From an uncultured Spirochaetota bacterium (GTDB taxonomy: Bacteria; Spirochaetota; Spirochaetia; JAFGXN01): a DNA stretch of 64,000 nt. The position numbers and the translations under genes are program-made. The notes beneath the pieces were generated by a model. That model saw only the letters and a list, made by a program, of their open reading frames with translations, was not told where the DNA came from and searched no databases. This document shows, piece after piece, positions 1-64,000 of the stretch (position 1 is the first letter of the stretch; every line of letters begins with the position of its first letter). Where the stretch lies: positions 124,001-188,000 of the forward strand of contig CALXKN010000001.1 of NCBI GenBank assembly GCA_944388995.1, written 5' to 3'.

Positions 1-2
1 CT

Positions 3-206
3 CAGAAAGAAGCTTCTATCAATGTTGAAGAAACCATCACTTTGATTCTTGATATTTCGGATCGGATGCAGCAGCTTCTCCATTCGGAAAACGAAATGAC
101 GACTCACCTGAAAAATCTGATGGAATCCATGAAAAAAGCACTGACGCAATCCGACTGCACGCTGATGAAAATTGAATCGGCTGCCAATATGTCCTCCGTT
201 TCGTAA
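3..206 (+). CDS. C-terminal end of an unidentified protein (5' truncated)
   Basis: An open frame enters from the left edge and ends at a TAA at 204-206, giving 67 residues. The fragment is helical and rich in Met, Glu and Gln, ending in A-N-M-S-S-V-S. It could be the tail of a coiled-coil signalling protein, but I do not recognise the family. Only 15 nt separate it from the apbE start, so the two are probably co-transcribed. The frame has no internal stop over its whole visible length, whereas the other two plus-strand frames stop within about 45 nt. Confidence 0.6.
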   Translation, partial: QKEASINVEETITLILDISDRMQQLLHSENEMTTHLKNLMESMKKALTQSDCTLMKIESAANMSSVS

Positions 207-221
207 TCCGGATTTTCCGCA

Positions 222-1262
222 ATGAAATCCGGGTTCAGGCTTCTTTTTCCGTTACCCGCCGTTTTGACCGCGGCGGTCTTTTTACTTTTTTCCTGCCGTT
301 CCGAAAGTGTCGTTTACAGCGAGTGGCTGATGGGAACGCACTGTTCGATTCGATTTTACGGCAAATATGATCCGCGGCTGCCGAAACGCTGCTTCGATGC
401 GATTCGGGAAATCGAACAGACAATTTCCGCAACCGATCCTCAAAGCGAAGTTTCGCTCCTGAATCAGGGGGAAATGCATCCGTTTTCACCGCTTCTTTCC
501 GAACTGATGGGAATTTCTTACAAAGCGGCTGCGCAGTTTGACGGATTGTTTTCTCCGGGGTTGGGGCGGCTGACCGCGTTGTGGGGCTTTTCCGGCGAAG
601 CACCGCGAAAGCCAGCCGATGATGAAATTGCCGAAGCTCTGCGGCTTTCGGTTCTGCCGCCGTTAAAACGAGCCGGCAACGGAACGGCGGCTGCTTTCGG
701 AGAAAAGCCGCTGTGCGCGTTTGATTTCGGCGCGGTGGGAAAGGGATTCGCTTCCGATGCGGTCAAACGGTTATGCAAAGAAGCAAATGCTGTCGCTTTA
801 ATCAACCTCGGAGGAAATATTCAGACTGTCGGAGAAAAACCGAACGGTGAGCCATGGATCATTTCCGTACAATCACCGCTGACCGTCGGTCCGGTTTCAG
901 TCGGAACGCTGCAGCTGCGCGGAGAGTGGTCGGTTTCAACTTCGGGCGACTATCAAAAATTCTTTTACGAAGACGGTGTTAAATACCACCATATTCTAAG
1001 CCCGAAAACCGGAAAACCGACCGACAGCGGTCTGCGTTCCGTAACTGTCGTCTCCCGCCGCAGCGGTGCCGAAACCGACATCCTCTCCACCGCCCTCTTT
1101 GCCGCCGGCGAAAAAAAAGCATCGGTTTGGCAGCAGAAAAATACCGATGTCACTCTGATTTTTATGTCGCAGGAAAATCGATTGACGGCTGCTGCGGGAA
1201 AAGACACTTTGTTTACTCCGATTGAAAGCTCCCATTGGACGACGACGATCCGCACTCCGTAG
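222..1262 (+). CDS. apbE: FAD:protein FMN transferase (ApbE/Ftp family lipoprotein)
   Basis: This 346-residue protein belongs to the ApbE family, which attaches FMN from FAD to threonine in target proteins outside the cytoplasm. Seen: a signal peptide ending in the lipobox-like L-L-F-S-C (Cys25), the early M-G-T motif, the FAD-binding F-G-A-V-G-K-G-F-A segment, N-L-G-G-N, S-T-S-G-D-Y, H-H-I-L-S-P-K-T-G and the late metal-binding segment around G-A-E-T-D-I-L-S-T-A. Length is normal. Spirochaete homologues (Ftp) are lipoproteins that also hydrolyse FAD, which is family knowledge. Its last 50 nt overlap the end of the convergent Gx-transporter gene. The flavinylated target is not obvious in the window; the adjacent NusG-domain protein is a candidate partner. 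Confidence 0.93.
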   Translation: MKSGFRLLFPLPAVLTAAVFLLFSCRSESVVYSEWLMGTHCSIRFYGKYDPRLPKRCFDAIREIEQTISATDPQSEVSLLNQGEMHPFSPLLSELMGISYKAAAQFDGLFSPGLGRLTALWGFSGEAPRKPADDEIAEALRLSVLPPLKRAGNGTAAAFGEKPLCAFDFGAVGKGFASDAVKRLCKEANAVALINLGGNIQTVGEKPNGEPWIISVQSPLTVGPVSVGTLQLRGEWSVSTSGDYQKFFYEDGVKYHHILSPKTGKPTDSGLRSVTVVSRRSGAETDILSTALFAAGEKKASVWQQKNTDVTLIFMSQENRLTAAAGKDTLFTPIESSHWTTTIRTP

Positions 1263-2286
1263 CGCGTTCGGTCGCTTTTTCCGTCAAAACCGCAGCCGCT
1301 TCATCCGTATACGAACGGGAAAAAATCCGTTTTCCGTCAAAAGGCAAAGACCAGAGAGCCTCGAACCACGCAAAAAACTCACCCAAAAACCGAAAACGGA
1401 AAAGCCGTTTCACCTCACCGACAGCTATTTTGGAACTCAAAACCAAAGCGCAGAATGACGAAGCGCGGCAAATTCCTGTTTCGACGGCGCCCGCCGTCAG
1501 TCGAAACTGTCCAAAGCGAAACAGAACTTCTCCTTCCGGAGAAAAAAGTGCAAACACAAAAATAAAAACGTAAACCGCCGCCGTTGAACGCCAACGATTT
1601 TTTACTTTCAAAATAATTGCGGCTGCAATCGTTAACACAAACACCGCTGCACATAATGCAGCATTTGCGGCAACCGCCGCCGCAACCGCCGCCGCAAACG
1701 GAACCATTCGAGCAACGCTTTTCGGAGTCTGCAGCGGCTGAAAAGCGACGGACGCAGAAATCGGCGGCAGTGAATCAAGACGGTTCAAAGGAGACAGTTT
1801 TACCGCAGCGGCTCCCGTTAAAATCGAACAAATCCAACCGCACAGCAAAAACGGCACAGCGGCTGCAGAGGCTGCCGCCTGTCCGATAAAAACCGAAGCC
1901 GCCGCCAAACGAACGCAATCGGAGACAAATGCCGAGACAACACCGACGCCGATAACGGTCAGAAAACGGCGTCCCATGCGGTAAACGCCCCGCATGACCA
2001 ACGCGGCGGTCAACGAACCGCAAAAGGAAATCAACGCCAGCGGAGAAAACAACATCCCGCCGATGAGATTCTGCCCGAGAGCTTTGATTAAAGCGGCAGC
2101 CAAAAACCATCCGAACCGCAGTTGGGGAAGCGCTGCCAGCAACGGAATGTTGCTCAATCCGTAATGCAGAAAAGGCAGCGGATGGGGCAAAACCGCTTCA
2201 ACCGCGCTTAAATACACGCAAAACGCCGCCGTAAACAACGCTCCGCGTTTTTGAATTTCACTGTCAATAGGTTTGCGCGTCGGCAC
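1213..2286 (-). CDS. Gx transporter family membrane protein (EetB-like; formerly 'heptaprenyl diphosphate synthase component I')
   Basis: A polytopic membrane protein of about 357 residues. The first 180 residues match the Gx transporter family (V-L-P-H-P-L-P-F-L-H-Y-G-L-S-N-I-P, then I-K-A-L-G-Q-N-L-I-G-G, then S-F-C-G-S-L-T-A-A). The remainder is an extra hydrophobic C-terminal half not usual for the family, ending in a charged tail. I chose GTG at 2286, preceded by an AAGGGG-type ribosome site; an upstream ATG at 2358 would lie deep in the preceding gene. The gene overlaps the NusG-domain gene by 23 nt, so the pair is translationally coupled. In Gram-positive bacteria this pair (EetA/EetB) sits with ApbE in flavin-based electron transfer loci; that role here is inferred from context. 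Confidence 0.72.
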   Translation of the reverse strand: MPTRKPIDSEIQKRGALFTAAFCVYLSAVEAVLPHPLPFLHYGLSNIPLLAALPQLRFGWFLAAALIKALGQNLIGGMLFSPLALISFCGSLTAALVMRGVYRMGRRFLTVIGVGVVSAFVSDCVRLAAASVFIGQAAASAAAVPFLLCGWICSILTGAAAVKLSPLNRLDSLPPISASVAFQPLQTPKSVARMVPFAAAVAAAVAANAALCAAVFVLTIAAAIILKVKNRWRSTAAVYVFIFVFALFSPEGEVLFRFGQFRLTAGAVETGICRASSFCALVLSSKIAVGEVKRLFRFRFLGEFFAWFEALWSLPFDGKRIFSRSYTDEAAAVLTEKATERATECGSSSSNGSFQSE

Positions 2287-2626
2287 CGTTTTCCGCCCCT
2301 TCGACTTCCATCCAAACGCGCGCAGGCAGGCAGGCAGCCGCTCCGCTTCCGCCGACAATATCTCCAGTCCTCACGCAGTCTTTCCCCCGGCAATACGATT
2401 CAACAAAAGCCGCTGTTCCGTCACGAATTTCGATGCGCACGACGCCGTTTTCGTCCCTTCTCTCCCAAATTCGATTTTCTCCGATCGGATAAATTTCCTC
2501 ACCGTCGGTCGTATGAATCGAAACACTGACTGCAGATGCTCGATTTCGATATAAAAAAAACGCCGTCAAAACGATCAGAATCAAAACGAATAAGGCGATT
2601 ATTGCGTCTGGTAAATTGATTTTCAT
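2264..2626 (-). CDS. NusG domain II-containing membrane-anchored protein (EetA-like)
   Basis: A 120-residue protein with one N-terminal membrane helix and an extracytoplasmic NusG domain II. The family's Cys-containing pattern is visible as S-Y-C-R-G-K-D-C-V-R-T-G-D-I followed by A-A-C-L-P-A-R-V. ATG at 2626 was chosen because the predicted -10 box lies only 10 nt upstream; the longer in-frame start at 2650 would fall inside the promoter. It is followed, with overlap, by the Gx transporter gene and faces apbE. Known NusG-II/Gx pairs are linked to quinone or flavin redox chemistry at the membrane. The exact substrate cannot be read from the sequence. Confidence 0.78.
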   Translation of the reverse strand: MKINLPDAIIALFVLILIVLTAFFLYRNRASAVSVSIHTTDGEEIYPIGENRIWERRDENGVVRIEIRDGTAAFVESYCRGKDCVRTGDIVGGSGAAACLPARVWMEVEGAENGADAQTY

Positions 2627-2666
2627 GAACGTTTGTATTATACTACACATAATTAAACGATAGCAA
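2616..2666. promoter_or_regulatory. Divergent, overlapping sigma-70-type promoters
   Basis: Plus strand: TTGATT (2616-2621), 17-bp spacer, TATACT (2639-2644), driving the gene at 2682. Minus strand: TTGCTA (2661-2666), 18-bp spacer, TATAAT (2637-2642), driving the gene at 2626. The two -10 boxes overlap face to face, so simultaneous open complexes are unlikely. The minus promoter leaves only 10 nt between the -10 box and the start codon. Confidence 0.6.
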
Positions 2667-2681
2667 GCGAAGGAGTGTGTT

Positions 2682-3497
2682 TTGTCCTTGAAAGTACTGT
2701 TTTTGGGGGAAATCGTCGGACGCGCCGGTCTGACCGCCGTTAAAAAATTTTTACCCGCTTTCCGGACTCAGGAAAAAATCGATTTAGTGATTGCCAACGG
2801 CGAGGGAACGACCGGAGGATTCGGTTTGGGGAAAAATCACGCCCTTTACCTGCGAAAGCTGGGCGTCGACGTCGTGACTGTCGGTGAAAAGGGATTTTTC
2901 AAAAAAGATTTACTTGAGTTGATGGGGAAATCATCGTTTCTGTTAAGACCGACCAATTTTTCTCCGGAAGTCCCGGGCCGCGGTTTTCGCATTATGGAAA
3001 TCAACGGACAAAAGATTGCAGTCATTTCGCTTTTGGGGCAAAACGGATTTACACGCATTCATCTGAATAACCCGTTTCAGACCATCGACCGCCTTTTTGA
3101 AAAGCTGAAAGATATCGATATGTTTTTAATCGAATTTCATGCAGCAACAACGGCGGAAAAACAAGCGATGGCATTTTTCGTAGACGGAAAAGCAGCCGCC
3201 GTTGTCGGCACCCATTCGAAAGCACTGACTTCCGATGCGGAAATTTTACCGAAAGGAACAGGAAGGCTTACCGACAACGGCCGTTGCGGCAGTCTTCAAT
3301 CGGTTGGAGGATTTTTACCGTCCGTCGAAATCGAAAAATTTTTAACCGGCGTGCCCGCCCGTTCCCGCGAAACCGTTGCCGGCACCGAAATTCAAGGCGT
3401 TTTGTTTGAAGCCGAAGGGAACCGCTGTCTTTCGGCGGAAATTCTCCGTCGTCCCGTAACCGTCGCCGATATCGCCAAGGAGGAGGAAGAGTGCTGA
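2682..3497 (+). CDS. YmdB-family (TIGR00282-like) metallophosphoesterase homologue with altered metal site
   Basis: A 271-residue protein clearly related along its length to the YmdB cyclic-nucleotide phosphodiesterase family. Start is TTG at 2682, placed by AAGGAG at 2670-2675. Compared with family motifs, the opening G-D becomes G-E, N-G-E-N becomes N-G-E-G, G-N-H becomes G-E-K, and G-T-H-T-H becomes G-T-H-S-K; only the Glu and two His ligands remain. Most dinuclear-metal ligands are therefore substituted, so it is probably catalytically dead or repurposed, perhaps as a nucleotide-binding regulator (inference). It overlaps the next gene by 7 nt, indicating coupling to the RseC-like membrane protein. 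Confidence 0.85.
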   Translation: MSLKVLFLGEIVGRAGLTAVKKFLPAFRTQEKIDLVIANGEGTTGGFGLGKNHALYLRKLGVDVVTVGEKGFFKKDLLELMGKSSFLLRPTNFSPEVPGRGFRIMEINGQKIAVISLLGQNGFTRIHLNNPFQTIDRLFEKLKDIDMFLIEFHAATTAEKQAMAFFVDGKAAAVVGTHSKALTSDAEILPKGTGRLTDNGRCGSLQSVGGFLPSVEIEKFLTGVPARSRETVAGTEIQGVLFEAEGNRCLSAEILRRPVTVADIAKEEEEC

Positions 3498-3958
3498 CGA
3501 GCGCCTTTGTGGTTTCCGTCGAAAAGGACCGTGTTTTGCTGCGTATGCCGAAACCGGGAGGCTGCGGCGGCAGTCAACTGTTCGCTCCAAAGCCGCACGA
3601 ATTCACTGTTTCCCGTCCTCAAAATTTGGACTTAAAACCGAATGACGCGGTAAGAATTTTACTGCCGACCGGACTTTCGATTCTTTCATCTTTTTTAATA
3701 TTCATTTTGCCATTGTCGGTTTTTGCGGCGGTTTTTATTGCTGCTCAGCTGTCGTTTCCGAGCGCACCGATATTCGGTACGGCGGCGGCACTGGCGGCGG
3801 GTGCGATTTCCATGGTTGCTTCGCTGTCGGCAATGAAAAAATCCGACCGGTTCCGTCCGACAATCACAGAAATCGTTGACGGTTTCGTTCCGCCGGAGTG
3901 CACCGGCTGCAGTCAGGGATGTTTCACATCGCAGCAAACGCCGCCCGATGAAGTTTAA
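3491..3958 (+). CDS. RseC/MucC-like integral membrane protein
   Basis: A 155-residue protein with the layout of the RseC (SoxR-reducing/MucC) family: a short N-terminal domain with the Gly/Cys stretch G-G-C-G-G, two adjacent membrane helices (about residues 58-80 and 88-108) and a cytoplasmic tail. Unusually, the tail carries three Cys residues (E-C-T-G-C-S-Q-G-C). GTG at 3491 overlaps the upstream stop, so translation is coupled. RseC proteins modulate sigma-E signalling or reduce the SoxR iron-sulfur cluster through the Rnf complex; no rnf gene is in the window, so the role here stays open. Confidence 0.7.
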   Translation: MLTSAFVVSVEKDRVLLRMPKPGGCGGSQLFAPKPHEFTVSRPQNLDLKPNDAVRILLPTGLSILSSFLIFILPLSVFAAVFIAAQLSFPSAPIFGTAAALAAGAISMVASLSAMKKSDRFRPTITEIVDGFVPPECTGCSQGCFTSQQTPPDEV

Positions 3959-3991
3959 ACCCGGCAAATTGCCTCATTTGAGAACAGCCGC

Positions 3992-4708
3992 TTAAAAACG
4001 GTAAGGGCGGGAGCCGGGTTTCAGACGGCCGTTTCGCAGACACGCTCTCAGCGCTTCAAAAGAAACCTCCCGCGTATCGTACTCGGTGAAGCGTTTGCCG
4101 ACATCCGAAAGGTAGTGAGCGTCGGAGTTACTGATAAGAATTTTTCGTTTTGCTAAAACGCGGGCGTTTAAATCGGAGATTTCCAACGCATCGTAATCAA
4201 TGTCGGGAATGAAACCCAACTGCGATGTTAAGCTGAAAACCGGTTTATTGACATGCGCGGGAATGAAAAGACCGTCCGCAGCCCTCACCCGCTTTAAAAT
4301 CTCATCCAAATTCAGAGTGGTTGCCGAAATCAGCAATTTCTCTTCCTCGTAAAGAACTTCTTCATTTTCGTTGACGGCAACCTGATCGCCGAAGCGGTCC
4401 GGATCATTGGGAATATCAGGCAACCGATCGTGGACCCAAGCTCCGAATTCCATCGCTTTTTCCAAATCGGGAAAAAGGCAGAGCACGTGCGCTTCCTCTT
4501 CGGATGTCACTTCAATTCCGCCGAGAGGAACAATGCCGGCCGCTTCGCAGGCGCAAAAAAAAGCCGGCAAATTGCCGACCGCATTGTGATCGGAAAGAGC
4601 CATCATATCCAATTCCTCTTCCAATCCGCGCGCCGCAATCGCTGTCGGCGACATTTCCCAATCTCCGCAAGGACTCAAACAAGAGTGAATATGAAGATCC
4701 GCTTTCAC
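3992..4708 (-). CDS. PHP-domain metal-dependent phosphoesterase
   Basis: A 238-residue protein starting M-K-A-D-L-H-I-H-S-C, the first metal-binding PHP motif. It continues with A-L-S-D-H-N-A-V (second motif), P-A-H-V-N-K and S-N-S-D-A-H (late His/Asp ligands), so the trinuclear metal site looks complete. It is the last gene of a four-gene minus-strand run, one nucleotide after the DRTGG protein. PHP proteins of this type recur in clusters with DRTGG domains and [FeFe] hydrogenase genes in clostridia and Thermotogae, which is family knowledge. The substrate is unknown. Confidence 0.85.
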   Translation of the reverse strand: MKADLHIHSCLSPCGDWEMSPTAIAARGLEEELDMMALSDHNAVGNLPAFFCACEAAGIVPLGGIEVTSEEEAHVLCLFPDLEKAMEFGAWVHDRLPDIPNDPDRFGDQVAVNENEEVLYEEEKLLISATTLNLDEILKRVRAADGLFIPAHVNKPVFSLTSQLGFIPDIDYDALEISDLNARVLAKRKILISNSDAHYLSDVGKRFTEYDTREVSFEALRACLRNGRLKPGSRPYRF

Positions 4709-4709
4709 G

Positions 4710-5039
4710 TCAATTCAAAAGCGCTCCGATTTCACAGGAAACGGCAAACTGATTTTTCCCCGTTCTGAAAACCGCGACCTCTTCATCGTTGGCCGCATCA
4801 ATCATATCCTGCGGCACTTCCCGATTATTGCAAATGACGACGGCCGCCATACCGACGAGCGTAGCCACCGCAATCGTATTTTTATGCGCCTGAATCGTAA
4901 TCAAAACCGAATCATCCAAGGCATTCCCCATCACATCGCTAAGCAAGTCGGATGTATAACCGCTTCGGATATCGGCATCGGAATCGCCGGCGCACACCTC
5001 TTCATAATTCAATTTCGTTTTTAAATCACTGACTTTCAT
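4710..5039 (-). CDS. DRTGG-domain protein (second copy in cassette)
   Basis: About 109 residues forming a single DRTGG-type domain (pattern around residues 25-75: S-G-Y-T-S-D-L-L-S-D-V-M-G, then T-I-Q-A-H-K-N-T-I-A-V-A). The start is ATG at 5039 or, equally possible, ATG at 5045, both following an AAGGAG-AAGG stretch. It overlaps the upstream sensor gene by 14-20 nt. Free-standing DRTGG domains are thought to bind nucleotides or ligands and occur next to hydrogenase modules. No catalytic residues are evident, and I infer a regulatory role. Confidence 0.72.
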   Translation of the reverse strand: MKVSDLKTKLNYEEVCAGDSDADIRSGYTSDLLSDVMGNALDDSVLITIQAHKNTIAVATLVGMAAVVICNNREVPQDMIDAANDEEVAVFRTGKNQFAVSCEIGALLN

Positions 5040-6015
5040 TCGCATCCTTCTCCTTGTTTTTGTCGTCGAGGAAGATAACGGCGCGCACATCAGTCGGCTG
5101 TCCCTTTGCCGAGTTGATGATGAACAGATCAGAGACCCGCTTTGAATTCGGCAGCCCCATTCCCGCTCCGAAACCGAGAGAACGAACCCAATCGGTCGCC
5201 GTTGAAAAACCCTCCTTCATCGCTTTGTCCACATCTTCGATTCCGGGACCTTTGTCGTGAGCCAGAATTTCCACCTTCTCGGGAGTAATGATGAAAATCA
5301 TCTCGCCGCCGTATGAATGAACCACCTGATTGATTTCCAATTCGTAAGCGGCCACAGAGATTCGCCGAATGATTTTTTTATCGATCCCCATGTTTTTCAG
5401 AACCGTTTTGATTTCATTGGAAATTTTTCCGGCGGTGTTAAAGTCATTACGAATGGTTACGTAACGCAGAACGCGGCTTTTGTTCTGCGCAAAACCCTCT
5501 AAATCAGCACCGGCCGTTTTGTCGATCAGCGATTGAGCCTGCTTGACACTCTCTTCGAGTTTAGCAACCTCTTCGTTCATGCTTGAAAGCAGATACATAA
5601 TGATATCGCGCGGTGTAATGACTCCGGCAATCAGTTTTTCGTCGTTGAGAACAGGCAGCATATTGAACGAATATTTATCGAACATTTCGACGGCAAACGA
5701 AAGCGGCATTTCGGCATCGAGAGTAACGACATTTTTAGTCATATGAAGACCTGCCGTTTCCTGAATCGTGCCTTCTTCAAACGCACGCATGATGTTGGCA
5801 ACAGTCAAAATTCCCAACAACCGCTTGCCGGTTTTATCGGTAATCAGAACGCCGCCGACGTGATGTTCCTTCATTAAAACCTGAATATCGTAGAGCGTAT
5901 CCGCTTTTTTGGCAGTGCAGTATTCGCTCTGAACGACGTCTTTGACCCGGGTGCTATGAATCAAATCAACAAGGACGAGAGGCGATTTGCCCTCTGAAAA
6001 AGGAATGGTGCGCAT
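5026..6015 (-). CDS. Tandem CBS domains fused to an anti-sigma/serine-kinase type HATPase domain
   Basis: A 329-residue cytoplasmic protein. Residues about 15-145 hold two CBS repeats (G-V-L-I-T-D-K-T-G, G-I-L-T-V-A-N-I-M, then G-V-I-T-P-R-D-I-I), which usually bind adenine nucleotides. After a short coiled coil, residues about 190-315 form a RsbW-like ATPase/kinase domain with N-box E-L-E-I-N, G1 D-K-G-P-G-I and G2 G-F-G-A-G-M-G-L. No HisKA domain is present. The protein probably senses energy charge and phosphorylates or sequesters a partner (inference). Its gene lies between two DRTGG genes with overlapping ends, so stoichiometric expression is likely. Confidence 0.85.
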   Translation of the reverse strand: MRTIPFSEGKSPLVLVDLIHSTRVKDVVQSEYCTAKKADTLYDIQVLMKEHHVGGVLITDKTGKRLLGILTVANIMRAFEEGTIQETAGLHMTKNVVTLDAEMPLSFAVEMFDKYSFNMLPVLNDEKLIAGVITPRDIIMYLLSSMNEEVAKLEESVKQAQSLIDKTAGADLEGFAQNKSRVLRYVTIRNDFNTAGKISNEIKTVLKNMGIDKKIIRRISVAAYELEINQVVHSYGGEMIFIITPEKVEILAHDKGPGIEDVDKAMKEGFSTATDWVRSLGFGAGMGLPNSKRVSDLFIINSAKGQPTDVRAVIFLDDKNKEKDANESQ

Positions 6016-6341
6016 CAGTTATCGATGGATTTACACGCTTCAAACATTGGCAGAGAAGTTGACAAAAGACTGATCCCGAAATTCTGCGCCATTTTGACCA
6101 TCGGAGCCTGCGGAATTTTCCCGTTCACCAAAAGCACGCATGCGGCGTCGACGATGTTGGCGGTGTTCAGCACCTGTTCACTGTTCAAAGAGGTAATCAA
6201 AAGGAGATTTTCTTCATCTTCAACTAAAACTTCACTCATCAAATCGCCGGCGATCACATTGACGACCTGTTGATTTTCCAATTTCGGTTCAAGATGATAA
6301 ACTTTGCAGTTGTTTTTCTCAATCAAATCTTTAAACGTCAT
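6015..6341 (-). CDS. DRTGG-domain protein (first gene of cassette)
   Basis: A 108-residue single-domain protein. The N-terminal M-T-F-K-D-L-I-E and central I-A-G-D-L-M-S-E-V-L-V-E-D-E resemble stand-alone DRTGG proteins, and a second segment, N-I-V-D-A-A-C-V-L-L-V-N-G, is shared in position with the other DRTGG copy in the cassette. The stop abuts the start of the CBS/ATPase gene. It is probably a ligand-binding or adaptor subunit rather than an enzyme. Together with its three neighbours it forms the accessory part of known hydrogenase clusters, without the hydrogenase. Confidence 0.75.
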   Translation of the reverse strand: MTFKDLIEKNNCKVYHLEPKLENQQVVNVIAGDLMSEVLVEDEENLLLITSLNSEQVLNTANIVDAACVLLVNGKIPQAPMVKMAQNFGISLLSTSLPMFEACKSIDN

Positions 6342-6397
6342 AGCAACCCTCGTTTTCAGTATACGTCATCCGTCGGAAAAATCAAGTCTTTTAAAAT

Positions 6398-7801
6398 CTA
6401 TTGATGGACGAAATCTGTCAGTTTCTTGTATCCGGCTTCGTCGATAATTCCCAAATCGCGGCACATACCGAACAAATCTTCGACAGGGAAAAATGAATGC
6501 AGCCGCACGCCGACGCTCTCCATATCGCGGCGTCCTTGTTCCCCCCGCTCCAACAGAACGACTAAATCTTCAACAATCAGGCCGGCTGCGCGCAAAATTT
6601 CAATTGCTTCAATTTTACTTTTTCCGGTGGTAATTAAGTCATCAAGAAGAACAACCCGCTCCCCCGGTCGAAAATTGCCTTCAATGAGATTGCCTGTACC
6701 GTGCTCTTTTTTGTTGATGCGCGGATAAATCATCGGAATATCGGTTTCCATTGAAGCGGCCGTTGCCAGAGAAACCGCCGCTACGGGAATACCCGCTACC
6801 CGATCCGGTTTTTGCGGCAGTGCGCCGATGAGCCGCGCATACGCTTTACCGACGATTTTCATCAACCGCGGATCGGAAGAGGTGCGGCGCAAGTCGATGT
6901 AAAACGGCGATTTGATTCCGCTTTTGAGAATAAACTCGCCGAGGCGGAAACATTCCGTGTCGATGAGCCCCTTCAACAGCTGCTGTTTCAGCATATCGGG
7001 CGCCGCCGTTTTGCCTTCTTTGAGAACCGCCTCGCGGGCACGGTTGAGTTCGCTGCAAAAATCGGCAGCCGCTTTACGAATATCGGGAGCTTCACAGATG
7101 GCTCGCACCACCACCGGCAAAACGCCCAAGCCGTCACTTCTCAATGAAGCCTTTATCGCCTCGGTCATCGAACCGCCCTGCGCCCCGATTCCCGGCGCTA
7201 AAAACCAAACGTTTGGCAGTTCCGCGCGAACAGCCGCCAGCGCTTCAGGATCGTTTCCGGCCACCACCAAACCGACTTGCGGCGACCAGGAACACGCTTC
7301 CTTCGCAACGGTAACAAACAACGGCTCGCCGGTTTCAGCAGCTGTCAGTTTTTGAATGCGTTCCGCTCCCGGGTTGGAGTTTCGGCACAGCACAAAAACG
7401 CCCTTGTCTGTATATGACAGAAACGGTTCGGCAGAAGTTTTTCCCATGTACGGGCTTAAGGTGACCGCATCGGCTTTTTCGACGTCGAACACGGCTTTGG
7501 CGTAAGCCTGAGCTGTATTGCCGATGTCACCGCGTTTAGCATCAAGCAAAACAGGAATCTCTTTCGGAATCAAATCGAGAGTCGCCTGCAGCGCTCTCAT
7601 TCCCTCTTCGCCGTACGCTTCATAAAACGCACTGTTCGGTTTATAACACACGCAAAAATCGATCGTCTCTTCGATAATTCGGCGGTTTTTGGCGATAATC
7701 TCTTCATACGGATTGACTCCTTTTACGACAGGATCTAATCCGACACACAAGAGAGAGTTTTTCGCGCGGCACTGCGCTTCCAGTTTTTCGTAAAAGTTCA
7801 T
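6398..7801 (-). CDS. pyrFE: Bifunctional orotidine-5'-phosphate decarboxylase / orotate phosphoribosyltransferase
   Basis: A 467-residue fusion carrying the last two steps of UMP synthesis. Residues about 1-265 are a type-2 OMP decarboxylase (L-L-C-V-G-L-D-P, catalytic L-L-D-A-K-R-G-D-I-G-N, L-A-P-G-I-G-A-Q-G-G). Residues about 275-467 are the phosphoribosyltransferase (P-F-Y-I-D-L-R, the PRPP loop V-V-L-L-D-D-L-I-T-T-G-K-S). The order PyrF-PyrE is the reverse of the animal UMP synthase. A clear AAGGAG ribosome site precedes ATG at 7801. The gene stands alone; dihydroorotase lies about 42 kb away. Confidence 0.93.
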   Translation of the reverse strand: MNFYEKLEAQCRAKNSLLCVGLDPVVKGVNPYEEIIAKNRRIIEETIDFCVCYKPNSAFYEAYGEEGMRALQATLDLIPKEIPVLLDAKRGDIGNTAQAYAKAVFDVEKADAVTLSPYMGKTSAEPFLSYTDKGVFVLCRNSNPGAERIQKLTAAETGEPLFVTVAKEACSWSPQVGLVVAGNDPEALAAVRAELPNVWFLAPGIGAQGGSMTEAIKASLRSDGLGVLPVVVRAICEAPDIRKAAADFCSELNRAREAVLKEGKTAAPDMLKQQLLKGLIDTECFRLGEFILKSGIKSPFYIDLRRTSSDPRLMKIVGKAYARLIGALPQKPDRVAGIPVAAVSLATAASMETDIPMIYPRINKKEHGTGNLIEGNFRPGERVVLLDDLITTGKSKIEAIEILRAAGLIVEDLVVLLERGEQGRRDMESVGVRLHSFFPVEDLFGMCRDLGIIDEAGYKKLTDFVHQ

Positions 7802-7819
7802 GACGACTCCTTACTCCCG

Positions 7820-7847
7820 ATTGTACACATTTCGCCGATTTTTTCAA
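7820..7847 (-). promoter_or_regulatory. Promoter of pyrFE
   Basis: On the minus strand, TTGAAA (7842-7847), a 16-bp spacer and TACAAT (7820-7825) lie 18 nt before the pyrFE start codon, with AAGGAG between. Both boxes match sigma-70 consensus well. Confidence 0.55.
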
Positions 7848-7936
7848 CCGCACACACCGAAACCGCCGTGTTTCTTTCCTTTCTGTTTTCTTTGACGCTC
7901 CGTCCGTTCGGAAAAAGGCGAAAAAACCGCCCCTAC

Positions 7937-8036
7937 TTGTCCGATTTCTTTTTTTTTGTGATATAATGGGCATTATATAACAAAAGAAAAGACAGCCGGA
8001 ATTCGCAAAGAAATCAATCGGCGCTTCCCGGCTGTC
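7937..8036 (+). promoter_or_regulatory. Promoter and leader hairpin before the CrtI-like gene
   Basis: An extended -10 box (TG-A-TATAAT, 7959-7967) has a weak -35 (TTGTCC, 7937-7942) 19 bp upstream. The transcript leader contains a perfect 9-bp inverted repeat, GACAGCCGG at 7991-7999 and CCGGCTGTC at 8028-8036, ending just before the GGAGG ribosome site at 8042. There is no T-run after it, so it is more likely a leader structure than a terminator. Confidence 0.4.
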
Positions 8037-8050
8037 GCTGGCGGAGGATT

Positions 8051-9691
8051 ATGAAACAAAAGTCTTCTTATGATGCGGTGATTATCGGTTCCGGTTTGGG
8101 CGGTCTGACCTGTGCCGCCTATTTGGCCAAAAAGAAAAAGAAAGTGCTTGTTTTGGAAAGTCACAATCTTGTCGGCGGGTGCGCCACCGTTTACACGCGT
8201 AAAGGGGTCAAATTCGAAGTCGGCCTGCACGAAATGGACATGCCGCGGAAAAGCCGAAATATGAAACACTGCATTTTTAAAAAGCTGGGGGTCTATGATA
8301 AAATCAATCTGGTTCGGCTGCCCCATGTGTGGCGAATCAAAAGCGAAGCAACCGACATCACGGTTCCGGACGGCTATCAAAATATCATCAACGTTCTGGG
8401 CGAGGAATTTCCCGAAGAGAAAGCCGGACTGAAAAAATATTTCGCGGGTCTCTCCCGCATGCTCTACATGATTCGACGCCTTCCGTACGATCTCAAGTTT
8501 TTCGACTTCTTTTTCTACTCGATAACGACACTCCCCCTGAACATCTACCACTATTTTACCCAAAAAAATGTCGGATCGGTGCTCGATTCCATCATTAAAA
8601 GCGATAAACTCAAACGCATTCTGAATATCAACATCAGCTATTACCACGACAACCCGTACGAATTCAGCTGGTATTATCACGCCTGCGCACAAGGCGCCTA
8701 CTACCAATCGTCGACATTTGTCAAAGGCGGCAGTCAGGAACTGTCAAACGCCCTCGCCGCCATCATTCGCGAAAACGGCGGTGAGGTGAAAACCGTTTGC
8801 GATGTCAGAAAAATCAACTTAAAAGGAAATGTCGCTACGGGCGTTACCTACTACGACAAACGCGAACGAAAAGAGGTGAGCGTCGACGCCAAACGGGTGG
8901 TGGCCAACGCCGCTCCGCAAATGGTCTACAACGAGCTGTTACCCAAAGAGTTCGAAGACACCTCCCTGCGCCGGCTCAAAAATTCCGCTTCCCTCTACAC
9001 CGTTTACCTCATCTTTAAGAAAAAACCGAAAGAGGTCTACCCCGGGAACGCCTATTCCACCTTTATCACAACGGAAAAAACACTCAATGCGCCGTTTCGG
9101 GAAACGGCCGAAGGCTTGCGCCAGACGCCGGTCGAAGAGCGTAACTTTGTCTTTGTCGACTATTCGGTCATCGACAGCGGCTTAACGGAGGAAAACGACG
9201 AGCGCGGGTTCGGTGTGCTGACAGGAACCTCCTACCTGGATGAGTGGGAATCTTTGAGCGACGAAGAATACAAAGCCAAGAAGGAAGCGCTTGCCCGCCA
9301 CCTGTTCGACCGCATGGAAGAGCATTACCCCGGTTTTAAAGATCTGATTGAATATTACGAGGTGTCGACTCCCAAAACCATCAAACGGTACATCCGCACC
9401 CCGGAAGGAACCGCCTACGGCTATGTTCAAAACCGCTACATGAGACACAGCCGCGTCGGCAGAACCTCGCCGACCGTCAAAAACCTCCATTTCGCAAGCG
9501 CCTGGGGCGCTCCCGGCGGCGGCTTTACCGGTGCGATTATCGGCGGATACTTCACGGCCCGCAATATGCTTTTTCCGGCAACAGCTTACGTCATCTTAAA
9601 AACGCTTTTGTGCGCTCTGTTCGGCACAACGGTGGGAACGGCGCATTTGTGGGTTCCGGCTCTGATCCGTTGGGTCAAAATGTTTTTTTAA
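8051..9691 (+). CDS. FAD-dependent phytoene desaturase/retinol saturase-like oxidoreductase
   Basis: A 546-residue flavoprotein of the CrtI/retinol-saturase type. The N-terminus shows a dinucleotide fold (I-I-G-S-G-L-G-G-L-T-C-A-A, then the acidic V-L-E-S and the G-G-C motif). The C-terminal FAD motif is S-A-W-G-A-P-G-G-G-F-T-G-A, followed by a hydrophobic stretch near the end that may anchor it to the membrane. Homologues saturate or desaturate polyunsaturated isoprenoid or lipid chains; no carotenoid genes accompany it, so the substrate is unknown. It is followed at 62 nt by a DUF2147 protein. Confidence 0.83.
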   Translation: MKQKSSYDAVIIGSGLGGLTCAAYLAKKKKKVLVLESHNLVGGCATVYTRKGVKFEVGLHEMDMPRKSRNMKHCIFKKLGVYDKINLVRLPHVWRIKSEATDITVPDGYQNIINVLGEEFPEEKAGLKKYFAGLSRMLYMIRRLPYDLKFFDFFFYSITTLPLNIYHYFTQKNVGSVLDSIIKSDKLKRILNINISYYHDNPYEFSWYYHACAQGAYYQSSTFVKGGSQELSNALAAIIRENGGEVKTVCDVRKINLKGNVATGVTYYDKRERKEVSVDAKRVVANAAPQMVYNELLPKEFEDTSLRRLKNSASLYTVYLIFKKKPKEVYPGNAYSTFITTEKTLNAPFRETAEGLRQTPVEERNFVFVDYSVIDSGLTEENDERGFGVLTGTSYLDEWESLSDEEYKAKKEALARHLFDRMEEHYPGFKDLIEYYEVSTPKTIKRYIRTPEGTAYGYVQNRYMRHSRVGRTSPTVKNLHFASAWGAPGGGFTGAIIGGYFTARNMLFPATAYVILKTLLCALFGTTVGTAHLWVPALIRWVKMFF

Positions 9692-9753
9692 TCGGAATCG
9701 AGAAACGGTTTCATCGCAAGTCGTTTCAAATTGAGAGAGAAGGAGATATTATA

Positions 9754-10245
9754 ATGAAGAAAACCGTGATTTTACTGATGATGTTTTTATCGGCCGGGCT
9801 GTTTGCCCGGGAAGCAGGCGACATTACCGGGCTCTGGTACGGCCAGGAAGACAGTGCCGGCCGGGTTCCGGTGGTCGAAATTTTTGAGGAAAACGGGCTT
9901 TTTTACGCCTATTCTTTCGGTTACAAAGAGGGCGATGCCGGTCTCAACGACGACAACAACCCCGATCCGCAAATGCGCGGTTTGCCGCTCAAAGGGCTGG
10001 TCTACCTCTTTGATCTCGCTTTTTCGAAAGACAGCTGGAAAGGCGGCAAGATTTACAATCCGGAATCGGGCAAAATCTACTACGCCAAGGCGTCGCTGTC
10101 CGACGACGGCAACCGGCTGAACATCAAAGCCACGATAGACGGTGCCGGTCTTTTCGGTAAAACGCTGACCTGGATACGGGTTCCCGCTTCCGAACAGAAC
10201 CGTTTCACCCCCTTAAGCAAAGATCGGCTGCGCTTTTTCAAATAA
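9754..10245 (+). CDS. Secreted DUF2147-family protein
   Basis: A 163-residue protein with a clear signal peptide (K-K-T-V-I-L-L-M-M-F-L-S-A-G-L-F-A, cut near residue 19) and a DUF2147-like domain opening D-I-T-G-L-W-Y. Start ATG at 9754 follows a GAAGGAG ribosome site; a much longer in-frame upstream extension reads into the preceding gene and was discarded. DUF2147 proteins are periplasmic, beta-rich and of unknown function. It probably shares a transcript with the upstream flavoprotein. Confidence 0.8.
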   Translation: MKKTVILLMMFLSAGLFAREAGDITGLWYGQEDSAGRVPVVEIFEENGLFYAYSFGYKEGDAGLNDDNNPDPQMRGLPLKGLVYLFDLAFSKDSWKGGKIYNPESGKIYYAKASLSDDGNRLNIKATIDGAGLFGKTLTWIRVPASEQNRFTPLSKDRLRFFK

Positions 10246-10297
10246 CATTCCCCCCGGGTGGGGCGGTCAGCCGCTTCCCGTCCGGTTACATCGGGCA

Positions 10298-10337
10298 CCC
10301 GAAAACAACGAAGGCCGGAAAGCTCCGGACTTCGGGT
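10298..10337. repeat. Hairpin repeat at left edge of the CARF operon
   Basis: Nested inverted repeat: ACCCGAA/TTCGGGT outside and GAAGG-CCGG/CCGG-A-CTTC inside, loop AAAGCT. The segment 10300-10328 matches 16146-16174 at 27 of 29 positions by eye, so the same hairpin unit bounds both ends of the CARF-RavA-ViaA operon. This left copy has lost the T-run expected of a terminator. Confidence 0.55.
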
Positions 10338-10402
10338 GACAGTCCCGACTGATTTCATTAATTTTCATCAAAAATCGCAAAAATTGTCAACTCCTCCAAA
10401 AT

Positions 10403-10438
10403 TTGTTTTATACAGACAGTATAATATCATGATATAAT
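10403..10438 (+). promoter_or_regulatory. Candidate promoter/operator of the CARF-RavA-ViaA operon
   Basis: Two TATAAT boxes lie at 10420-10425 and 10433-10438, just upstream of the GAGGA ribosome site and ATG at 10457. A perfect 12-bp palindrome, ATATCATGATAT (10424-10435), joins them and could be an operator. No good TTGACA-like -35 sits at normal spacing, which may mean activator dependence or use of the operon's own sigma-like protein. Confidence 0.4.
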
Positions 10439-10456
10439 CACACGAGGAAATATCAA

Positions 10457-11101
10457 ATGAAAAAAATCATTTTTATCAACATTCCCATGAAAGAATTACC
10501 CGAAAAGAACAAAATAAGCTACGCCCATTCGGGTAACACAAATTATCATTATTCGGAAAAAGTCTATTACCCCATTACAACGGTTATGGCTGGTAAAATC
10601 CAGCAAGATGATGAAATAAAGGTCGTATCAATAAAGACAAAGACAGAAAATGATGATACGGACACAAATGAAAGAAAGTTACAATCCGAATTAAAGGTAA
10701 TAGCCGATATAAAACGGGCTCATATTCAATATGAATGCATTGAAGCTCCGTTCGTTGAAACCCATAAAAACAATGAAATCCGCCTGCAAAAACTATTACA
10801 ATCTATGGAGCAAGATGCTGAAATTTACGCTGATATTACTTTCGGACAAAAATCGTTACCGATGCTATTAATGTGTGCTTTAAACTTTGCGGAAAAGTTT
10901 TTTAATGCCAATATTCGCAATATTATATACGGCAAAGTCGAGTTTGCAAAAGATACTGAAGGAAATCCCATCTTAACAAATCCGGAATTATATGATGTGA
11001 CATCTCTTTATTATTTGAATAATTTAGTTGGAGCAATGAAAGCCTCTTCCGGTTTCGAAGCATTAAAAAATTTAGAACAATTCTTTTTATTATCAAAATA
11101 G
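10457..11101 (+). CDS. CARF-domain protein, TM1812/Csx-like (putative cyclic oligonucleotide sensor)
   Basis: A 214-residue protein without signal peptide or membrane helix. Residues 125-184 follow the TM1812-type CARF pattern: A-D-I-T-F-G-Q-K-S-L-P-M-L-L (equivalent to the family's D-I-T-H-G-x-x-S-L-P ligand loop), N-I-I-Y-G-K-V-E and later L-Y-D-V-T-S-L. The N-terminus (K-K-I-I-F-I-N-I-P) is the first Rossmann strand. CARF proteins of CRISPR systems bind cyclic oligoadenylates, but here the domain stands alone with no fused nuclease, and no CRISPR array lies in the window. It is the first gene of a five-gene operon and so is likely the input module. The fold assignment is from motif reading. 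Confidence 0.75.
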   Translation: MKKIIFINIPMKELPEKNKISYAHSGNTNYHYSEKVYYPITTVMAGKIQQDDEIKVVSIKTKTENDDTDTNERKLQSELKVIADIKRAHIQYECIEAPFVETHKNNEIRLQKLLQSMEQDAEIYADITFGQKSLPMLLMCALNFAEKFFNANIRNIIYGKVEFAKDTEGNPILTNPELYDVTSLYYLNNLVGAMKASSGFEALKNLEQFFLLSK

Positions 11102-11103
11102 AT

Positions 11104-12054
11104 ATGAATGAATCGGCATTGGAAACAAATATAAAAAAAACAGCTCTCGAATTAATTGTAATGAAGAGTTCCGACTCCGACTTTCCCGCAGTGAGAACAA
11201 AGCTGGCCTCATTAATATGGGAATGGGCTCAAATTAAATTCGGAAGTCACATCGAAAATGCCGGTGTCGAAATCATGCAATGTATTGACAGCAGTATTAA
11301 AAACTACCGTGAGGAATCGGGATCATATTTAGACTATCTCTTTGTTTCACTTAAAAATGCAATTCGAAAAATCGATTCGGAAAGTATTCGAAAAGAAACA
11401 TATGCTCTTCACTTACCGTATGCCAAACAACAAAAATTAAGAAATATAAAGAGGCTTGCAGAGGGTTTGAAAATAAATATAAATTCTCCAGAGACGCACG
11501 GAATCTTATCCGATATGCTCGGATATCCTATCGAGGAAATAAAAAAATTGCTTGTCAGTGATGATGAATGCAAAATCTGCGGAGAATTCGTAAAAAATAG
11601 TCATGGAGAAGAGATTTCAATACGGGACCGACTTAGCAGTTCTCCTGACGAAAATCCCGAATCAAAATTATTGCAGAAAGAAAAAATCGAAAACTATTTC
11701 GCCGTTATAGACGAAACATATAAGAAAGAGAAAGACAGCACCATCAGTCAGAAAAAGGAAAAAGAATATTTGGGATCTTTACTCACTTATACGGTTTGCC
11801 ATGAACTGACGGGGAAAAATCTTGTTGAACACGAAAGTCTAAAAAATTACCTGCAGCAAACATCTTTCTTTGCCTCGGAAGTTTTTGAGCTGTATTTTAA
11901 AGACAGCACTTGTTCACAGCAGGATATTGCCCGATTATTCGGAAAAGAAAAATCGGACGCCAGCAGAAAAATCAAGAAATTTTGTAAAAACTGTCAACTC
12001 GCTGAAAAAGAATACCTATTTACAGATAACGATAGAACACAGGAGAAATCATAA
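11104..12054 (+). CDS. Sigma-70-like regulator of the CARF-RavA-ViaA operon
   Basis: A 316-residue protein resembling an RNA-polymerase sigma factor. Residues 74-90 (S-Y-L-D-Y-L-F-V-S-L-K-N-A-I-R-K) resemble the core-binding region 2 helix; 103-150 resemble region 3 (L-P-Y-A...L-S-D-M-L-G-Y-P-I-E-E-I); 172-195 recall the S-x-x-D-x-L linker; and 268-293 form a region-4 helix-turn-helix (C-S-Q-Q-D-I-A-R-L-F-G). The -10-recognising part of region 2 is poorly conserved, so it may be a specialised or degenerate factor. It starts 2 nt after the CARF stop and its TAA overlaps the next ATG. It probably controls the operon or a response regulon (inference). Confidence 0.62.
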   Translation: MNESALETNIKKTALELIVMKSSDSDFPAVRTKLASLIWEWAQIKFGSHIENAGVEIMQCIDSSIKNYREESGSYLDYLFVSLKNAIRKIDSESIRKETYALHLPYAKQQKLRNIKRLAEGLKININSPETHGILSDMLGYPIEEIKKLLVSDDECKICGEFVKNSHGEEISIRDRLSSSPDENPESKLLQKEKIENYFAVIDETYKKEKDSTISQKKEKEYLGSLLTYTVCHELTGKNLVEHESLKNYLQQTSFFASEVFELYFKDSTCSQQDIARLFGKEKSDASRKIKKFCKNCQLAEKEYLFTDNDRTQEKS

Positions 12055-13820
12055 TGAAAAACTTTTTTAAAAAATCAACTTCCCTCGATGAACAACATGA
12101 GGCAGAGATGAAAACCGGCGAACACAAGATCCCAGCTGTTGCGCCGCAAAAGCCGAAACTTTTTCAAGAACACGACACAAATGAACGCCAAAGCCGCATC
12201 AAAAAACTCCTTGAACTTTTGAATACGGGACTGTATGAAAAGGAGGAAGCGGTTCGGCTCGGACTTTTGGCCGCTGTTTCCGGAGAAAGTATTTTCTTTT
12301 TGGGCGCCCCAGGCAGTGCGAAAAGTATGATTGCCAGAAGAATCGTTCAAGCATTTCAAGCGGACGGAAATAAGGGATTGAAATATTTTGAATATCTGAT
12401 GAACCAGTTTTCTACACCGGAAGATATTTTCGGCAATATTTCTTTAAGGGCTTTAAACGGGGAAGGTGAAAGCGGAAAAGAAGAATATAAAAGAATTACG
12501 GACGGTATGCTTCCACAGGCAGACATTGCCTTTTTAGATGAAATCTGGAAAGCCAGTCCGGCTATACAAAATACTTTACTGACGATTATCAACGAACGGA
12601 AATTTCACAACGGTAATACAGTAGAAAACGTTCCTTTAAAAGCGTTATTTACAGCCTCCAACGAGCTTCCGGCAGAAAATGCCGGGCTGGAGGCTCTGTA
12701 TGACAGATTGATTTTACGGTTATGCGTTAATTACATCGAAAATGAAGACTCTTTTTTTGATATGATAGATGCACCTCATACTGTTGAAATGGGAATTAAA
12801 GAAACAGATAAAAATCTCCTTATTACAGATGAAGAAATGAAAAATTGGAAACAGCAAATCGACAATGTAACACTTTCCGAAGCCGTTAAATCTGTTATTA
12901 CAGCGATTCGAAAGGAATTAACAATAAAAACCGAACAATTTAAATCCGAAGGAAAAGACCCGAAAGAATGGTTCACGGTCAGTGACCGACGATGGAAAAA
13001 AATTGCCCGTATTTTAAAAACATCTGCTTTTTTAAATGACCGTACAGAAGTCGATTTAATGGACCTCCAGTTAATCGAATACTGCATCTGGAATACGGAA
13101 GAACAACAGCAAAAAGTCGGAGAAATTGTTGCAAAGTGTATCAGAGAAAACGGATTGGAATATAATACGTCCGTTGATGATATAAGAGAACAGATAGATA
13201 AGTTCAACGAGGATGTCACCAAAAATTTTTATGACGTGAAAACAATTGAAAAGCCTGTGACTTACAAAATGACAGATGACTCTCTAGCTTATAAAATTGT
13301 GTCTCCCAAACCAATTCAATTATATCAAACCATAACTCCCTATTATCTTGCTCCCAATTATGAACATGGGGTTCATCAAAGAACCGGTGCATATTACGAT
13401 CAGAACACTAAGAAGATTGGCGATTATAATTGTTTTTATTTTAAAGACAACTCATTTAAAATCGAAAATGATACAGTATCTTTTATCGATGGATATAGAG
13501 GTACGTCATACTCATTTAAAATTGAAACTCAAGAAGAGGAAAAACTAGAGAAAAAAAAGTTTGTATTTGAAAATTCCGATTTTTTGCAACTTAGACGGGG
13601 AAAAGCCGATGAAGAGACTTATAATCCCATCCGTAGTGAAATTGAAAGCGAAATAAAGAAAATTGATGACTTTATAACCGAACAAAGTGAACCATACAAG
13701 GCAAACCTTTTTGCCCGTCAAGACTGTTGCAATGTCATTATGGATTCTGTTAAAGCCTCAAAAAAAGAACTGGAAGACACTTTAGTGGAATTAGATAAAG
13801 TAAGGGAACGATATCAGTGA
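12054..13820 (+). CDS. RavA-like MoxR-family AAA+ ATPase
   Basis: A 588-residue ATPase. Walker A G-A-P-G-S-A-K-S is at 84-91 and Walker B I-A-F-L-D-E at 158-163, followed by the RavA-specific I-W-K-A-S-P-A-I-Q-N-T-L-L. Sensor and arginine-finger parts (T-A-S-N-E-L-P, A-L-Y-D-R-L) and the late V-S-D-R-R-W-K-K motif also match RavA. It is about 90 residues longer than E. coli RavA: residues 400-540 are a beta-rich region in the position of the LARA domain, and the end is a coiled coil. RavA works with the VWA protein ViaA as a chaperone-like machine. Here the ViaA-like partner is two genes downstream. Translation is coupled by a TAATG overlap. Confidence 0.9.
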   Translation: MKNFFKKSTSLDEQHEAEMKTGEHKIPAVAPQKPKLFQEHDTNERQSRIKKLLELLNTGLYEKEEAVRLGLLAAVSGESIFFLGAPGSAKSMIARRIVQAFQADGNKGLKYFEYLMNQFSTPEDIFGNISLRALNGEGESGKEEYKRITDGMLPQADIAFLDEIWKASPAIQNTLLTIINERKFHNGNTVENVPLKALFTASNELPAENAGLEALYDRLILRLCVNYIENEDSFFDMIDAPHTVEMGIKETDKNLLITDEEMKNWKQQIDNVTLSEAVKSVITAIRKELTIKTEQFKSEGKDPKEWFTVSDRRWKKIARILKTSAFLNDRTEVDLMDLQLIEYCIWNTEEQQQKVGEIVAKCIRENGLEYNTSVDDIREQIDKFNEDVTKNFYDVKTIEKPVTYKMTDDSLAYKIVSPKPIQLYQTITPYYLAPNYEHGVHQRTGAYYDQNTKKIGDYNCFYFKDNSFKIENDTVSFIDGYRGTSYSFKIETQEEEKLEKKKFVFENSDFLQLRRGKADEETYNPIRSEIESEIKKIDDFITEQSEPYKANLFARQDCCNVIMDSVKASKKELEDTLVELDKVRERYQ

Positions 13821-14110
13821 AGCAGCAAAAAGCAATCGATGCAATTAATGCCCTCGAAGAAAAGTATCCTGAAGGTGTGCCCGATATCGATTCTCTTTCT
13901 CCGGAACAAAAAGCGTGGTTGCAATTACAAATATTGTTACTAACCGACGATGACGGATATAGACGAATCGGTATCAAACTACAACAAATAAGAAATCGTT
14001 TGCTTCATGCGACAGAAGATATTCCAGATAAAGAATTAAAAGAAATTCTTCGGTTTATTTTTAAAAACCTGGATACAATAAAGAAATATCGGGAGACAGA
14101 CGGAATTTAA
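13817..14110 (+). CDS. Small helical protein with an R-N-x3-H (HEPN-like) motif
   Basis: 97 residues, no recognised family. It is all-helical in appearance, with I-R-N-R-L-L-H-A-T-E-D at 58-68. R59-N60-x3-H64 matches the catalytic R-x4-H signature of HEPN RNases. The same element (M-R-N-K-T-G-H-Q-T-E-D) occurs near the N-terminus of the next protein with matching flanks, suggesting a shared domain. GTG at 13817 overlaps the RavA-like stop codon. It could be a minimal HEPN toxin-like effector or an adaptor; the motif alone does not prove nuclease activity. Confidence 0.65.
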   Translation: MKQQKAIDAINALEEKYPEGVPDIDSLSPEQKAWLQLQILLLTDDDGYRRIGIKLQQIRNRLLHATEDIPDKELKEILRFIFKNLDTIKKYRETDGI

Positions 14111-14111
14111 A

Positions 14112-16130
14112 ATGAAGAGAGGATATAAAAAATCAAGAATACATACAAAAAAAGCTCTTAAAATTATGGGAGAAATAAAAGAAAAATTTCATTCAAAGAT
14201 TCAGCCTTCCGAAATGTCCGAGGAAGATCGATCCTTGTTTCAAATAAGACTGATGCAATTCCGGGAAAATTTGAGAAATATATATTTTAAAAATGGGCGT
14301 CCCGAATGGTGGGAAGCGATAAGAATAATGCGAAATAAAACCGGACATCAGACAGAAGATTTTAATGATGAACAATTTAAAGGCATATTTGATAATTTTA
14401 TTTCAAAAATTCCTACAATGGAAAAAGATTTAAAGACAAACATCAGACAATTTAAACAGCCTTCACGTAAAAAAAGACAATTTGAAACATTCGGTTCTCA
14501 GGCAATCGGAACGGAAGAAGAGAGAAAACAGCTTGTTGACGCCATTGAGGATCAGTTTTCTCCCACAGACCCCACAGATATAACTATCGAATTCCCCTCG
14601 AACCTTTTTTCAAAAGAAACGGAAAAAACTGTTCAACAAATTCTGAATCACGGTTCGGTGGGACAGGTTGTAAAAACTCATTCCGGTCTTTCGGAAAATA
14701 TTCAAACGGATATTTTACAGTGGATACAGGATGTTAACAAAAAATTGGAGTCGGAAAATCCTTTCTTTGAGGAAGAACTTTTTATCGAAAAACAAAAAAC
14801 ATTATCCGCAGACGAATTGGCAGCGGATCTATCCGGAGAAAAATCAAAAATCAGGTGGCATTACAGCAGGTTACCTTCCGTCAGTCCTTCCAAACGGGGA
14901 AATATCCGGGAAAGTACATTGGATTTTGATTTTTATCAAAAGCAGTTTCGTACACTGAAAGAAAATGACGATAAGAAAGATTTAACAGTCCGAACAGCCT
15001 CCGAACAGGCGGAAATTCTTCGCAGAAATTTTATTGCCGATATGGAAAAAAATCTGATTGAACGGAAAACCCGATGGGAACAGGAAAAAATCGACGAGTT
15101 CAGGAAGCAGTTTCTCGAAGAATTGTACGAAAAAACCGAACGATTTATGAGACTCGAAAAATTGCTGGCTCCGTTAATAAACCATTTCGGACGGTTGTGG
15201 GATTTGTCTTCCCAAACTTTTAACGATTGCGGATTTGAAATACTGGAAACTTTTTCCCGCCTGTTGGAACAGGATGAATCATTGCAGGAACTGGCAGCCA
15301 TGCTCGGTAAACAGTCAAGAGCACAAAGTACCTTTGAAAAAGAATTACGTGATAAGACGGTTATCAAAACGGAGTGGCATTCCCAACCGGCATACAGAGG
15401 TGAAATTAAGGGTATCAAATATTCAAATGATCTTTCCGCTGTTTTACCGTCGGAACTTGCTTTATTAAGAAATCCTGCGACAAAGAAATTATTTCAGTTG
15501 AAATTTGCACAAAAACAGTTGCTATCCTACGATTACAGGAACCGGTATCAAACGAAAAAAACGGAAACAGAAAAAGAGGAAGTTGCCGTCGAAAATAAAG
15601 AACCGAAAGGACCGATTATTGTTTGTGTCGACACCAGCGGATCAATGCACGGAACTCCGGAAAATATCGCTAAAACGATTACTTTTGCTTTGGCAAAAAT
15701 GGCAAATGAAGAAGAGAGAAAATGTTATCTGATTTCTTTTTCAACGGAAATCGAAACATTGGATATGAGCGGATTTTCAAAAGGTGATTCTATTGCCAAA
15801 CTGATCGAATTTTTAAGGAAATCTTTTTACGGAGGAACGGATGCGACACCGGCTTTAAACCATTCTGTTGAAATGCTCCAGAAAGAAGGCTACAGAAATG
15901 CTGATGTTTTAATGATATCCGATTTTGTTATGGGTGATCTATCGGAAGAATTGCGGAATGCTATCGAACAGGAAAAAGAAAAAAACACCTGTTTTTACAG
16001 TCTTGTTATCGGTACAACCGGAAATTCGAAAACAATAGAATGCTTTAACCACAATTGGGTTTATGATACGGCATCGCCGAATGCTTCGAGACATTTGGCA
16101 GAACAGCTGCATGAATTGAAAATAAGGTAA
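14112..16130 (+). CDS. ViaA-like VWA-domain protein with N-terminal HEPN-like segment
   Basis: A 672-residue protein. Residues 500-672 form a VWA domain with a complete MIDAS: D-T-S-G-S at 507-511, G-G-T-D at about 574-577 and I-S-D-F at about 603. The surrounding text (G-P-I-I-V-C-V-D-T-S-G-S-M, R-K-C-Y-L-I-S-F-S-T-E-I) matches ViaA closely. The middle is helical and charged. Residues 40-105 carry R74-N75-x3-H79 and resemble the small upstream protein. ViaA is the partner of the RavA ATPase. It is about 190 residues longer than E. coli ViaA (483 residues). A strong terminator follows 25 nt after the stop. Confidence 0.88.
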   Translation: MKRGYKKSRIHTKKALKIMGEIKEKFHSKIQPSEMSEEDRSLFQIRLMQFRENLRNIYFKNGRPEWWEAIRIMRNKTGHQTEDFNDEQFKGIFDNFISKIPTMEKDLKTNIRQFKQPSRKKRQFETFGSQAIGTEEERKQLVDAIEDQFSPTDPTDITIEFPSNLFSKETEKTVQQILNHGSVGQVVKTHSGLSENIQTDILQWIQDVNKKLESENPFFEEELFIEKQKTLSADELAADLSGEKSKIRWHYSRLPSVSPSKRGNIRESTLDFDFYQKQFRTLKENDDKKDLTVRTASEQAEILRRNFIADMEKNLIERKTRWEQEKIDEFRKQFLEELYEKTERFMRLEKLLAPLINHFGRLWDLSSQTFNDCGFEILETFSRLLEQDESLQELAAMLGKQSRAQSTFEKELRDKTVIKTEWHSQPAYRGEIKGIKYSNDLSAVLPSELALLRNPATKKLFQLKFAQKQLLSYDYRNRYQTKKTETEKEEVAVENKEPKGPIIVCVDTSGSMHGTPENIAKTITFALAKMANEEERKCYLISFSTEIETLDMSGFSKGDSIAKLIEFLRKSFYGGTDATPALNHSVEMLQKEGYRNADVLMISDFVMGDLSEELRNAIEQEKEKNTCFYSLVIGTTGNSKTIECFNHNWVYDTASPNASRHLAEQLHELKIR

Positions 16131-16155
16131 GCATTACTATTAATTCAAAAACAAC

Positions 16156-16179
16156 AAAGGCCGGAAAGCTCCGGCCTTT
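16156..16179. terminator. Bidirectional Rho-independent terminator after the ViaA-like gene
   Basis: Perfect 9-bp stem AAAGGCCGG/CCGGCCTTT with loop AAAGCT, followed by T-rich sequence on the plus strand and A-rich sequence on the other side. It separates the CARF operon from the convergent mcrBC genes and is a near copy of the hairpin at 10300-10328. Confidence 0.8.
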
Positions 16180-16201
16180 ATTCATAATAAAATATCACTG
16201 T

Positions 16202-17656
16202 TTATGAATCACTCCCGTTCAAAACCCGAACATCGGTTGCCCTGCCGTTTCTCTCCCGAGGATTGATTCCGTTGGGATCGGGTTTCTTTACCGACGGTAA
16301 ATCAATACGCATTTTGTAGAAATTGATAAATCCTTTTACTGGTTTTTCTTCCATATCTTTTAGACTGTTGATGGGGGAAACATTTTCGTTATCGGAAACA
16401 TTATCGTTGTCTTTCAAGTCTGCTTCGGTTTCACTTCCGGCAGGATAAACGATAATACATTTTACATTGGTGTTGTCATCTTCTATTCCCATGGTTCTAA
16501 GGATTTTTTTATCCCTGGCATAACCGCAAATCTCTCTGATATCCGGTAAAATCCCGGATTGGGAGCCGGCATACCGGGGTTTATATTTGGCATCCAGAAT
16601 CTGCTTTTCTTCTTTTAAGACAAAATCGACAGCTGTTTTGCATTTCCCGGAGCCGTACCCTTCCACCTGAAAAAGCACCTGATTTTTGTACTTCTCCGAC
16701 AGACGACGATACACATACAATTCGTAAAGCCGGGGCATATCAATCCAAAACGGAACTGTATTAACACCCTGTTTTTGAGAATTCTGATAAGTATAATCAT
16801 ACTGCCTCAAAACCATTTTGGCTACGGAAACGGCTTCTTTATATGCCGGGTACAATTTATTCGCCGACGTAATTCTGACTTTCCCCGGATTGACTTCGTC
16901 GGAAACGGAAAGAAGCAGCTGCTTTAACTGATTGATTTTGCCCCGTACCTCTCCCGTCGTTTCTGCCTGTCCCTCTTTTTTCAGACTCGTTATACGGTTC
17001 AGCATCGATTCCGAATAGAATAATGCTTTTTTTAACAACCGGTTTTCGGGAATATCAACGGTATATTCATTGTAACCGCAGTAAAGTCGGTCTTCCCGTT
17101 TATTAAAAACATTGCTTTTCAGATGCTTTTGAAAAAGAATCCGACCCTTTGCTTTCCCTTTCAGATTTTCTTCACGCCGCACATAACCTCTTTTTAATCC
17201 GTGATGCTGTACCCGATCCAACAGGGAAATGAAATGAAAAATCAAAAGCGGCGTCAGACAGCGGGTAACTTCCGATTCATCGGCAAGCGGTATCTGCAGT
17301 TCGTTAAAGCGAATGCCGTAACATTTTGAGAAATAGAGAGCCTCGTTTTCCGAACCGACCTGTAAAGCCTGCCAAAACAACTGTACCATATCGACCCCGG
17401 AAATTTTAGGGCTGACGACAACGGCAGATTTTTCTTTCTCCAACCAGTCAACACCCACATAATAATGAGCTTTTAACTGTTTATTTCCGTAAGTTACCCC
17501 CAAACAGGAAGGAGTCTTCATAAACAATTCCGAATCATTCACAAAGTGTTGATTCCCGGCTAAAATGTCAGCGAGATCGGAATCATCGTCAACGGAAAAT
17601 TCTCTCTCTGATTTCGAATGTTCCGTCATTTCATACAGTGTGACAGAATTATTCAT
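16202..17656 (-). CDS. mcrC: McrC-type restriction subunit (PD-(D/E)xK nuclease)
   Basis: A 484-residue protein with the McrC layout: an N-terminal beta-rich domain (residues about 40-130), a helical middle with P-E-N-R-L-L-K-K-A, and a C-terminal nuclease core V-D-F-V-L-K-E-E-K-Q-I-L-D-A-K-Y-K, where the Asp-x-Lys of PD-(D/E)xK is visible. The last 100 residues are low-complexity and acidic, beyond the usual McrC end. Its start overlaps the mcrB end by 8 nt. McrC is recruited by the McrB GTPase ring to cut DNA with modified cytosines (family knowledge). Confidence 0.87.
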   Translation of the reverse strand: MNNSVTLYEMTEHSKSEREFSVDDDSDLADILAGNQHFVNDSELFMKTPSCLGVTYGNKQLKAHYYVGVDWLEKEKSAVVVSPKISGVDMVQLFWQALQVGSENEALYFSKCYGIRFNELQIPLADESEVTRCLTPLLIFHFISLLDRVQHHGLKRGYVRREENLKGKAKGRILFQKHLKSNVFNKREDRLYCGYNEYTVDIPENRLLKKALFYSESMLNRITSLKKEGQAETTGEVRGKINQLKQLLLSVSDEVNPGKVRITSANKLYPAYKEAVSVAKMVLRQYDYTYQNSQKQGVNTVPFWIDMPRLYELYVYRRLSEKYKNQVLFQVEGYGSGKCKTAVDFVLKEEKQILDAKYKPRYAGSQSGILPDIREICGYARDKKILRTMGIEDDNTNVKCIIVYPAGSETEADLKDNDNVSDNENVSPINSLKDMEEKPVKGFINFYKMRIDLPSVKKPDPNGINPRERNGRATDVRVLNGSDS

Positions 17657-18959
17657 TTTCTTCTTTTTTGTGCTTGGAGATAAACTCGTCCATATCTTCT
17701 GTCGGAACAGGCTGATTGATAATTCCGTCGTTATGATATTCTTTCAGCAGAGGCAAAATTTCGTATTGCCATCTGAGTCGCAAAGCATCATCATCCTTTG
17801 CCATAAAGTAACTGTGTCCGACCATCAGGTCTTCAATATTCATGTCCGAAGCACAGGATTTCAAGTAATTTTCTACGGCTTCAAATAATTCGATGGCTTC
17901 AGGAAGTGTCAAAATCGTTTTGTCGGATTTCAGAGTGACAAAAACGAAACGTCTCCTGACAGCATAGTCGATAGAGCCCACACTTCTGTCGGTGGTATTC
18001 ATTGTTCCGATAATGTACAAATTGTCCGGAACGGTAAATTCCTCTTTCGAATAAGGCAGTAAAACAGACAATCCGTTATTATACCCCTCTTCCGAAATAG
18101 ACTGTCCATTCTCGGATGAATCACGTTTATCGGCTTCCAGAAGGGTAATCAACTCTCCGAAAATTTTGGAAACGTTACCGCGATTGATTTCATCGATAAT
18201 TAAAACATAATTGTTAGTCGGATCCTCTTTGGCTTTCTGCGCCGTCAATTTGAAAATACCGTTTTCGATTTTATAGGATATATTACCGTTTTCGTCGGTT
18301 TGGGGTTTAATTCCTTCAATAAAATCTTCGTAGTCCATGGATTGGTGAAAAGTAACAAAGCCTATGCGACCCTGTGTTATTTTGCCTTCTGTCGAATCGA
18401 TTTTAAGGAGCTCCTTTCGATATTCATCCATCAGCTCTTCTCGATCTTTGGTTGTATCTGTCCCCAACAATGCCAACGCTAATTCGGCCGTTTTATAAGT
18501 TTTCCCCGTACCGGGAGCACCCTGGAGGATAAGATTTTTGCGGGTTTTGAGTAAGTTGATATATTTATTAAAGTTTTCCATAAACAATTTCTCCGAAAAA
18601 ATACGTGATAATTTATCAATTATATCCTGTTTGTGTATTTGACAAATCCCTTTTTGCAATTCATATTTAAAGCGTTCTGATTCCGAGAGTTCATAAAAAT
18701 TCGCCGGTGCATAATAGTTTCCATCATAATCGATCCGGTAATATAAAAAATTCTGTTTTAAATCCGGGTTTGTGTTACAGGCTTTCCTTTCTCCCGTGAT
18801 GACGGCAATCGCCCATACCCATTCCCCCTTACAAATTGCGACATAATCGCCTACTCTCATATCCCGATTCCAACACAATACAATCTGTTTTTCCTTTATG
18901 AAATCGTAAAAATCAGGCCTCCCTTTCCCCCAATTACATCCTAATTTCCAATAATTCAT
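17649..18959 (-). CDS. mcrB: McrB-type AAA+ GTPase with N-terminal EVE/PUA-like reader domain
   Basis: A 436-residue protein. Residues 142-420 are the McrB GTPase: Walker A G-A-P-G-T-G-K-T (147-154), Walker B L-I-I-D-E-I-N-R-G and the McrB hallmark M-N-T-T-D-R-S. The first 100 residues (N-Y-W-K-L-G, then M-R-V-G-D-Y-V-A-I-C) resemble the EVE/PUA-like fold used to read modified bases instead of the classic McrB DNA-binding domain. An AGAGGAG ribosome site precedes ATG at 18959, and about 200 bp of AT-rich sequence upstream holds no gene. It is probably a type IV system against phages with modified DNA; specificity is unknown. Confidence 0.85.
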   Translation of the reverse strand: MNYWKLGCNWGKGRPDFYDFIKEKQIVLCWNRDMRVGDYVAICKGEWVWAIAVITGERKACNTNPDLKQNFLYYRIDYDGNYYAPANFYELSESERFKYELQKGICQIHKQDIIDKLSRIFSEKLFMENFNKYINLLKTRKNLILQGAPGTGKTYKTAELALALLGTDTTKDREELMDEYRKELLKIDSTEGKITQGRIGFVTFHQSMDYEDFIEGIKPQTDENGNISYKIENGIFKLTAQKAKEDPTNNYVLIIDEINRGNVSKIFGELITLLEADKRDSSENGQSISEEGYNNGLSVLLPYSKEEFTVPDNLYIIGTMNTTDRSVGSIDYAVRRRFVFVTLKSDKTILTLPEAIELFEAVENYLKSCASDMNIEDLMVGHSYFMAKDDDALRLRWQYEILPLLKEYHNDGIINQPVPTEDMDEFISKHKKEENE

Positions 18960-19161
18960 ACTCGCTCCTCTTTGTGTGTTATATCGTAATATAAAAAACT
19001 ATGATTCTCAAGCACAAAATTTATTTTTCTATCATTCTATCTAAATGAAAAATTACTTTAAAAGATCAGATGCACATATAATTTAAATATTTTCTGTGTT
19101 ACACAAATATCAAAGCAAAGCATAAGCTGGCTGTTTATAATACAAAAAATACAAGACCATC

Positions 19162-20445
19162 TTATAATCCTGTTGAATTAATATTACTTAGATTCTGCAA
19201 GGGAATATTATTCATATATTCTTGTATTGATTTTGGTTCAAAGTTCTTATTCCCATATAATTCATATAATTTCTCGACGGATTCTTTATCACATGAAACA
19301 GGAATCACATATGCATCGAGTCCGACAAGATAAGATAACCTTGTGATTCCATCTATAAAACCGACACCCCTATTATCATTATAAGAAATTTTACTTATTG
19401 GCACTGGATTCATCTTTCCTTTTTCAAAACCATCCAAGCACGAGAGAAATTTAATACGCATCCATTCGGGCTCATTTTCAGGATGCAAAAAACAGTCAAA
19501 AGAATCGAGTTGACTCATAAAATCAGAGGAGCTCTTTATCTTAGCTACATCCAGAACAATTATGAATGTATCTGTAACAAAGTTTCCAGACATATACACG
19601 ACACCCTTTTTCAACGTAGCAATTTCAAATAAAAGAAATCGAGTGCCGTAAATATTTTTTACAGAGAATACTTTCAAAAATTCGCACTTACTGTTTATTT
19701 TTATACAAGATTTTTTAATTAAAATAGGTTTATCCGCCTGCACTTTACCACAAAGAAGTTTCCCATTTCTTTTTTTATTTCGTTTAACTCCATCATTTCC
19801 CCACGTTCCCCATTGTTTGAAGAAAAAGGCTACTTCCGATTTGACAGATTGATTTTGAATCGACAGCACCCATTCTTCTTTCATAGGTCGCGCATTGTGT
19901 CCACTTTCTCCTCCAACAATAACCCAATCTATATTTGTCAAATCTATTTCTTCTAAATCTTCCAAAAGTGGTTCGCAAGATAAAAACCTGATTGATGATT
20001 TTAAATTTCTTAAAATATCAATTCTTGATTTTGCCATTTTATTTTCAACAGTAACCCCGAGCCATACATTTTGGGGAATCGAATGATTTGAAAAATACTC
20101 GGCCATTCTTTCTGCACGTTTTGTTAAGAGTTGATAATGATTATGTTTGGTTTTCTTTATAGTTTCCATCACTCTATCGATAAAAGAAAATTGAACTTCT
20201 TCGTGAAACAAATCGCCCATTGAACATACAAATACATTGTAATGACCTTTCCAATATAGCGGCTCTTCCAAACAATCCTCATGTTGTGTAACAGCAAATT
20301 CTCTATAATATTTTTTTATTCCCATTGCATGCAATCGCTTCGCCATCATTTCAGCATAACAATTAAGACATCCGCTTGAATATTTTGTACATCCTGTTAC
20401 AGGATTCCATGTTTTTTCTGTCCATTCTATTTTGCTCTGATTCAT
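19162..20445 (-). CDS. DUF5131 (phage Gp37/Gp68, three-Cys-motif) protein with ParB-like C-terminal extension
   Basis: A 427-residue protein. Residues 1-237 are DUF5131, with I-E-W-T-E-K-T-W-N-P-V-T-G-C and the cluster C19-x6-C26-x2-C29, reminiscent of a radical-SAM iron-sulfur site, then L-L-T-K-R-A-E-R and G-G-E-S-G. Residues about 340-390 (N-P-V-P-I-S-K-I, F-I-D-G-I-T-R-L-S-Y-L-V-G-L, Y-V-I-P-V) resemble a ParB/sulfiredoxin-type domain, an unusual addition. It starts 3 nt after the partner gene tcmP. Base composition is much more AT-rich than the core genes, pointing to transfer. Biochemical activity is unknown. Confidence 0.8.
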   Translation of the reverse strand: MNQSKIEWTEKTWNPVTGCTKYSSGCLNCYAEMMAKRLHAMGIKKYYREFAVTQHEDCLEEPLYWKGHYNVFVCSMGDLFHEEVQFSFIDRVMETIKKTKHNHYQLLTKRAERMAEYFSNHSIPQNVWLGVTVENKMAKSRIDILRNLKSSIRFLSCEPLLEDLEEIDLTNIDWVIVGGESGHNARPMKEEWVLSIQNQSVKSEVAFFFKQWGTWGNDGVKRNKKRNGKLLCGKVQADKPILIKKSCIKINSKCEFLKVFSVKNIYGTRFLLFEIATLKKGVVYMSGNFVTDTFIIVLDVAKIKSSSDFMSQLDSFDCFLHPENEPEWMRIKFLSCLDGFEKGKMNPVPISKISYNDNRGVGFIDGITRLSYLVGLDAYVIPVSCDKESVEKLYELYGNKNFEPKSIQEYMNNIPLQNLSNINSTGL

Positions 20446-20448
20446 CCA

Positions 20449-21576
20449 TCATCCCTTATTAATAATTTGATACGATAATAATTTGTTATGTTTGTATATT
20501 TGATTATAATTTACAAGCGGTGATTTCCCCTCATAATCAATTCGCTTATTTTCCCTTAGTTTTTTTATAACTTCTACTGCATGATTGGGAATATGACCAC
20601 AAGAAAGCGTGTATTCATAAACTGATTTATTATTTTTTAATTCTCCTTTAAGAATTTTCGTTTCCAAATCCATTTGAAATTTTTGTATTTTTGTATATTC
20701 TATATTTCCAAATAAGTCCAACTGCATTCCTTTTATCGTGTCATCATCTATATCGAAATTAGCTGCCCCATTAATATTATTTTTTTTCCACGATATCTCC
20801 AAAAATTTATCTACTGCCAATATATGACTCGCGCCAAAAATAATTCCATAGATATTGCTGTTTTTTTTAATTGAAAAAGGATATAGCCGCACGGAACTGT
20901 TTTTCGGTATTTCTTTTCTAAGTTCTTCAATAACAATTTCATGAATGTATTTATAGGGTTTTTCTTTTATTCTATTTTTTGACACAGATAAAGCTGTCTG
21001 AAATTCCGGACGATCGTTAAATCTATTAAAATAGGATGACGAAACAAAATATAAAAAATCAACTTGTTTACAAGCTGTCAATGGAATAAAATATTTCTTT
21101 CCCAGAAATCTAACTCCATTCTGATCAAGTAATACCAATGAAGGATTTTTTTCTAATTTTTTTATGTATTTAGGAAAAATTTCGTCAAAATCTTCATTCG
21201 AAAATTTAATTTCCAATTTTTTCTCTTTTCTCAATTTTTGCAAAGATTTAGAAGTCGCTATATATTCCTGACAGATAGTCATTAACTGATCATATTTCCG
21301 AGAATCCTTTTCATTTAAAAAAACTTGTATATTTTTATTCTCACTTATAATATTCTCTGTATACAAACTAATTTGACTTAAAATTCTTAAGGGACTACCT
21401 TCTATCCCTGATAAATCTTTTCCTGTCCCTGCAAAAAAATCAAATATACATAAAATAGGACTCCATCTCGACATTACGAAAACAGGAATCCATGCCTGTA
21501 TATATTTTTCAAAAATATCAAGTTTTGTTATTGTTTTTTCATCAAATGGTTCTTTATGTAAATCTTTTGATGGCAT
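20449..21576 (-). CDS. Three-Cys-motif partner protein TcmP
   Basis: A 375-residue protein recognised as TcmP by its opening (K-L-D-I-F-E-K-Y-I-Q-A-W), the motif F-D-F-F-A-G-T-G (resembling SAM-methyltransferase motif I), F-L-N-E-K-D and V-L-L-D-Q-N-G-V. The C-terminal 80 residues look like a small helical DNA-binding region. TcmP is almost always encoded next to a three-Cys-motif (DUF5131) protein, as here. Function is undescribed; association with phage and defence loci suggests nucleic-acid modification (inference). The gene is very AT-rich. Confidence 0.82.
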   Translation of the reverse strand: MPSKDLHKEPFDEKTITKLDIFEKYIQAWIPVFVMSRWSPILCIFDFFAGTGKDLSGIEGSPLRILSQISLYTENIISENKNIQVFLNEKDSRKYDQLMTICQEYIATSKSLQKLRKEKKLEIKFSNEDFDEIFPKYIKKLEKNPSLVLLDQNGVRFLGKKYFIPLTACKQVDFLYFVSSSYFNRFNDRPEFQTALSVSKNRIKEKPYKYIHEIVIEELRKEIPKNSSVRLYPFSIKKNSNIYGIIFGASHILAVDKFLEISWKKNNINGAANFDIDDDTIKGMQLDLFGNIEYTKIQKFQMDLETKILKGELKNNKSVYEYTLSCGHIPNHAVEVIKKLRENKRIDYEGKSPLVNYNQIYKHNKLLSYQIINKG

Positions 21577-21615
21577 CTTCTTGAGCCTCGCCTTTTATTA
21601 AATTTAATACATAAT

Positions 21616-22341
21616 TTAGTACAAATAATACCTAATCGAGGCTTCGGCGATTTCTTTCATTTTTTCAAACATTTCCGGAACCGTCCATCGCTCTTCTCTG
21701 AAAAACATTGAAACAGGAGAATAGTAATTAACATCGGAATTCCCGTCTCGTTTAAAAACATAAATTTGATTTAAATTATAAAACTCATTCAGTACGATAA
21801 TTTTGGAACGCACCGTCAATGTTTCGGGAGAATCGACAGCAAAATCACAACCCCAACCGAAACAGATAAATGGAGTAATTTTCTCATAATTCATCATTGC
21901 TTTGATACCGGTCAGATTTTTCCCCAATCGTTCGATAGCGTTTCCGGTTGCCTGCTTAGGTTTACCCTCATTAATACGTTCTTTATTGGTTCCCTGTCGC
22001 TTAATTTCCGCAATGACAAGCGGTGACTTTTCATTTGTCTTCTTATTCACTAAATACAAAACACCGCCGTCGGGAATGATTTTTCGGTCTATACAATCAT
22101 AACAAAATTCTCTTCGTATATTTTTTCTTTTTATAAAATCAATCATATATTTGATTTCAATTTCGGAAGCAAATTCCAAATCCCAATCGGAATCAAAATA
22201 AGATTTAAAATCCTTTTTTTCTTTAAGATATTGTTTAACCAAATCCATTGCCTGATAAACTTCTTTATCATCAATCTTTGACTTCGTATTTTTGGGCTTG
22301 TGTTGTTCCGACCGGCCTCTTAAACTGTCGTGCTGACTCAT
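21616..22341 (-). CDS. EcoRI/MunI-like type II restriction endonuclease
   Basis: A 241-residue nuclease of the EcoRI family. The active site is P90-D91 ... E112-x-K114 (V-I-A-E-I-K), with spacing nearly identical to EcoRI (D91, E111, K113). The recognition loop G-N-A-I-E-R (133-138) corresponds to the EcoRI/MunI loop that reads the central AATT, so the target probably contains AATT, as in GAATTC or CAATTG (inference). The C-terminus is shorter than in EcoRI (277 residues). It lies 9 nt after the methylase gene, so protection is made first. The gene is AT-rich. Confidence 0.87.
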   Translation of the reverse strand: MSQHDSLRGRSEQHKPKNTKSKIDDKEVYQAMDLVKQYLKEKKDFKSYFDSDWDLEFASEIEIKYMIDFIKRKNIRREFCYDCIDRKIIPDGGVLYLVNKKTNEKSPLVIAEIKRQGTNKERINEGKPKQATGNAIERLGKNLTGIKAMMNYEKITPFICFGWGCDFAVDSPETLTVRSKIIVLNEFYNLNQIYVFKRDGNSDVNYYSPVSMFFREERWTVPEMFEKMKEIAEASIRYYLY

Positions 22342-22350
22342 AGCATTCTC

Positions 22351-23466
22351 CTATTTTTCCAAAACAAACAGATACTCGGATGTATGAATATTTCTTTCTC
22401 TTAAATTACGACTTCCGCGAAATGTATTATAAACCATTTCAACTGTTTTCACATGCCCGTATTTTGCAAGCATTCGAACCATTTCATCAAACGAAATAAA
22501 TCCTTCCGAATTATAAGAAACAATAATGAATTTAGAATCCAAATCGGAAATAATTTCTTCCATTGAATTGAGAGCCGAATACGGTTTATTAAAAACCGAC
22601 CTGTTCCAATCCTGTGTAATACCGCTCACCTTGCTTATATCCACATCCAATTTATTCTTCAGAATAAGATTCAGCATGAAATAATTGGAACCGTACGGAT
22701 GTTGATTATACGGCGGATCTAAATAAACAATATCCATATTTTTAAGTTTACCGGAAAGGCTGACGGTATCTTCCCGATAAATCATAACCTCGGATTCGAA
22801 ACGACTGAAAACGGGTTCTTTCAATTCTATTGCCCCCAATATTCTTTTCAGGGCATTTTTGCCGCTCGCTCCAAAACATCCGATGCCGGTATGTTTATCT
22901 TTATAAAATCCTTTAAAAACACCGCTCGTATTCACATGAATTGAAGCTTCCGTAATCAACGGAGCCAGAAAAAATCGTTTAAGCTCCTCTTCCGGCACGA
23001 GTTTATCAATCAAATTTCGATAAGTATCAATCAGAACGGCATTATTATGCGTGTAAAAAACACGTTCTCCGGGCAAAATATGACCATCATCTTTCGGTGC
23101 GTAATGCTCGGTAATTATACCGGGAAGTTTTTCTTTTTCGCACGAGGCTATGATCTCGCTTCTTAAGCTGCTACATTGTTCGCTCGGGTATTCACTGTAA
23201 TTAGCCAGATAACAACTATTGATCACAAAAGAATAGATCTCAATATCGTTTACAATTAAACATTCGGAATAGCGCTTCAGCATTCGCGACACAATTCCCG
23301 ATCCCGCAAACAAATCGGCACAAATCAGTCTGTCTCTCCCCAACTTATTCCGGATTGCTATAACTTCCTGTTCGATTGATCCGATAAGACTTCGCTTGTT
23401 TCCCAAATAGGTAATAATCTGTGTTGTAAGGTAATCATTATTTTCCTGCATTTCCGTAATCGACAT
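22351..23466 (-). CDS. D12-class N6-adenine DNA methyltransferase (modification partner of the EcoRI-like nuclease)
   Basis: A 371-residue methyltransferase. Motif X-like T-Y-L-G-N-K-R, motif I A-D-L-F-A-G-S-G and catalytic motif IV Y-L-D-P-P-Y-N-Q-H-P-Y-G appear in alpha-class (Dam/D12) order. ATG at 23466 is used; ATG at 23451 is an alternative. It is the first gene of the restriction-modification unit. A closely related second copy (about three-quarters identical by eye) lies at 28285-29391 and is more GC-rich. Pairing of an EcoRI-fold nuclease with a D12 methylase differs from EcoRI itself, whose methylase is of another class. Confidence 0.88.
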   Translation of the reverse strand: MSITEMQENNDYLTTQIITYLGNKRSLIGSIEQEVIAIRNKLGRDRLICADLFAGSGIVSRMLKRYSECLIVNDIEIYSFVINSCYLANYSEYPSEQCSSLRSEIIASCEKEKLPGIITEHYAPKDDGHILPGERVFYTHNNAVLIDTYRNLIDKLVPEEELKRFFLAPLITEASIHVNTSGVFKGFYKDKHTGIGCFGASGKNALKRILGAIELKEPVFSRFESEVMIYREDTVSLSGKLKNMDIVYLDPPYNQHPYGSNYFMLNLILKNKLDVDISKVSGITQDWNRSVFNKPYSALNSMEEIISDLDSKFIIVSYNSEGFISFDEMVRMLAKYGHVKTVEMVYNTFRGSRNLRERNIHTSEYLFVLEK

Positions 23467-23774
23467 CGGTTTACCTGAACTCGTTTATACGGCAATATTA
23501 TATCATAATCGGAGAGAGGTATAAAGAAAATAAAGTAAAATCCTTCTAATATATTAGAAATTGATTTTAATCTTATTTTAAATGATAAATATGAAAAGCT
23601 CTGCAAAATTTCTTATACCACACAACCTTTTCTTTTCAAATAAAAAAAAGTCATTCTCTGCAAACAAGGCAATAACCGGCTGCTCTCGCAACAGAACCCC
23701 GATGCTCGATTGACAAATCAGGAAAGCAGGTTGTAAAATAGAATGTATTTTTATTCATACAAAAAGGAGATTTT
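23467..23774. other. Gene-free AT-rich spacer
   Basis: About 308 bp with no credible gene. On the minus strand TATAAT at 23497-23502 with a weak TTTATA at 23520-23525 probably drives the methylase. The right end holds the plus-strand promoter of the secreted gene at 23775. The middle is AT-rich with no inverted repeat that I can see. Confidence 0.5.
23710..23739 (+). promoter_or_regulatory. Promoter of the interrupted secreted gene
   Basis: Perfect TTGACA at 23710-23715, 18-bp spacer and TAAAAT at 23734-23739, followed by an AAAGGAG ribosome site before ATG at 23775. Confidence 0.65.
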
Positions 23775-24386
23775 ATGAAAAAACTGAGTTTTCTGATTTC
23801 TGTTTTACTCTTTTCCGCTGCATCCGCTTTTGCCGATGTGTATACCGTCTGTTCCGGGAAAGCACAAGTCGCCCGTGATTCCGGAAAGTACTTTTCGGAT
23901 CAGGATATTACCATAAAATATGACGATGAAAAAAAGATCTACTATTTGAACACGGAAGTATTTATCAGTAATATCTTTGTTCTTCTTTCCGAAAATGATC
24001 TGGAAAAAATCAGATACGCACTTACCAAATATAAGGAATGGGTGAAAATAGCCAAAGAGCACAATGTCGAGATGAACAAAGAAATTCCCGACTCTTCAAT
24101 CGATACAAAAGTATTATGAGAGTACGGAGAGGATGAATGGCATACTGCTTTCGGTTTTAACCTGACACTGAAAGCGGTTTCTCTAAATTTACAGCAGCAT
24201 TATTTTGTGATTTCATCCAATAAAGTCAGTTCCTTTTTAAATGAATATATTACCGTTAAACTCGATCCGCTCTATTTCAATGAAGTCAATACCGATGCTC
24301 TGTTAGACGCTCTTCAAAAGGAAAAAATCGAATCCGTCAAGGAAGAATACAACAAGAAAAAGGCGGCACAGGATTTATTTCAATAA
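23775..24386 (+). pseudogene. Secreted hypothetical protein interrupted by an in-frame TGA
   Basis: The first part encodes 114 residues with a typical signal peptide (K-K-L-S-F-L-I-S-V-L-L-F-S-A-A-S-A-F-A). After TGA at 24117-24119 the same frame stays open for 88 more codons (E-Y-G-E-D-E-W-H-T-A-F-G-F... to K-K-A-A-Q-D-L-F-Q) and ends in TAA at 24384-24386. The continuation has normal codon use and is followed by a strong terminator, so the ancestral product was probably about 203 residues with Trp (TGG) at position 115. It may be a nonsense pseudogene; readthrough cannot be excluded. Family not recognised. Confidence 0.7.
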
Positions 24387-24445
24387 TCCGATAAAACAAT
24401 CCGGGAATATTTTTAATCCCGGCATTTGCCCCCGTTTTCCGCAAC

Positions 24446-24477
24446 AAAAAAGGCAGCCCGTGCAGGCTGCCTTTTTT
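24446..24477. terminator. Bidirectional terminator
   Basis: Perfect 13-bp stem AAAAAAGGCAGCC/GGCTGCCTTTTTT with loop CGTGCA. It can end the plus-strand secreted gene and the minus-strand fic remnant. Confidence 0.85.
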
Positions 24478-24721
24478 GCCTTTACCGCGGTACGTTACGG
24501 CCGTTTGCATTTCCCAACCTCTCTTCCGCAAAAACAGAACTTCTCCCGATTTTCCCGTATTTTGCACCTAAAAACTCTGAGAGATTCTCCGAAAACTCTG
24601 AGAGTTTTTGAAAAAACATAGGACGTTTTCGGGCAGATAAAAAAGATTTAAAAAACAAAAAAGGCAGTCTGTACGCCTCTGCCCCTGTGTGCCGTCAACG
24701 CAATGCGCTGCGGCCGGCCGT

Positions 24722-25297
24722 TTACCGGCGGCTTTCTTCCGCCTGCCAGTAGCCGTTTTTGTCGGCACCGACCCGGCGCAGAAGGCCGGCGGTCTGTAAC
24801 TTTTTCATCTGACGGATGACGGTGCTGACGGAAAGGCCGGTTTGCTGCGCCAGTTCGCTTTGCGTGATAAAGGGATTGTCTTTGATGCGGTTCAGAATGG
24901 CTTGCTGACCGGCGGTTGATTTTACACTGTCATTTACACTGTCATTTACACTGTCATTTACACTGTCATTTACACTGTCATTTTGGCGGTTGCCGTAAGC
25001 GGGGGAAGCGTCTTCGACCGAACGGGGATTCTCTCTGTAAGCAATGTGCAGATAACGGTTTTTCAGTTCGTGACGGGCACCGAACAGCAGATTCTCGAAA
25101 AAGTGCTCCAAAAAGAGCGGCGTTTCCCGGATTCCTTTTTTGAGATCGGTGTAATTGGATCTGACCAGCGCATTGCGAAAATAGCGGCTGTTGTTCTCGA
25201 ACAGCTCATCGGAAACCGCGAAACCGAGCGTCCGCAGATATTTGACGGTAAAGACCGCCGTGGTGCGGGTATTGCCCTCGATCCGGTATACCCCAAA
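24722..25297 (-). pseudogene. Truncated fic remnant (copy A)
   Basis: The frame reads R-F-G-V-Y-R-I-E-G-N-T-R-T-T-A-V-F... through the last part of the Fic fold, an N-D-S-V repeat and the C-terminal winged helix, ending in E-E-S-R-R. Compared with the intact copy at 27031-28194, everything between the promoter-proximal G-V-Y and the Glu after the catalytic H-P-F-A is missing, by a precise in-frame deletion of about 200 codons. The Fic His is lost and no ATG remains; only a TTG at 25111 could start the last 129 residues. An expressed fragment would be a DNA-binding domain without enzyme. Confidence 0.75.
24924..24983. repeat. 12-bp tandem repeat, 5 units (N-D-S-V coding)
   Basis: Five perfect copies of ACACTGTCATTT. 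On the minus strand each unit encodes Asn-Asp-Ser-Val, so copy-number change keeps the reading frame. The intact fic copy has three units. Confidence 0.95.
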
Positions 25298-25298
25298 C

Positions 25299-25372
25299 CG
25301 CGGTTTTCCGCAACAAAAAAGGCAGCCCGTGCGGGCTGCCCCTGTGTGCCGTCAACGCGGTGCGCTGCGGCC
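25299..25372. repeat. Short third copy of the hairpin/GCCGTCAACGC element
   Basis: Contains TTTTCCGCAAC, the A6-GGCAGCCC/GGGCTGCC hairpin and the CTGTGTGCCGTCAACGCGG element found at the ends of copies A and B. It joins the fic remnant to the end of the LRR lipoprotein gene. Confidence 0.7.
25315..25340 (-). terminator. Terminator of the LRR lipoprotein gene
   Basis: Stem GGCAGCCC/GGGCTGCC (25321-25328, 25333-25340) with a T-run on the minus strand (A6 at 25315-25320), located 35 bp after the lipoprotein stop. Confidence 0.75.
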
Positions 25373-25374
25373 GG

Positions 25375-26628
25375 TTACGGTGTTTCCCCGGAGACAGTAC
25401 GGATTTCTTTCCAGGAAACGGACTGCCATGTGTTGCCGTCGCTGATTTCGCTGCTGTTGCTTTCGTCCAGATACAGCACCGTATCGGCCGGTTGAAAACT
25501 TCCGGCAGCCGCAAACGAACCGGTAACGGTTATTTTCCCGGGATAAGTTAATTTTAAAACCGGAATCACGGCATCGGTGAACGCATTGGCGTTAACGGTT
25601 GTTGCCGACGGAAAAGAAGCCTCTTCCAAGACCGTCAGCGAAACAAAAGCGGAATCCCCGACAGCCGTCAGGTTCGGACAGGAAAGACGGTTTAATACAC
25701 GATTGGAAAAAATATTGTAAGAAAGATCCAACGAGGAGTTCAAACCCGAAAGCGTTCCGGTTTCCAACGGCAAATCCGAACCCTCATCGAGAGCAAAACA
25801 GTCGTTGCCGATGAATGCGGCCGATTCCAGATTAATGCGCTCCAGTGCCGTACAGTTGCGGAAGGCGTCGGCAATCAGTTTAAACGTACCCTTTTCCGGC
25901 AAAATCACTTCTTTTAAAGCCGTACAGCCGCGGAAGGCGGCATTTCCGATTTCCCGAGTCAGAGCCGGAAGGGAAACGGATGTCAGCGAACGGCAGTTTT
26001 CAAATACGGAACCGCCGAGCAAATCGACTGCCGGAAGAGAAACCGATTTCAGATTGGAGCAGCCTTTAAAGGCACCCTCTTCGATTTCAGTGACTTTCGG
26101 CAAAGAGACTTCAACCAGAGAAACGGCTTCGGCAAACTGACCGGTGCGTACAATTTGCGAATCGGCCAGAACCAGCTTAACCCGAATCCGGGGATTTTTC
26201 AGTGCCTCGCCGAGACTCTTCGGAAAAATGCCGGTTCCGGTCACTGTGACGGTATAAGGTTCCTCATACGGAGAAGAAGGAGACGGAGCCGCTGCCTTTA
26301 AAACCTCTGCCGTTTCTTCGGCCGTACCGCTAAACGCCGGTACAGAGACAGTACAGGGAGTAATTTGAAAAACGAAGACCCTGGGAAAAACATCGGCGGT
26401 TCCCAACCGCTTTGCGGTTACCTTTCCGCTACTGTCGACCGAAACGGTTTCGGCATCGGTCGATCTCCATTCCGCTTCGACAACATCTTTTCCCATCATT
26501 CCTTTAACAACCGCTGTTTCTCCGATCTCCAATGTCAGTTTTTCGGGAACGACATTACACACGGGATCCTCCTGAATGCACCCGAACAGCAGAAAAAACG
26601 ATAAAATCAAAAAAATGTATTTCTTCAT
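25375..26628 (-). CDS. Surface lipoprotein with Ig-like (BIG2) domain and BspA-type leucine-rich repeats
   Basis: A 417-residue protein. Start ATG at 26628 gives a lipoprotein signal (K-K-Y-I-F-L-I-L-S-F-F-L-L-F-G-C, Cys17). Residues about 20-85 form a bacterial Ig-like domain (V-V-P-E-K-L-T-L-E-I-G-E-T...G-K-V-T-A-K-R-L-G-T-A). Residues about 150-390 hold LRR_5/BspA repeats (I-E-E-G-A-F-K-G-C-S-N-L-K-S-V-S-L-P and similar). Such proteins are surface adhesins in host-associated Treponema and Bacteroidetes. It sits between the two fic copies and is more GC-rich than the restriction genes. Ligand unknown. Confidence 0.85.
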   Translation of the reverse strand: MKKYIFLILSFFLLFGCIQEDPVCNVVPEKLTLEIGETAVVKGMMGKDVVEAEWRSTDAETVSVDSSGKVTAKRLGTADVFPRVFVFQITPCTVSVPAFSGTAEETAEVLKAAAPSPSSPYEEPYTVTVTGTGIFPKSLGEALKNPRIRVKLVLADSQIVRTGQFAEAVSLVEVSLPKVTEIEEGAFKGCSNLKSVSLPAVDLLGGSVFENCRSLTSVSLPALTREIGNAAFRGCTALKEVILPEKGTFKLIADAFRNCTALERINLESAAFIGNDCFALDEGSDLPLETGTLSGLNSSLDLSYNIFSNRVLNRLSCPNLTAVGDSAFVSLTVLEEASFPSATTVNANAFTDAVIPVLKLTYPGKITVTGSFAAAGSFQPADTVLYLDESNSSEISDGNTWQSVSWKEIRTVSGETP

Positions 26629-26711
26629 AAGCAACTTCTCACCCCCAGTTATTATAAATCCGAAAATTCCGGTTGTCAACAGAAACTTTCCAAACCGCCG
26701 TTTTCCGCAAC

Positions 26712-26740
26712 AAAAAAGGCAGCCCGCACGGGCTGCCTTT
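26712..26740 (-). terminator. Terminator downstream of intact fic
   Basis: Stem GGCAGCCC/GGGCTGCC (26718-26725, 26730-26737) flanked by A6 on the plus strand, giving a T-run on the minus strand. It lies about 290 bp after the fic stop, between fic and the LRR lipoprotein start. Confidence 0.7.
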
Positions 26741-27030
26741 CTGTGCCGTCAACGCGGTGCGCTGCGGCCGTTTGCTTTTTCCAACCTCTCTTCCGCAAAA
26801 GCAGAACTTCTCCCGATTTTTCCCGTATTTTATACCCGAAAACTCTCGGGGATTCCCCAGAAACTCTGAGAGATTTTTTAAAAACACAGTGCATTTTTCC
26901 GAAAACTCTGAGAGTTTTTTTAAAAACGTAGGACGTTTTCGGGCAGATAAAAAGATTTAAAAAACAAAAAAGGCAGCCTGTACGCCTCTGCCCCTGTGTG
27001 CCGTCAACGCGGTGCGCTGCGGCCGGCCGT

Positions 27031-28194
27031 TTACCGGCGGCTTTCTTCCGCCTGCCAGTAGCCGTTTTTGTCGGCACCGATCCGGCGCAGAAGGCCGGCG
27101 GCCTGCAACTTTTTCATGTGGCGGATGACGGTGCTGACGGAAAGGCCGGTTTGCTGCGCCAGTTCGCTTTGCGTGATAAAGGGATTGTCTTTGATGCGGT
27201 TCAGAATGGCTTGCTGACCGGCGGTTGATTTTACACTGTCATTTACACTGTCATTTACACTGTCATTTGCGCTGTTTTTTTTGCTTTGGGGAAATCGGTG
27301 CGAATTTCCGTAGTGAACGGAGAGATCCTCGACTGATTGCGGATTTTTTTTGTAATCGATGTGAAGGTACCGGTTTTTCAGTTCGTGATGCCGGTCAAAC
27401 AACAGATTATCGAAAAAATTCTCCAAAAAAACGGGAGTTTCCCGAATCCCCTTATTGAGATTGGTGTAATTGGCTCTGACTAAAGCATTGCGGAAATAAT
27501 AACTGTTTTTTTCAAACGGTCCGTTATGAACCTCAAATCCGAGCGTCCGTAAATACTTGACGGTGAAAACCGCCGTGGTGCGGGTATTGCCTTCCGCAAA
27601 CGGATGAATTTGCCAAAGCCGGGAAACAAAAAACGCAATGTGACTGACCGTTTCCCGAGGAGTCAGATCTTTGTAACTGAACCGACGTTCCTGTTCAAAA
27701 TCGTAATCCAATGCCGACCGCAATTCGAAAGCGGCTCCGTATAAAACCGTATCGCCTCGCAGAACCCACTCTTTTTTGGTGATATCGTAATCTCTCAGCA
27801 CACCGGAAAACCGATAAATCCCGTCAAATAACTCTTTGTGTATTGCAATCAGATAAGAAGGCGAAAACCGAAATGATTTTTCGCTCAGAATTCGGGCAAT
27901 CCTTGCAGAAACTTTGTCGGCTTCTTCGGTCCGTTCTTCACCGTTCAAATCAGATCTTGTTTCGTAATAGTTGTTAACAAGGCGATTGGCTTCATCTATC
28001 GAAATTTCGCCTTCAATATTTCGCCGAGCCGTTTCATACAGATAAGCCGATGGTTCCAGACCGTCCACTTGCTGCAGACCGATAGCTGTTGCCCATGCCT
28101 TTCCCTTTTCTTTCTTCGAAGGTTCCGACTGACGAATATATTCATCAAAATTAAAGCCTGGGGTAAATCCCGAATCTCTAAATTCTTCCGTCAT
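27031..28194 (-). CDS. fic: Fic-family protein with C-terminal winged helix (putative AMP transferase)
   Basis: A 387-residue protein. The catalytic loop H197-P-F-A-E-G-N-T-R205 has the HPFx(D/E)GN-x-R signature of Fic enzymes, which transfer AMP or similar groups to protein hydroxyls. The N-terminal E-T-A-R-R-N-I-E-G-E resembles an inhibitory helix but lacks the Ser/Thr of the usual motif. Residues about 309-325 are N-D-S-V repeats, then a winged helix (I-T-Q-S-E-L-A-Q-Q-T-G-L-S-V-S-T-V) binds DNA, perhaps autoregulating. ATG at 28194 was chosen because a good promoter ends 8 nt upstream; a longer start at 28254 would lie upstream of that promoter. It may act in defence, but the target is unknown. 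Confidence 0.85.
   Translation of the reverse strand: MTEEFRDSGFTPGFNFDEYIRQSEPSKKEKGKAWATAIGLQQVDGLEPSAYLYETARRNIEGEISIDEANRLVNNYYETRSDLNGEERTEEADKVSARIARILSEKSFRFSPSYLIAIHKELFDGIYRFSGVLRDYDITKKEWVLRGDTVLYGAAFELRSALDYDFEQERRFSYKDLTPRETVSHIAFFVSRLWQIHPFAEGNTRTTAVFTVKYLRTLGFEVHNGPFEKNSYYFRNALVRANYTNLNKGIRETPVFLENFFDNLLFDRHHELKNRYLHIDYKKNPQSVEDLSVHYGNSHRFPQSKKNSANDSVNDSVNDSVKSTAGQQAILNRIKDNPFITQSELAQQTGLSVSTVIRHMKKLQAAGLLRRIGADKNGYWQAEESRR
27233..27268. repeat. 12-bp tandem repeat, 3 units, in intact fic
   Basis: Three perfect ACACTGTCATTT units in frame, in the linker between the Fic fold and winged helix, against five in the remnant. Confidence 0.95.
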
Positions 28195-28202
28195 CTCTTT
28201 CC

Positions 28203-28231
28203 AGTATACCCCAAAATTCGTTTTTCCGCAA
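28203..28231 (-). promoter_or_regulatory. Promoter of fic
   Basis: Minus strand TTGCGG (28226-28231), 17-bp spacer, TATACT (28203-28208), then 8 nt to the ATG. The same TTGCGGAAAA segment recurs in all copies of the repeat element. Confidence 0.55.
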
Positions 28232-28284
28232 CACGCACTTCCTTTCAGCCGCAATGCACAGCGGACTTTTATAGTCGGAAACCG

Positions 28285-29391
28285 TCAGCAACGCTTCTCC
28301 AAAACAAACAGATACTCCGAAACGCGGAGGCTGCGGTTCTTTAAATTACGGCTTCCGCGAAACACGTTGTAAGGAATCTCGACGGTTTTGACTTTGCCGT
28401 ATTTTTTCAGCATCTGCACCATCTCGTCGAAAGCGATAAATCCTTCCGAATTGTAAGAAACAATGACGAATTTTGCGTCCAATACCGAGACGATTTTTTC
28501 CATTGATTCGAGCGCCGAATGCGGTTTATTAAACACCGAGCGGTTCCAATCCTGCGTGATTCCGCTGACGCTGCTGACTGCGACGTCCAGTTTGTTTTTT
28601 AAAATGAGGTTCAGCATAAAATAATTGGAACCGTAAGGGTGCTGATTATACGGCGGATCCAAATAAGCGATATCAATTCTTTTGAGATTTTCTGAAAGGG
28701 CAACCGCATCTTCCCGATACAATTCAATCGCCGATTCAAAGCGACTGAACACCGGCGCTTTCAGTTCGATTCGGCCTAAAATCCGTTTCAGTGCATTTTT
28801 GCCGCTTGCGCCAAAACAGCCGATTCCGGTACGCTTGTCTTTATAAAACCCTTTAAAAACGCCGCTTGTGTTCACATGGATTGATGCTTCGGTAATCAGC
28901 GGCGCTAAAAAGAATTTCTTCAAACCCTCTTCCGTTACCCATTCGTCAATCAAAGCCCGATAGGTGTCGATTAAAACCGCATTCTCGTGTGTGTAAAAAA
29001 CCCGTTCACCGGCACGGATGCTGTTATCGTCCTGCGGAGCATAATGTTCCGCAATGATGCCAGGTCGTCTTTCATTCCGACACAATTCGATGATCTTCTC
29101 CCGCAGAAAATCGCATTTTGCTTGCGGATAGCTGCTTTTGTTCGATAAATAGCAGTCGTTGATGATAAACGAATAATTTTCCCTGTCATTTGCGATCAAA
29201 GTTTCGCTATACTGCTTAAGCATTCGGGAAACGATTCCCGAGCCGGAAAACAGATCCGCGCAGCGCAGTTTCTGTCTGCCGATTTTAGCTCGAATCGTTT
29301 TAACCTCTTCTTCAATCGGAGAAAGAAGCGCCCGTTTATTGCCAATATAGGTGATAATTTGTTCGGTCAAATATACTTTGCTTTCTTCCAT
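28285..29391 (-). CDS. D12-class adenine DNA methyltransferase, second copy without nuclease
   Basis: A 368-residue paralogue of the methylase at 22351-23466, with T-Y-I-G-N-K-R, A-D-L-F-S-G-S-G and Y-L-D-P-P-Y-N-Q-H-P-Y-G intact. The target-recognition middle (K-G-F-Y-K-D-K-R-T-G-I-G-C-F-G-A-S-G-K-N) is almost identical in the two, so they likely methylate the same site. Its base composition is closer to the core genome, and no endonuclease gene adjoins it. It could be an older orphan that protected the cell before the R-M unit arrived, or a remnant of an earlier one. Confidence 0.88.
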   Translation of the reverse strand: MEESKVYLTEQIITYIGNKRALLSPIEEEVKTIRAKIGRQKLRCADLFSGSGIVSRMLKQYSETLIANDRENYSFIINDCYLSNKSSYPQAKCDFLREKIIELCRNERRPGIIAEHYAPQDDNSIRAGERVFYTHENAVLIDTYRALIDEWVTEEGLKKFFLAPLITEASIHVNTSGVFKGFYKDKRTGIGCFGASGKNALKRILGRIELKAPVFSRFESAIELYREDAVALSENLKRIDIAYLDPPYNQHPYGSNYFMLNLILKNKLDVAVSSVSGITQDWNRSVFNKPHSALESMEKIVSVLDAKFVIVSYNSEGFIAFDEMVQMLKKYGKVKTVEIPYNVFRGSRNLKNRSLRVSEYLFVLEKRC

Positions 29392-29526
29392 AAAAATTAC
29401 GTAAACTTTCGATGCAAAGATTTATTTCAACAGAATTTCGATAAATCTCTTTCCGTTCGCTGTTCGCCGGCACTAATAATGAAAAACTCTTGTTTTAAAT
29501 ACCTGCGCAATGCTTTGTTAATAAAA

Positions 29527-29560
29527 AACGCCGGCGCTCCAAACGGAACTGCCGGCGCTT
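29527..29560 (-). terminator. Terminator of the ankyrin gene
   Basis: Inverted repeat AACGCCGGC (29527-29535) and GCCGGCG-c-TT (29551-29560) with a T-run on the minus strand, 18 bp after the ankyrin stop. Confidence 0.6.
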
Positions 29561-29577
29561 ACCGCATTCGGCGGCAT

Positions 29578-32409
29578 TTACCGCAGCTGCATCAGCTGCA
29601 AAGCGGTGTAACCGTCTTTATTCAACAGACCGGGCGATGCACCGCGGCGAATCAGGTAATCGTAAATGTACGAATCCTTTTTGATGGCAGCGATGTGCAG
29701 CGGAGTATTGCCTTGATTGTCACACAGATTAATATTGTAATCGGTGATAAGCCAATCGAGGATTTCGGTGCCTTTGCTCATTGCGATGTAAAGCGGCGAC
29801 ATTCCATCTTTATTGCGGATGAAAATATCGGCACCGGCATTGACAATTACCTTCGCGGCTCCGTAGTTGCCGTTGTTCAGCGCATAATGCAGCGGTGTAT
29901 TTCCGTCCATATCTTTTTTATCGAGTTCGGCCTCTTTTTTGACCAAAATCTGAATGATCGCTTCAGGACTCTTCTCTTCAATAGCAATATGAAGAGGCGA
30001 ACGTCCTTTGTTGTCGACGCTGGCCAGCAACGATTTATCGATGAACCACTCCGTCACTTTCGGATCCAACAACGCCATCGAAAGCGGCGACATATTTTCC
30101 TTATTGACGGCGTAAACGTCGCTGCCGATGTTCAGCAGATACCGGGAAATAACTTCATATTTCTCTTTGATAGCGTGGTGAAGCGGCGTATTGCCGGCGT
30201 TGTCACGCTCACCGATGGGAGCTCCGGCAGCAATCAGCATTTGAATACCTTCAATATTGCCGGCCTTTACGGCATCATGCAGCGGCTGGCGGCCCCAGTT
30301 GTCGCGAATGGTGACGTCGGCTCCCTGTTTCAGCAGCATATCGACAATCTGATTGCGTTTGTAGCTGACTGCTTCGTGAAGCGGCGTCTTTCCGTAAGTA
30401 TTGGCGACATTATAGTCGAGTTTGTATCTGACCAGATACGGAATCAAATCAATTCGATTATTAAGAACAACGTAGTGATACGCCGAATTGCCGGCATTGT
30501 CGCGAACAGAACCGTCGACGCCATTGGAAAGCAGCAGATCCAGCATCTCTTTGTTATTGTAAATAATGGCAACGTGCAGCGGGGTTCGTCCCAAGTGGTT
30601 CTTGACGTCCGTTTCCGCATTCAAAGCAATTAAATTCTGCGCGGCAGCCGTCAAATCATACTGAACGGCAAAATGAAGCGGCGTATTTCCGGCAGCGTCG
30701 CGAGCTTTCAGGAATTTATCCTGTGCCAACCACGAAGGATCGCCCCACTGTGTCGCCAACGCCATGACAATCGGCGTTTCACCTTTTTTATTTTCCACAA
30801 AGAGATCCGAATCGCTGTCAATCAAAAGTTTGACTGCCTCTTCCTGTTTGTTCCGGATCGCAATATGCAGAGGAATGTCTCCGTCGATATTTTTCTGATT
30901 GAGCGGCGTTCCTTTCAGCAGCAGCAATTTGACAATATCAACATTGGATCCGTTTAACAGCGCTAAATGAAGCAGCGTATTGCCGGCGTTATCTCGACTT
31001 TTGGGATCGATATAACCGCAAAGCCAAGAAACATATTCAAAACCGCGCTCCAAACCGGCAGTAAATGGAGTAACCAATTCGTTGTTGACGGCGTGAATGT
31101 TAGCGCCTTTATTAAGCAGCAGTTCGATTGTTTCGCGGTTATCGTTGGCAACCGCTAAATGAAGCGGCGTATTGCCGGAGTTGTTACAGACATTGATATC
31201 AGAGTTATTTTGAATCATCCGCGCCACAATATCGGAGTCATAATTTTTCCCGACAGCCATCAGCAGAGGCGTATCTCCCCAGTTATTGCGCGCATTAATA
31301 TCAACATCGGTTTCCAATAACGCCAAAATCGCTTCTTTTGGATACGATTTTTCCAGCATGAGCAGGAGCGCCGTGTCTCCGTCAGGCGTTGTGATATTCA
31401 CATCGGCTCCGCGGGCAACCAGCATATCGATGATTTCCTGATGATTATTGTTAATAGCTAAGTGAAGCGGCGTCAGTCCGTCTTGGTTAAAACGGTTCAA
31501 ATCAAGATCTTTCAGAATAAAGTATTCGACAAAACCGCGGTGACCTTTAGCCGCCGCATGGTGAAGCGGAAAACCTCCCTGATTGTAGAATCCGCTAATG
31601 TCTGGCGACGTCACGTAATCCTGAACATACTCATAATCGGTCCCGGTCAAATCTTCCCCGGCTTTCACAAAGTCGATAATAATTTGCGCGTATGTTACCT
31701 TGTCAGTATGCTTCAAAGCAAAATCAACGTTATTGAGTTTATCGGGACGGCAAAAACCGGGGTGAATGTAAGATCCCGTCTTCAAAAGATATTCAACGAT
31801 TCCAGGGCGGGCATTCTCCACCGCAAAGTTTAAAATCGTTTGCCCGTCGCTTGTCATTTGATTGATGTTCTCCGCGGTAACAATAGCCTGAACAAGGCTT
31901 TCACCTTTTTCAACCGCGTTTTCCATTACCGTTTTTCCGGAAACATCGACCATCCGCGTATCGGCGCCGGATTTAACCAATAAAGCCGCCATTTCCGACT
32001 GATCATTGAGAACAGGAATATTCAGCAGCAATTCGTTTTTATTGTTTTTGACGTTGACATCAGCATTTTTAGAAATCAGCAGCGACGTCAATTCGATATT
32101 ATTGGCGCGGACAGCGTGAAAAATCGGCGTTTCACCGTTTGTATCGGCAATATTCGGATCTGCTCCGATAGTGAAAAGAAAATCAATGATGTCTCTATAA
32201 TTATTCTTGACGGCAATTGCCAAAGCCGTTTCACCGTAACTTGCGAGATCGTTAACGTTGACACTTTCGTCGAACATCAAATTACGCAGAGCGGCGTAAT
32301 CTTTTTTTTCGACCATCTCCTGAATTGAGTACTGATTCTGAGTTGTCGCGCAGGAAATCAGCATTGCCAGAATGCCGAACGCCATTGCCATTAAGAATTT
32401 TTTTTTCAT
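29578..32409 (-). CDS. Very large ankyrin-repeat lipoprotein
   Basis: A 943-residue protein with a lipoprotein signal (F-G-I-L-A-M-L-I-S-C, Cys20) followed by about 26 ankyrin repeats counted by the G-x-T-P-L-H signature. Repeats are continuous from residue about 50 to the end, apart from a less regular stretch around residues 225-265. The product should be a long solenoid at the membrane surface or in the periplasm, made for protein binding. Ankyrin proteins of host-associated bacteria often act in host contact, but no secretion signal beyond the lipobox is visible. The gene is monocistronic. Confidence 0.9.
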   Translation of the reverse strand: MKKKFLMAMAFGILAMLISCATTQNQYSIQEMVEKKDYAALRNLMFDESVNVNDLASYGETALAIAVKNNYRDIIDFLFTIGADPNIADTNGETPIFHAVRANNIELTSLLISKNADVNVKNNKNELLLNIPVLNDQSEMAALLVKSGADTRMVDVSGKTVMENAVEKGESLVQAIVTAENINQMTSDGQTILNFAVENARPGIVEYLLKTGSYIHPGFCRPDKLNNVDFALKHTDKVTYAQIIIDFVKAGEDLTGTDYEYVQDYVTSPDISGFYNQGGFPLHHAAAKGHRGFVEYFILKDLDLNRFNQDGLTPLHLAINNNHQEIIDMLVARGADVNITTPDGDTALLLMLEKSYPKEAILALLETDVDINARNNWGDTPLLMAVGKNYDSDIVARMIQNNSDINVCNNSGNTPLHLAVANDNRETIELLLNKGANIHAVNNELVTPFTAGLERGFEYVSWLCGYIDPKSRDNAGNTLLHLALLNGSNVDIVKLLLLKGTPLNQKNIDGDIPLHIAIRNKQEEAVKLLIDSDSDLFVENKKGETPIVMALATQWGDPSWLAQDKFLKARDAAGNTPLHFAVQYDLTAAAQNLIALNAETDVKNHLGRTPLHVAIIYNNKEMLDLLLSNGVDGSVRDNAGNSAYHYVVLNNRIDLIPYLVRYKLDYNVANTYGKTPLHEAVSYKRNQIVDMLLKQGADVTIRDNWGRQPLHDAVKAGNIEGIQMLIAAGAPIGERDNAGNTPLHHAIKEKYEVISRYLLNIGSDVYAVNKENMSPLSMALLDPKVTEWFIDKSLLASVDNKGRSPLHIAIEEKSPEAIIQILVKKEAELDKKDMDGNTPLHYALNNGNYGAAKVIVNAGADIFIRNKDGMSPLYIAMSKGTEILDWLITDYNINLCDNQGNTPLHIAAIKKDSYIYDYLIRRGASPGLLNKDGYTALQLMQLR

Positions 32410-32478
32410 AGCCCTATCCTGTCAACAGAGTTTCTGCTTTGTATCATTATCGGTATAAATTAAAAATAATTAATGAAA

Positions 32479-33414
32479 TTATTCAATCGGATAGGCAAAA
32501 AGCCGTCCTGAATCGGAACGAAACAACACTCTCCGCCCGCGCACACCGATAATCCGATTCGCCTCAATGCAAACTTTTCCGCCGCCGTCAGGTAAATCAA
32601 CCGCATACCGGGGAATTTTTTCCCTGTACAGCCGCTGCCGAACCCGACGGTACAACCGCCGTCCCGTTTGAATCGAAACGCGGTACGCTGCCGTTTCCGC
32701 CGCCAAATCGCCTTGAAAAAGATAATACGGCGTCAAATCCATCTCCGAAAACCGTTTAAACAGAGCGGACAGTTCCTTTTCCGAATCGTTGACGCCGCGC
32801 AGCAGAACCGTCTGCGTCAAAATTTCAAAACCCGCACTGCGGATTTCTCTCAGAGCGGCGACGGCATCTTCCGTCAGTTCATCGGTACAGTTGATATGAA
32901 CCGAAAACCGCACGCGGTACAGTCTCAGCGCCCGCAAAAGCGCGTCGGTGATCCGCTGCGGGGCGACCGTCGGAATCCGTGTGCAAATTCGGAAACGAAA
33001 CGGGCGCACGCTGCTGAAACGATGCAGCAGTTCCGTTAAACGTTCGTCGGAAAGCGTCAGCGGGTCGCCTCCGGAAAGAAGAATTTCCTCGATTCCAAGA
33101 CGGCTTTTCAAGCAGGCGCACGCTTCATTGACATCGGCCTCTGTCGGTTCGCCGGCACCGCAAAGGCGATGTTTACGGAAACAGTAGCGGCAAGCGGCGG
33201 CGCACTGCGGAGTTGTCAGCCATAACGCCCGATCCGGATAGCGATGAACCAAAAACGGCGTCAGTGAAAAGCGCCTTTCCTCCAGCGGATCTTCATTATC
33301 GTAAGGAGAAAGTATTTTTTCATCCTCCGATGGCAAAAATTGCCGCTTCAAAGCCGGCGAATCTGTCCGATCAATGAGATTTTTCAGATAAGGGGAAAGT
33401 TTTTCCGGTTGCAT
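32479..33414 (-). CDS. KamA/EpmB-type radical SAM aminomutase (likely EF-P lysine pathway)
   Basis: A 311-residue radical SAM enzyme with C-A-A-A-C-R-Y-C-F (the C-x3-C-x2-C cluster), L-L-S-G-G-D-P-L and the family's late G-V-N-D. Its length fits EpmB (about 340) better than full lysine 2,3-aminomutase (about 415). EpmB makes beta-lysine for EF-P modification; the EF-P at 55472-56035 has Lys at the acceptor loop, consistent with this role. No EpmA is in the window. Its ATG follows the ispF stop directly, so carD-ispF-this gene form one operon. Confidence 0.82.
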   Translation of the reverse strand: MQPEKLSPYLKNLIDRTDSPALKRQFLPSEDEKILSPYDNEDPLEERRFSLTPFLVHRYPDRALWLTTPQCAAACRYCFRKHRLCGAGEPTEADVNEACACLKSRLGIEEILLSGGDPLTLSDERLTELLHRFSSVRPFRFRICTRIPTVAPQRITDALLRALRLYRVRFSVHINCTDELTEDAVAALREIRSAGFEILTQTVLLRGVNDSEKELSALFKRFSEMDLTPYYLFQGDLAAETAAYRVSIQTGRRLYRRVRQRLYREKIPRYAVDLPDGGGKVCIEANRIIGVRGRRVLFRSDSGRLFAYPIE

Positions 33415-33888
33415 TCACTCCGCCGGCGTTATTAAAACCGATACAAACGCTTCGACAGCCTCACCGCGTCCGACACTGCCGATCTTTTCATGTGTTTTCG
33501 GTTTAATTGAAACGGCTGCAGTATCGAGATTCAAATCAGCAGCCAATCGGGAACGCATTTCATCGATAAAAGGATTTAGTTTCGGCGCCTGCAGAACGAC
33601 GGTGGCATCGACATTAACCGTTTTCCACCGCGGAGAAAGGCGCTTGACCGTTTCCCGCAGCAGTTCGCGGCTGTCGGCATTTTTATATTGAGGATCGCTG
33701 TCGGGGAAAAGAATACCGATATTGCCTTCCGCTGCTGCGCCGAGAAGAGCGTCAATCAGCGCATGAATCAAAACATCGCCGTCGGAATGAGCCGCACACC
33801 CTTTCTCAAACGGAATTGTCACTCCGCCGATAATCAGCGGACGCCCCTTCTCTAAGCGGTGAAGATCCCATCCCTGTCCGATGCGCAT
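33415..33888 (-). CDS. ispF: 2-C-methyl-D-erythritol 2,4-cyclodiphosphate synthase
   Basis: A 157-residue enzyme of the MEP isoprenoid pathway. Metal ligands are in G-W-D-L-H-R and the H-S-D-G-D-V-L-I-H-A motif is complete. F-P-D-S-D-P-Q-Y-K and the C-terminal E-K-I-G-S-V-G-R-G-E match the family. ATG at 33888 overlaps the carD stop by one base. Other MEP genes are not in this window; co-transcription with carD is common in several lineages. Confidence 0.95.
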   Translation of the reverse strand: MRIGQGWDLHRLEKGRPLIIGGVTIPFEKGCAAHSDGDVLIHALIDALLGAAAEGNIGILFPDSDPQYKNADSRELLRETVKRLSPRWKTVNVDATVVLQAPKLNPFIDEMRSRLAADLNLDTAAVSIKPKTHEKIGSVGRGEAVEAFVSVLITPAE

Positions 33889-34388
33889 CACATTTCCAGT
33901 TTAGCGAAAATCCGCTCTTTAATTTCTTCTTTATCCGTTTCGAGGACCAATGAAAGCTCGTCAATCAACAGCTTCAATGCGCTGTCGTACTGTTTTCTTT
34001 CCATGACAGGCAACGGCTGCGGTTTGTTTTTGCTCCTGTAATAAAGCGTGCTGACAACGGAAGCAATATCGTCAATATCGCCGGTTTTCAGCATGTCCAT
34101 ATTCCCCTGGTACCGTTCTTTCCAGTCCGAATGGGAAGGTGAAGCCGGCGGCGCAATTGATTCCAGTGTTTTCCGAGCCCGCTCCTTATCGACCAGCGCG
34201 CGGATTCCCAACGTCTCGGTATTGGAAACCGGAATCATGACGGTCATATCCGAAACCGGGATATAAATGGTGTAATATGGCGTCAAAACCTCTTTGAAAA
34301 TCTGTTCGTCAATACCGACAATCTCGCCGACGCCCTGCAACGGATAAACAATCTTTTGCCCGATTTTAAATTTCACTTCACATTCCAT
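33888..34388 (-). CDS. carD: CarD-family transcription regulator
   Basis: A 166-residue protein. Residues about 5-60 form the Tudor-like RNA-polymerase-binding domain (F-K-I-G-Q-K-I-V-Y-P-L-Q-G-V-G-E-I, Y-Y-T-I-Y-I-P), and the rest is the helical DNA-binding domain. CarD/CdnL stabilises open promoter complexes, notably at rRNA genes. ATG at 34388 was chosen; a longer upstream frame runs through the promoter and is not plausible. The -10 box ends 6 nt before this ATG, so the mRNA is probably leaderless. Confidence 0.92.
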   Translation of the reverse strand: MECEVKFKIGQKIVYPLQGVGEIVGIDEQIFKEVLTPYYTIYIPVSDMTVMIPVSNTETLGIRALVDKERARKTLESIAPPASPSHSDWKERYQGNMDMLKTGDIDDIASVVSTLYYRSKNKPQPLPVMERKQYDSALKLLIDELSLVLETDKEEIKERIFAKLEM

Positions 34389-34394
34389 AATTTG

Positions 34395-34423
34395 ATTATA
34401 CTCCGAACGGCAAAAATTTTCAA
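34395..34423 (-). promoter_or_regulatory. Promoter of carD-ispF operon (leaderless type)
   Basis: Minus strand TTGAAA (34418-34423), 17-bp spacer, TATAAT (34395-34400), then 6 nt to the ATG. The spacer end GTTCGGAG is shared with the traB promoter. Confidence 0.7.
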
Positions 34424-34505
34424 CAAAAATAATCGGAAATCGCAAACACAGCACGCACGTTCCGTCTGAAGGCAGCCGCATTTTTTGATCTCCTCCAAAA
34501 ATTTC

Positions 34506-34534
34506 TTGAAAACGAAAATAAAGCGTGTTATTAT
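34506..34534 (+). promoter_or_regulatory. Promoter of malQ
   Basis: TTGAAA (34506-34511), 17-bp spacer and TATTAT (34529-34534), with a conventional leader and an ACGGAG ribosome site before ATG 34567. Confidence 0.6.
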
Positions 34535-34566
34535 GATTTAACCCATTTTTACATGACGGAGATTTT

Positions 34567-36102
34567 ATGGACGCTTTGACAAACCGCCGCGCTTCCGGCA
34601 TTCTGCTTCATCCGACTTCGCTTCCAGGAAAATACGGAATCGGCGACTTTGGCAGAGAGGCTTTCGCTTTTGTTGACGCACTGGCCGAGGGCGGACAAAC
34701 GCTGTGGCAAATTTTACCGCTCGGCCCAATCGGTTACGGAGAATCCCCTTATTCGCCGTTTTCAACCTTTGCCGGAGAAGACCTTCTCATCAGTCTCGAT
34801 GGATTGGCTGAGTTGGGCTTGCTGGATGGAAACGATTTAAATGCGGCTCCCGCCTTTGATGAGAATCGTGTCAACTACGAAGCCGTCCGATCATTCAAAC
34901 GTCCGTTGCTTGAAAAAGCGGCTGATGCGTTTCTAAAGAAAATTCCGGCAAAGCTGAAAACCGACTGGGAGAAATTCTGCCGCAACAACGCCGATTGGCT
35001 TGATGATTATGCTCTGTTTACAGCTCTCCGCAAAGAATTCGGAGAAACAGCATGGAACTCAGCCTGGGATCGCGATATCATGCGGAAAGAGCCGTCAGCG
35101 GTCAAAAAGTGGTCCCAATATCTGAAACATTCGGCAGAACAAGTTAAGGCCATTCAATTCTTTTTCGATTTTCAATGGAAAGCGGTCAAGATCTACGCTA
35201 ACGAAAAAAATGTGCGTATCATCGGCGACATTCCGATTTTTGTTTCTCCCGACAGCGCCGACGTTTGGGCTAATCGACACCTCTTTTTAACCGACAGCGA
35301 GTGCCGTTACACTTCGGTCGCCGGCGTTCCCCCGGACTATTTTTCCCCGACGGGACAGCGTTGGGGAAATCCGCTTTACGATTGGAAAGCAATGGAAGCC
35401 GACGGTTTTCATTGGTGGGTGCGTCGCATTCAGCGAACTGCCGAACAGGTCGACATTATCCGAATCGATCACTTCCGCGGACTGCGGGCTTTTTGGAAAA
35501 TTCCGGGAAGCGAAAAAACAGCCGAAAAAGGAAAGTGGATAAAAGCGCCGGGTGAAAAGCTGTTCGCCGCCGTCGCAAAAGCACTGCCGCGCGCCGAAAT
35601 CATCGCCGAGGATTTGGGATTGATCACCGAAGATGTGACAGCTTTACGGAAAAAATTGCACCTGCCGGGAATGAAAATTCTTCAGTTTGCGTTTGAATTC
35701 ACAGGCGACGGTCGTTTTAACAGCGCAAATGGATTTCTTCCTCATAATTACGAAACAGATTCCGTTGTTTATACCGGAACTCACGACAACGATACGACAG
35801 TCGGCTGGTACAAAACGCTTTCCGAACCGATTCGCGATGTTATTCGACGGTATTACGGCATCAGCGGAGAAGATATCGCATGGGATTTGATCCGTTCCGC
35901 TTCGGCATCAAGGGCCCGCTACTGCATTTTTCCGTTGCAGGACTTGCTCTCGCTTGATTCCGACGCCCGCATGAACACTCCGGCGACAGTCGGCGGAAAC
36001 TGGAGCTGGCGTTTTTCCCCGCAGACAGACATTCTGAACCCGTTGCGCCGGCTGCGCGGTTTGACGGAGCTTTACGGACGGTTACCGTGGGCGCCGAAAT
36101 AA
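34567..36102 (+). CDS. malQ: 4-alpha-glucanotransferase (amylomaltase)
   Basis: A 511-residue GH77 enzyme, normal length. Visible: G-I-L-L-H-P-T-S-L-P, Y-G-E-S-P-Y-S-P-F-S, I-I-G-D-I-P-I-F-V, I-R-I-D-H-F-R-G-L (nucleophile Asp), I-I-A-E-D-L-G (acid/base Glu) and Y-T-G-T-H-D-N-D-T (stabilising Asp). It disproportionates maltodextrins in glycogen or maltose metabolism. It overlaps the next gene by 16 nt. Confidence 0.96.
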   Translation: MDALTNRRASGILLHPTSLPGKYGIGDFGREAFAFVDALAEGGQTLWQILPLGPIGYGESPYSPFSTFAGEDLLISLDGLAELGLLDGNDLNAAPAFDENRVNYEAVRSFKRPLLEKAADAFLKKIPAKLKTDWEKFCRNNADWLDDYALFTALRKEFGETAWNSAWDRDIMRKEPSAVKKWSQYLKHSAEQVKAIQFFFDFQWKAVKIYANEKNVRIIGDIPIFVSPDSADVWANRHLFLTDSECRYTSVAGVPPDYFSPTGQRWGNPLYDWKAMEADGFHWWVRRIQRTAEQVDIIRIDHFRGLRAFWKIPGSEKTAEKGKWIKAPGEKLFAAVAKALPRAEIIAEDLGLITEDVTALRKKLHLPGMKILQFAFEFTGDGRFNSANGFLPHNYETDSVVYTGTHDNDTTVGWYKTLSEPIRDVIRRYYGISGEDIAWDLIRSASASRARYCIFPLQDLLSLDSDARMNTPATVGGNWSWRFSPQTDILNPLRRLRGLTELYGRLPWAPK

Positions 36103-36608
36103 CTTTCACTCCCGAAAAGTTAGTGATCGCGGTGACTTTCAGCCGCGGAATCGGCGAACATTCCGTTTGGCAGCGACTGGAGAGAGAATTCGGGCCGATT
36201 GACGTTTACGGCGAGCCGTACCCGTTTTCGTTTACCGACTACTACGAATCGGAGATGGGAACCGATTTGACAAAACAGCTCATTTCATTTGAACGGAAAA
36301 TCGACCCTCAAACACTCTCAGCTGTAAAACGGCGCACAAATGAAATCGAGGCTGAATCAGCCGTCAACGGCTGCCGCCGCATTAACCTTGACCCCGGGAT
36401 TTTGAATTTCAACCGATTCATTTTGGCGACAACCAAAAATCGCGGTCACCGCATTCCTCTGACCGACGGCATTTACGGAGAGCTGACGCTTTTGTTTGTC
36501 CGCGGCCGTTTTCGACCGTTTCCCTGGACCTACGCCGACTATCGAAGCGAATCCGTTCTTGCCGACTTAGAAAAAATTCGTTTGACATTAAAATCCCGCA
36601 AAAAATAG
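36087..36608 (+). CDS. DUF4416-family protein
   Basis: A 173-residue protein matching DUF4416, found mainly in spirochaetes and deltaproteobacteria. Recognisable segments are F-G-P-I-D-V-Y-G-E-P-Y-P-F-S-F-T-D-Y-Y, G-C-R-R-I-N-L-D-P-G-I-L and P-W-T-Y-A-D-Y-R-S. Start GTG at 36087 lies within the end of malQ, so the two are coupled. Function is unknown; the conserved N-L-D-P-G segment suggests a small-molecule or nucleotide site, but that is a guess. Confidence 0.83.
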   Translation: MGAEITFTPEKLVIAVTFSRGIGEHSVWQRLEREFGPIDVYGEPYPFSFTDYYESEMGTDLTKQLISFERKIDPQTLSAVKRRTNEIEAESAVNGCRRINLDPGILNFNRFILATTKNRGHRIPLTDGIYGELTLLFVRGRFRPFPWTYADYRSESVLADLEKIRLTLKSRKK

Positions 36609-36641
36609 TCAAAAAACGCTTTTTTACCCATTATATAAGAT

Positions 36642-37361
36642 ATGAAAACAAGAGTTTTGAAATCTGCCCTGCTGGGGGCAGGCGTTTTTTGCGGCTGCAC
36701 GGTTCTGTCTCCGACGGTCGAGGTCATATTGAAATTGCCGCCGCTCCCCGAGAGTTTTAAAGACCGTCTGCAAAACGGCGCCGACAACCGTTGTTTGATT
36801 CTCTATGAAAACGATAACGGCAACATTTGTAAAAAAGAAATCGATTACACACAAACTGCGTCGTTGGAAATTTTAAAACGGGAAAACAGTCCGGTTTTGT
36901 TTTATCCGCCGTTTTCACTGCGGCCTTACGGCGGTTTTTTTACAGGAGAATCGATACTGCAAATGACGTGGAAAGGCGGTTTTTTGGTTGAAACCATCTA
37001 CAAAACCGACGCTGCCTTGCGCAAAAACTGGAATCCGCAACCGCTCTTGGAACGGATAAACGGCAATCCGTGGCACAACGACGAAAACGCTCTGCGCAGC
37101 GCTTTGGAAACTCGGACAATCAATCGTTACAGCATCAAGAAAAAACCGCTTTACAAAGTTGTGTTGAAAGACGTTCCCGTCGGTGTTTGGATTAATCGCT
37201 GGCCGCATGAAAAAGTGACTGTTCCGGAGAGCAGAATTTTTGAAACGGAACTGCCCCTCGGTTACGAGTTGTTTCTGAATCTTGAAACGGGACAGAGACT
37301 TTCACTTTACGTCAATGAGAACGGTTCGACTCCTTTTCTAATAACGGAAGCCGAATGGTGA
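36642..37361 (+). CDS. Putative lipoprotein of unknown function
   Basis: A 239-residue protein with a short signal and a weak lipobox (V-F-C-G-C, Cys at 17 or 19). The remainder has no recognised domain but contains a possible PEGA-like stretch near the end (L-K-D-V-P-V-G-V-W-I-N...L-E-T-G-Q-R-L-S-L-Y-V). A TATATAAG sequence ends 2-3 nt before the ATG with no clear ribosome site, so transcription could be nearly leaderless. Its last 50 nt overlap the end of the convergent histidine kinase gene. Confidence 0.7.
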   Translation: MKTRVLKSALLGAGVFCGCTVLSPTVEVILKLPPLPESFKDRLQNGADNRCLILYENDNGNICKKEIDYTQTASLEILKRENSPVLFYPPFSLRPYGGFFTGESILQMTWKGGFLVETIYKTDAALRKNWNPQPLLERINGNPWHNDENALRSALETRTINRYSIKKKPLYKVVLKDVPVGVWINRWPHEKVTVPESRIFETELPLGYELFLNLETGQRLSLYVNENGSTPFLITEAEW

Positions 37362-38760
37362 ACACGGTGTATTCTCCTTCTTTTGAATCGACAGCGACCG
37401 TTCCTCCGTGTGCGAAAACAACGGTTTTACAAATAGCCAGACCCAAACCGCTGCCTTCCCGATTGCGGTTACGAGAATCGTCTGCTTTATAAAAACGGTC
37501 AAAAATATATTTGAGTTTTTCTCTCGGTATACCGATTCCGTTATCGTACAGCTCGGAAACAGCCTCATTGCCTTCCCGGCGAATCGATAAACGAATCAAG
37601 CCTCCGCTGCGGGAAAATTTAACCGCATTCATAATCAGATTTCCGAACGCTCTTGTCAAACTCTCCTGATCGCCCCAAACAAACAGCGGCTGCGGCGAAG
37701 GGTAAAATTCGAAACTCAGCTGGTCGGCTGCTCCCATCGGGGCAAATGATTCAAAAAGATTCCGAAGAAATTCATTGATTTCGATTTTTGTATTAATCCG
37801 CGGTTCCAAAGAACCGGCTTCCAAACGGGAAATCTGCCGCCACGAATCAATAAACGCGGAAAGCCGATCGGTTTCCTGTATCAAAAAATCAAATTGTTCG
37901 GAATCGGGACGATAAACGCCTTCTTTCAACATCTCCAACCGTGCCGTAATCAACGCCAACGGAGTGCGTAAATCGTGGGAAATATCGGCTGTCAGCTGAC
38001 GGCGCGCCTTTTCGTTCTCTTCCAGTTTCTGCATCATGCAGTTGAACGAATCGATCAGGATTCCCAACTCGTTGTTTGAGCGGTTTTGAAGGCGAACCGA
38101 AAACCTGTTGCCGGCGGCCTGCTCAAACGCCTGTATCAAATCTTTCAGAGGGCGGCTGAGGCGGACGGAAAACAAAATCCCCAGCACAACCGAAAAAACA
38201 ATCAGCACGCCGGAAAAGGAAATCAAAATGATGACGGTTTGCCGCGCCGCCGGAGAAACGGAAAAACGGTTGCCGACGCCGGGAATCATGCCGCCGGCGT
38301 AAACACAGGCAAGAGGCGTGTCGTCGGAAACCGCTTCCGCTCCGAAAACATCGCAAAGCGGAGCCACTCCTTCAAGATAAGGGAAGGTTTGATACAGAAT
38401 ATCGGTTTTTTCCGCATTCAGAACAATCAGTTTCGGTATCCGGAAATTCTCAGACTCTTTCGGATAGGAAGAACTCCGTTTTTCCCGCTTCAGAACGCGC
38501 ATCCGCCGTTCGATAAACCGGTCGAGGGCTTCCTCCAAACCATCCAGAGTGCCGGTTCTTTGGTAATGCGAGCGGATAAAATCGCCGACGTGAACGGCAA
38601 AATCGATATCGCGTTCCCGCTGCCACCGCTTTCCTTCTCGAAAATAGCTGATTAAAGATACCCCAACCACCGCGCTTGTCAGAAAGAGAATCAAAAGCGC
38701 ATAAGTAACGAGAATTTCGACCAAAAGTTTCCGTTTGATTTTCATTTCACGGAAAATCAA
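37312..38760 (-). CDS. Sensor histidine kinase
   Basis: A 482-residue membrane kinase. One helix at about 13-38, a periplasmic sensor of about 130 residues, a second helix at about 174-198, HAMP, then HisKA with D-I-S-H262-D-L-R-T-P and a catalytic domain with N-L-I-M-N-A, D-N-G-I-G-I and G-S-G-L-G-L. ATG at 38760 overlaps the response regulator stop (ATGA), so it is the second gene of a two-component operon. Stimulus unknown. Confidence 0.92.
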   Translation of the reverse strand: MIFREMKIKRKLLVEILVTYALLILFLTSAVVGVSLISYFREGKRWQRERDIDFAVHVGDFIRSHYQRTGTLDGLEEALDRFIERRMRVLKREKRSSSYPKESENFRIPKLIVLNAEKTDILYQTFPYLEGVAPLCDVFGAEAVSDDTPLACVYAGGMIPGVGNRFSVSPAARQTVIILISFSGVLIVFSVVLGILFSVRLSRPLKDLIQAFEQAAGNRFSVRLQNRSNNELGILIDSFNCMMQKLEENEKARRQLTADISHDLRTPLALITARLEMLKEGVYRPDSEQFDFLIQETDRLSAFIDSWRQISRLEAGSLEPRINTKIEINEFLRNLFESFAPMGAADQLSFEFYPSPQPLFVWGDQESLTRAFGNLIMNAVKFSRSGGLIRLSIRREGNEAVSELYDNGIGIPREKLKYIFDRFYKADDSRNRNREGSGLGLAICKTVVFAHGGTVAVDSKEGEYTVFTIRLPLLEKESNRSH

Positions 38761-39431
38761 AATTCGCGGAAGCGGTATCCCATGCTGCGAACCGTTTCAA
38801 TGTAAGAGGCGCCGTCGTTATTTTTGCTTAAAATCTTGCGAATATTTTTAATGTGAGCATCGACGTTGCGCGAATACTCTTCACAAAACGAGTTTGAAAA
38901 TGCCGAAACCAGCTCCTGCCGAGAAAAAACTCTTCCCGGCTGACTCATCAGTTTTTCAACAATCGCAAACTGAACCGCTGTCAAATCATGGGGTACGCCG
39001 GCTACATAACATTTTTTTCTCTGCCCATCCAGCCGAACATCACCGCAAATCAGCATTTTATTGGTTCTCGGCCCCATACGACGAAGAACGGCCCGGATAC
39101 GCGCAACCAATTCGCGAAAACTGAACGGTTTGACAATGTAATCGTCGGCGCCCTGTTCCAATGCGGCAATTTTATCAGCCTCTTCGGTTCTCGCCGTCAA
39201 AAAAATAACCGGTGTGTTTTTGTTCCGTCTGAGAATTTTCAGCACGTCAAATCCATCCATGTCGGGAATCATGACGTCCATCAAAATCAAATTGTAATCT
39301 TCCTCGCTGATGTGTCTTACGGCGCTGAAACCGTCGTAAGCAATATCGGTATCAAAATCATTTGCTTTTAAATAATCAGAAAGCATTTGAGCCATTTGTT
39401 TTTCGTCTTCAATTATCAAAATTCGATCCAT
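38757..39431 (-). CDS. OmpR/PhoB-family response regulator
   Basis: A 224-residue regulator. Receiver domain with acidic pair E8-D9, phosphoacceptor D52 (I-L-M-D-V-M-I-P-D), T-A-R and the K-P switch; a C-terminal winged helix (V-F-S-R-Q-E-L-V, G-Y-R-F). GGAGG precedes the ATG. It is cognate to the overlapping histidine kinase. Target genes are not evident. Confidence 0.94.
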   Translation of the reverse strand: MDRILIIEDEKQMAQMLSDYLKANDFDTDIAYDGFSAVRHISEEDYNLILMDVMIPDMDGFDVLKILRRNKNTPVIFLTARTEEADKIAALEQGADDYIVKPFSFRELVARIRAVLRRMGPRTNKMLICGDVRLDGQRKKCYVAGVPHDLTAVQFAIVEKLMSQPGRVFSRQELVSAFSNSFCEEYSRNVDAHIKNIRKILSKNNDGASYIETVRSMGYRFREF

Positions 39432-39529
39432 TGTTAACCTCCGAAATCAATTTTGTACGGTCTGAAATATTTTTTATGACGCAAGTTATCATAACCGATT
39501 TTTTATGAAAAAATAATGAAAAAAAAGTA

Positions 39530-40381
39530 TTATTTTTCAGCTACCGCCTTATCATGCAAAAACCGGATTTCATCCTTCCAAATCTCCCGATTTGGGGTTT
39601 CCAAAATCAGAGGAATATTGTCAAAACGCTTGTCTGAAGCAATTTTTTCAAACGGAAATAGCCCTAAATGGCCTTTCCCAAGAGATTCATGACGATCACA
39701 GCGGCTGTTCAGCGGATTTTTCGAATCGTTCAGATGCATTCCTTTTAGAAACGAAAATCCGATGAGACGATCAAACTCTTCCATTGTCTTTTCAAATTCT
39801 TCTTCGGTGCGCAAATCGTACCCGGCGGAAAAAATGTGGCAAGTGTCAATACAAACGCCGGCACGCGTCGGATCTTTCAGCTGTGAAAGAATTTCCGCCA
39901 GCTCTTCAAACCGGCTGCCGATCACCGTTCCTTGACCGGCCATAGTCTCCAAAACAAAAACAACAGATTCGGTTTCTTCGGCTGCACGATTGACAGCGCC
40001 GGCAATGCGGGAAATAGCCTCTTTCGGCGTTGAAAGGTTGACATGCGCTCCGGGATGAAAATTAAAAAGCTTTAAACCCAATCGGTCAACCGTTTTCGCT
40101 TCTGCCAAAAACGAATCAAAGGATTTTTGAAAACGCTCTTGATCGGCATTCCCCAAATTAATCAAATAACCGCCGTGAACCAACACATCTTCCGGCCGAA
40201 TGCGGGAAGATGCCAAGTGAAAGCGAAACCAGTTGACCGCATTGTCATCAGGTAAAGGGGCGAACCATTGCCGCTGATTTTTGACAAACATTCCGAAGGC
40301 ATCAGCTTCGAGCGCTTTTGCTTCATCCGGCGCATGAAAAAGACCTCCGGCAATGCTGACATGAGCTCCTGCTTTTTTCAT
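39530..40381 (-). CDS. nfo: Deoxyribonuclease IV (endonuclease IV, AP endonuclease)
   Basis: A 283-residue TIM-barrel AP endonuclease. Zinc-binding motifs include G-A-H-V-S-I-A-G-G, V-H-G-G-Y-L-I-N, N-F-H-P-G-A-H, V-L-E-T-M-A-G-Q-G, C-I-D-T-C-H and H-L-N-D-S-K. It repairs abasic and oxidised sites. The short-chain dehydrogenase gene ends 9 nt upstream, so they share a transcript. Confidence 0.95.
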   Translation of the reverse strand: MKKAGAHVSIAGGLFHAPDEAKALEADAFGMFVKNQRQWFAPLPDDNAVNWFRFHLASSRIRPEDVLVHGGYLINLGNADQERFQKSFDSFLAEAKTVDRLGLKLFNFHPGAHVNLSTPKEAISRIAGAVNRAAEETESVVFVLETMAGQGTVIGSRFEELAEILSQLKDPTRAGVCIDTCHIFSAGYDLRTEEEFEKTMEEFDRLIGFSFLKGMHLNDSKNPLNSRCDRHESLGKGHLGLFPFEKIASDKRFDNIPLILETPNREIWKDEIRFLHDKAVAEK

Positions 40382-40390
40382 TGAATCCCC

Positions 40391-41050
40391 CTAAACCGTA
40401 AAGACGGTTCCGCTCGGCGAATGCCCCGCCAGAATTTCATCAAATACCGGCTTCAGCACATCGGTTCCGGTAAAACACCATTTTTTCCGAGAATCGGGAA
40501 CATTTTCCGCAATGACGGGAGGCAGCAACGCTTTCGGAGCAATTCCGTAGTAACGGTTGCGCTCGGAAACCGCCGCAAAACAAGCCGTCGCCTCAGCTGC
40601 CAAACGTTTACTCAGATAGTATCCGGAAAATTTCCCTTTCGCCGCCTCCAACCGTCCATCCAAAAAATTGACAACGGTGCAGCCGCTGCGTTCCGCCTCT
40701 GTTCGGCACATGATTTCATAAACCGTTTCATAATTGATTTTCAACTGCCGACGAAACAAGGCGGTGTCGGTCGTATCAGGACAGTAAACCGCCGCATTGT
40801 TAACAATGACTCTCAACCCGGGAATGTTTGCCGCATTCCAAAAACGGCCGACACCGTCGTCTTGTGAAAAATCGGCGGTAATCGTGCAGGTTTGCAGCCC
40901 TTTTGCGTTGAGGGCGGCTGCCAGCGTTTGAAGTTCTTCTGTCGAGCGGCGGCAATGAAGAATCAAATGATATCCGCATTCTGCCAAATGCAATGCGCAC
41001 GCACGTCCTGTTCTGACGGCTGCACCGGTCACAGCTGCCCACTTTTCCAT
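40391..41050 (-). CDS. Short-chain dehydrogenase/reductase
   Basis: A 219-residue SDR. The cofactor motif is T-G-A-A-V-R-T-G, close to the T-G-x3-R-x-G of pteridine reductases (FolM-like). N-N-A-A-V-Y and the catalytic Y-Y-L-S-K follow. It is slightly short, with a shortened substrate lid. The R-x-G variant and small size suggest a dihydropterin or quinonoid substrate, but this is an inference. It is the first gene of the nfo transcript. Confidence 0.78.
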   Translation of the reverse strand: MEKWAAVTGAAVRTGRACALHLAECGYHLILHCRRSTEELQTLAAALNAKGLQTCTITADFSQDDGVGRFWNAANIPGLRVIVNNAAVYCPDTTDTALFRRQLKINYETVYEIMCRTEAERSGCTVVNFLDGRLEAAKGKFSGYYLSKRLAAEATACFAAVSERNRYYGIAPKALLPPVIAENVPDSRKKWCFTGTDVLKPVFDEILAGHSPSGTVFTV

Positions 41051-41056
41051 AAAATT

Positions 41057-41085
41057 ATCATATCCCGTTTCAGCGGTTTTGACAA
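41057..41085 (-). promoter_or_regulatory. Leaderless-type promoter of SDR-nfo
   Basis: Minus strand TTGTCA (41080-41085), 17-bp spacer, TATGAT (41057-41062), then 6 nt to the ATG, with no room for a ribosome site. Confidence 0.65.
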
Positions 41086-41142
41086 CGACCGCAGCGGCGG
41101 AAAATTCTCAACCTTTAACGCTTTTTTTCCGATAAAACACTA

Positions 41143-42642
41143 ATGAAACGGATTTTTCTGACCGCACTTTTCCCGCTGATGACAGCGCTTCCTCTTTTTT
41201 CTGAATCGGTAACCGTCACTTTGGACGGTTCTGATTTTCTCTCCGCCGTTTCCGTCCGCAAGCCGCAAGGAAACCGAGACGCCGTCACTATTCCCGAATC
41301 TGTTGTTGAGCCGGGGGACGACGTTGATTTACTGATTCATTTTGATGCGGACGAAGAAGTACCCCAAGGAAACTACCGCCTGATTAATGGATCGATTATC
41401 ACATCTGCCGATGATAAAAAAGCCGGCAACGCATCGGGACGCTTTTACATCGACCAAAGCGCGCTTTCATTGCAGCCGTTGACAAATGCTCTTTTTGCCT
41501 CGAAAAATGAGCCGGGGAGTTTTACCATCCGATTTTTCATCAAACCGACTGTTGTCGAAAACAACGAAATTTTGATTTATTGGTCAAATACGACTCAAAA
41601 CGGCGACCGTTTCGATTATCAGAGCGTCATTTGCGGAATCGAAGACCGCCGTCTCGTTTGGAGTTTTGAACGTCTCTTTAAAAACGCCGCACCTCAAATC
41701 GAAATCAAAGGTAAATCAAAAATTAAAGCGGGAGAGTGGAGTTTTCACTCTCTTTCATACAACCGCGATTTGAATTTTCTCGAATATTCAATGAACGGCC
41801 GTGCGGAGCAAATCGTTTATCTCTCTCCCGAAGGAAGCGAATCCGAAATCGATACTCCGCCGATTATCGGCAGCCGACCGTACAGCGTTCTAACCGTCTG
41901 CCGACGCTTCAGCGGAAAAATGGATGAATTGATGATTTTAAATCAGGCAACAGATTCGGCTGCCGTTCCGCAACTTTTGAAAGACGAAGGACGGATTCTT
42001 TTCCGTTGTGTCGATACCGGCTATTCAAATTCGTTAATCGAAAATATTGTGACGGATGTTCAAACAGAAGGCAACAGCGCTGTTAACGGGTACTTTCGTA
42101 TAAGCGAAAACCGCTTGGACTCCATCCGGTGGAACGAAGCGAAAATTGACGACAGCGACGGATACTTCAGTGAAAACGGATGGATTCCGTTCCGTTCGAA
42201 CGACTTTCCGCAAAACGTGCGCGGCCGCTATCTTCAGGTAGCCGTCCAGCTTCTACCCGATACCGTTGACGGAATTTCGCCGCAGTTTAAATCCGCCGAT
42301 GTGGTTTATGAACCAAACCTCCCGCCTCTGCCGCCGATTGCGTTAACAGCAATTGCCGGCAACGAAGCAGTGACTCTCGATTGGATTCCGGCCGTCGATA
42401 TTCGCACGCGCGGCTACCGTATTTCGTACGGCACAGCCCCCGGCCGTTATACCGATTTCATAGACATCGACAATCCGCCGTTTACACCGAACCGCCATCA
42501 ACAGTTTACCATTACAGGACTGCAAAACGATGTGCTTTATTACTTCTCTGTGCAATCTTTTGATGATGCGCCGGTCAGACAATACGGAGAGTTTTCCGAT
42601 GAAATTTCTGCCCGACCGGGATTGATTCATAAACAGCCATGA
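41143..42642 (+). CDS. Secreted LamG-like and fibronectin type III domain protein
   Basis: A 499-residue exported protein (signal peptide to about residue 20, A-L-P-L-F-S). Residues about 60-270 form a LamG/concanavalin-like domain (F-T-I-R-F-F-I-K-P, G-E-W-S-F-H-S-L-S-Y, F-S-G-K-M-D-E-L-M-I). Residues about 395-495 are a fibronectin type III domain (L-D-W-I-P-A-V-D-I-R-T-R-G-Y-R-I-S-Y-G). It is probably a surface or periplasmic carbohydrate- or protein-binding protein. It overlaps the next gene by 4 nt. Confidence 0.8.
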   Translation: MKRIFLTALFPLMTALPLFSESVTVTLDGSDFLSAVSVRKPQGNRDAVTIPESVVEPGDDVDLLIHFDADEEVPQGNYRLINGSIITSADDKKAGNASGRFYIDQSALSLQPLTNALFASKNEPGSFTIRFFIKPTVVENNEILIYWSNTTQNGDRFDYQSVICGIEDRRLVWSFERLFKNAAPQIEIKGKSKIKAGEWSFHSLSYNRDLNFLEYSMNGRAEQIVYLSPEGSESEIDTPPIIGSRPYSVLTVCRRFSGKMDELMILNQATDSAAVPQLLKDEGRILFRCVDTGYSNSLIENIVTDVQTEGNSAVNGYFRISENRLDSIRWNEAKIDDSDGYFSENGWIPFRSNDFPQNVRGRYLQVAVQLLPDTVDGISPQFKSADVVYEPNLPPLPPIALTAIAGNEAVTLDWIPAVDIRTRGYRISYGTAPGRYTDFIDIDNPPFTPNRHQQFTITGLQNDVLYYFSVQSFDDAPVRQYGEFSDEISARPGLIHKQP

Positions 42643-43469
42643 TGGAAATCACTTGCTTCGGCTGCCGCGGCTCGCATGTCGTATCGGGTCCGAAATTCTC
42701 CGCATTCGGCGGTCATACAACCTCCTACCGCATTCTGTCGCCCGAATGTGAAACGGCGTTTTTTGTCGATGCCGGCACCGGCATCTGCAACGCGGTACTT
42801 CCCGATTCGATTCATAAAGCCGTTCTTTTTTTCACTCACACCCATCTGGATCACATTGTCGGCTTTCCGTTTCTGCCGGCATTGCAAAAGAAAGGCTTTG
42901 AACTGACAATCTGCGGACCCGTCGCCGCCTACGGTGCCGGCATCAAAGACATTATGACCACTCTCTTTGCGCCGGCATTCTTTCCCGTTTGTTGGAACGA
43001 ATTCCCCGCTCACATTCGCTTCTTTGATTTTCAAGACGAAACTCAAACCATTTTTGACGGTACTGAAATTCAGGCGTTTCGACTGCCGCACTCCTGCACG
43101 ACTTTGGGCTGCCGACTGAAAATCGGAAATCACACCGCCGCATTTTGCTTTGACGCCGAATTGGAAGCGCTCTCCGCGGATGAAACCGAAAAAATCGGCC
43201 GCCTTATTGAAGGTTCGGATTTGCTGATTGCCGACGGAACGTACACCGCTGAAGAGTATGAAAACGGCCGCCGTGGTTTCGGTCACAGCGCTGCAGAGAC
43301 AGCAGCGGTTTTTGCCGAACGATTTTTCATTAAACAGCTTGGAATTTCACATCACAGCCCAACAGCCGACGACAATACACTAACGGCCCGAGAACAACTG
43401 CTGAAAAAACGGTTTGCGAACCTTGATCTCTTTTTCCTGCGGGAAGGAATGACAGTTTCTCTTTCTTAA
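42639..43469 (+). CDS. Metallo-beta-lactamase fold hydrolase
   Basis: A 276-residue protein with the MBL signature T-H-T-H-L-D-H, F-V-D-A-G-T-G-I, late L-P-H-S-C and I-S-H-H-S-P. The layout resembles cyclic-nucleotide phosphodiesterase or RNase Z-like MBLs (G-C-R-G-S opening). An ATGATG start overlaps the upstream stop. The substrate is not determinable. Its end overlaps the convergent gene by 4 nt. Confidence 0.85.
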   Translation: MMEITCFGCRGSHVVSGPKFSAFGGHTTSYRILSPECETAFFVDAGTGICNAVLPDSIHKAVLFFTHTHLDHIVGFPFLPALQKKGFELTICGPVAAYGAGIKDIMTTLFAPAFFPVCWNEFPAHIRFFDFQDETQTIFDGTEIQAFRLPHSCTTLGCRLKIGNHTAAFCFDAELEALSADETEKIGRLIEGSDLLIADGTYTAEEYENGRRGFGHSAAETAAVFAERFFIKQLGISHHSPTADDNTLTAREQLLKKRFANLDLFFLREGMTVSLS

Positions 43470-44215
43470 AAAACGGTTGCCGCCGAAATGTCGCGGATAC
43501 GGAAATCGTTTAAAATCTGCTCGATGTAATTTTCCTTATTGATGATGATTTTCCGTTCGGAAAGCTCAAGCGTCTGATTTTTCCTCATCTCCTGATGCAG
43601 AAACTGATAAATTCCTTTAAGAAGAGAGGCGCCTTTTTGCAGAATCAGATTCTTTTCCTTTTCCGTTTCCGCATCCGACGCACTTCCCGTCAAAAAAATT
43701 TTGTAACGGACCAATGCGCCGGGAACGGCCGCCACCGAGCGGGGAACAAAGACCGCCAGTTCCGACTGAATTTTGTCCAGCTGAGAATCCAGCGCGCGTC
43801 CGTGTTTGTAGCGCAGAATTTTTTCAATTTCCGGAAAATCGACCTCCGCCAGCTGTTTCATAACGCCGAAAAATTTCCTCAGCTCGTAATCCATCTCGGG
43901 GAAATACGAAATTTCGGGGTAATTGGCGATTGTTTCCTGACGTTTCAGAGCAATCGAAGAAATCAGAGTCGCTTTTTCTTCATTTTTTTCTTCATGTCTC
44001 TGCATTTGTGCAATTAAATGTCTTGCAAATGAAATTTCCTCTTTCAAAAAATCGACAAGTCTGAGATCTTTTTTAATAGCCTGAATGTATCTTGTGTGAT
44101 AGGCAACAGAGGCTTCTTTAGGACCATGATAATAATCGGTGTACTCATCATAGAGAGAATTCAACTCCGCTTCCAATTTTTTAATCTCACTCTCTTTTTC
44201 TTTTTTGAAAAACAT
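43466..44215 (-). CDS. Coiled-coil protein of unknown function in the che operon
   Basis: A 249-residue, highly charged cytoplasmic protein. Residues 3-35 and about 60-90 look coiled-coil (K-K-E-K-E-S-E-I-K-K-L-E-A-E-L). No known domain is recognised. ATG at 44215 is one base after the cheB stop; a longer frame would run inside cheB. Position after cheR-cheB suggests a chemotaxis accessory role, unproven. Confidence 0.72.
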   Translation of the reverse strand: MFFKKEKESEIKKLEAELNSLYDEYTDYYHGPKEASVAYHTRYIQAIKKDLRLVDFLKEEISFARHLIAQMQRHEEKNEEKATLISSIALKRQETIANYPEISYFPEMDYELRKFFGVMKQLAEVDFPEIEKILRYKHGRALDSQLDKIQSELAVFVPRSVAAVPGALVRYKIFLTGSASDAETEKEKNLILQKGASLLKGIYQFLHQEMRKNQTLELSERKIIINKENYIEQILNDFRIRDISAATVF

Positions 44216-44216
44216 C

Positions 44217-45404
44217 TTACCCCTGCCTGCAAAGTCCTTTGAAATAATCCAATATTTGCTCCGGCGAACAGACCGTGTCCGTGTACCCGTATTCAACCGC
44301 CGTTCCCGGCATTCCGAAAATGACACAGGATTCCTTACTTTGAGCGATTGTCAGTCCGCCGCTGTTATAAATATCGCCCAGTTTCAGCGCTCCGTCGCGG
44401 CCCATTCCCGTCATGATGATTCCCGTCACGGCGGCGCCGCAAACCCGGGCGGCCGACTCAAACAAGACATCAGCCGACGGACGGTGGCCGTTGACCGGTT
44501 CTCCTCTGTCCAGACGGATTCTCATGCCGGATTGAATTTTAACGTGCGCGTCGCCGGGAGCGATGAACACCGTTCCGGGAAGAATTTCATCCCCGTCAGC
44601 CGCTTCCTTAACCGTCAGATTCGAAATTTCATTCAGCGACTTCGCAAATTCGGCCGTAAACCCCTCCGGCATATGCTGTACAATCACAATCGGAACGGGC
44701 ATATCCCCGGGAATAAAGGGAATGATTTTCCTTAATACATTGGGTCCGCCGGTGGAAATTCCGACGGCAATCAGCCGGGGCGGTTCGATACGGGACGGCC
44801 GCTCGGAAGGAGGAAGGGGCGGCGGCACCGTTTTCTTCTTGAACGGCAGTGTCTGTATTTCTTTCGCCCGGATCACAAGATTCTTCGGAAGCGGAGACTG
44901 TCCGGACTCCTTTTTCCGCAAAACCGGCGCCCGTTCTTCTTCATAAATAGGCTGAGCCAACTTCAGATATTCGGAATTTCCCGTTTTCGCGGCTTTGTAA
45001 CGATACCCGTAAATCAGAACCTGATTCAGCAAAGAACGCACGCTCTCTTTCAGAGACTCGAGGTCAATGGCATCCGGTTTGAAAACATAGTCAACCGCCC
45101 CCAACGACAACGCTTCCATTGTCACGCGCGCACCGCGTTTGGCCAGCGAAGAAAAAACAATTACGGGAGTATCCGAATGGCGGCGGCGAAGTTCACGCAA
45201 AAACTCGAACCCGTCCATTTCCGGCATCTCCATATCGAGCAGAACAACGTCCGGCTTGAGCGTCTCCAGCTTTTGCAGACCGAATCGCCCATTAATGGCC
45301 GTACCCGCCACAAACACCAAACGGCACTCGCTTAAAATCTGCGAAACCGCTTTTCTGATGACGGCGGAATCATCGCAAATCAAAATTTTTACCGGATCCA
45401 ACAT
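44217..45404 (-). CDS. cheB: Chemotaxis response regulator protein-glutamate methylesterase
   Basis: A 395-residue CheB. Receiver domain with D11-D12 and phosphoacceptor D57 (L-L-D-M-E-M-P-E-M-D-G), then a methylesterase domain with catalytic Ser in G-I-S-T-G-G, His in Q-H-M-P-E-G-F and Asp in G-M-G-R-D-G. The linker is longer than usual (about 80 charged residues). It removes receptor methyl groups, opposing CheR encoded immediately upstream. No receptor gene is in the window. Confidence 0.95.
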   Translation of the reverse strand: MLDPVKILICDDSAVIRKAVSQILSECRLVFVAGTAINGRFGLQKLETLKPDVVLLDMEMPEMDGFEFLRELRRRHSDTPVIVFSSLAKRGARVTMEALSLGAVDYVFKPDAIDLESLKESVRSLLNQVLIYGYRYKAAKTGNSEYLKLAQPIYEEERAPVLRKKESGQSPLPKNLVIRAKEIQTLPFKKKTVPPPLPPSERPSRIEPPRLIAVGISTGGPNVLRKIIPFIPGDMPVPIVIVQHMPEGFTAEFAKSLNEISNLTVKEAADGDEILPGTVFIAPGDAHVKIQSGMRIRLDRGEPVNGHRPSADVLFESAARVCGAAVTGIIMTGMGRDGALKLGDIYNSGGLTIAQSKESCVIFGMPGTAVEYGYTDTVCSPEQILDYFKGLCRQG

Positions 45405-45405
45405 T

Positions 45406-46281
45406 TCAGATGCCTTCCTTCACATAATAACAGCCGTAGCGGCCTTTTTTCAAATGAAAACCTGTGTTCAGATTGAACAATGTTTCTGAATGCCCGAGTA
45501 TCAGATAAGAATGCGGCAGGGAGTCGTTGTAAAACTGGCGGATGACCTTAAAAAAAGACTCCTTGTCGAAATAAATCAAGACGTTGCGGCAGACAATCAA
45601 GTCAAAATATCCGGAATGCATCGGATTCATCAGATTATGATAATTAAAAACAATGTGTTCCTTTATCTGAGGTTTCACCCGGTATCCCTTCTCTTCCCGG
45701 TCAAAATACTCTTCCAAAAAACCGGAAGGAACATCTTTTTCGGCTTTCTCGAACGGATACCAACCTTCCGCCGCCGTATGAAGCGATTTCAGGGAAATAT
45801 CACAGGCGATGATTTTATAGGTATATCCGGGAAGCAAAGTCCGGTCGAAGACCATCGCAAGCGTGTAAGCTTCTTCCCCCGTCGAGCAGCCGGCGCTCCA
45901 GATACGGATTTCCCGGCTTTTCCCGACGCTTTTCATCAAATCGGGAATGATTTCGTGCTGCAAAGACTCCCAGTTACTCCGGTTGCGGAAAAAACTGGTC
46001 AGATTGGTTGTCAGCGCATCCAGAAACAGTTTTACCTCTTCGGGATCGCTCAGCAGACAGCGGTAATACTCCATCGGCAGCATCTTTCTGTTTCTCAGAA
46101 TTTCTTTCAGCTTGCTTTCAAAGACGACACGGTTGCCGGAAGAAAAGTGAATTCCGCTGACTTTATCAATCAGGGTGCGGTAAAGCGTAAAAGTTTGATC
46201 GTCAATCGGAAAATCTTCCATGTTCACATAATACAACGAAAGCGGTTTCGTTTCAACTCCTTCCTTTCGGATTTCATACAT
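45406..46281 (-). CDS. cheR: Chemotaxis protein methyltransferase
   Basis: A 291-residue CheR. N-terminal helical domain, then the SAM-binding domain with N-L-T-S-F-F-R, W-S-A-G-C-S-T-G-E-E-A-Y-T, A-C-D-I-S and C-R-N-V-L-I-Y-F. It methylates receptor glutamates. ATG at 46281 is used, preceded 6 nt upstream by TAAAAT; ATG at 46221 is an alternative. It is divergent from traB with about 57 bp between starts, and one base separates it from cheB. Confidence 0.93.
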   Translation of the reverse strand: MYEIRKEGVETKPLSLYYVNMEDFPIDDQTFTLYRTLIDKVSGIHFSSGNRVVFESKLKEILRNRKMLPMEYYRCLLSDPEEVKLFLDALTTNLTSFFRNRSNWESLQHEIIPDLMKSVGKSREIRIWSAGCSTGEEAYTLAMVFDRTLLPGYTYKIIACDISLKSLHTAAEGWYPFEKAEKDVPSGFLEEYFDREEKGYRVKPQIKEHIVFNYHNLMNPMHSGYFDLIVCRNVLIYFDKESFFKVIRQFYNDSLPHSYLILGHSETLFNLNTGFHLKKGRYGCYYVKEGI

Positions 46282-46302
46282 ATATTTATTTTACCGTTTT
46301 TA

Positions 46303-46331
46303 TTGAAGATTTACGGCGTTCGGAGTATACT
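46303..46331 (+). promoter_or_regulatory. Leaderless-type promoter of traB-dgkA
   Basis: TTGAAG (46303-46308), 17-bp spacer, TATACT (46326-46331), then 7 nt to ATG 46339. The segment CGTTCGGAGTATA is shared with the carD promoter. Confidence 0.7.
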
Positions 46332-46338
46332 GAAAAGC

Positions 46339-47574
46339 ATGGAAACCGTTCACAACTCTCAGACCAGAACCACCGTTAAGCTGAAAGACAAAACCGTAAC
46401 GATTATCGGAACGGCTCACATCTCCGGAGACAGCGTCAAAGAAATTGATGAAGTCATCGATGAAATCAATCCCGACCGCATTTGCATTGAACTGGACGAA
46501 TCGCGGTTCAAAACCGTTTCGGAGAACCGCCGCTGGGAAGATATGAACATCGTTAAAGTCCTGCGGGAGAAAAAAGGCTTTCTGCTGCTGGCCAACCTCG
46601 TTCTTTCTTCATTTCAAAGACGGATGGGAAGCGACGTCGGCGTCAACCCCGGCGCGGATATGAAAGAAGCCGTTGCTTTATCACAAACACGAAACATTCC
46701 GTTTTCGCTTATCGACAGAGAAATTCAGGTCACGCTGCAGCGAGCTTGGCGCATCTCTTCGTTTTGGAAAAAGATGAAGTTGTTGAGCGCGCTGCTGGGA
46801 TCGGCGTTTACACGGGAAAAAATTTCCGATGAAGATATTGAAAATATGAAAGAAAAAACAGCACTGGACGGAATGATGGATGAACTGGCCGAATACCTGC
46901 CCTCTGTCAAAACGGTCCTCATCGATGAACGGGATTTTTATTTGGCGGCAAAAATATACGAAGCTGAAGGATGCAATCTGATTGCGGTGGTCGGAGCCGG
47001 TCACGTTCCCGGCATTTTGAAAAATTTGGAGATGTTCGAAACGGGAGAAAAATCGACCGACGTCTCTTCTGTTGCTTTTGTACCTCAAAAACGCCTTTCC
47101 GAAAAAATTGCGCCGTGGATTTTACCGGGAATCATCATTGCTGTTTTTATCGGCGGTTTTTTTATTGCCGGAACGCGCGAACAAACCTTGGAAAAACTGA
47201 TTCAGTGGATTCTCATCAGTGGTTCGCTTGCGGCTATCGGATCGGTTTTGGCGCTGGCTCACCCGCTGACAGTCTTACTTTCATTCATTGCCGCGCCGAT
47301 TACGACGCTGAACCCGTTTATCGGTGTCGGAATGGTGACAGGTTTATCGGAAGCGGTTTTGCGCAAACCACGTGTCAGCGATTTTAACCGCCTGAACGAC
47401 GATATTGCCTCGCTTAAAGGATTCTACCGCAATCGGGTGACCCGCATCTTTCTCGTTTTTTTGCTTTCGAGTGTCGGAGCGTCAATCGGCACCTTCGTCG
47501 GCGCAGCCTCGCTTGCACCGCTTTTAGGCAATATCATTAAAGAAATTGCTGATTTTCTGCGGGGAATTATTTAA
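46339..47574 (+). CDS. TraB/PrgY family membrane protein
   Basis: A 411-residue protein. The N-terminal domain carries I-I-G-T-A-H-I-S, C-I-E-L-D-E-S-R, L-I-D-R-E-I and V-V-G-A-G-H-V-P, the two GxH motifs and acidic residues typical of TraB/TIKI proteases. The C-terminal third has four or five membrane helices. ATG at 46339 was chosen from the promoter; the long open frame upstream is antisense to cheR. Bacterial TraB/PrgY was first linked to pheromone shutdown, but its general role is unknown. Confidence 0.88.
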   Translation: METVHNSQTRTTVKLKDKTVTIIGTAHISGDSVKEIDEVIDEINPDRICIELDESRFKTVSENRRWEDMNIVKVLREKKGFLLLANLVLSSFQRRMGSDVGVNPGADMKEAVALSQTRNIPFSLIDREIQVTLQRAWRISSFWKKMKLLSALLGSAFTREKISDEDIENMKEKTALDGMMDELAEYLPSVKTVLIDERDFYLAAKIYEAEGCNLIAVVGAGHVPGILKNLEMFETGEKSTDVSSVAFVPQKRLSEKIAPWILPGIIIAVFIGGFFIAGTREQTLEKLIQWILISGSLAAIGSVLALAHPLTVLLSFIAAPITTLNPFIGVGMVTGLSEAVLRKPRVSDFNRLNDDIASLKGFYRNRVTRIFLVFLLSSVGASIGTFVGAASLAPLLGNIIKEIADFLRGII

Positions 47575-47575
47575 A

Positions 47576-47941
47576 ATGAAACATTTGGATCGGATTTTCA
47601 GTTTTTTGAATGCGTTTAGAGGAATCGGATTTGCGTTTGCGACGCAAACAAACATTAAAATTCATGCGGCCGCAACGGTTTTGGTTGTTCTTGCCGGTTT
47701 TTTCTTAAAAATCTCACTAACAGAATGGATGTTTCTCTCACTTTGTATCGCAGCCGTTGTTGCAGCAGAGTTGTTCAATACCGCAATCGAAATCATGGCC
47801 GATCACTTCTGCCCGCATTATCACACAAAAGTCAGGCGAATCAAAGATTGCGCTGCCGGAGCGGTTCTCATCACCTCAATCGGCAGCGCTGTTGCCGGGC
47901 TTTTGATTTTCATTCCGAAAATCATTGCCGTATTTGATTAA
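47576..47941 (+). CDS. dgkA: Diacylglycerol/undecaprenol kinase
   Basis: A 121-residue integral membrane kinase. The DgkA signature A-E-L-F-N-T-A-I-E and K-D-C-A-A-G-A-V-L, plus the N-terminal S-F-L-N-A-F-R-G, are conserved, with three membrane helices. It phosphorylates diacylglycerol or undecaprenol for lipid recycling; which one cannot be decided. ATG at 47576 follows the traB stop by one base. Confidence 0.9.
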   Translation: MKHLDRIFSFLNAFRGIGFAFATQTNIKIHAAATVLVVLAGFFLKISLTEWMFLSLCIAAVVAAELFNTAIEIMADHFCPHYHTKVRRIKDCAAGAVLITSIGSAVAGLLIFIPKIIAVFD

Positions 47942-49017
47942 TTTTCCGTTTCTGAGAGCTCCGCTTCTCCATCGCCGCTTTCTTCCGCGGTTTCTGTCTC
48001 TTCGTCTTCCGCTGCCTGTTCATCGGCATCGGAAATCTCTCCTTCCACCGCTTCAGTGAGAATTTCGGCTTCACTTGCCGCTTCCGCTTCTGCCGCCTCT
48101 TTGGCAGCCTCCGCTTCCGCCGCTTTTGCCGGATCCAGTCTCAATTCAATATAAGCACCAATCTCTGTATTAGGATTGATTTTTCGTTTCAAATAGACAT
48201 CAATCAAATCGGCTTCTGTTTGATCACTGACGTTTTTGAAGACGTGGTTCGATGCATAATTGTACCAGCAGGTCGTCGGCATATATCCTTCCACATAGCG
48301 GTACTTTTTATACGGATCGGAGAGTTGGCGCAAATTTTTGTTGATTTCGACCAAGGCTGCCCGTTTCTCTTCTAATGTAAAATTCCGTTTGCGCAGCAAT
48401 ACGGAGAGACGATTCAAACCGAGAACGTCCGCCTCCTGTCCGCTGATCATCAAATAACGGCGCATAAACGAAACGGCAAACGAAACGTTGTGAAACTCCG
48501 GATCAAAATCACTGTCACCGTAAACCAACGAAGCAAAATACCACAGCTGTTTGTTGTGCGCGCTCATGCGGGCGCTGCGGCTCAATGCCTCGTCGGCGGC
48601 AGTCAGAGCTTCCTTCATCAGCGCAGGATCTTTTTCAGCATAATATTTTGCGGCGAAAAAGCAGCAAAGCGCCGTATAGTTCCAAAAATCGACACGGCCG
48701 GCGCCGGCTTCTTCAACGGCAATCTCTCCGACCCATTCAACCGTTTCTTCGGGAGAAAAGGCCTTCTCTTCGCCTTCTTTGTCTGTCATGACCGCTTCTT
48801 GTCCGTCAGCTGCCAACGCCAAAGCGGCAGCGGCGCGACGAATGCGGCAGGCCGCCAAAAACGACTGCTGTGCAGCAGAAGCCTCTTCAGCCAAAACAAT
48901 ATCAATTGTCTTTTGATAATCTTGAACGTAAAAAGCGACATCAGCGTCATCCAGCGGAGAAGCACACAAAGCCGACGCGGTCAGCGCCCATAAAACACAC
49001 AAAACCTTTTTCTTCAT
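47938..49017 (-). CDS. Exported protein with acidic Ala/Glu-rich C-terminus
   Basis: A 359-residue protein with a signal peptide (K-K-K-V-L-C-V-L-W-A-L-T-A-S-A-L-C-A). Residues about 25-290 are helical and TPR-like. The last 65 residues are low-complexity Ala/Glu. Start ATG at 49017 overlaps the pyrC stop by 4 nt, so it is translated with pyrC. Family not recognised; probably a periplasmic scaffold. Confidence 0.75.
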   Translation of the reverse strand: MKKKVLCVLWALTASALCASPLDDADVAFYVQDYQKTIDIVLAEEASAAQQSFLAACRIRRAAAALALAADGQEAVMTDKEGEEKAFSPEETVEWVGEIAVEEAGAGRVDFWNYTALCCFFAAKYYAEKDPALMKEALTAADEALSRSARMSAHNKQLWYFASLVYGDSDFDPEFHNVSFAVSFMRRYLMISGQEADVLGLNRLSVLLRKRNFTLEEKRAALVEINKNLRQLSDPYKKYRYVEGYMPTTCWYNYASNHVFKNVSDQTEADLIDVYLKRKINPNTEIGAYIELRLDPAKAAEAEAAKEAAEAEAASEAEILTEAVEGEISDADEQAAEDEETETAEESGDGEAELSETEN

Positions 49018-50012
49018 TTTTCCTCCGATTCCTTTACACTCCATGGAAGCTCTGCGCCCGCACATAGCGGAACAACGCCGTCCGTCTCGAAAGGAACTTT
49101 CAGTTTCTTTTTTATCATCGTTATTTTTTCAGACGTTTCAGGAATTCCGTAAAACCGGCGTCCGAAAACGGAAACAAACGACTCCAAAGCGGTCAGAGAA
49201 TCCGCTTCTTCAAATAAACACGCCAGTAACGGCAAAGTTACAGGCATGGAATAAATTCCGGGAGAAACAGCCGTGCCGGTTTTAAATTCCGGCAAATGCG
49301 GCGCACTGTCACTGCCGAAAAAAAACCGCGGATTTCCCGAAACAGCGGCCGCCCGCAATGCGCCGCGGTGTTTTTCGTTTTGGAGAATCGGTTTGCAAAA
49401 CAGATGCGGATTTAGCTTTGAACCGATAAAATCAGCTGCCGTAAAAGTCAAATGATGAGCCGTTAACGTCGCAGCAACATTCTCTCCCGCCAAACGAACC
49501 GCTTCAACTTCCCTCTCAAGGGAAATGTGCTCCAACACAATTTTCAGGTTTGGAAAACGCACGGACATTTCCAAAGACTCATCCAGAACGCGGTGCCTGA
49601 CTTCTTCGGAGTAAAGCGGCGCTTCACAATGAACGCTCAGAACAATGCCGAACTCTTCCATTTGGGCCAAAACCGAATCAAAGTCGGCGAGAGTTTGACA
49701 GGAACTGCTGTCGGCGTTGGTCAATCCGGCAGGATAATATTTTCCGGCAACAGCGCCTGCCGCTTTCAACGCCGGAATATCGGCATGCGAATGAATCTGA
49801 AACGACATCAACGGCCGCCAATTCGGAACCGCCGTCGTTATCGCCGCCCGATAGCGTTTAAGGTCGTCCGCCGTTAAAATCGGCGGTTTCGTATTCGGCA
49901 TCACCAAAGCCGATTCGAAAAAAGCGGCCGCGCGCCGTGCGTAGCCGCTTAAAACAGCCCCTTGACGCAAATGAAGGTGCGCGTCAAAGGGTTTCTGAAA
50001 TGTCAATTCCAT
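49014..50012 (-). CDS. pyrC: Dihydroorotase (homodimeric type)
   Basis: A 332-residue enzyme of pyrimidine synthesis. Metal ligands D-A-H-L-H-L-R, substrate segment M-P-N-T-K-P-P, the carbamylated Lys region G-K-Y-Y-P-A-G, H-C-E-A-P and G-S-D-S-A-P-H match class II PyrC. ATG at 50012 gives the normal N-terminus M-E-L-T-F-Q-K-P. It lies 13 nt after oadB but is functionally unrelated to it. Confidence 0.94.
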   Translation of the reverse strand: MELTFQKPFDAHLHLRQGAVLSGYARRAAAFFESALVMPNTKPPILTADDLKRYRAAITTAVPNWRPLMSFQIHSHADIPALKAAGAVAGKYYPAGLTNADSSSCQTLADFDSVLAQMEEFGIVLSVHCEAPLYSEEVRHRVLDESLEMSVRFPNLKIVLEHISLEREVEAVRLAGENVAATLTAHHLTFTAADFIGSKLNPHLFCKPILQNEKHRGALRAAAVSGNPRFFFGSDSAPHLPEFKTGTAVSPGIYSMPVTLPLLACLFEEADSLTALESFVSVFGRRFYGIPETSEKITMIKKKLKVPFETDGVVPLCAGAELPWSVKESEEK

Positions 50013-50025
50013 TCCGTTATGCCGC

Positions 50026-51681
50026 TCAGGAAGCCAGGAACGGAACCAATGCCAACAGAACACCGGCTGCAACCGCCGAACCGATAACGCCGGCCACATT
50101 CGGTCCCATCGCGTGCATCATCAGGAAGTTTTGAGGATTTTCTTCCTGTCCGACTTTGTTGGAAACACGCGCCGCCATCGGAACAGCGGAAACACCTGCG
50201 GAGCCGATCAACGGGTTGATCGGAGTCTTGCTGCACTTGTTCATGATTTTTCCAAACAGAACACCGCCTGCCGTACCGATTGAGAAGGCAATCAAACCGA
50301 GCAGCAAAATACCGAGCGTTTGAAGAGAGAGGAATTTCTCCGCCTCCATTTTGGATCCGACAGAAAGTCCGAGGAAAATCGTTACGATATTGATCAGCGC
50401 ATTCTGCATAGTGTCCGAAAGACGATTGGTAACACCGCACTCTTTCGCCAAATTACCGAACATCAATGCACCGACAAGAGGCGTCGCCGACGGCAAGAAC
50501 AGGATACACAGCGAAAGAACCGCCAGCGGGAAAACAATCTTCTCGCGCTGAGAAACGGAACGCAGCTGATCCATTTTAATCATCCGCTCTTTTTTGGTTG
50601 TCAGCAGCCGCATGATCGGAGGCTGAATGATCGGAACGAGAGCCATATACGAGTACGCTGCCACCGCAATCGGTCCCAACAAATCGGGTGAAAGGCGGGA
50701 GGTGACGTAAATAGCTGTCGGTCCGTCGGCACCGCCGATAATACCGATGGAAGCCGCATCGTAAAGATCGAACAACGGTTTTCCGTCGATAACGATCCAA
50801 TCGCCAAGCAGCAACGCGCCGATAAGAGCGAAGAAAATACCGAGCTGAGCAGCCGCTCCCAACATCAGAGTTTTCGGATTCGCAATCAGCGGACCGAAGT
50901 CGGTCATCGCACCGACGCCCATGAAAATCAGCAGCGGGAAGAGTCCCCGTTCCACACCGGCGTCATACAAAACGCCGATAAAACCGTTAACCGTAACGTC
51001 GGCAATTCCCGCAAACGGAATGTTTGCCAAAATCGCACCAAATCCGATCGGAACCAACAGCAGCGGTTCAAACCCTTTTTTGATAGCCAAAAAGAGCAGT
51101 AAAATACCGACCAAAATCATTACAAAGTTGCCCCAACCGCCGACGGGATCCGGCTGCGGAGCCGCCGCTTCGGCCGCGGCCTCGGCAGCCAACTGGGCAG
51201 CTTCAGCTTTTTTATAAAGAATTTTATCGGTCGTCGTCTGCAGAAAGCCATAGATTCCGGTCGAACGCCACAACTGAAGCAGAGAAATACTCATCGTTGA
51301 GTATTGACTCAAATTCAGCGTTAATTCGCCTTCCAGATCAGCATCAACTTCGGACGGTTGATAGGAAAAGAAATAAATGCCGTCTCCGATCCTTGAAATC
51401 GAAGATTTGTTCGGCTCGGCAAGAAACGCTTCCGTTGAATCGTACACTTTTGCATTTTTGCGGACATTGTCCATTTTGATGTTCTGCCAGTACGTAACTG
51501 CCGAACCGCCTTTTTCAAAGCGGAAAGCAATCCACGGTTTTTCCGTCTGACCGTCCCACTCGAAATAAGCAACGCCGTTAGCGTCGGTTCCGGCGGGTTC
51601 AACCGTATCGGTCTGCGCTGCACATGAAAACAGAAAAACGGATGTCAAAAGAAGGATGGCAATTCCGAATGTTTTTTTCAT
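50026..51681 (-). CDS. oadB: Sodium ion-translocating decarboxylase beta subunit with lipoprotein-like N-terminal extension
   Basis: A 551-residue protein. Residues about 185-551 are OadB ([28 protein letters not shown] with the ion-binding Asp, S-A-V-P-M-A-A-R). The first 180 residues are extra: a signal with lipobox-like F-L-F-S-C, a beta-rich domain and an Ala/Glu linker. The family is usually about 375-430 residues. The beta subunit couples biotin decarboxylation to sodium export. Order is G-A-B. Confidence 0.9.
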
Positions 51682-51700
51682 CTTTTCAAATCTCCTTTTT

Positions 51701-53500
51701 TCAACCGATTTCCATTAAAATCTGACCGGAAGTGACCTGATCGCCGTTAGAAACGAGAATGCTCTTTACGGTACCGGCAGCCGGTGCGTAAATCGGCGTT
51801 TCCATTTTCATTGCTTCCAAAACGATGACTTCCTGATTCTCTTCAACCGTATCGCCAACCGCAACCGGAATACGCAGAACCAAACCGGGCATCGGGGCAT
51901 TCACCGGTGTTCCGTCGCCGGCAGCCGCTGACGGAGCCGCCGCGGCAGCGTCTATTCCTTCCGTCACGGAGATGTCATACACTTTTCCGTTAACCGTCGC
52001 TTTGTTGCCGTCCAGCTTCACGCCGTACTTTTTACCGTTGACAGTGACGGTATAACCGTCGGCGGACGAACCGGCTTTCGCAGCGGCCGCGGCGGGTTTG
52101 TTTTTCGCAACATTGACCTTCGCCTTGCCCTGCAGAAAGAGGATGCCTTTATCTTCACAGCAGGCGGAAATAAAGATGTTTTCATCGGAGAAATCGGTGA
52201 TGCCGCCGTCCTTCAGCCGTTTTTTGGCCGCTTCGATTCCGAGAGCGGGATTGGCGTCGTTCAGTTCGAGAACGGTTTTCGTTGTCGGCTGCAGCCCCAA
52301 CTTATCGGCGCAGATTTTAACGATTTCAGAGTCGGGGGCGACCGGCGTTTTACCGAAGTAACCGAGTACCATCTTTCCGTACCCGTCGGCAATCTTCTCC
52401 CATTTACCGAACATCACGTTGTTAAACGCCTGCTGGAAATAGAATTGGGAAACCGGCGTAACCGATGTTCCGTAACCGCCTTTCGCAACGCACTCTTTCA
52501 TCGCTTCGACAATCGCCGGATATTTGTCCATCAGACCGTTGTCGCGCAGCATCTGCGTATTCGCCGTCAGAGCGCCGCCGGGCAGCGGAGAGAAGGGAAT
52601 AATCGGATTGACCATTGTTGCTTCGGGCGGGAAGAAGTACTCCTTCATACAATCTTTGAAAACTTCCTCGACCTCCATGATTTTATCGGGATCAATTCCC
52701 AAATCAAAATCGGTACCGCGCAAAGCGTGCCACATTGTCAGAATATCGGGAGAACAGGTTCCGCCGCTGACAGGCGCCAGCGAAAGATCGACCTGCGTCG
52801 CGCCGGCTTCAATAGCGGCCATGTACTGGTTGACGGAAACGCCCGCCGTTTCATGGCTGTGGAACGCTATCGGAGTTCCTTCCGGCAGCATTTGCCGCGC
52901 CTGTTTGATTGTTTCGTAAACCACTTTCGGAACGGAGGTTCCGGAAGCGTCTTTAAAACAGACCGAATCAAACGGAATTCCGGCGTCAAGAATTTTTTTC
53001 AGCACATTCATATAAAATTCGGGATCGTGCGCACCGGTCGCTCCCGGAGGCAGCGACATCATCGTCACGGTGACTTCATGGCGAAGACCGGCGTCCTTGA
53101 TACACTTTCCGGAGTAGATCAGATTGTTGACGTCGTTAAGGGCGTCGAAGTTGCGGATTGTCGTCATGCCGTGTTTTTTGAACAGCTGGGCATGGAGCTT
53201 GATGATGTCGCTCGGCTGGGAGCTTAAACCGACAACGTTGACGCCTCTTGCCAACGTCTGAAGATTGGCGTCGGGACCCGCTTTTTTGCGGAACGTATCC
53301 ATCATATCAAACGCATTTTCATTGCAGTAAAAAAACGGCGCCTGAAAACGCGCACCGCCGCCCGCTTCAAAATGCGTGATTCCGGCATTAGCTGCCGCTT
53401 CAACCGCAGGCATAAAATCTTCTGTCAAAACACGCGCACCGTAAGCAGACTGGAAACCGTCACGGAACGCCGTGCACATAAAATTGATCTTCTTTTTCAT
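51701..53500 (-). CDS. oadA: Oxaloacetate decarboxylase alpha subunit (biotin-dependent)
   Basis: A 599-residue protein: carboxyltransferase TIM barrel ([23 protein letters not shown]), conserved carboxylase domain and a C-terminal biotinyl domain with V-L-E-A-M-K565-M-E. An Ala-rich linker precedes the biotin domain. It transfers carboxylate from oxaloacetate (or a related acid) to biotin for OadB. Substrate could also be another acyl-CoA, but the G-A-B context favours oxaloacetate. Confidence 0.92.
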
Positions 53501-53514
53501 TTTTAACCTCTTCC

Positions 53515-53733
53515 TTATTTCCTCGCCCGAACGACGGCAACAGCCGCAGCCACTTCGGCATCGGAACCGCTGCTGCCTCCGGCTCTTTTAATCGGCTGAA
53601 CCGGAACCTCTTTGACCGGGAAAAATTTCGTAATCAACCACGATGTCAGCTTGGATGAATAAATCAAGATGACCAGGAAGACGTAAACGATTCCCATGCC
53701 CATGACCATTAAGATCAATCCGTTTAGTAACAT
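53515..53733 (-). CDS. oadG: Oxaloacetate decarboxylase gamma subunit
   Basis: A 72-residue protein with a single N-terminal membrane helix (L-I-L-M-V-M-G-M-G-I-V-Y-V-F-L-V) and a short charged tail, as expected for OadG, which assembles the complex. It is the first gene of the oadGAB-pyrC transcript, with AGAGGAG before the ATG. Confidence 0.85.
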   Translation of the reverse strand: MLLNGLILMVMGMGIVYVFLVILIYSSKLTSWLITKFFPVKEVPVQPIKRAGGSSGSDAEVAAAVAVVRARK

Positions 53734-53769
53734 TCTTTTCTCCTCTAATGAAACTGTTTCACCTTTCTC

Positions 53770-53798
53770 ATCATATTGAAAAAAACCGTTTTATTCAA
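53770..53798 (-). promoter_or_regulatory. Promoter of oadGAB
   Basis: Minus strand TTGAAT (53793-53798), 17-bp spacer, TATGAT (53770-53775), with a conventional leader of about 30 nt. Confidence 0.65.
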
Positions 53799-53817
53799 TA
53801 CGTTTTATGTGAAAAAT

Positions 53818-53848
53818 AAAGCGGCTCCCGCAAAATGAGAGCCGCTTT
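53818..53848 (-). terminator. Terminator of the sulfatase gene
   Basis: Perfect 10-bp stem AAAGCGGCTC/GAGCCGCTTT, loop 11 nt, with a T-rich tail on the minus strand. Confidence 0.8.
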
Positions 53849-53859
53849 CAAAAAGACCG

Positions 53860-55419
53860 TTAAGGCTTTTCGGGGAGTTTCTCCACCGAACCGTCCGGCC
53901 ACCTGATGGTTTGCGTTTTTTTGTCATACACCATGGAAGCACCGGCATTTTTCAGGAAAGCCGTCAGTTCGGCGGAAAGCTCCGCTTTCAGCGCTTCGTC
54001 TTTGAGCTCGCGATCCTCGGTTTCATCGGAGGCAAGATCGTAAAGCCGCGTCTCTCCCGTTTCATAAAAGTGAATGATTTTTTTACTGTTTTTGATGAGA
54101 GCGGAGGCCGGCTGACCGACAGGCACGCGCATTTTCCGGGTTGCGCCCGCCTCTTCCCCCCACCAATTCGGATAATGGAACACCAAACTTCGCTCAACGC
54201 CGCACGCGGCGCCGGTTTTGAGGGCGGGAACGAAGCTGACGCCGTCCAACCGTCCCTGCCGGAGTGAAACGGAATCGGTTCCGACGCCGGCCATCTCCAG
54301 AATTGTCGGATAAAAATCTTCAATTATAACGGGAGAATCGTTGACCCCGCCGGCATACGCATCGGTCACTCCCGGCCAGCAGACAATCAGCGGCTCGCGG
54401 ATGCCTCCTTCAAACAGCGCTCCTTTTGAACCGCGCAAAGGCGCATTCCCCGTCGAATGATGTCCGCCGTTGTCCGCCATAAAGATGACAATCGTTTTAT
54501 CGGAGAGATTTTTCGCTTCAAGATGATCCAGCAGCTCTCCGAGAGACCGGTCCATTCCCGCGACAAGGGTCGCGTATGCGCTGCGGGAGCCTTTGTAGTC
54601 TCCGGCAAAACGCCTGTCGGTTTGATGGGGCGTATGAACGGCATAATGAGAAACGTAAAGATAAAAAGGCCGGTCTTCCTCAACGGCTTTGTCGATTTCG
54701 GATTTGGCAGCGGCGGTAATCGCGTCGGTGATATGAAATCCGGTATCGGCTTCGGCGTATTCATTGAGCGACGGAAACGGATAATCACCCGCCGCGTTAA
54801 ACGCATACAGCTGCGAAGAGTCGTCAATCGTGTAGCTTGCCAACCCGCCGGCCGCACAGCCGCCAATATTGACATCAAATCCGAGGTTGAGCGGATCGGC
54901 CGCCGTTGTGCCGACAGCGCCCCAATGCGCTTTTCCGACATGAATGGTTTTATACCCGTTTTGCCGCAGAATTTCCGGGAAACAAGTCGCTTCAAAAAGA
55001 TTGCTTTGAACGGCGTCAGCTGCCGCATTCGGGGTAATGCCGTTCCAATTCCACGACTGCGGAGCCGTTTTGCTGCGGCGGGGAAAGGTATCGGTCGGCG
55101 TATCGGGTTCCAACGTCCAGTTGGTCACCTTGTGCCGCGCCGGATTGACGCCGGTCATCAGACTGACACGCGACGGAGAAGAAACGGGATGCGCATACGC
55201 TCTCGTAAAACGAACCCCCTTTTCCGCCAGCCGCTCCATATTCGGAGTGTGATAATAACCGTTAAGCGGAGACCCGTCGCGCAAAAAACGCACCGACGTA
55301 TCGTTTACCCCCATATCATCAACCATAAACAAGACAATATTCATATCTTCCGCAGCGAACGCCGGCAGCGCGCCGGAAATCAAAAACGTTGCGGCCGTAT
55401 AAAATCCGTTATTCGTCAT
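53860..55419 (-). CDS. Exported Ser-type sulfatase
   Basis: A 519-residue sulfatase with a signal peptide (cut near A-F-A-A). Metal ligands V-D-D-M-G (34-35), the signature P-V-S80-S-P-S-R-V-S-L-M-T-G and late H-V-G-K-A-H-W-G, Y-V-S-H-Y-A-V-H and A-D-N-G-G-H are present. The catalytic residue is Ser80, not Cys, so activation needs an anaerobic (radical SAM) maturase, not seen here. ATG 55419 was preferred over 55449. It likely removes sulfate from host or plant glycans. Confidence 0.87.
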   Translation of the reverse strand: MTNNGFYTAATFLISGALPAFAAEDMNIVLFMVDDMGVNDTSVRFLRDGSPLNGYYHTPNMERLAEKGVRFTRAYAHPVSSPSRVSLMTGVNPARHKVTNWTLEPDTPTDTFPRRSKTAPQSWNWNGITPNAAADAVQSNLFEATCFPEILRQNGYKTIHVGKAHWGAVGTTAADPLNLGFDVNIGGCAAGGLASYTIDDSSQLYAFNAAGDYPFPSLNEYAEADTGFHITDAITAAAKSEIDKAVEEDRPFYLYVSHYAVHTPHQTDRRFAGDYKGSRSAYATLVAGMDRSLGELLDHLEAKNLSDKTIVIFMADNGGHHSTGNAPLRGSKGALFEGGIREPLIVCWPGVTDAYAGGVNDSPVIIEDFYPTILEMAGVGTDSVSLRQGRLDGVSFVPALKTGAACGVERSLVFHYPNWWGEEAGATRKMRVPVGQPASALIKNSKKIIHFYETGETRLYDLASDETEDRELKDEALKAELSAELTAFLKNAGASMVYDKKTQTIRWPDGSVEKLPEKP

Positions 55420-55437
55420 TACGTCTTCCCAAACAAA

Positions 55438-55460
55438 AAAGAGGTTCAAAGAACCTCTTT
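55438..55460 (-). terminator. Terminator of efp
   Basis: Perfect 10-bp stem AAAGAGGTTC/GAACCTCTTT with loop AAA and a T-run on the minus strand, 11 bp after the efp stop. Confidence 0.85.
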
Positions 55461-55471
55461 TTCCGGATGCG

Positions 55472-56035
55472 TTATTCGTTGACGCGTTCGACGTACTCGT
55501 TGGTTTCGGTATTCACCAGGATTTTTTCGCCCTCTTTGATGAAAAACGGCGCCCTGACCTTCAGCCCGGTGTCCAACGTCACCACCTTCGTTACGTTGGT
55601 AGCGGTATCCCCTTTAACGGCTTCAGGCGCTTCCGTAACGGTATAAACCACCTTCGTCGGAATTTTAATGTCAATCGGTTTTTCTTCCCACAAAACAATG
55701 CGGTAGCTCTCTCCGTCTTTCATGTACTGCAACCGATCCTCCAAACCTTCCATCGGAACTTCAAACTGTTCGAAAGTATCGTTATGCATGAAGTGATACG
55801 CTTCGCCGTCGCTGTAGAGGTATTGGCAGGTTTTTTCTTCAACCTGAATGTCTTCGACACTGTCCTGCGTTTTGAAAGTCTCCTGATAGACTTTCCCGCT
55901 GGTCAGTCCTTTCAGACGCACGCGGCAGAATGCCGATCCCTTTCCGGGATTTACGAATTCCCGTTCCACAACCATGCACGGTTCGTTTTTAAAAAACAAA
56001 AATGTACTTTTATCGATTTGTCCGGCTTTAATCAT
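55472..56035 (-). CDS. efp: Elongation factor P
   Basis: A 187-residue EF-P that relieves ribosome stalling at proline runs. The acceptor loop is N-P-G-K32-G-S-A-F, so the tip residue is Lys, fitting beta-lysylation by an EpmB/EpmA-type route. The three beta-barrel domains are complete, with the C-terminal V-N-T-E-T-N-E-Y-V-E-R. GAGGAAAAAT precedes ATG. Confidence 0.95.
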   Translation of the reverse strand: MIKAGQIDKSTFLFFKNEPCMVVEREFVNPGKGSAFCRVRLKGLTSGKVYQETFKTQDSVEDIQVEEKTCQYLYSDGEAYHFMHNDTFEQFEVPMEGLEDRLQYMKDGESYRIVLWEEKPIDIKIPTKVVYTVTEAPEAVKGDTATNVTKVVTLDTGLKVRAPFFIKEGEKILVNTETNEYVERVNE

Positions 56036-56086
56036 ATTTTTCCTCTGTGAAAGTATGTGTCAGTTTATCAAAAATCTGTTCCGATT

Positions 56087-56746
56087 TCAACCCTTTGTGA
56101 AGATGATTTTTTCAAGGTCGGCGGCGCTTTCGCACAGAAAATCGGGCGGATTTTTCCGAAAGAATTCTTCATCAGCGTAACCCCACGTCATGATGGCGAC
56201 GGGTAACGAGCTGTTGCGCGCTGTCTGCCAATCGATTCCGGAGTCGCCGACAAAAAGCGCTTCATCCGGGGAAATTCCGAACCGGTTTAAAAGCGACAGA
56301 ACGCCGTCGGGCGCGGGTTTCGGCGGCAGCGACTCTCTAAAACCGACAACGGCTGCAACCGATGAGCCGAAAAGACCGTCGGAGATGATTTGCGCAATCG
56401 GCTGCGCTTTATTAGTCACAATAAAACACAAAATCCCGGCATCCGCTGTTCGGGAAACCAATTCGCGCATCCCAGGATAGGCGGCTGTCTGCGAAAACGG
56501 ATCTTTTTCGTATTCTTCGAGGAAATCATCCGTCATCCGATTCAGAAGCGAATCTTCAACCGGGCAGCCGACCGCGTTTTGAATTGCCTGCCGAATACCG
56601 CGACCGACAAACCTCTTGTACTCACTTAATTCATGAGGCGGAAATCCGTATTTTTCAAGAATGCGGTTGCAGACGGTTCCGATGGCGCCGACAGAATCAA
56701 CCAAAGTGCCGTCCATATCGAAAAAAACCGCTTTCAGACGATTCAA
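56087..56746 (-). CDS. HAD-superfamily phosphatase (phosphoglycolate phosphatase-like)
   Basis: A 219-residue HAD enzyme: motif I F-F-D-M-D-G-T-L-V-D-S, motif II V-T-N-K, motif III/IV K-P-A-P-D and V-G-D-S-G-I-D. The start is TTG at 56746, placed by AAGGAGG 6 nt upstream and overlapping the upstream stop (TTGA). The substrate could be phosphoglycolate or another small phosphate ester. Confidence 0.87.
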   Translation of the reverse strand: MNRLKAVFFDMDGTLVDSVGAIGTVCNRILEKYGFPPHELSEYKRFVGRGIRQAIQNAVGCPVEDSLLNRMTDDFLEEYEKDPFSQTAAYPGMRELVSRTADAGILCFIVTNKAQPIAQIISDGLFGSSVAAVVGFRESLPPKPAPDGVLSLLNRFGISPDEALFVGDSGIDWQTARNSSLPVAIMTWGYADEEFFRKNPPDFLCESAADLEKIIFTKG

Positions 56747-57072
56747 GGACGGCCTCCTTGTAAAATTTCCAACACTTGAAACGGAATCCGTCCGTCAGGA
56801 TCGCGCGTCTCCCCCGGAATTCCTTTCAAATAAACGATGTTGCGATTGTATTTCTCGGCAATCACGGCAGCCGCCTCTCCGTAAAGTCGGTATTCTTTCA
56901 TATCCGGAGAGAACAAAATCGGATTCGGATTCTCTTTTTCAACAAAGACATCGCCGTTGATCAGAATCCATTCAACCGGATCGGCTGAAGGAATTTCGGC
57001 AGCTTCCTTCATGGTACGGCACGACGGGAAAAACAGGACAATCAGAGTGATTAAAACCGTCAATCGTTTCAT
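56743..57072 (-). CDS. Small putative lipoprotein
   Basis: A 109-residue protein with signal and lipobox-like F-F-P-S-C (Cys18). It has no recognised domain. An N-terminal strand-rich part (W-I-L-I-N-G-D-V-F-V) and G-R-I-P-F-Q-V-L-E-I-L follow. It is coupled by overlap to the HAD phosphatase. Confidence 0.7.
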   Translation of the reverse strand: MKRLTVLITLIVLFFPSCRTMKEAAEIPSADPVEWILINGDVFVEKENPNPILFSPDMKEYRLYGEAAAVIAEKYNRNIVYLKGIPGETRDPDGRIPFQVLEILQGGRP

Positions 57073-57138
57073 AAGCAGCTCCGAACCGCCGCAGCGGTTC
57101 TCTCTCCGTTCTATCTTAACGAAAATCGCTTCCGCTTG

Positions 57139-57807
57139 TCAACGGCTGCGCAGCATTTCCGTCAGTTGTTCGTAATTCCGGTAAACAATGTCGGCCGACT
57201 GGCCTTTTTTCAGCCGGGAAGCGATGTAGGCGGTTTTCATGCCGACACTCCGCGCGCCTTCCACATCTTTATCGTAGCTGTTTCCGAAATACAGAATTTC
57301 CCCGAACGGAACGCCGGCGGCTTTTTGGAGCGCCTTAAACGGCGCCGGATCGGGTTTGAGTCGACCGTAATCCTCGCTGCATAGCGCTTTTTCAAAAAGG
57401 TCATCGACGCCGAGATACTCAAGTTTCCGTCCTACGGGAAAATCCGAAAGAGCGTAAAGAGCGACGCCCCGCGTTTTCAGCTCTTCCAAAAAAGGTCGCA
57501 GCCCCCTGACGGGGCGGATGATCCGGGTCTGCTTTGCCCACGGCCGGTAAAGCCGTTTTTCGATTTTTTCGGCCGCGCGCGAAGGCAGCAGTTCGAGTTT
57601 AACGGCTGCCAGCCGCGCCTGAACATCCTCGAATTTCTCCCCCTTCATGTCGGTTTTCCGGATTTCTTTTCTTGTCTGCGCGTAAGCGCACACCAGCCGG
57701 GGATGGAACAGAATTTGAGGGAATCCCCAAACGTACATTTGCCAATTCGGGTAGAGCGTACCGTCGATATCAAACGCGGCTGCTCGAATTTCATCGAACA
57801 CGGACAT
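57139..57807 (-). CDS. HAD-superfamily hydrolase
   Basis: A 222-residue protein: A-F-D-I-D-G-T-L-Y (motif I), L-S-D-F (motif II), R-L-K-P-D-P (motif III) and Y-F-G-N-S-Y-D-K-D (motif IV). The cap is small and helical. It starts within the end of the TonB-like gene (17-nt overlap), closing the envelope operon. Substrate unknown. Confidence 0.85.
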   Translation of the reverse strand: MSVFDEIRAAAFDIDGTLYPNWQMYVWGFPQILFHPRLVCAYAQTRKEIRKTDMKGEKFEDVQARLAAVKLELLPSRAAEKIEKRLYRPWAKQTRIIRPVRGLRPFLEELKTRGVALYALSDFPVGRKLEYLGVDDLFEKALCSEDYGRLKPDPAPFKALQKAAGVPFGEILYFGNSYDKDVEGARSVGMKTAYIASRLKKGQSADIVYRNYEQLTEMLRSR

Positions 57808-58666
57808 AATATTTTAACCTCACATGAACGGCCTCTCCGCCGTCAACAGCAGCAAAACGCCACTGCCGCAGCGCCTGTTCCATCCGGCGGTCGGCCGTTG
57901 TTGAACCGCTCGAATCGGTAACGACGATCCGCGAAAGCGTCCCGTCGGCATTTAAATCAAACGCAATCACAAACGAAAACCCGCTGCGTCCGGCCGTATC
58001 GACTCCGGAAAAGTCGGGATCAACCGTGTAAAGCAGCTTCCGGCCGGCCGTCAGTCCGTCTAAATCAACCACCGAAACCGAATCGCCGCCGCTTAACCCG
58101 GCAGCCGATGTCGTCTGAGTCGAAAGCGTGTCACCCGCAGCATCGCTTCCCGTCGCGTTTTGCGCCAACGCCGAATCTAAACGGCTGTAGTCACCGCTGT
58201 CGAAAAAACTCTCTTCGGACGCAGCCGCCGCATCGGAAAAATCCGCGGAAGTTCCCGAATCGGCGGAAACGGATTCACTTGCTCCGAATGCAGTGTCGGC
58301 AAAAAAATCGTCGAACCGTTCTTCCGTCACAGCTGCCTGCGTCGATTCGGCCGCAGCCGGATGGGATCGTGCCTTTTCAGGAACCGTTTGCACCGGACGT
58401 TCCGGAGAAGCGGTAGCCGACTGCGTTGAAGACGACTGTTTGGAGGAAGAACCGCTGCTCGGATTGGCTCCTTCTTCGCGCACAGCCGCTTGCGAAACCT
58501 GTGTTAAATTCAGATACACAGCCGAAGCGCCGAACGATTGCGGCTCCCGGCGGCCGACAGCGAAATAAACCGCGAAGAAAAGAAACAGCAGAATGTAAAC
58601 AACCGCCGCACTGCCGGCGCTGACAGCCAAACGGCGGTTTTCTTCCGTTTTTAAAAAGCCTGCCAT
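57791..58666 (-). CDS. TonB-like energy transducer
   Basis: A 291-residue protein: one N-terminal membrane helix (about 15-38), a long Ser/Ala/Thr-rich linker instead of the usual Pro-rich one, and a TonB-type C-terminal domain (R-S-G-F-S-F-V-I-A-F-D-L-N-A-D-G-T-L-S-R, then R-M-E-Q-A-L-R-Q-W-R-F). It follows exbD with a one-base overlap. It should couple inner-membrane proton flow to an outer-membrane partner. Confidence 0.8.
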   Translation of the reverse strand: MAGFLKTEENRRLAVSAGSAAVVYILLFLFFAVYFAVGRREPQSFGASAVYLNLTQVSQAAVREEGANPSSGSSSKQSSSTQSATASPERPVQTVPEKARSHPAAAESTQAAVTEERFDDFFADTAFGASESVSADSGTSADFSDAAAASEESFFDSGDYSRLDSALAQNATGSDAAGDTLSTQTTSAAGLSGGDSVSVVDLDGLTAGRKLLYTVDPDFSGVDTAGRSGFSFVIAFDLNADGTLSRIVVTDSSGSTTADRRMEQALRQWRFAAVDGGEAVHVRLKYYVRVR

Positions 58667-59076
58667 TAAGGCTCCGTCCTCATCTCCAGTCCGATCTGTT
58701 CAAATCCGTTTCGCCGCAGCAAATCAAGACACTTGACCATCGCTTCGTACGAAACCGATTTATCGCCTTCGACGATGACTCCCGAAAGCGCTTCCCGCTG
58801 CTGCGGCGTGTAATTTTTCAATACGGCGTCGGCAGCTTCAAACGTCATCTGTTCGTCATTGAGATAAACCGATTCATTGTCAGCTATCGTCACAATCAGT
58901 TCGCTGACCGTCACCTGTTCCGCCGTTTCCGATTCGGGAAGCGTCAGAGCAATGCCGGGAACCTGAATAAAGGTGCTGGAAATCATGAAAAAAATAACCA
59001 ACTGAAAGACAACGTCAATCATCGGAACCATGTCGGCATTGACCGACGGTTTCAACCGTCTGCGAATGCGGCTCAT
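58666..59076 (-). CDS. exbD: ExbD/TolR-type biopolymer transport protein
   Basis: A 136-residue protein with one membrane helix carrying the key Asp (M-V-P-M-I-D-V-V-F-Q-L-V-I-F-F-M) and a periplasmic domain. It forms the proton channel with ExbB, whose gene overlaps by 4 nt. Confidence 0.92.
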   Translation of the reverse strand: MSRIRRRLKPSVNADMVPMIDVVFQLVIFFMISSTFIQVPGIALTLPESETAEQVTVSELIVTIADNESVYLNDEQMTFEAADAVLKNYTPQQREALSGVIVEGDKSVSYEAMVKCLDLLRRNGFEQIGLEMRTEP

Positions 59077-59702
59077 AACGACCTCGACAGCCCGCCGCCG
59101 TTTTTGACAGCAGCAGCTACAGCGTTGATTTGCGTTTCCAATTCGACGGTTTTGCGGTTGATGCGGCTGATGTACAAATTATAAAAGAAGACCGCCGGAA
59201 CGCCGACGATAATGCCTGCCGCTGTGGTGTAAAGCGCTTCTCCGATTGCAGATGCCAGCAGAGCGGGATCGGCAGCCACACCTGACGAACCAAGCAATCC
59301 GAATGCCTTGATGTTTCCCGTGACGGTTCCCAAAAGTCCCAAAAGCGGCGCAATGTTGGCAATCGTTCCCAAAGCGCCGACAAACCGTTCCATTTTCGGA
59401 ACTTCGGCCTCGGCACGAATCTCCATGGCTTCTTTGATCTCTTCCGACGAAAGACGGCGGTTCAGCAGACCCGCTTTCGTCATTTCCGCAACGGGGCACG
59501 AATAACGCGCACACAGTTTTTCCGCAGATTGAAAGTCACGGGTTTCCAACAGCGGAAAAATCGCTTCCAGAAAACGCTTTTCGTTCTTTTCGATTTTCCG
59601 AAAGTAAAGGAACCGCTCAATGATCAGAACCAAAGCAACAAACGAAAGCAGTAAAATCACAATCATGACGGGGCCGCCGTCCTGCAGAATTTTCAAAACC
59701 AT
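59073..59702 (-). CDS. exbB: ExbB/TolQ/MotA-type proton channel protein
   Basis: A 209-residue protein with three membrane helices and the conserved A-P-L-L-G-L-L-G-T-V-T-G-N-I-K-A-F segment. ATG at 59702 was chosen from the family N-terminus; a longer frame enters the barrel gene. It lies 11 nt after that gene. Confidence 0.92.
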   Translation of the reverse strand: MVLKILQDGGPVMIVILLLSFVALVLIIERFLYFRKIEKNEKRFLEAIFPLLETRDFQSAEKLCARYSCPVAEMTKAGLLNRRLSSEEIKEAMEIRAEAEVPKMERFVGALGTIANIAPLLGLLGTVTGNIKAFGLLGSSGVAADPALLASAIGEALYTTAAGIIVGVPAVFFYNLYISRINRKTVELETQINAVAAAVKNGGGLSRSL

Positions 59703-59713
59703 AAAAAACTCCG

Positions 59714-61360
59714 TTAATATTTTATTTCCAGCAAAATCGACGCTCCGAATCCCGGCGCGATGTAACCGCCCCAAACCGTCGGTCGGCCGTTTTCGTAAAT
59801 CGGTGCAAGCAAATCATCGAGCGCCAATGTCAGACGAAAATGTTCATTAATTGCAAACAGCGCCGCCACGCTCCATTCGGGAATATAAGAGACGTCGTAA
59901 TGCTCAAAAAGCAGATCTGTTCGGAGCGTGAACCACTTTTTCGGAATCGTGTATTCGAGCCCCCCTTCCAGCCGGTGCCGAGGCTTCAAATAATAGCGGT
60001 TTTTCGGAAGGAGCGAACCTTCCCAACCCGCATTCAACCGCAATCCGGCAACGGGCGTGACTTCCGCCGACATTGACGCATACAGCAAATTTTCAACACC
60101 GAAGGAAACCGGTACCAAACCGTTTTCGCCGATCTGCAAATCTTCAATAAGTAAAGTACCGCTTTTTCGATCAAAATTCAAGCCGGCTGAAATCAGAGCC
60201 ATCTGACCGATTCGAAAATCGAGCTCGGCTTCCGCGAACCAACCGGAAAGCGTCGGCAAAGCAACGCCGTCTAAATACTGGAAATTTCGGCTCAGCTGCG
60301 CATATGACTGCCGTTCGTTTTCAAAACCGCCCTGGAAACGGTAACTGAAAAAATCGGCAGCCGAACCGTAAATTCGCAGATAAAACGGAATCGAAAATCC
60401 GAGAAGATCGGCGCCGTAAACCGATTCGGTTTGCCGATTATCCCAAAAAAGACCGATTCCCCCGGCAATATTGACCGCTTTCGGCAACTCGCTGTCAAAT
60501 TCGAAGAGAAAATCGGCGGTATGACCGTTGTTTTCAGCAAACAGCGAACCGTTCCAACCGTATCCGGCAGCGAATTTCAAATTTGTTCCCGGCAGAGTCG
60601 CATCAAGACTCACCCGCGGCGTCAAAACCAAATCGGTCGCTCCGACGCTGACATCGTCGGCATAGCGGTGCGCCGCTTCAAAACCGACAGCCGCCTCAAA
60701 TCGAAGCGTTTCGATTGTCAGAGCAAACCGATCCGACAGTGAAAAAAACAAATCGTTGCGAACGGCGGTTTCAACGCTCAGGTTCTGCGTACCGAAGCCG
60801 CGGCTCTCAAACGACATCTCCGTTTCGTTTTCGTAAATTCGATCTCGGTAAGCGTAAGACCCGGAAAGACGCTCTCGGCGGTCAAAAAATGCGCCTCCCC
60901 ATGGCTGAAAACCGAAACCGTCGCGGCTTAAGTGATCGGCCGAAAACCGAAACCGTGACGTCTGCGTTGTTCCGAACAGCGAAAAACCCAAACCGACGGT
61001 GCCGACGCTTCCCCCTTCGGCGTATGCATCAATGACGAGGGGAACGGCAGCCGACGGCGTCCGCGGCGAATCGGAAGGAGTCAATGCATTCTGCGTGCCG
61101 ATTTCGGTTAAAAATTCATCAATTCTCTCCGTTTCGAAAACCGCTTCGGCGGGATCGGGCATCGGAACCGTTAGCTCCGGCAAGGTGATTTCCGTTTCGC
61201 TGTCTTCCTTCGGCAAACCGACCCGAATATTTTCTTTGGTTTTATCTTCGATTTCCAAAAACATCGGCGGCAAAACAATGTCGGGATCTTGTTCGGGAGC
61301 GCCTTCCTGCGCCGGCAAAGAGAAAGCGAAAAAAAGCATCGGCAGCCAAAAACGCTTCAC
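59714..61360 (-). CDS. Outer-membrane beta-barrel protein, partner of the TonB system
   Basis: A 548-residue exported protein. GTG at 61360 is fixed by GGAGG 5 nt upstream and overlaps the TPR stop (GTGA). After a signal peptide (L-F-F-A-F-S-L-P-A-Q) and about 90 Pro/Glu-rich residues comes a long region of alternating amphipathic strands ending in aromatic Tyr (L-L-E-I-K-Y), typical of a barrel. No TonB-dependent receptor plug is recognisable. Confidence 0.75.
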   Translation of the reverse strand: MKRFWLPMLFFAFSLPAQEGAPEQDPDIVLPPMFLEIEDKTKENIRVGLPKEDSETEITLPELTVPMPDPAEAVFETERIDEFLTEIGTQNALTPSDSPRTPSAAVPLVIDAYAEGGSVGTVGLGFSLFGTTQTSRFRFSADHLSRDGFGFQPWGGAFFDRRERLSGSYAYRDRIYENETEMSFESRGFGTQNLSVETAVRNDLFFSLSDRFALTIETLRFEAAVGFEAAHRYADDVSVGATDLVLTPRVSLDATLPGTNLKFAAGYGWNGSLFAENNGHTADFLFEFDSELPKAVNIAGGIGLFWDNRQTESVYGADLLGFSIPFYLRIYGSAADFFSYRFQGGFENERQSYAQLSRNFQYLDGVALPTLSGWFAEAELDFRIGQMALISAGLNFDRKSGTLLIEDLQIGENGLVPVSFGVENLLYASMSAEVTPVAGLRLNAGWEGSLLPKNRYYLKPRHRLEGGLEYTIPKKWFTLRTDLLFEHYDVSYIPEWSVAALFAINEHFRLTLALDDLLAPIYENGRPTVWGGYIAPGFGASILLEIKY

Positions 61361-64000
61361 GGACGCCTCCCTGGAATTTGTTTTGTCCACTCCGAATTCG
61401 GAAAACGGTTCTTGAGACGGGAGAAGAGCTCGTCGGCATCACGGCGGCTGTTTTCGTGAAGGGCGGCAGTTCCCGCTTTCAGCAACGCTTCGGGAACGAA
61501 AGCGGCTGTTCCGTCGGCCGTTACCGCTTCCATCAAAAGCGGAAGCGCATCGGCATACCGTTTTTCATCGTAAGCCAGCCATCCGAGCTCAAAGCGGGCC
61601 GCCGCCGCGTTGACGGTATCGGCTGAATGGTTGCGGATCAATTCTTCCAGCAGTGCGCGGCTGTTGAGTGCCTCTTCGCTCCGATTCTTCCGATCGCGAA
61701 AATAAATCGCTGCCAGCTCAACCGCAGCGCGCCGTCCCTCCTCGCTCTCCAATCCGCCTCCGCGGCTAAATTGTATCGACAATTCGGCCTCTTCGTCGCT
61801 TTGTCCTAAACTCAAGTAATACAGCTTGGCAATTTGCAGACGAGCGTCCGACCGCTGTGCCTCTTCGGGAAAACGGCGCAGCAGCTCGTTCCAAGCAGCG
61901 TCAGCCTCTTCCCACGCTTTCATTCTCATCGCCAGGCGGGCCCGCAGCAGCAGCCGTTCCGCGTCATACAAATTCTCCCGATCAGCAGAACTCCACTGCG
62001 CTAAAACGCGTACAGCTTCCGCATTTCGCTCCGATTCAAACAACAGCCGGCACAGCTGCGCCAAAGCCGGCAAACGCTGCGGAGAATCGGGATAGGCGGA
62101 AACAAAATCGGTATACGCCAAAATTGCCTCGTTCACCCGTTCTCGTTCCAAGTAAATTTCGGCAGCGTTAAGCAGAGCATTTTCAGACTCCGGCGCGCCG
62201 GGATTTTCCTTAAAAATCCGATTGAAGATTTCGGCGCTGCGGTCGGGATATCCGGTTTTTTGCAGCAAAAGGGCATATTCATACAGCGCTTCGATACGAA
62301 CCGATTCGGGAGCCGACGCCGCTACCGCCGTGAAGACTTCTTCCGCCCGATCATTGAGGCCGGCCGCGGCGTAAGATTTTCCAGCCGTCAACGCTGCCGT
62401 CAGCCGGGTTCCGCTCTGTTCAATTTCGGCGTAACTTAAAAACCAATCGGCTGCTTCCTCGTAATTTTTCAAAGAATATGCGCTCCAACCGCAGAGATAC
62501 AGCGATTGCGTATAAAATTCTCCTGTCGGGTTTTCAGCGGCATAGTCGGAAAAACAAGTCAGTGCTTCGGTATAATTTCCTTCCCGATAACACGCCCAGC
62601 CGCGGTAATACAAATAATACGGAATCAATTCATCCCAGCCGTTTCTCATCAGCATCTCAGGCGAAATCAATTCGAATTCCGCTGCAGCTTCGCTGTAGCG
62701 TTTGAGGCTGATAAACGAAAGCGCTCTCATATACCGAATAAAAACCGAAAGCGGCGGATTCTCCGCCTCCAACCGCGGACGGTCACCCATCAAGCCGTCT
62801 GTGTACTCCAAAAGTTCCGTGAATTTTTCCGCCTTGAAATTCCGGCTGACGAAATCGAAAACAGCCTGATCGTCACCGGTCGAATTTCTCAGATAGCTGT
62901 CAAGAGATTGAACCGAGTAATTCAGATCGTCCGTCGCTTCGGCGATTTCCAGCTTTAACCGCAAAAACCGCTGCCGGCTTTTCAGATTCGGCAATTCGGC
63001 TTCCCAAAAATCGGCCGTTTTTTTGGCGTCTCCGAAACGCTGCTGCCGGATCAGCGACAGAACGAGAAAAAAAGCCGCCGCTTCCTTTTGTTCCGTACCG
63101 GCATCCGTCTTCAAAAACTCTCCGGCCGCCGCTTCGGTTTCCGGCCACCGCTGCGTTTCGGCTCCATAACGGGCTGTCAAAAATAAAATCAGCGACGAAA
63201 ACTCCTTCGCCTCCCCGCGGTACTGATAAAGCGTTTCAAACGCGCGCTGCGGCTGATTTTCGGCAGCAAATGCCTGCGCCAGATAAAGCGGCACCAAATC
63301 ACTCATCGATGAGGTCGGCTCATTGGTCCAAATGCGGTTCAGCCAAAGAATCGCTTCGTCGTAACGTTTCAATTTGAATTTTTCAACGCCGTACTTCAAA
63401 CGCAGCGCGTTGACTACTTCCGGTTTGTCGGCAAAACGAGTTTCGGCGCTGTCCATCAGCCGATTAAGCGAATCGTAATCGCGACGGATTCGATAAATCG
63501 AAAACAGCCGCTGCGCAGCGCCGGCCGCGGTGCCGCCGCCGCAGCCTTCAAGACAGTATAGATAATCCGCAGCCGCTTTTTCGTATTCTTTCAAAAAAAA
63601 CAGCGCCTCGGCCCGGTAATAACTCAATTCACAGCGGAATTCCGGCGGCAGACGGCTTAAATCATAAGTTTGGGAAAAACGAACCAGTTTATCGTACTCT
63701 TTGAATTTCAAAAAAAGCGAAAAAATCAAAGCCAGCGCCTGCGGTTCGTCTTCCGCATCCAAACTGATGTCTGAAAGCCGAAGCGCCGTTTCCAACGCGG
63801 CTTTGTCATTGCCGTTGCGGTAACAGGCAAACGCAAGCGTTAAAAGCGCCTCTTTTTGAAACTCGCCGCCCGCCGTTTTCGCGTAATCGGAGAGTTCCGC
63901 CTCCGCCGCCGCGTAGTCGCCGAGTTCGTAATAATTCATCCCAAGCCAAAACGAAAGCGTCTGTGTAAAAACGCCCGACGGATAACGCTCTCGGACGCGT
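61357..64000 (-). CDS. Large TPR-repeat protein (5' end beyond window)
   Basis: At least 880 residues of tetratricopeptide repeats (for example Y-Y-E-L-G-D-Y-A-A-A-E-A-E-L and Y-R-E-G-N-Y-T-E-A-L-T-C-F). The frame stays open past the ATG at 63939 to the window edge (R-Y-P-S-G-V-F-T-Q-T-L), so the true start lies outside. It is the first visible gene of the barrel-exbB-exbD-tonB-HAD operon and probably a periplasmic scaffold for it. Confidence 0.85.
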   Translation of the reverse strand, partial: RVRERYPSGVFTQTLSFWLGMNYYELGDYAAAEAELSDYAKTAGGEFQKEALLTLAFACYRNGNDKAALETALRLSDISLDAEDEPQALALIFSLFLKFKEYDKLVRFSQTYDLSRLPPEFRCELSYYRAEALFFLKEYEKAAADYLYCLEGCGGGTAAGAAQRLFSIYRIRRDYDSLNRLMDSAETRFADKPEVVNALRLKYGVEKFKLKRYDEAILWLNRIWTNEPTSSMSDLVPLYLAQAFAAENQPQRAFETLYQYRGEAKEFSSLILFLTARYGAETQRWPETEAAAGEFLKTDAGTEQKEAAAFFLVLSLIRQQRFGDAKKTADFWEAELPNLKSRQRFLRLKLEIAEATDDLNYSVQSLDSYLRNSTGDDQAVFDFVSRNFKAEKFTELLEYTDGLMGDRPRLEAENPPLSVFIRYMRALSFISLKRYSEAAAEFELISPEMLMRNGWDELIPYYLYYRGWACYREGNYTEALTCFSDYAAENPTGEFYTQSLYLCGWSAYSLKNYEEAADWFLSYAEIEQSGTRLTAALTAGKSYAAAGLNDRAEEVFTAVAASAPESVRIEALYEYALLLQKTGYPDRSAEIFNRIFKENPGAPESENALLNAAEIYLERERVNEAILAYTDFVSAYPDSPQRLPALAQLCRLLFESERNAEAVRVLAQWSSADRENLYDAERLLLRARLAMRMKAWEEADAAWNELLRRFPEEAQRSDARLQIAKLYYLSLGQSDEEAELSIQFSRGGGLESEEGRRAAVELAAIYFRDRKNRSEEALNSRALLEELIRNHSADTVNAAAARFELGWLAYDEKRYADALPLLMEAVTADGTAAFVPEALLKAGTAALHENSRRDADELFSRLKNRFPNSEWTKQIPGRRP

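Follow-up and report, generated by a model that had tools for sequence, protein, structure and literature searches.

The interrupted gene is located on the forward strand of the window, a stretch of 64,000 nucleotides from an uncultured Spirochaetota bacterium, where sequence and translation place an in-frame TGA (24117–24119) at codon 115 of an open reading frame spanning 23775–24119 (Table 1). Beyond the TGA the frame stays open for 88 sense codons (24120–24383) and is closed by TAA at 24384–24386, yielding a joined frame of 203 codons with codon 115 counted. The first-pass annotation had described a gene that runs 88 codons in frame past a TGA and is followed by a strong terminator, and both statements are borne out, the former by sequence and translation and the latter by a hairpin that begins 58 nt past the TAA. 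The N-terminus, MKKLSFLISVLLFSAASAFAD, resembles a signal peptide as judged by eye. The promoter-like site upstream is weak, four such sites being found in the region against 2.8 expected, and the only in-frame start listed within the second half is a GTG at 24207, which opens 59 codons without an evident ribosome site. The consensus scan listed two other sites but not this hairpin, which belongs to a repeat (AAAAAAGGCAGCC..) of family D6 present in three copies within 2.3 kb (24429–24474, 25298–25343 and 26695–26740); thus, the terminator is repeat-borne.

Table 1. Coordinates of the interrupted gene and of the features around it, in window positions
Feature	Position	Strand	Remarks
Stretch holding the gene, not colinear with sister genome G001	10335–27016		
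Promoter-like site (TTGACA, 18 nt, TAAAAT)	23710–23739	+	11/12 consensus matches; weak
AAGGAG ribosome-binding-like site, 5' of ATG 23775	23764–23769	+	seen in sequence
Codons 1–114, the first half of the conserved protein, beginning with a signal-peptide-like segment	23775–24116	+	105.9 bits, homologue profile
In-frame TGA, codon 115 (intact homologues: W, F, Y, M or K)	24117–24119	+	
88-codon continuation and TAA: second half of the same protein	24120–24386	+	59.8 bits, E 1.3e-17
Strong terminator-like hairpin with T run	24445–24478	+	-22.3 kcal/mol, z -4.85

The stretch that holds the gene is bordered by segments that are colinear with G001, 268–10334 on the left (98.7% identity) and 27017–55395 on the right (95.8%). 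Only three matches lie between these flanks, all short or paralogous (16148–16305, 22355–23422 at 70.8%, and 24708–25279), and the G001 counterpart, a 12.3-kb segment (G001:C2:158767–171102), contains ORFs that look different, as listed for all but its last 2.1 kb. A left-flank gene (14112–16130), taken as a synteny anchor, has no match in G001 or G002. The cargo of the window stretch comprises McrBC-like genes (16202–18959), a DUF5131/TcmP pair (19162–21576), an EcoRI-like endonuclease (21616–22341) and a D12 methyltransferase (22351–23466). With a GC content of 36.8%, the gene resembles the part to its left (36.5% for 10335–16147 and 35.6% for 16306–23466), unlike the part to its right (50.3% for 24387–27016) and the colinear flanks (50.5% and 48.6%), and thus forms the right-hand edge of the AT-rich part. 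We also note that the two sister species carry different cargo at this hotspot between colinear flanks, with a radical-SAM-like protein, a UvrA-like ATPase and an AAA protein recognizable by eye in G001, and that the DUF5131 and three-Cys-motif partner TcmP pair matches the PADLOC candidate models PDC-M30A and PDC-M30B.

To the right of the gene, the 3' end of a fic gene is duplicated. A headless copy on the reverse strand (24722–25279) is 81% identical over 188 residues to the gene itself (27031–28254, also reverse), which encodes a Fic-HTH protein, and therefore constitutes another broken copy near the interrupted gene. The duplication spans 24640–25279 and 26949–27594 of the window, and a BspA-like leucine-rich-repeat gene (25375–26679, reverse strand) sits between the two copies. 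Within fic, a 12-nt tandem repeat whose units encode NDSV (24921–24983 and 27230–27270) varies in copy number, with three units in the gene, five in the fragment and four in the G001 gene.

An open frame past a stop codon is only moderate evidence for coding and on its own proves little, because an in-frame extension of at least 88 codons is present in 7 of the 45 long window ORFs (at least 200 aa); the probability of 88 open codons is 0.011 by the base composition of the window and 0.0016 by the local composition. The codon usage log-odds per codon is 0.156 after the stop versus 0.157 before it, while base shuffles of the second part give a mean of -0.18 (sd 0.08) and its other five frames range from -0.175 to 0.075, with 4 to 7 stops each. 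When compared with a profile of 11 intact homologues from which the window protein was left out, the 88-residue part alone scores 59.8 bits and the first part 105.9 bits, with the best unrelated window frame at 4.9 bits (856 targets). The joined query, carrying X at the stop, reaches 168.7 bits over profile positions 1–199, in a match that takes in both halves and is interrupted by the stop. The gene-like codon usage after the stop, together with a profile match at E 1.3e-17, places the continuation beyond chance, and on these two lines of sequence evidence we conclude that it is coding sequence, namely the second half of the same protein.

The genus, family and order, with two genomes besides that of the window, yielded no relative, and there was no match in G001 or G002. 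The class was represented by 394 genomes drawn from a larger group, which were searched with the joined protein carrying X and also with a profile including the window row; the same window-including profile was used to search the family of genome G318 (274 genomes). In G318 the joined query carrying X has a match that extends over residues 2–202 (E 5.6e-28) and contains no stop. Eleven full-length homologues were kept (L003, L004, L005, L006, L036 and L056–L061). Left out were 10 of the 17 rows from the G318-family search, all of them partial matches at E 9.6e-4 or weaker, as well as L037 from the class profile search and the joined-protein rows weaker than L006. Two of the eleven, L006 and L036, are weak members, scoring 34.0+8.6 and 16.9+5.3 bits when left out. 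The closest homologue found is about 36% identical to the window protein, too distant to date the stop or to gauge the selection that followed.

Neither the joined protein nor one of its two pieces matched a Pfam family at E 10, and the joined protein matched none in NCBIfam or PADLOC at 0.001; with the 11 homologues as queries, PHROGs and Pfam at 0.1 gave weak matches only, from one member each. A sequence search of the PDB gave nothing better than E 0.068, phage records gave four matches at E 3 that were all unrelated, and plasmid records gave none. The window protein gave no confirmed match in viral contigs or in genome_contigs, and a search of genome_contigs with L003 recovered only the record of L003 itself. 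As judged from these sequence comparisons, the family is a small spirochaetal one of about 200 residues that is scattered through the spirochaetes and has no model in the libraries searched. The gene, of about 203 codons, is read as an accessory one whose product is probably secreted to the periplasm or the surface.

None of the 11 homologues has a stop at the position aligned with codon 115 and all of them read on, so that homologues ending naturally at the first stop, which the first-pass annotation had named as the finding that would count against an interrupted gene, were not seen. The aligned residue is Trp in four of the eleven (L003, L004, L056 and L059), including the two most similar to the window protein, and this is the residue that the earlier annotation had proposed to look for. 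Its further proposal, that TGG became TGA at codon 115, is supported by these four without being proven, but the other seven carry Phe (L006, L036 and L060), Lys (L058 and L061), Tyr (L005) or Met (L057). Without the weak members L006 and L036 the column (n=9) holds four Trp, two Lys and one each of Phe, Tyr and Met. Both L056 and L003, the nearest to the window protein by identity and by tree path, have a Trp codon there, in a tree that is poorly resolved and in which the window row falls in no starred set. Because the column is variable, with F, Y, M and K besides W, an ancestral Trp is only a likelihood.

An AlphaFold2 model of L003, computed with the 11 homologues, has a mean pLDDT of 86.9 and a pTM of 0.80. 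It shows a first unit of four strands (22–34, 39–50, 55–61 and 66–71) followed by a long helix (73–96), and a second unit of five strands (101–103, 109–117, 120–137, 140–147 and 164–166) and two helices (168–177 and 180–200). Within the long helix, K85, W89 and A93 (L003 numbering) are invariant in all 11 homologues and are present in the window protein. The stop corresponds to L003 residue 115, inside strand 109–117, with three strands and two helices beyond, and the 114-residue product would therefore lack nearly all of the second unit. A Foldseek search with the L003 model gave no PDB hit that reached E 0.001. VIA-align gave matches to PUR-alpha (Z 10.9, rmsd 4.0, 133 aligned), to the Whirly protein WHY3 (Z 9.0, rmsd 5.8, 136 aligned) and to OspE (Z 8.9, rmsd 3.1, 114 aligned); at 6–15% identity, these values exceed only slightly the Z of 7 to 8 stated as typical in the note to the tool. 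The alignments to PUR-alpha repeat I-II, Whirly and Borrelia OspE/Erp cover most of the L003 model, and OspE/Erp are spirochaetal surface proteins, as the family described here is spirochaetal. We regard these model-based matches as leads to a possible fold only, from which no function follows.

Taken with the genomic setting, the interrupted frame is best explained by a nonsense mutation in an accessory gene, and we consider an ordinary broken gene of this kind likely. Seen directly are the TGA itself, a second half that is open and has homology, the intact homologues elsewhere and the lack of a match in two sister genomes. We suggest that an accessory gene of about 203 codons, residing in a stretch that varies between strains and at the margin of an AT-rich defence-gene cluster, was interrupted by one nonsense substitution at codon 115, where the ancestral codon most likely specified Trp. 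Translation would now end in the middle of a conserved domain, where RF2 would be expected to terminate efficiently, and the resulting 114-residue product would be non-functional. The event may be of fairly recent date, as the second half shows no other lesion, neither a further stop nor a visible frameshift. This is a weak clock, since at P 0.05 the second half could have taken about 50 neutral substitutions (19% of sites) without gaining a new stop. The first-pass annotation had listed a recent inactivation next to the island as a separate alternative; it is the same event as the nonsense mutation, and the placement holds in that the gene lies inside the non-colinear stretch, at the right-hand edge of its AT-rich part.

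The sequence after the stop gives a hint of relaxed selection, which we do not claim because the window protein lies within the range of the homologues. Identity drops across the stop from 40% to 30% relative to L003 and from 38% to 28% relative to L056, with the homologues among themselves averaging 25% before and 23% after it. The share of profile bits that falls after the stop is 0.41 for the window protein and higher in 9 of the 11 homologues, although the window value is within their range of 0.20–0.66. In favour of a broken gene, two of the four second-half positions that hardly vary in the family, F133 and L143 (L003 numbering), are changed in the window protein as judged by eye. Against it, codon usage and the fit to the profile remain good past the stop, as would be expected of a leaky functional gene and not of an old pseudogene.

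The TGA might instead stem from an error in the assembly or consensus, or from a minor allele in a mixed population, which we regard as unlikely. A single codon alone is off the family pattern, the genome is in 27 contigs (completeness 98.11), and the searches yielded no other record of the gene for comparison, all of which would be compatible with an error. On the other hand, 35 of 50 G001 ORFs (60 kb compared) match the window at 80% identity or more, and only one of these alignments contains a stop, about three codons before its end; with this one near-terminal stop among 35 ORFs, there is no sign of frequent errors in the stretch. In the reverse comparison, 33 of 57 window ORFs match G001 at 80% or more and again one alignment, that of fic, contains a stop, which probably lies before the true start because the fic ORF listed for G001 starts later than the TTG-started fic of the window. 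These comparisons also give no sign of a general tolerance of UGA in the window stretch.

Leaky or programmed readthrough, in which UGA would sometimes be misread as Trp to give a low level of full-length protein, is compatible with the open, gene-like and homologous second half, and yet we judge it quite unlikely. Relative to shuffles, the RNA past the stop has a somewhat stronger fold (z -2.21 over 81 nt, and -2.57 over a 111-nt segment that starts before the stop), but its first 60 nt are barely better (z -0.93), 4% of 200 sense-strand control coding segments of 81 nt reach the z of -2.21 obtained for that length, and among the 8 of 11 homologues compared at the RNA level, the stop-free L058 reaches z -3.0 at the same place. 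The 15 Rfam matches around the stop are all below their gathering scores. The stop stands in the context TGA-G and not in the leakier context TGA-C. RF2 scores over its cut-off in the window genome, and the stop is kept in none of the 11 homologues, all of which are distant. The one tRNA-Trp examined (L048:1500–1573, window genome C2) has the anticodon CCA and an anticodon stem of 5 bp, so the 4-bp variant is rejected for this tRNA; it has A at position 24 by our manual numbering, and in PMC13092985 a G24A change is named as easing UGA readthrough. PMC7918605 likewise discusses UGA as leaky, with Trp inserted. From the A24 of the tRNA-Trp and the hairpin after the stop, one could draw the more specific and decidedly improbable picture of UGA as a leaky brake, whereby few ribosomes would insert Trp, the secreted protein would be kept low and tunable, and the second half would remain under selection. 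The programmed readthrough offered as an alternative by the first-pass annotation has gained no firm support.

Very improbable, too, is a functional role for the 114-residue product as a short variant in which the first strands and helix work alone. The cut falls after the first unit of the model (residues 22–96 of L003), a half-domain that could in principle fold, but none of the 11 homologues is that short, and the second half shows a coding signal and homology and therefore was probably selected until recently. The chance that UGA encodes selenocysteine, or is reassigned to Trp genome-wide, is negligible despite the open frame after it: in a genome of 98.11 completeness the best selB match scores 195.9 bits against a cut-off of 242.25 and the best tRNA-Sec match 42.5 against 47 (over the cut-off in 2 and 5, respectively, of 14 control genomes), the best eight of 21 tRNA-Sec-like places are ordinary tRNAs, with the tRNA-Trp described above among them, and Cys occupies the column in none of the 11 homologues, so that selenocysteine is rejected within the reach of these searches, as is reassignment, with RF2 present and TGA as the terminal stop of 18 of the 45 long window ORFs.

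If the gene was broken by a nonsense mutation, as we favour, the correct annotation is one interrupted gene of 203 codons and not a short complete one, and the broken gene would be a sign of turnover in the variable stretch. A further outcome of its analysis is a small family of spirochaetal proteins with no convincing match in the present Pfam, NCBIfam and PADLOC scans and with a confidently predicted structure. Were readthrough shown, the gene would offer a natural case of a secreted bacterial protein that makes use of the leakiness of UGA. The system treated in PMC13092985, where a tRNA-Trp with a 4-bp anticodon stem reads through UGA, is similar in that UGA stands here where the nearest relatives have Trp, but differs in that the tRNA-Trp examined here has a 5-bp stem. 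Belinky et al. 2021 (PMC7918605) describe widespread in-frame stops in the genes of bacteria, most of them short-lived and with an excess in the mobilome category, which fits a gene in a variable stretch. The present case differs from those described there in that the stop occurs in one genome only, and resembles them in having one in-frame stop in an otherwise conserved ORF.
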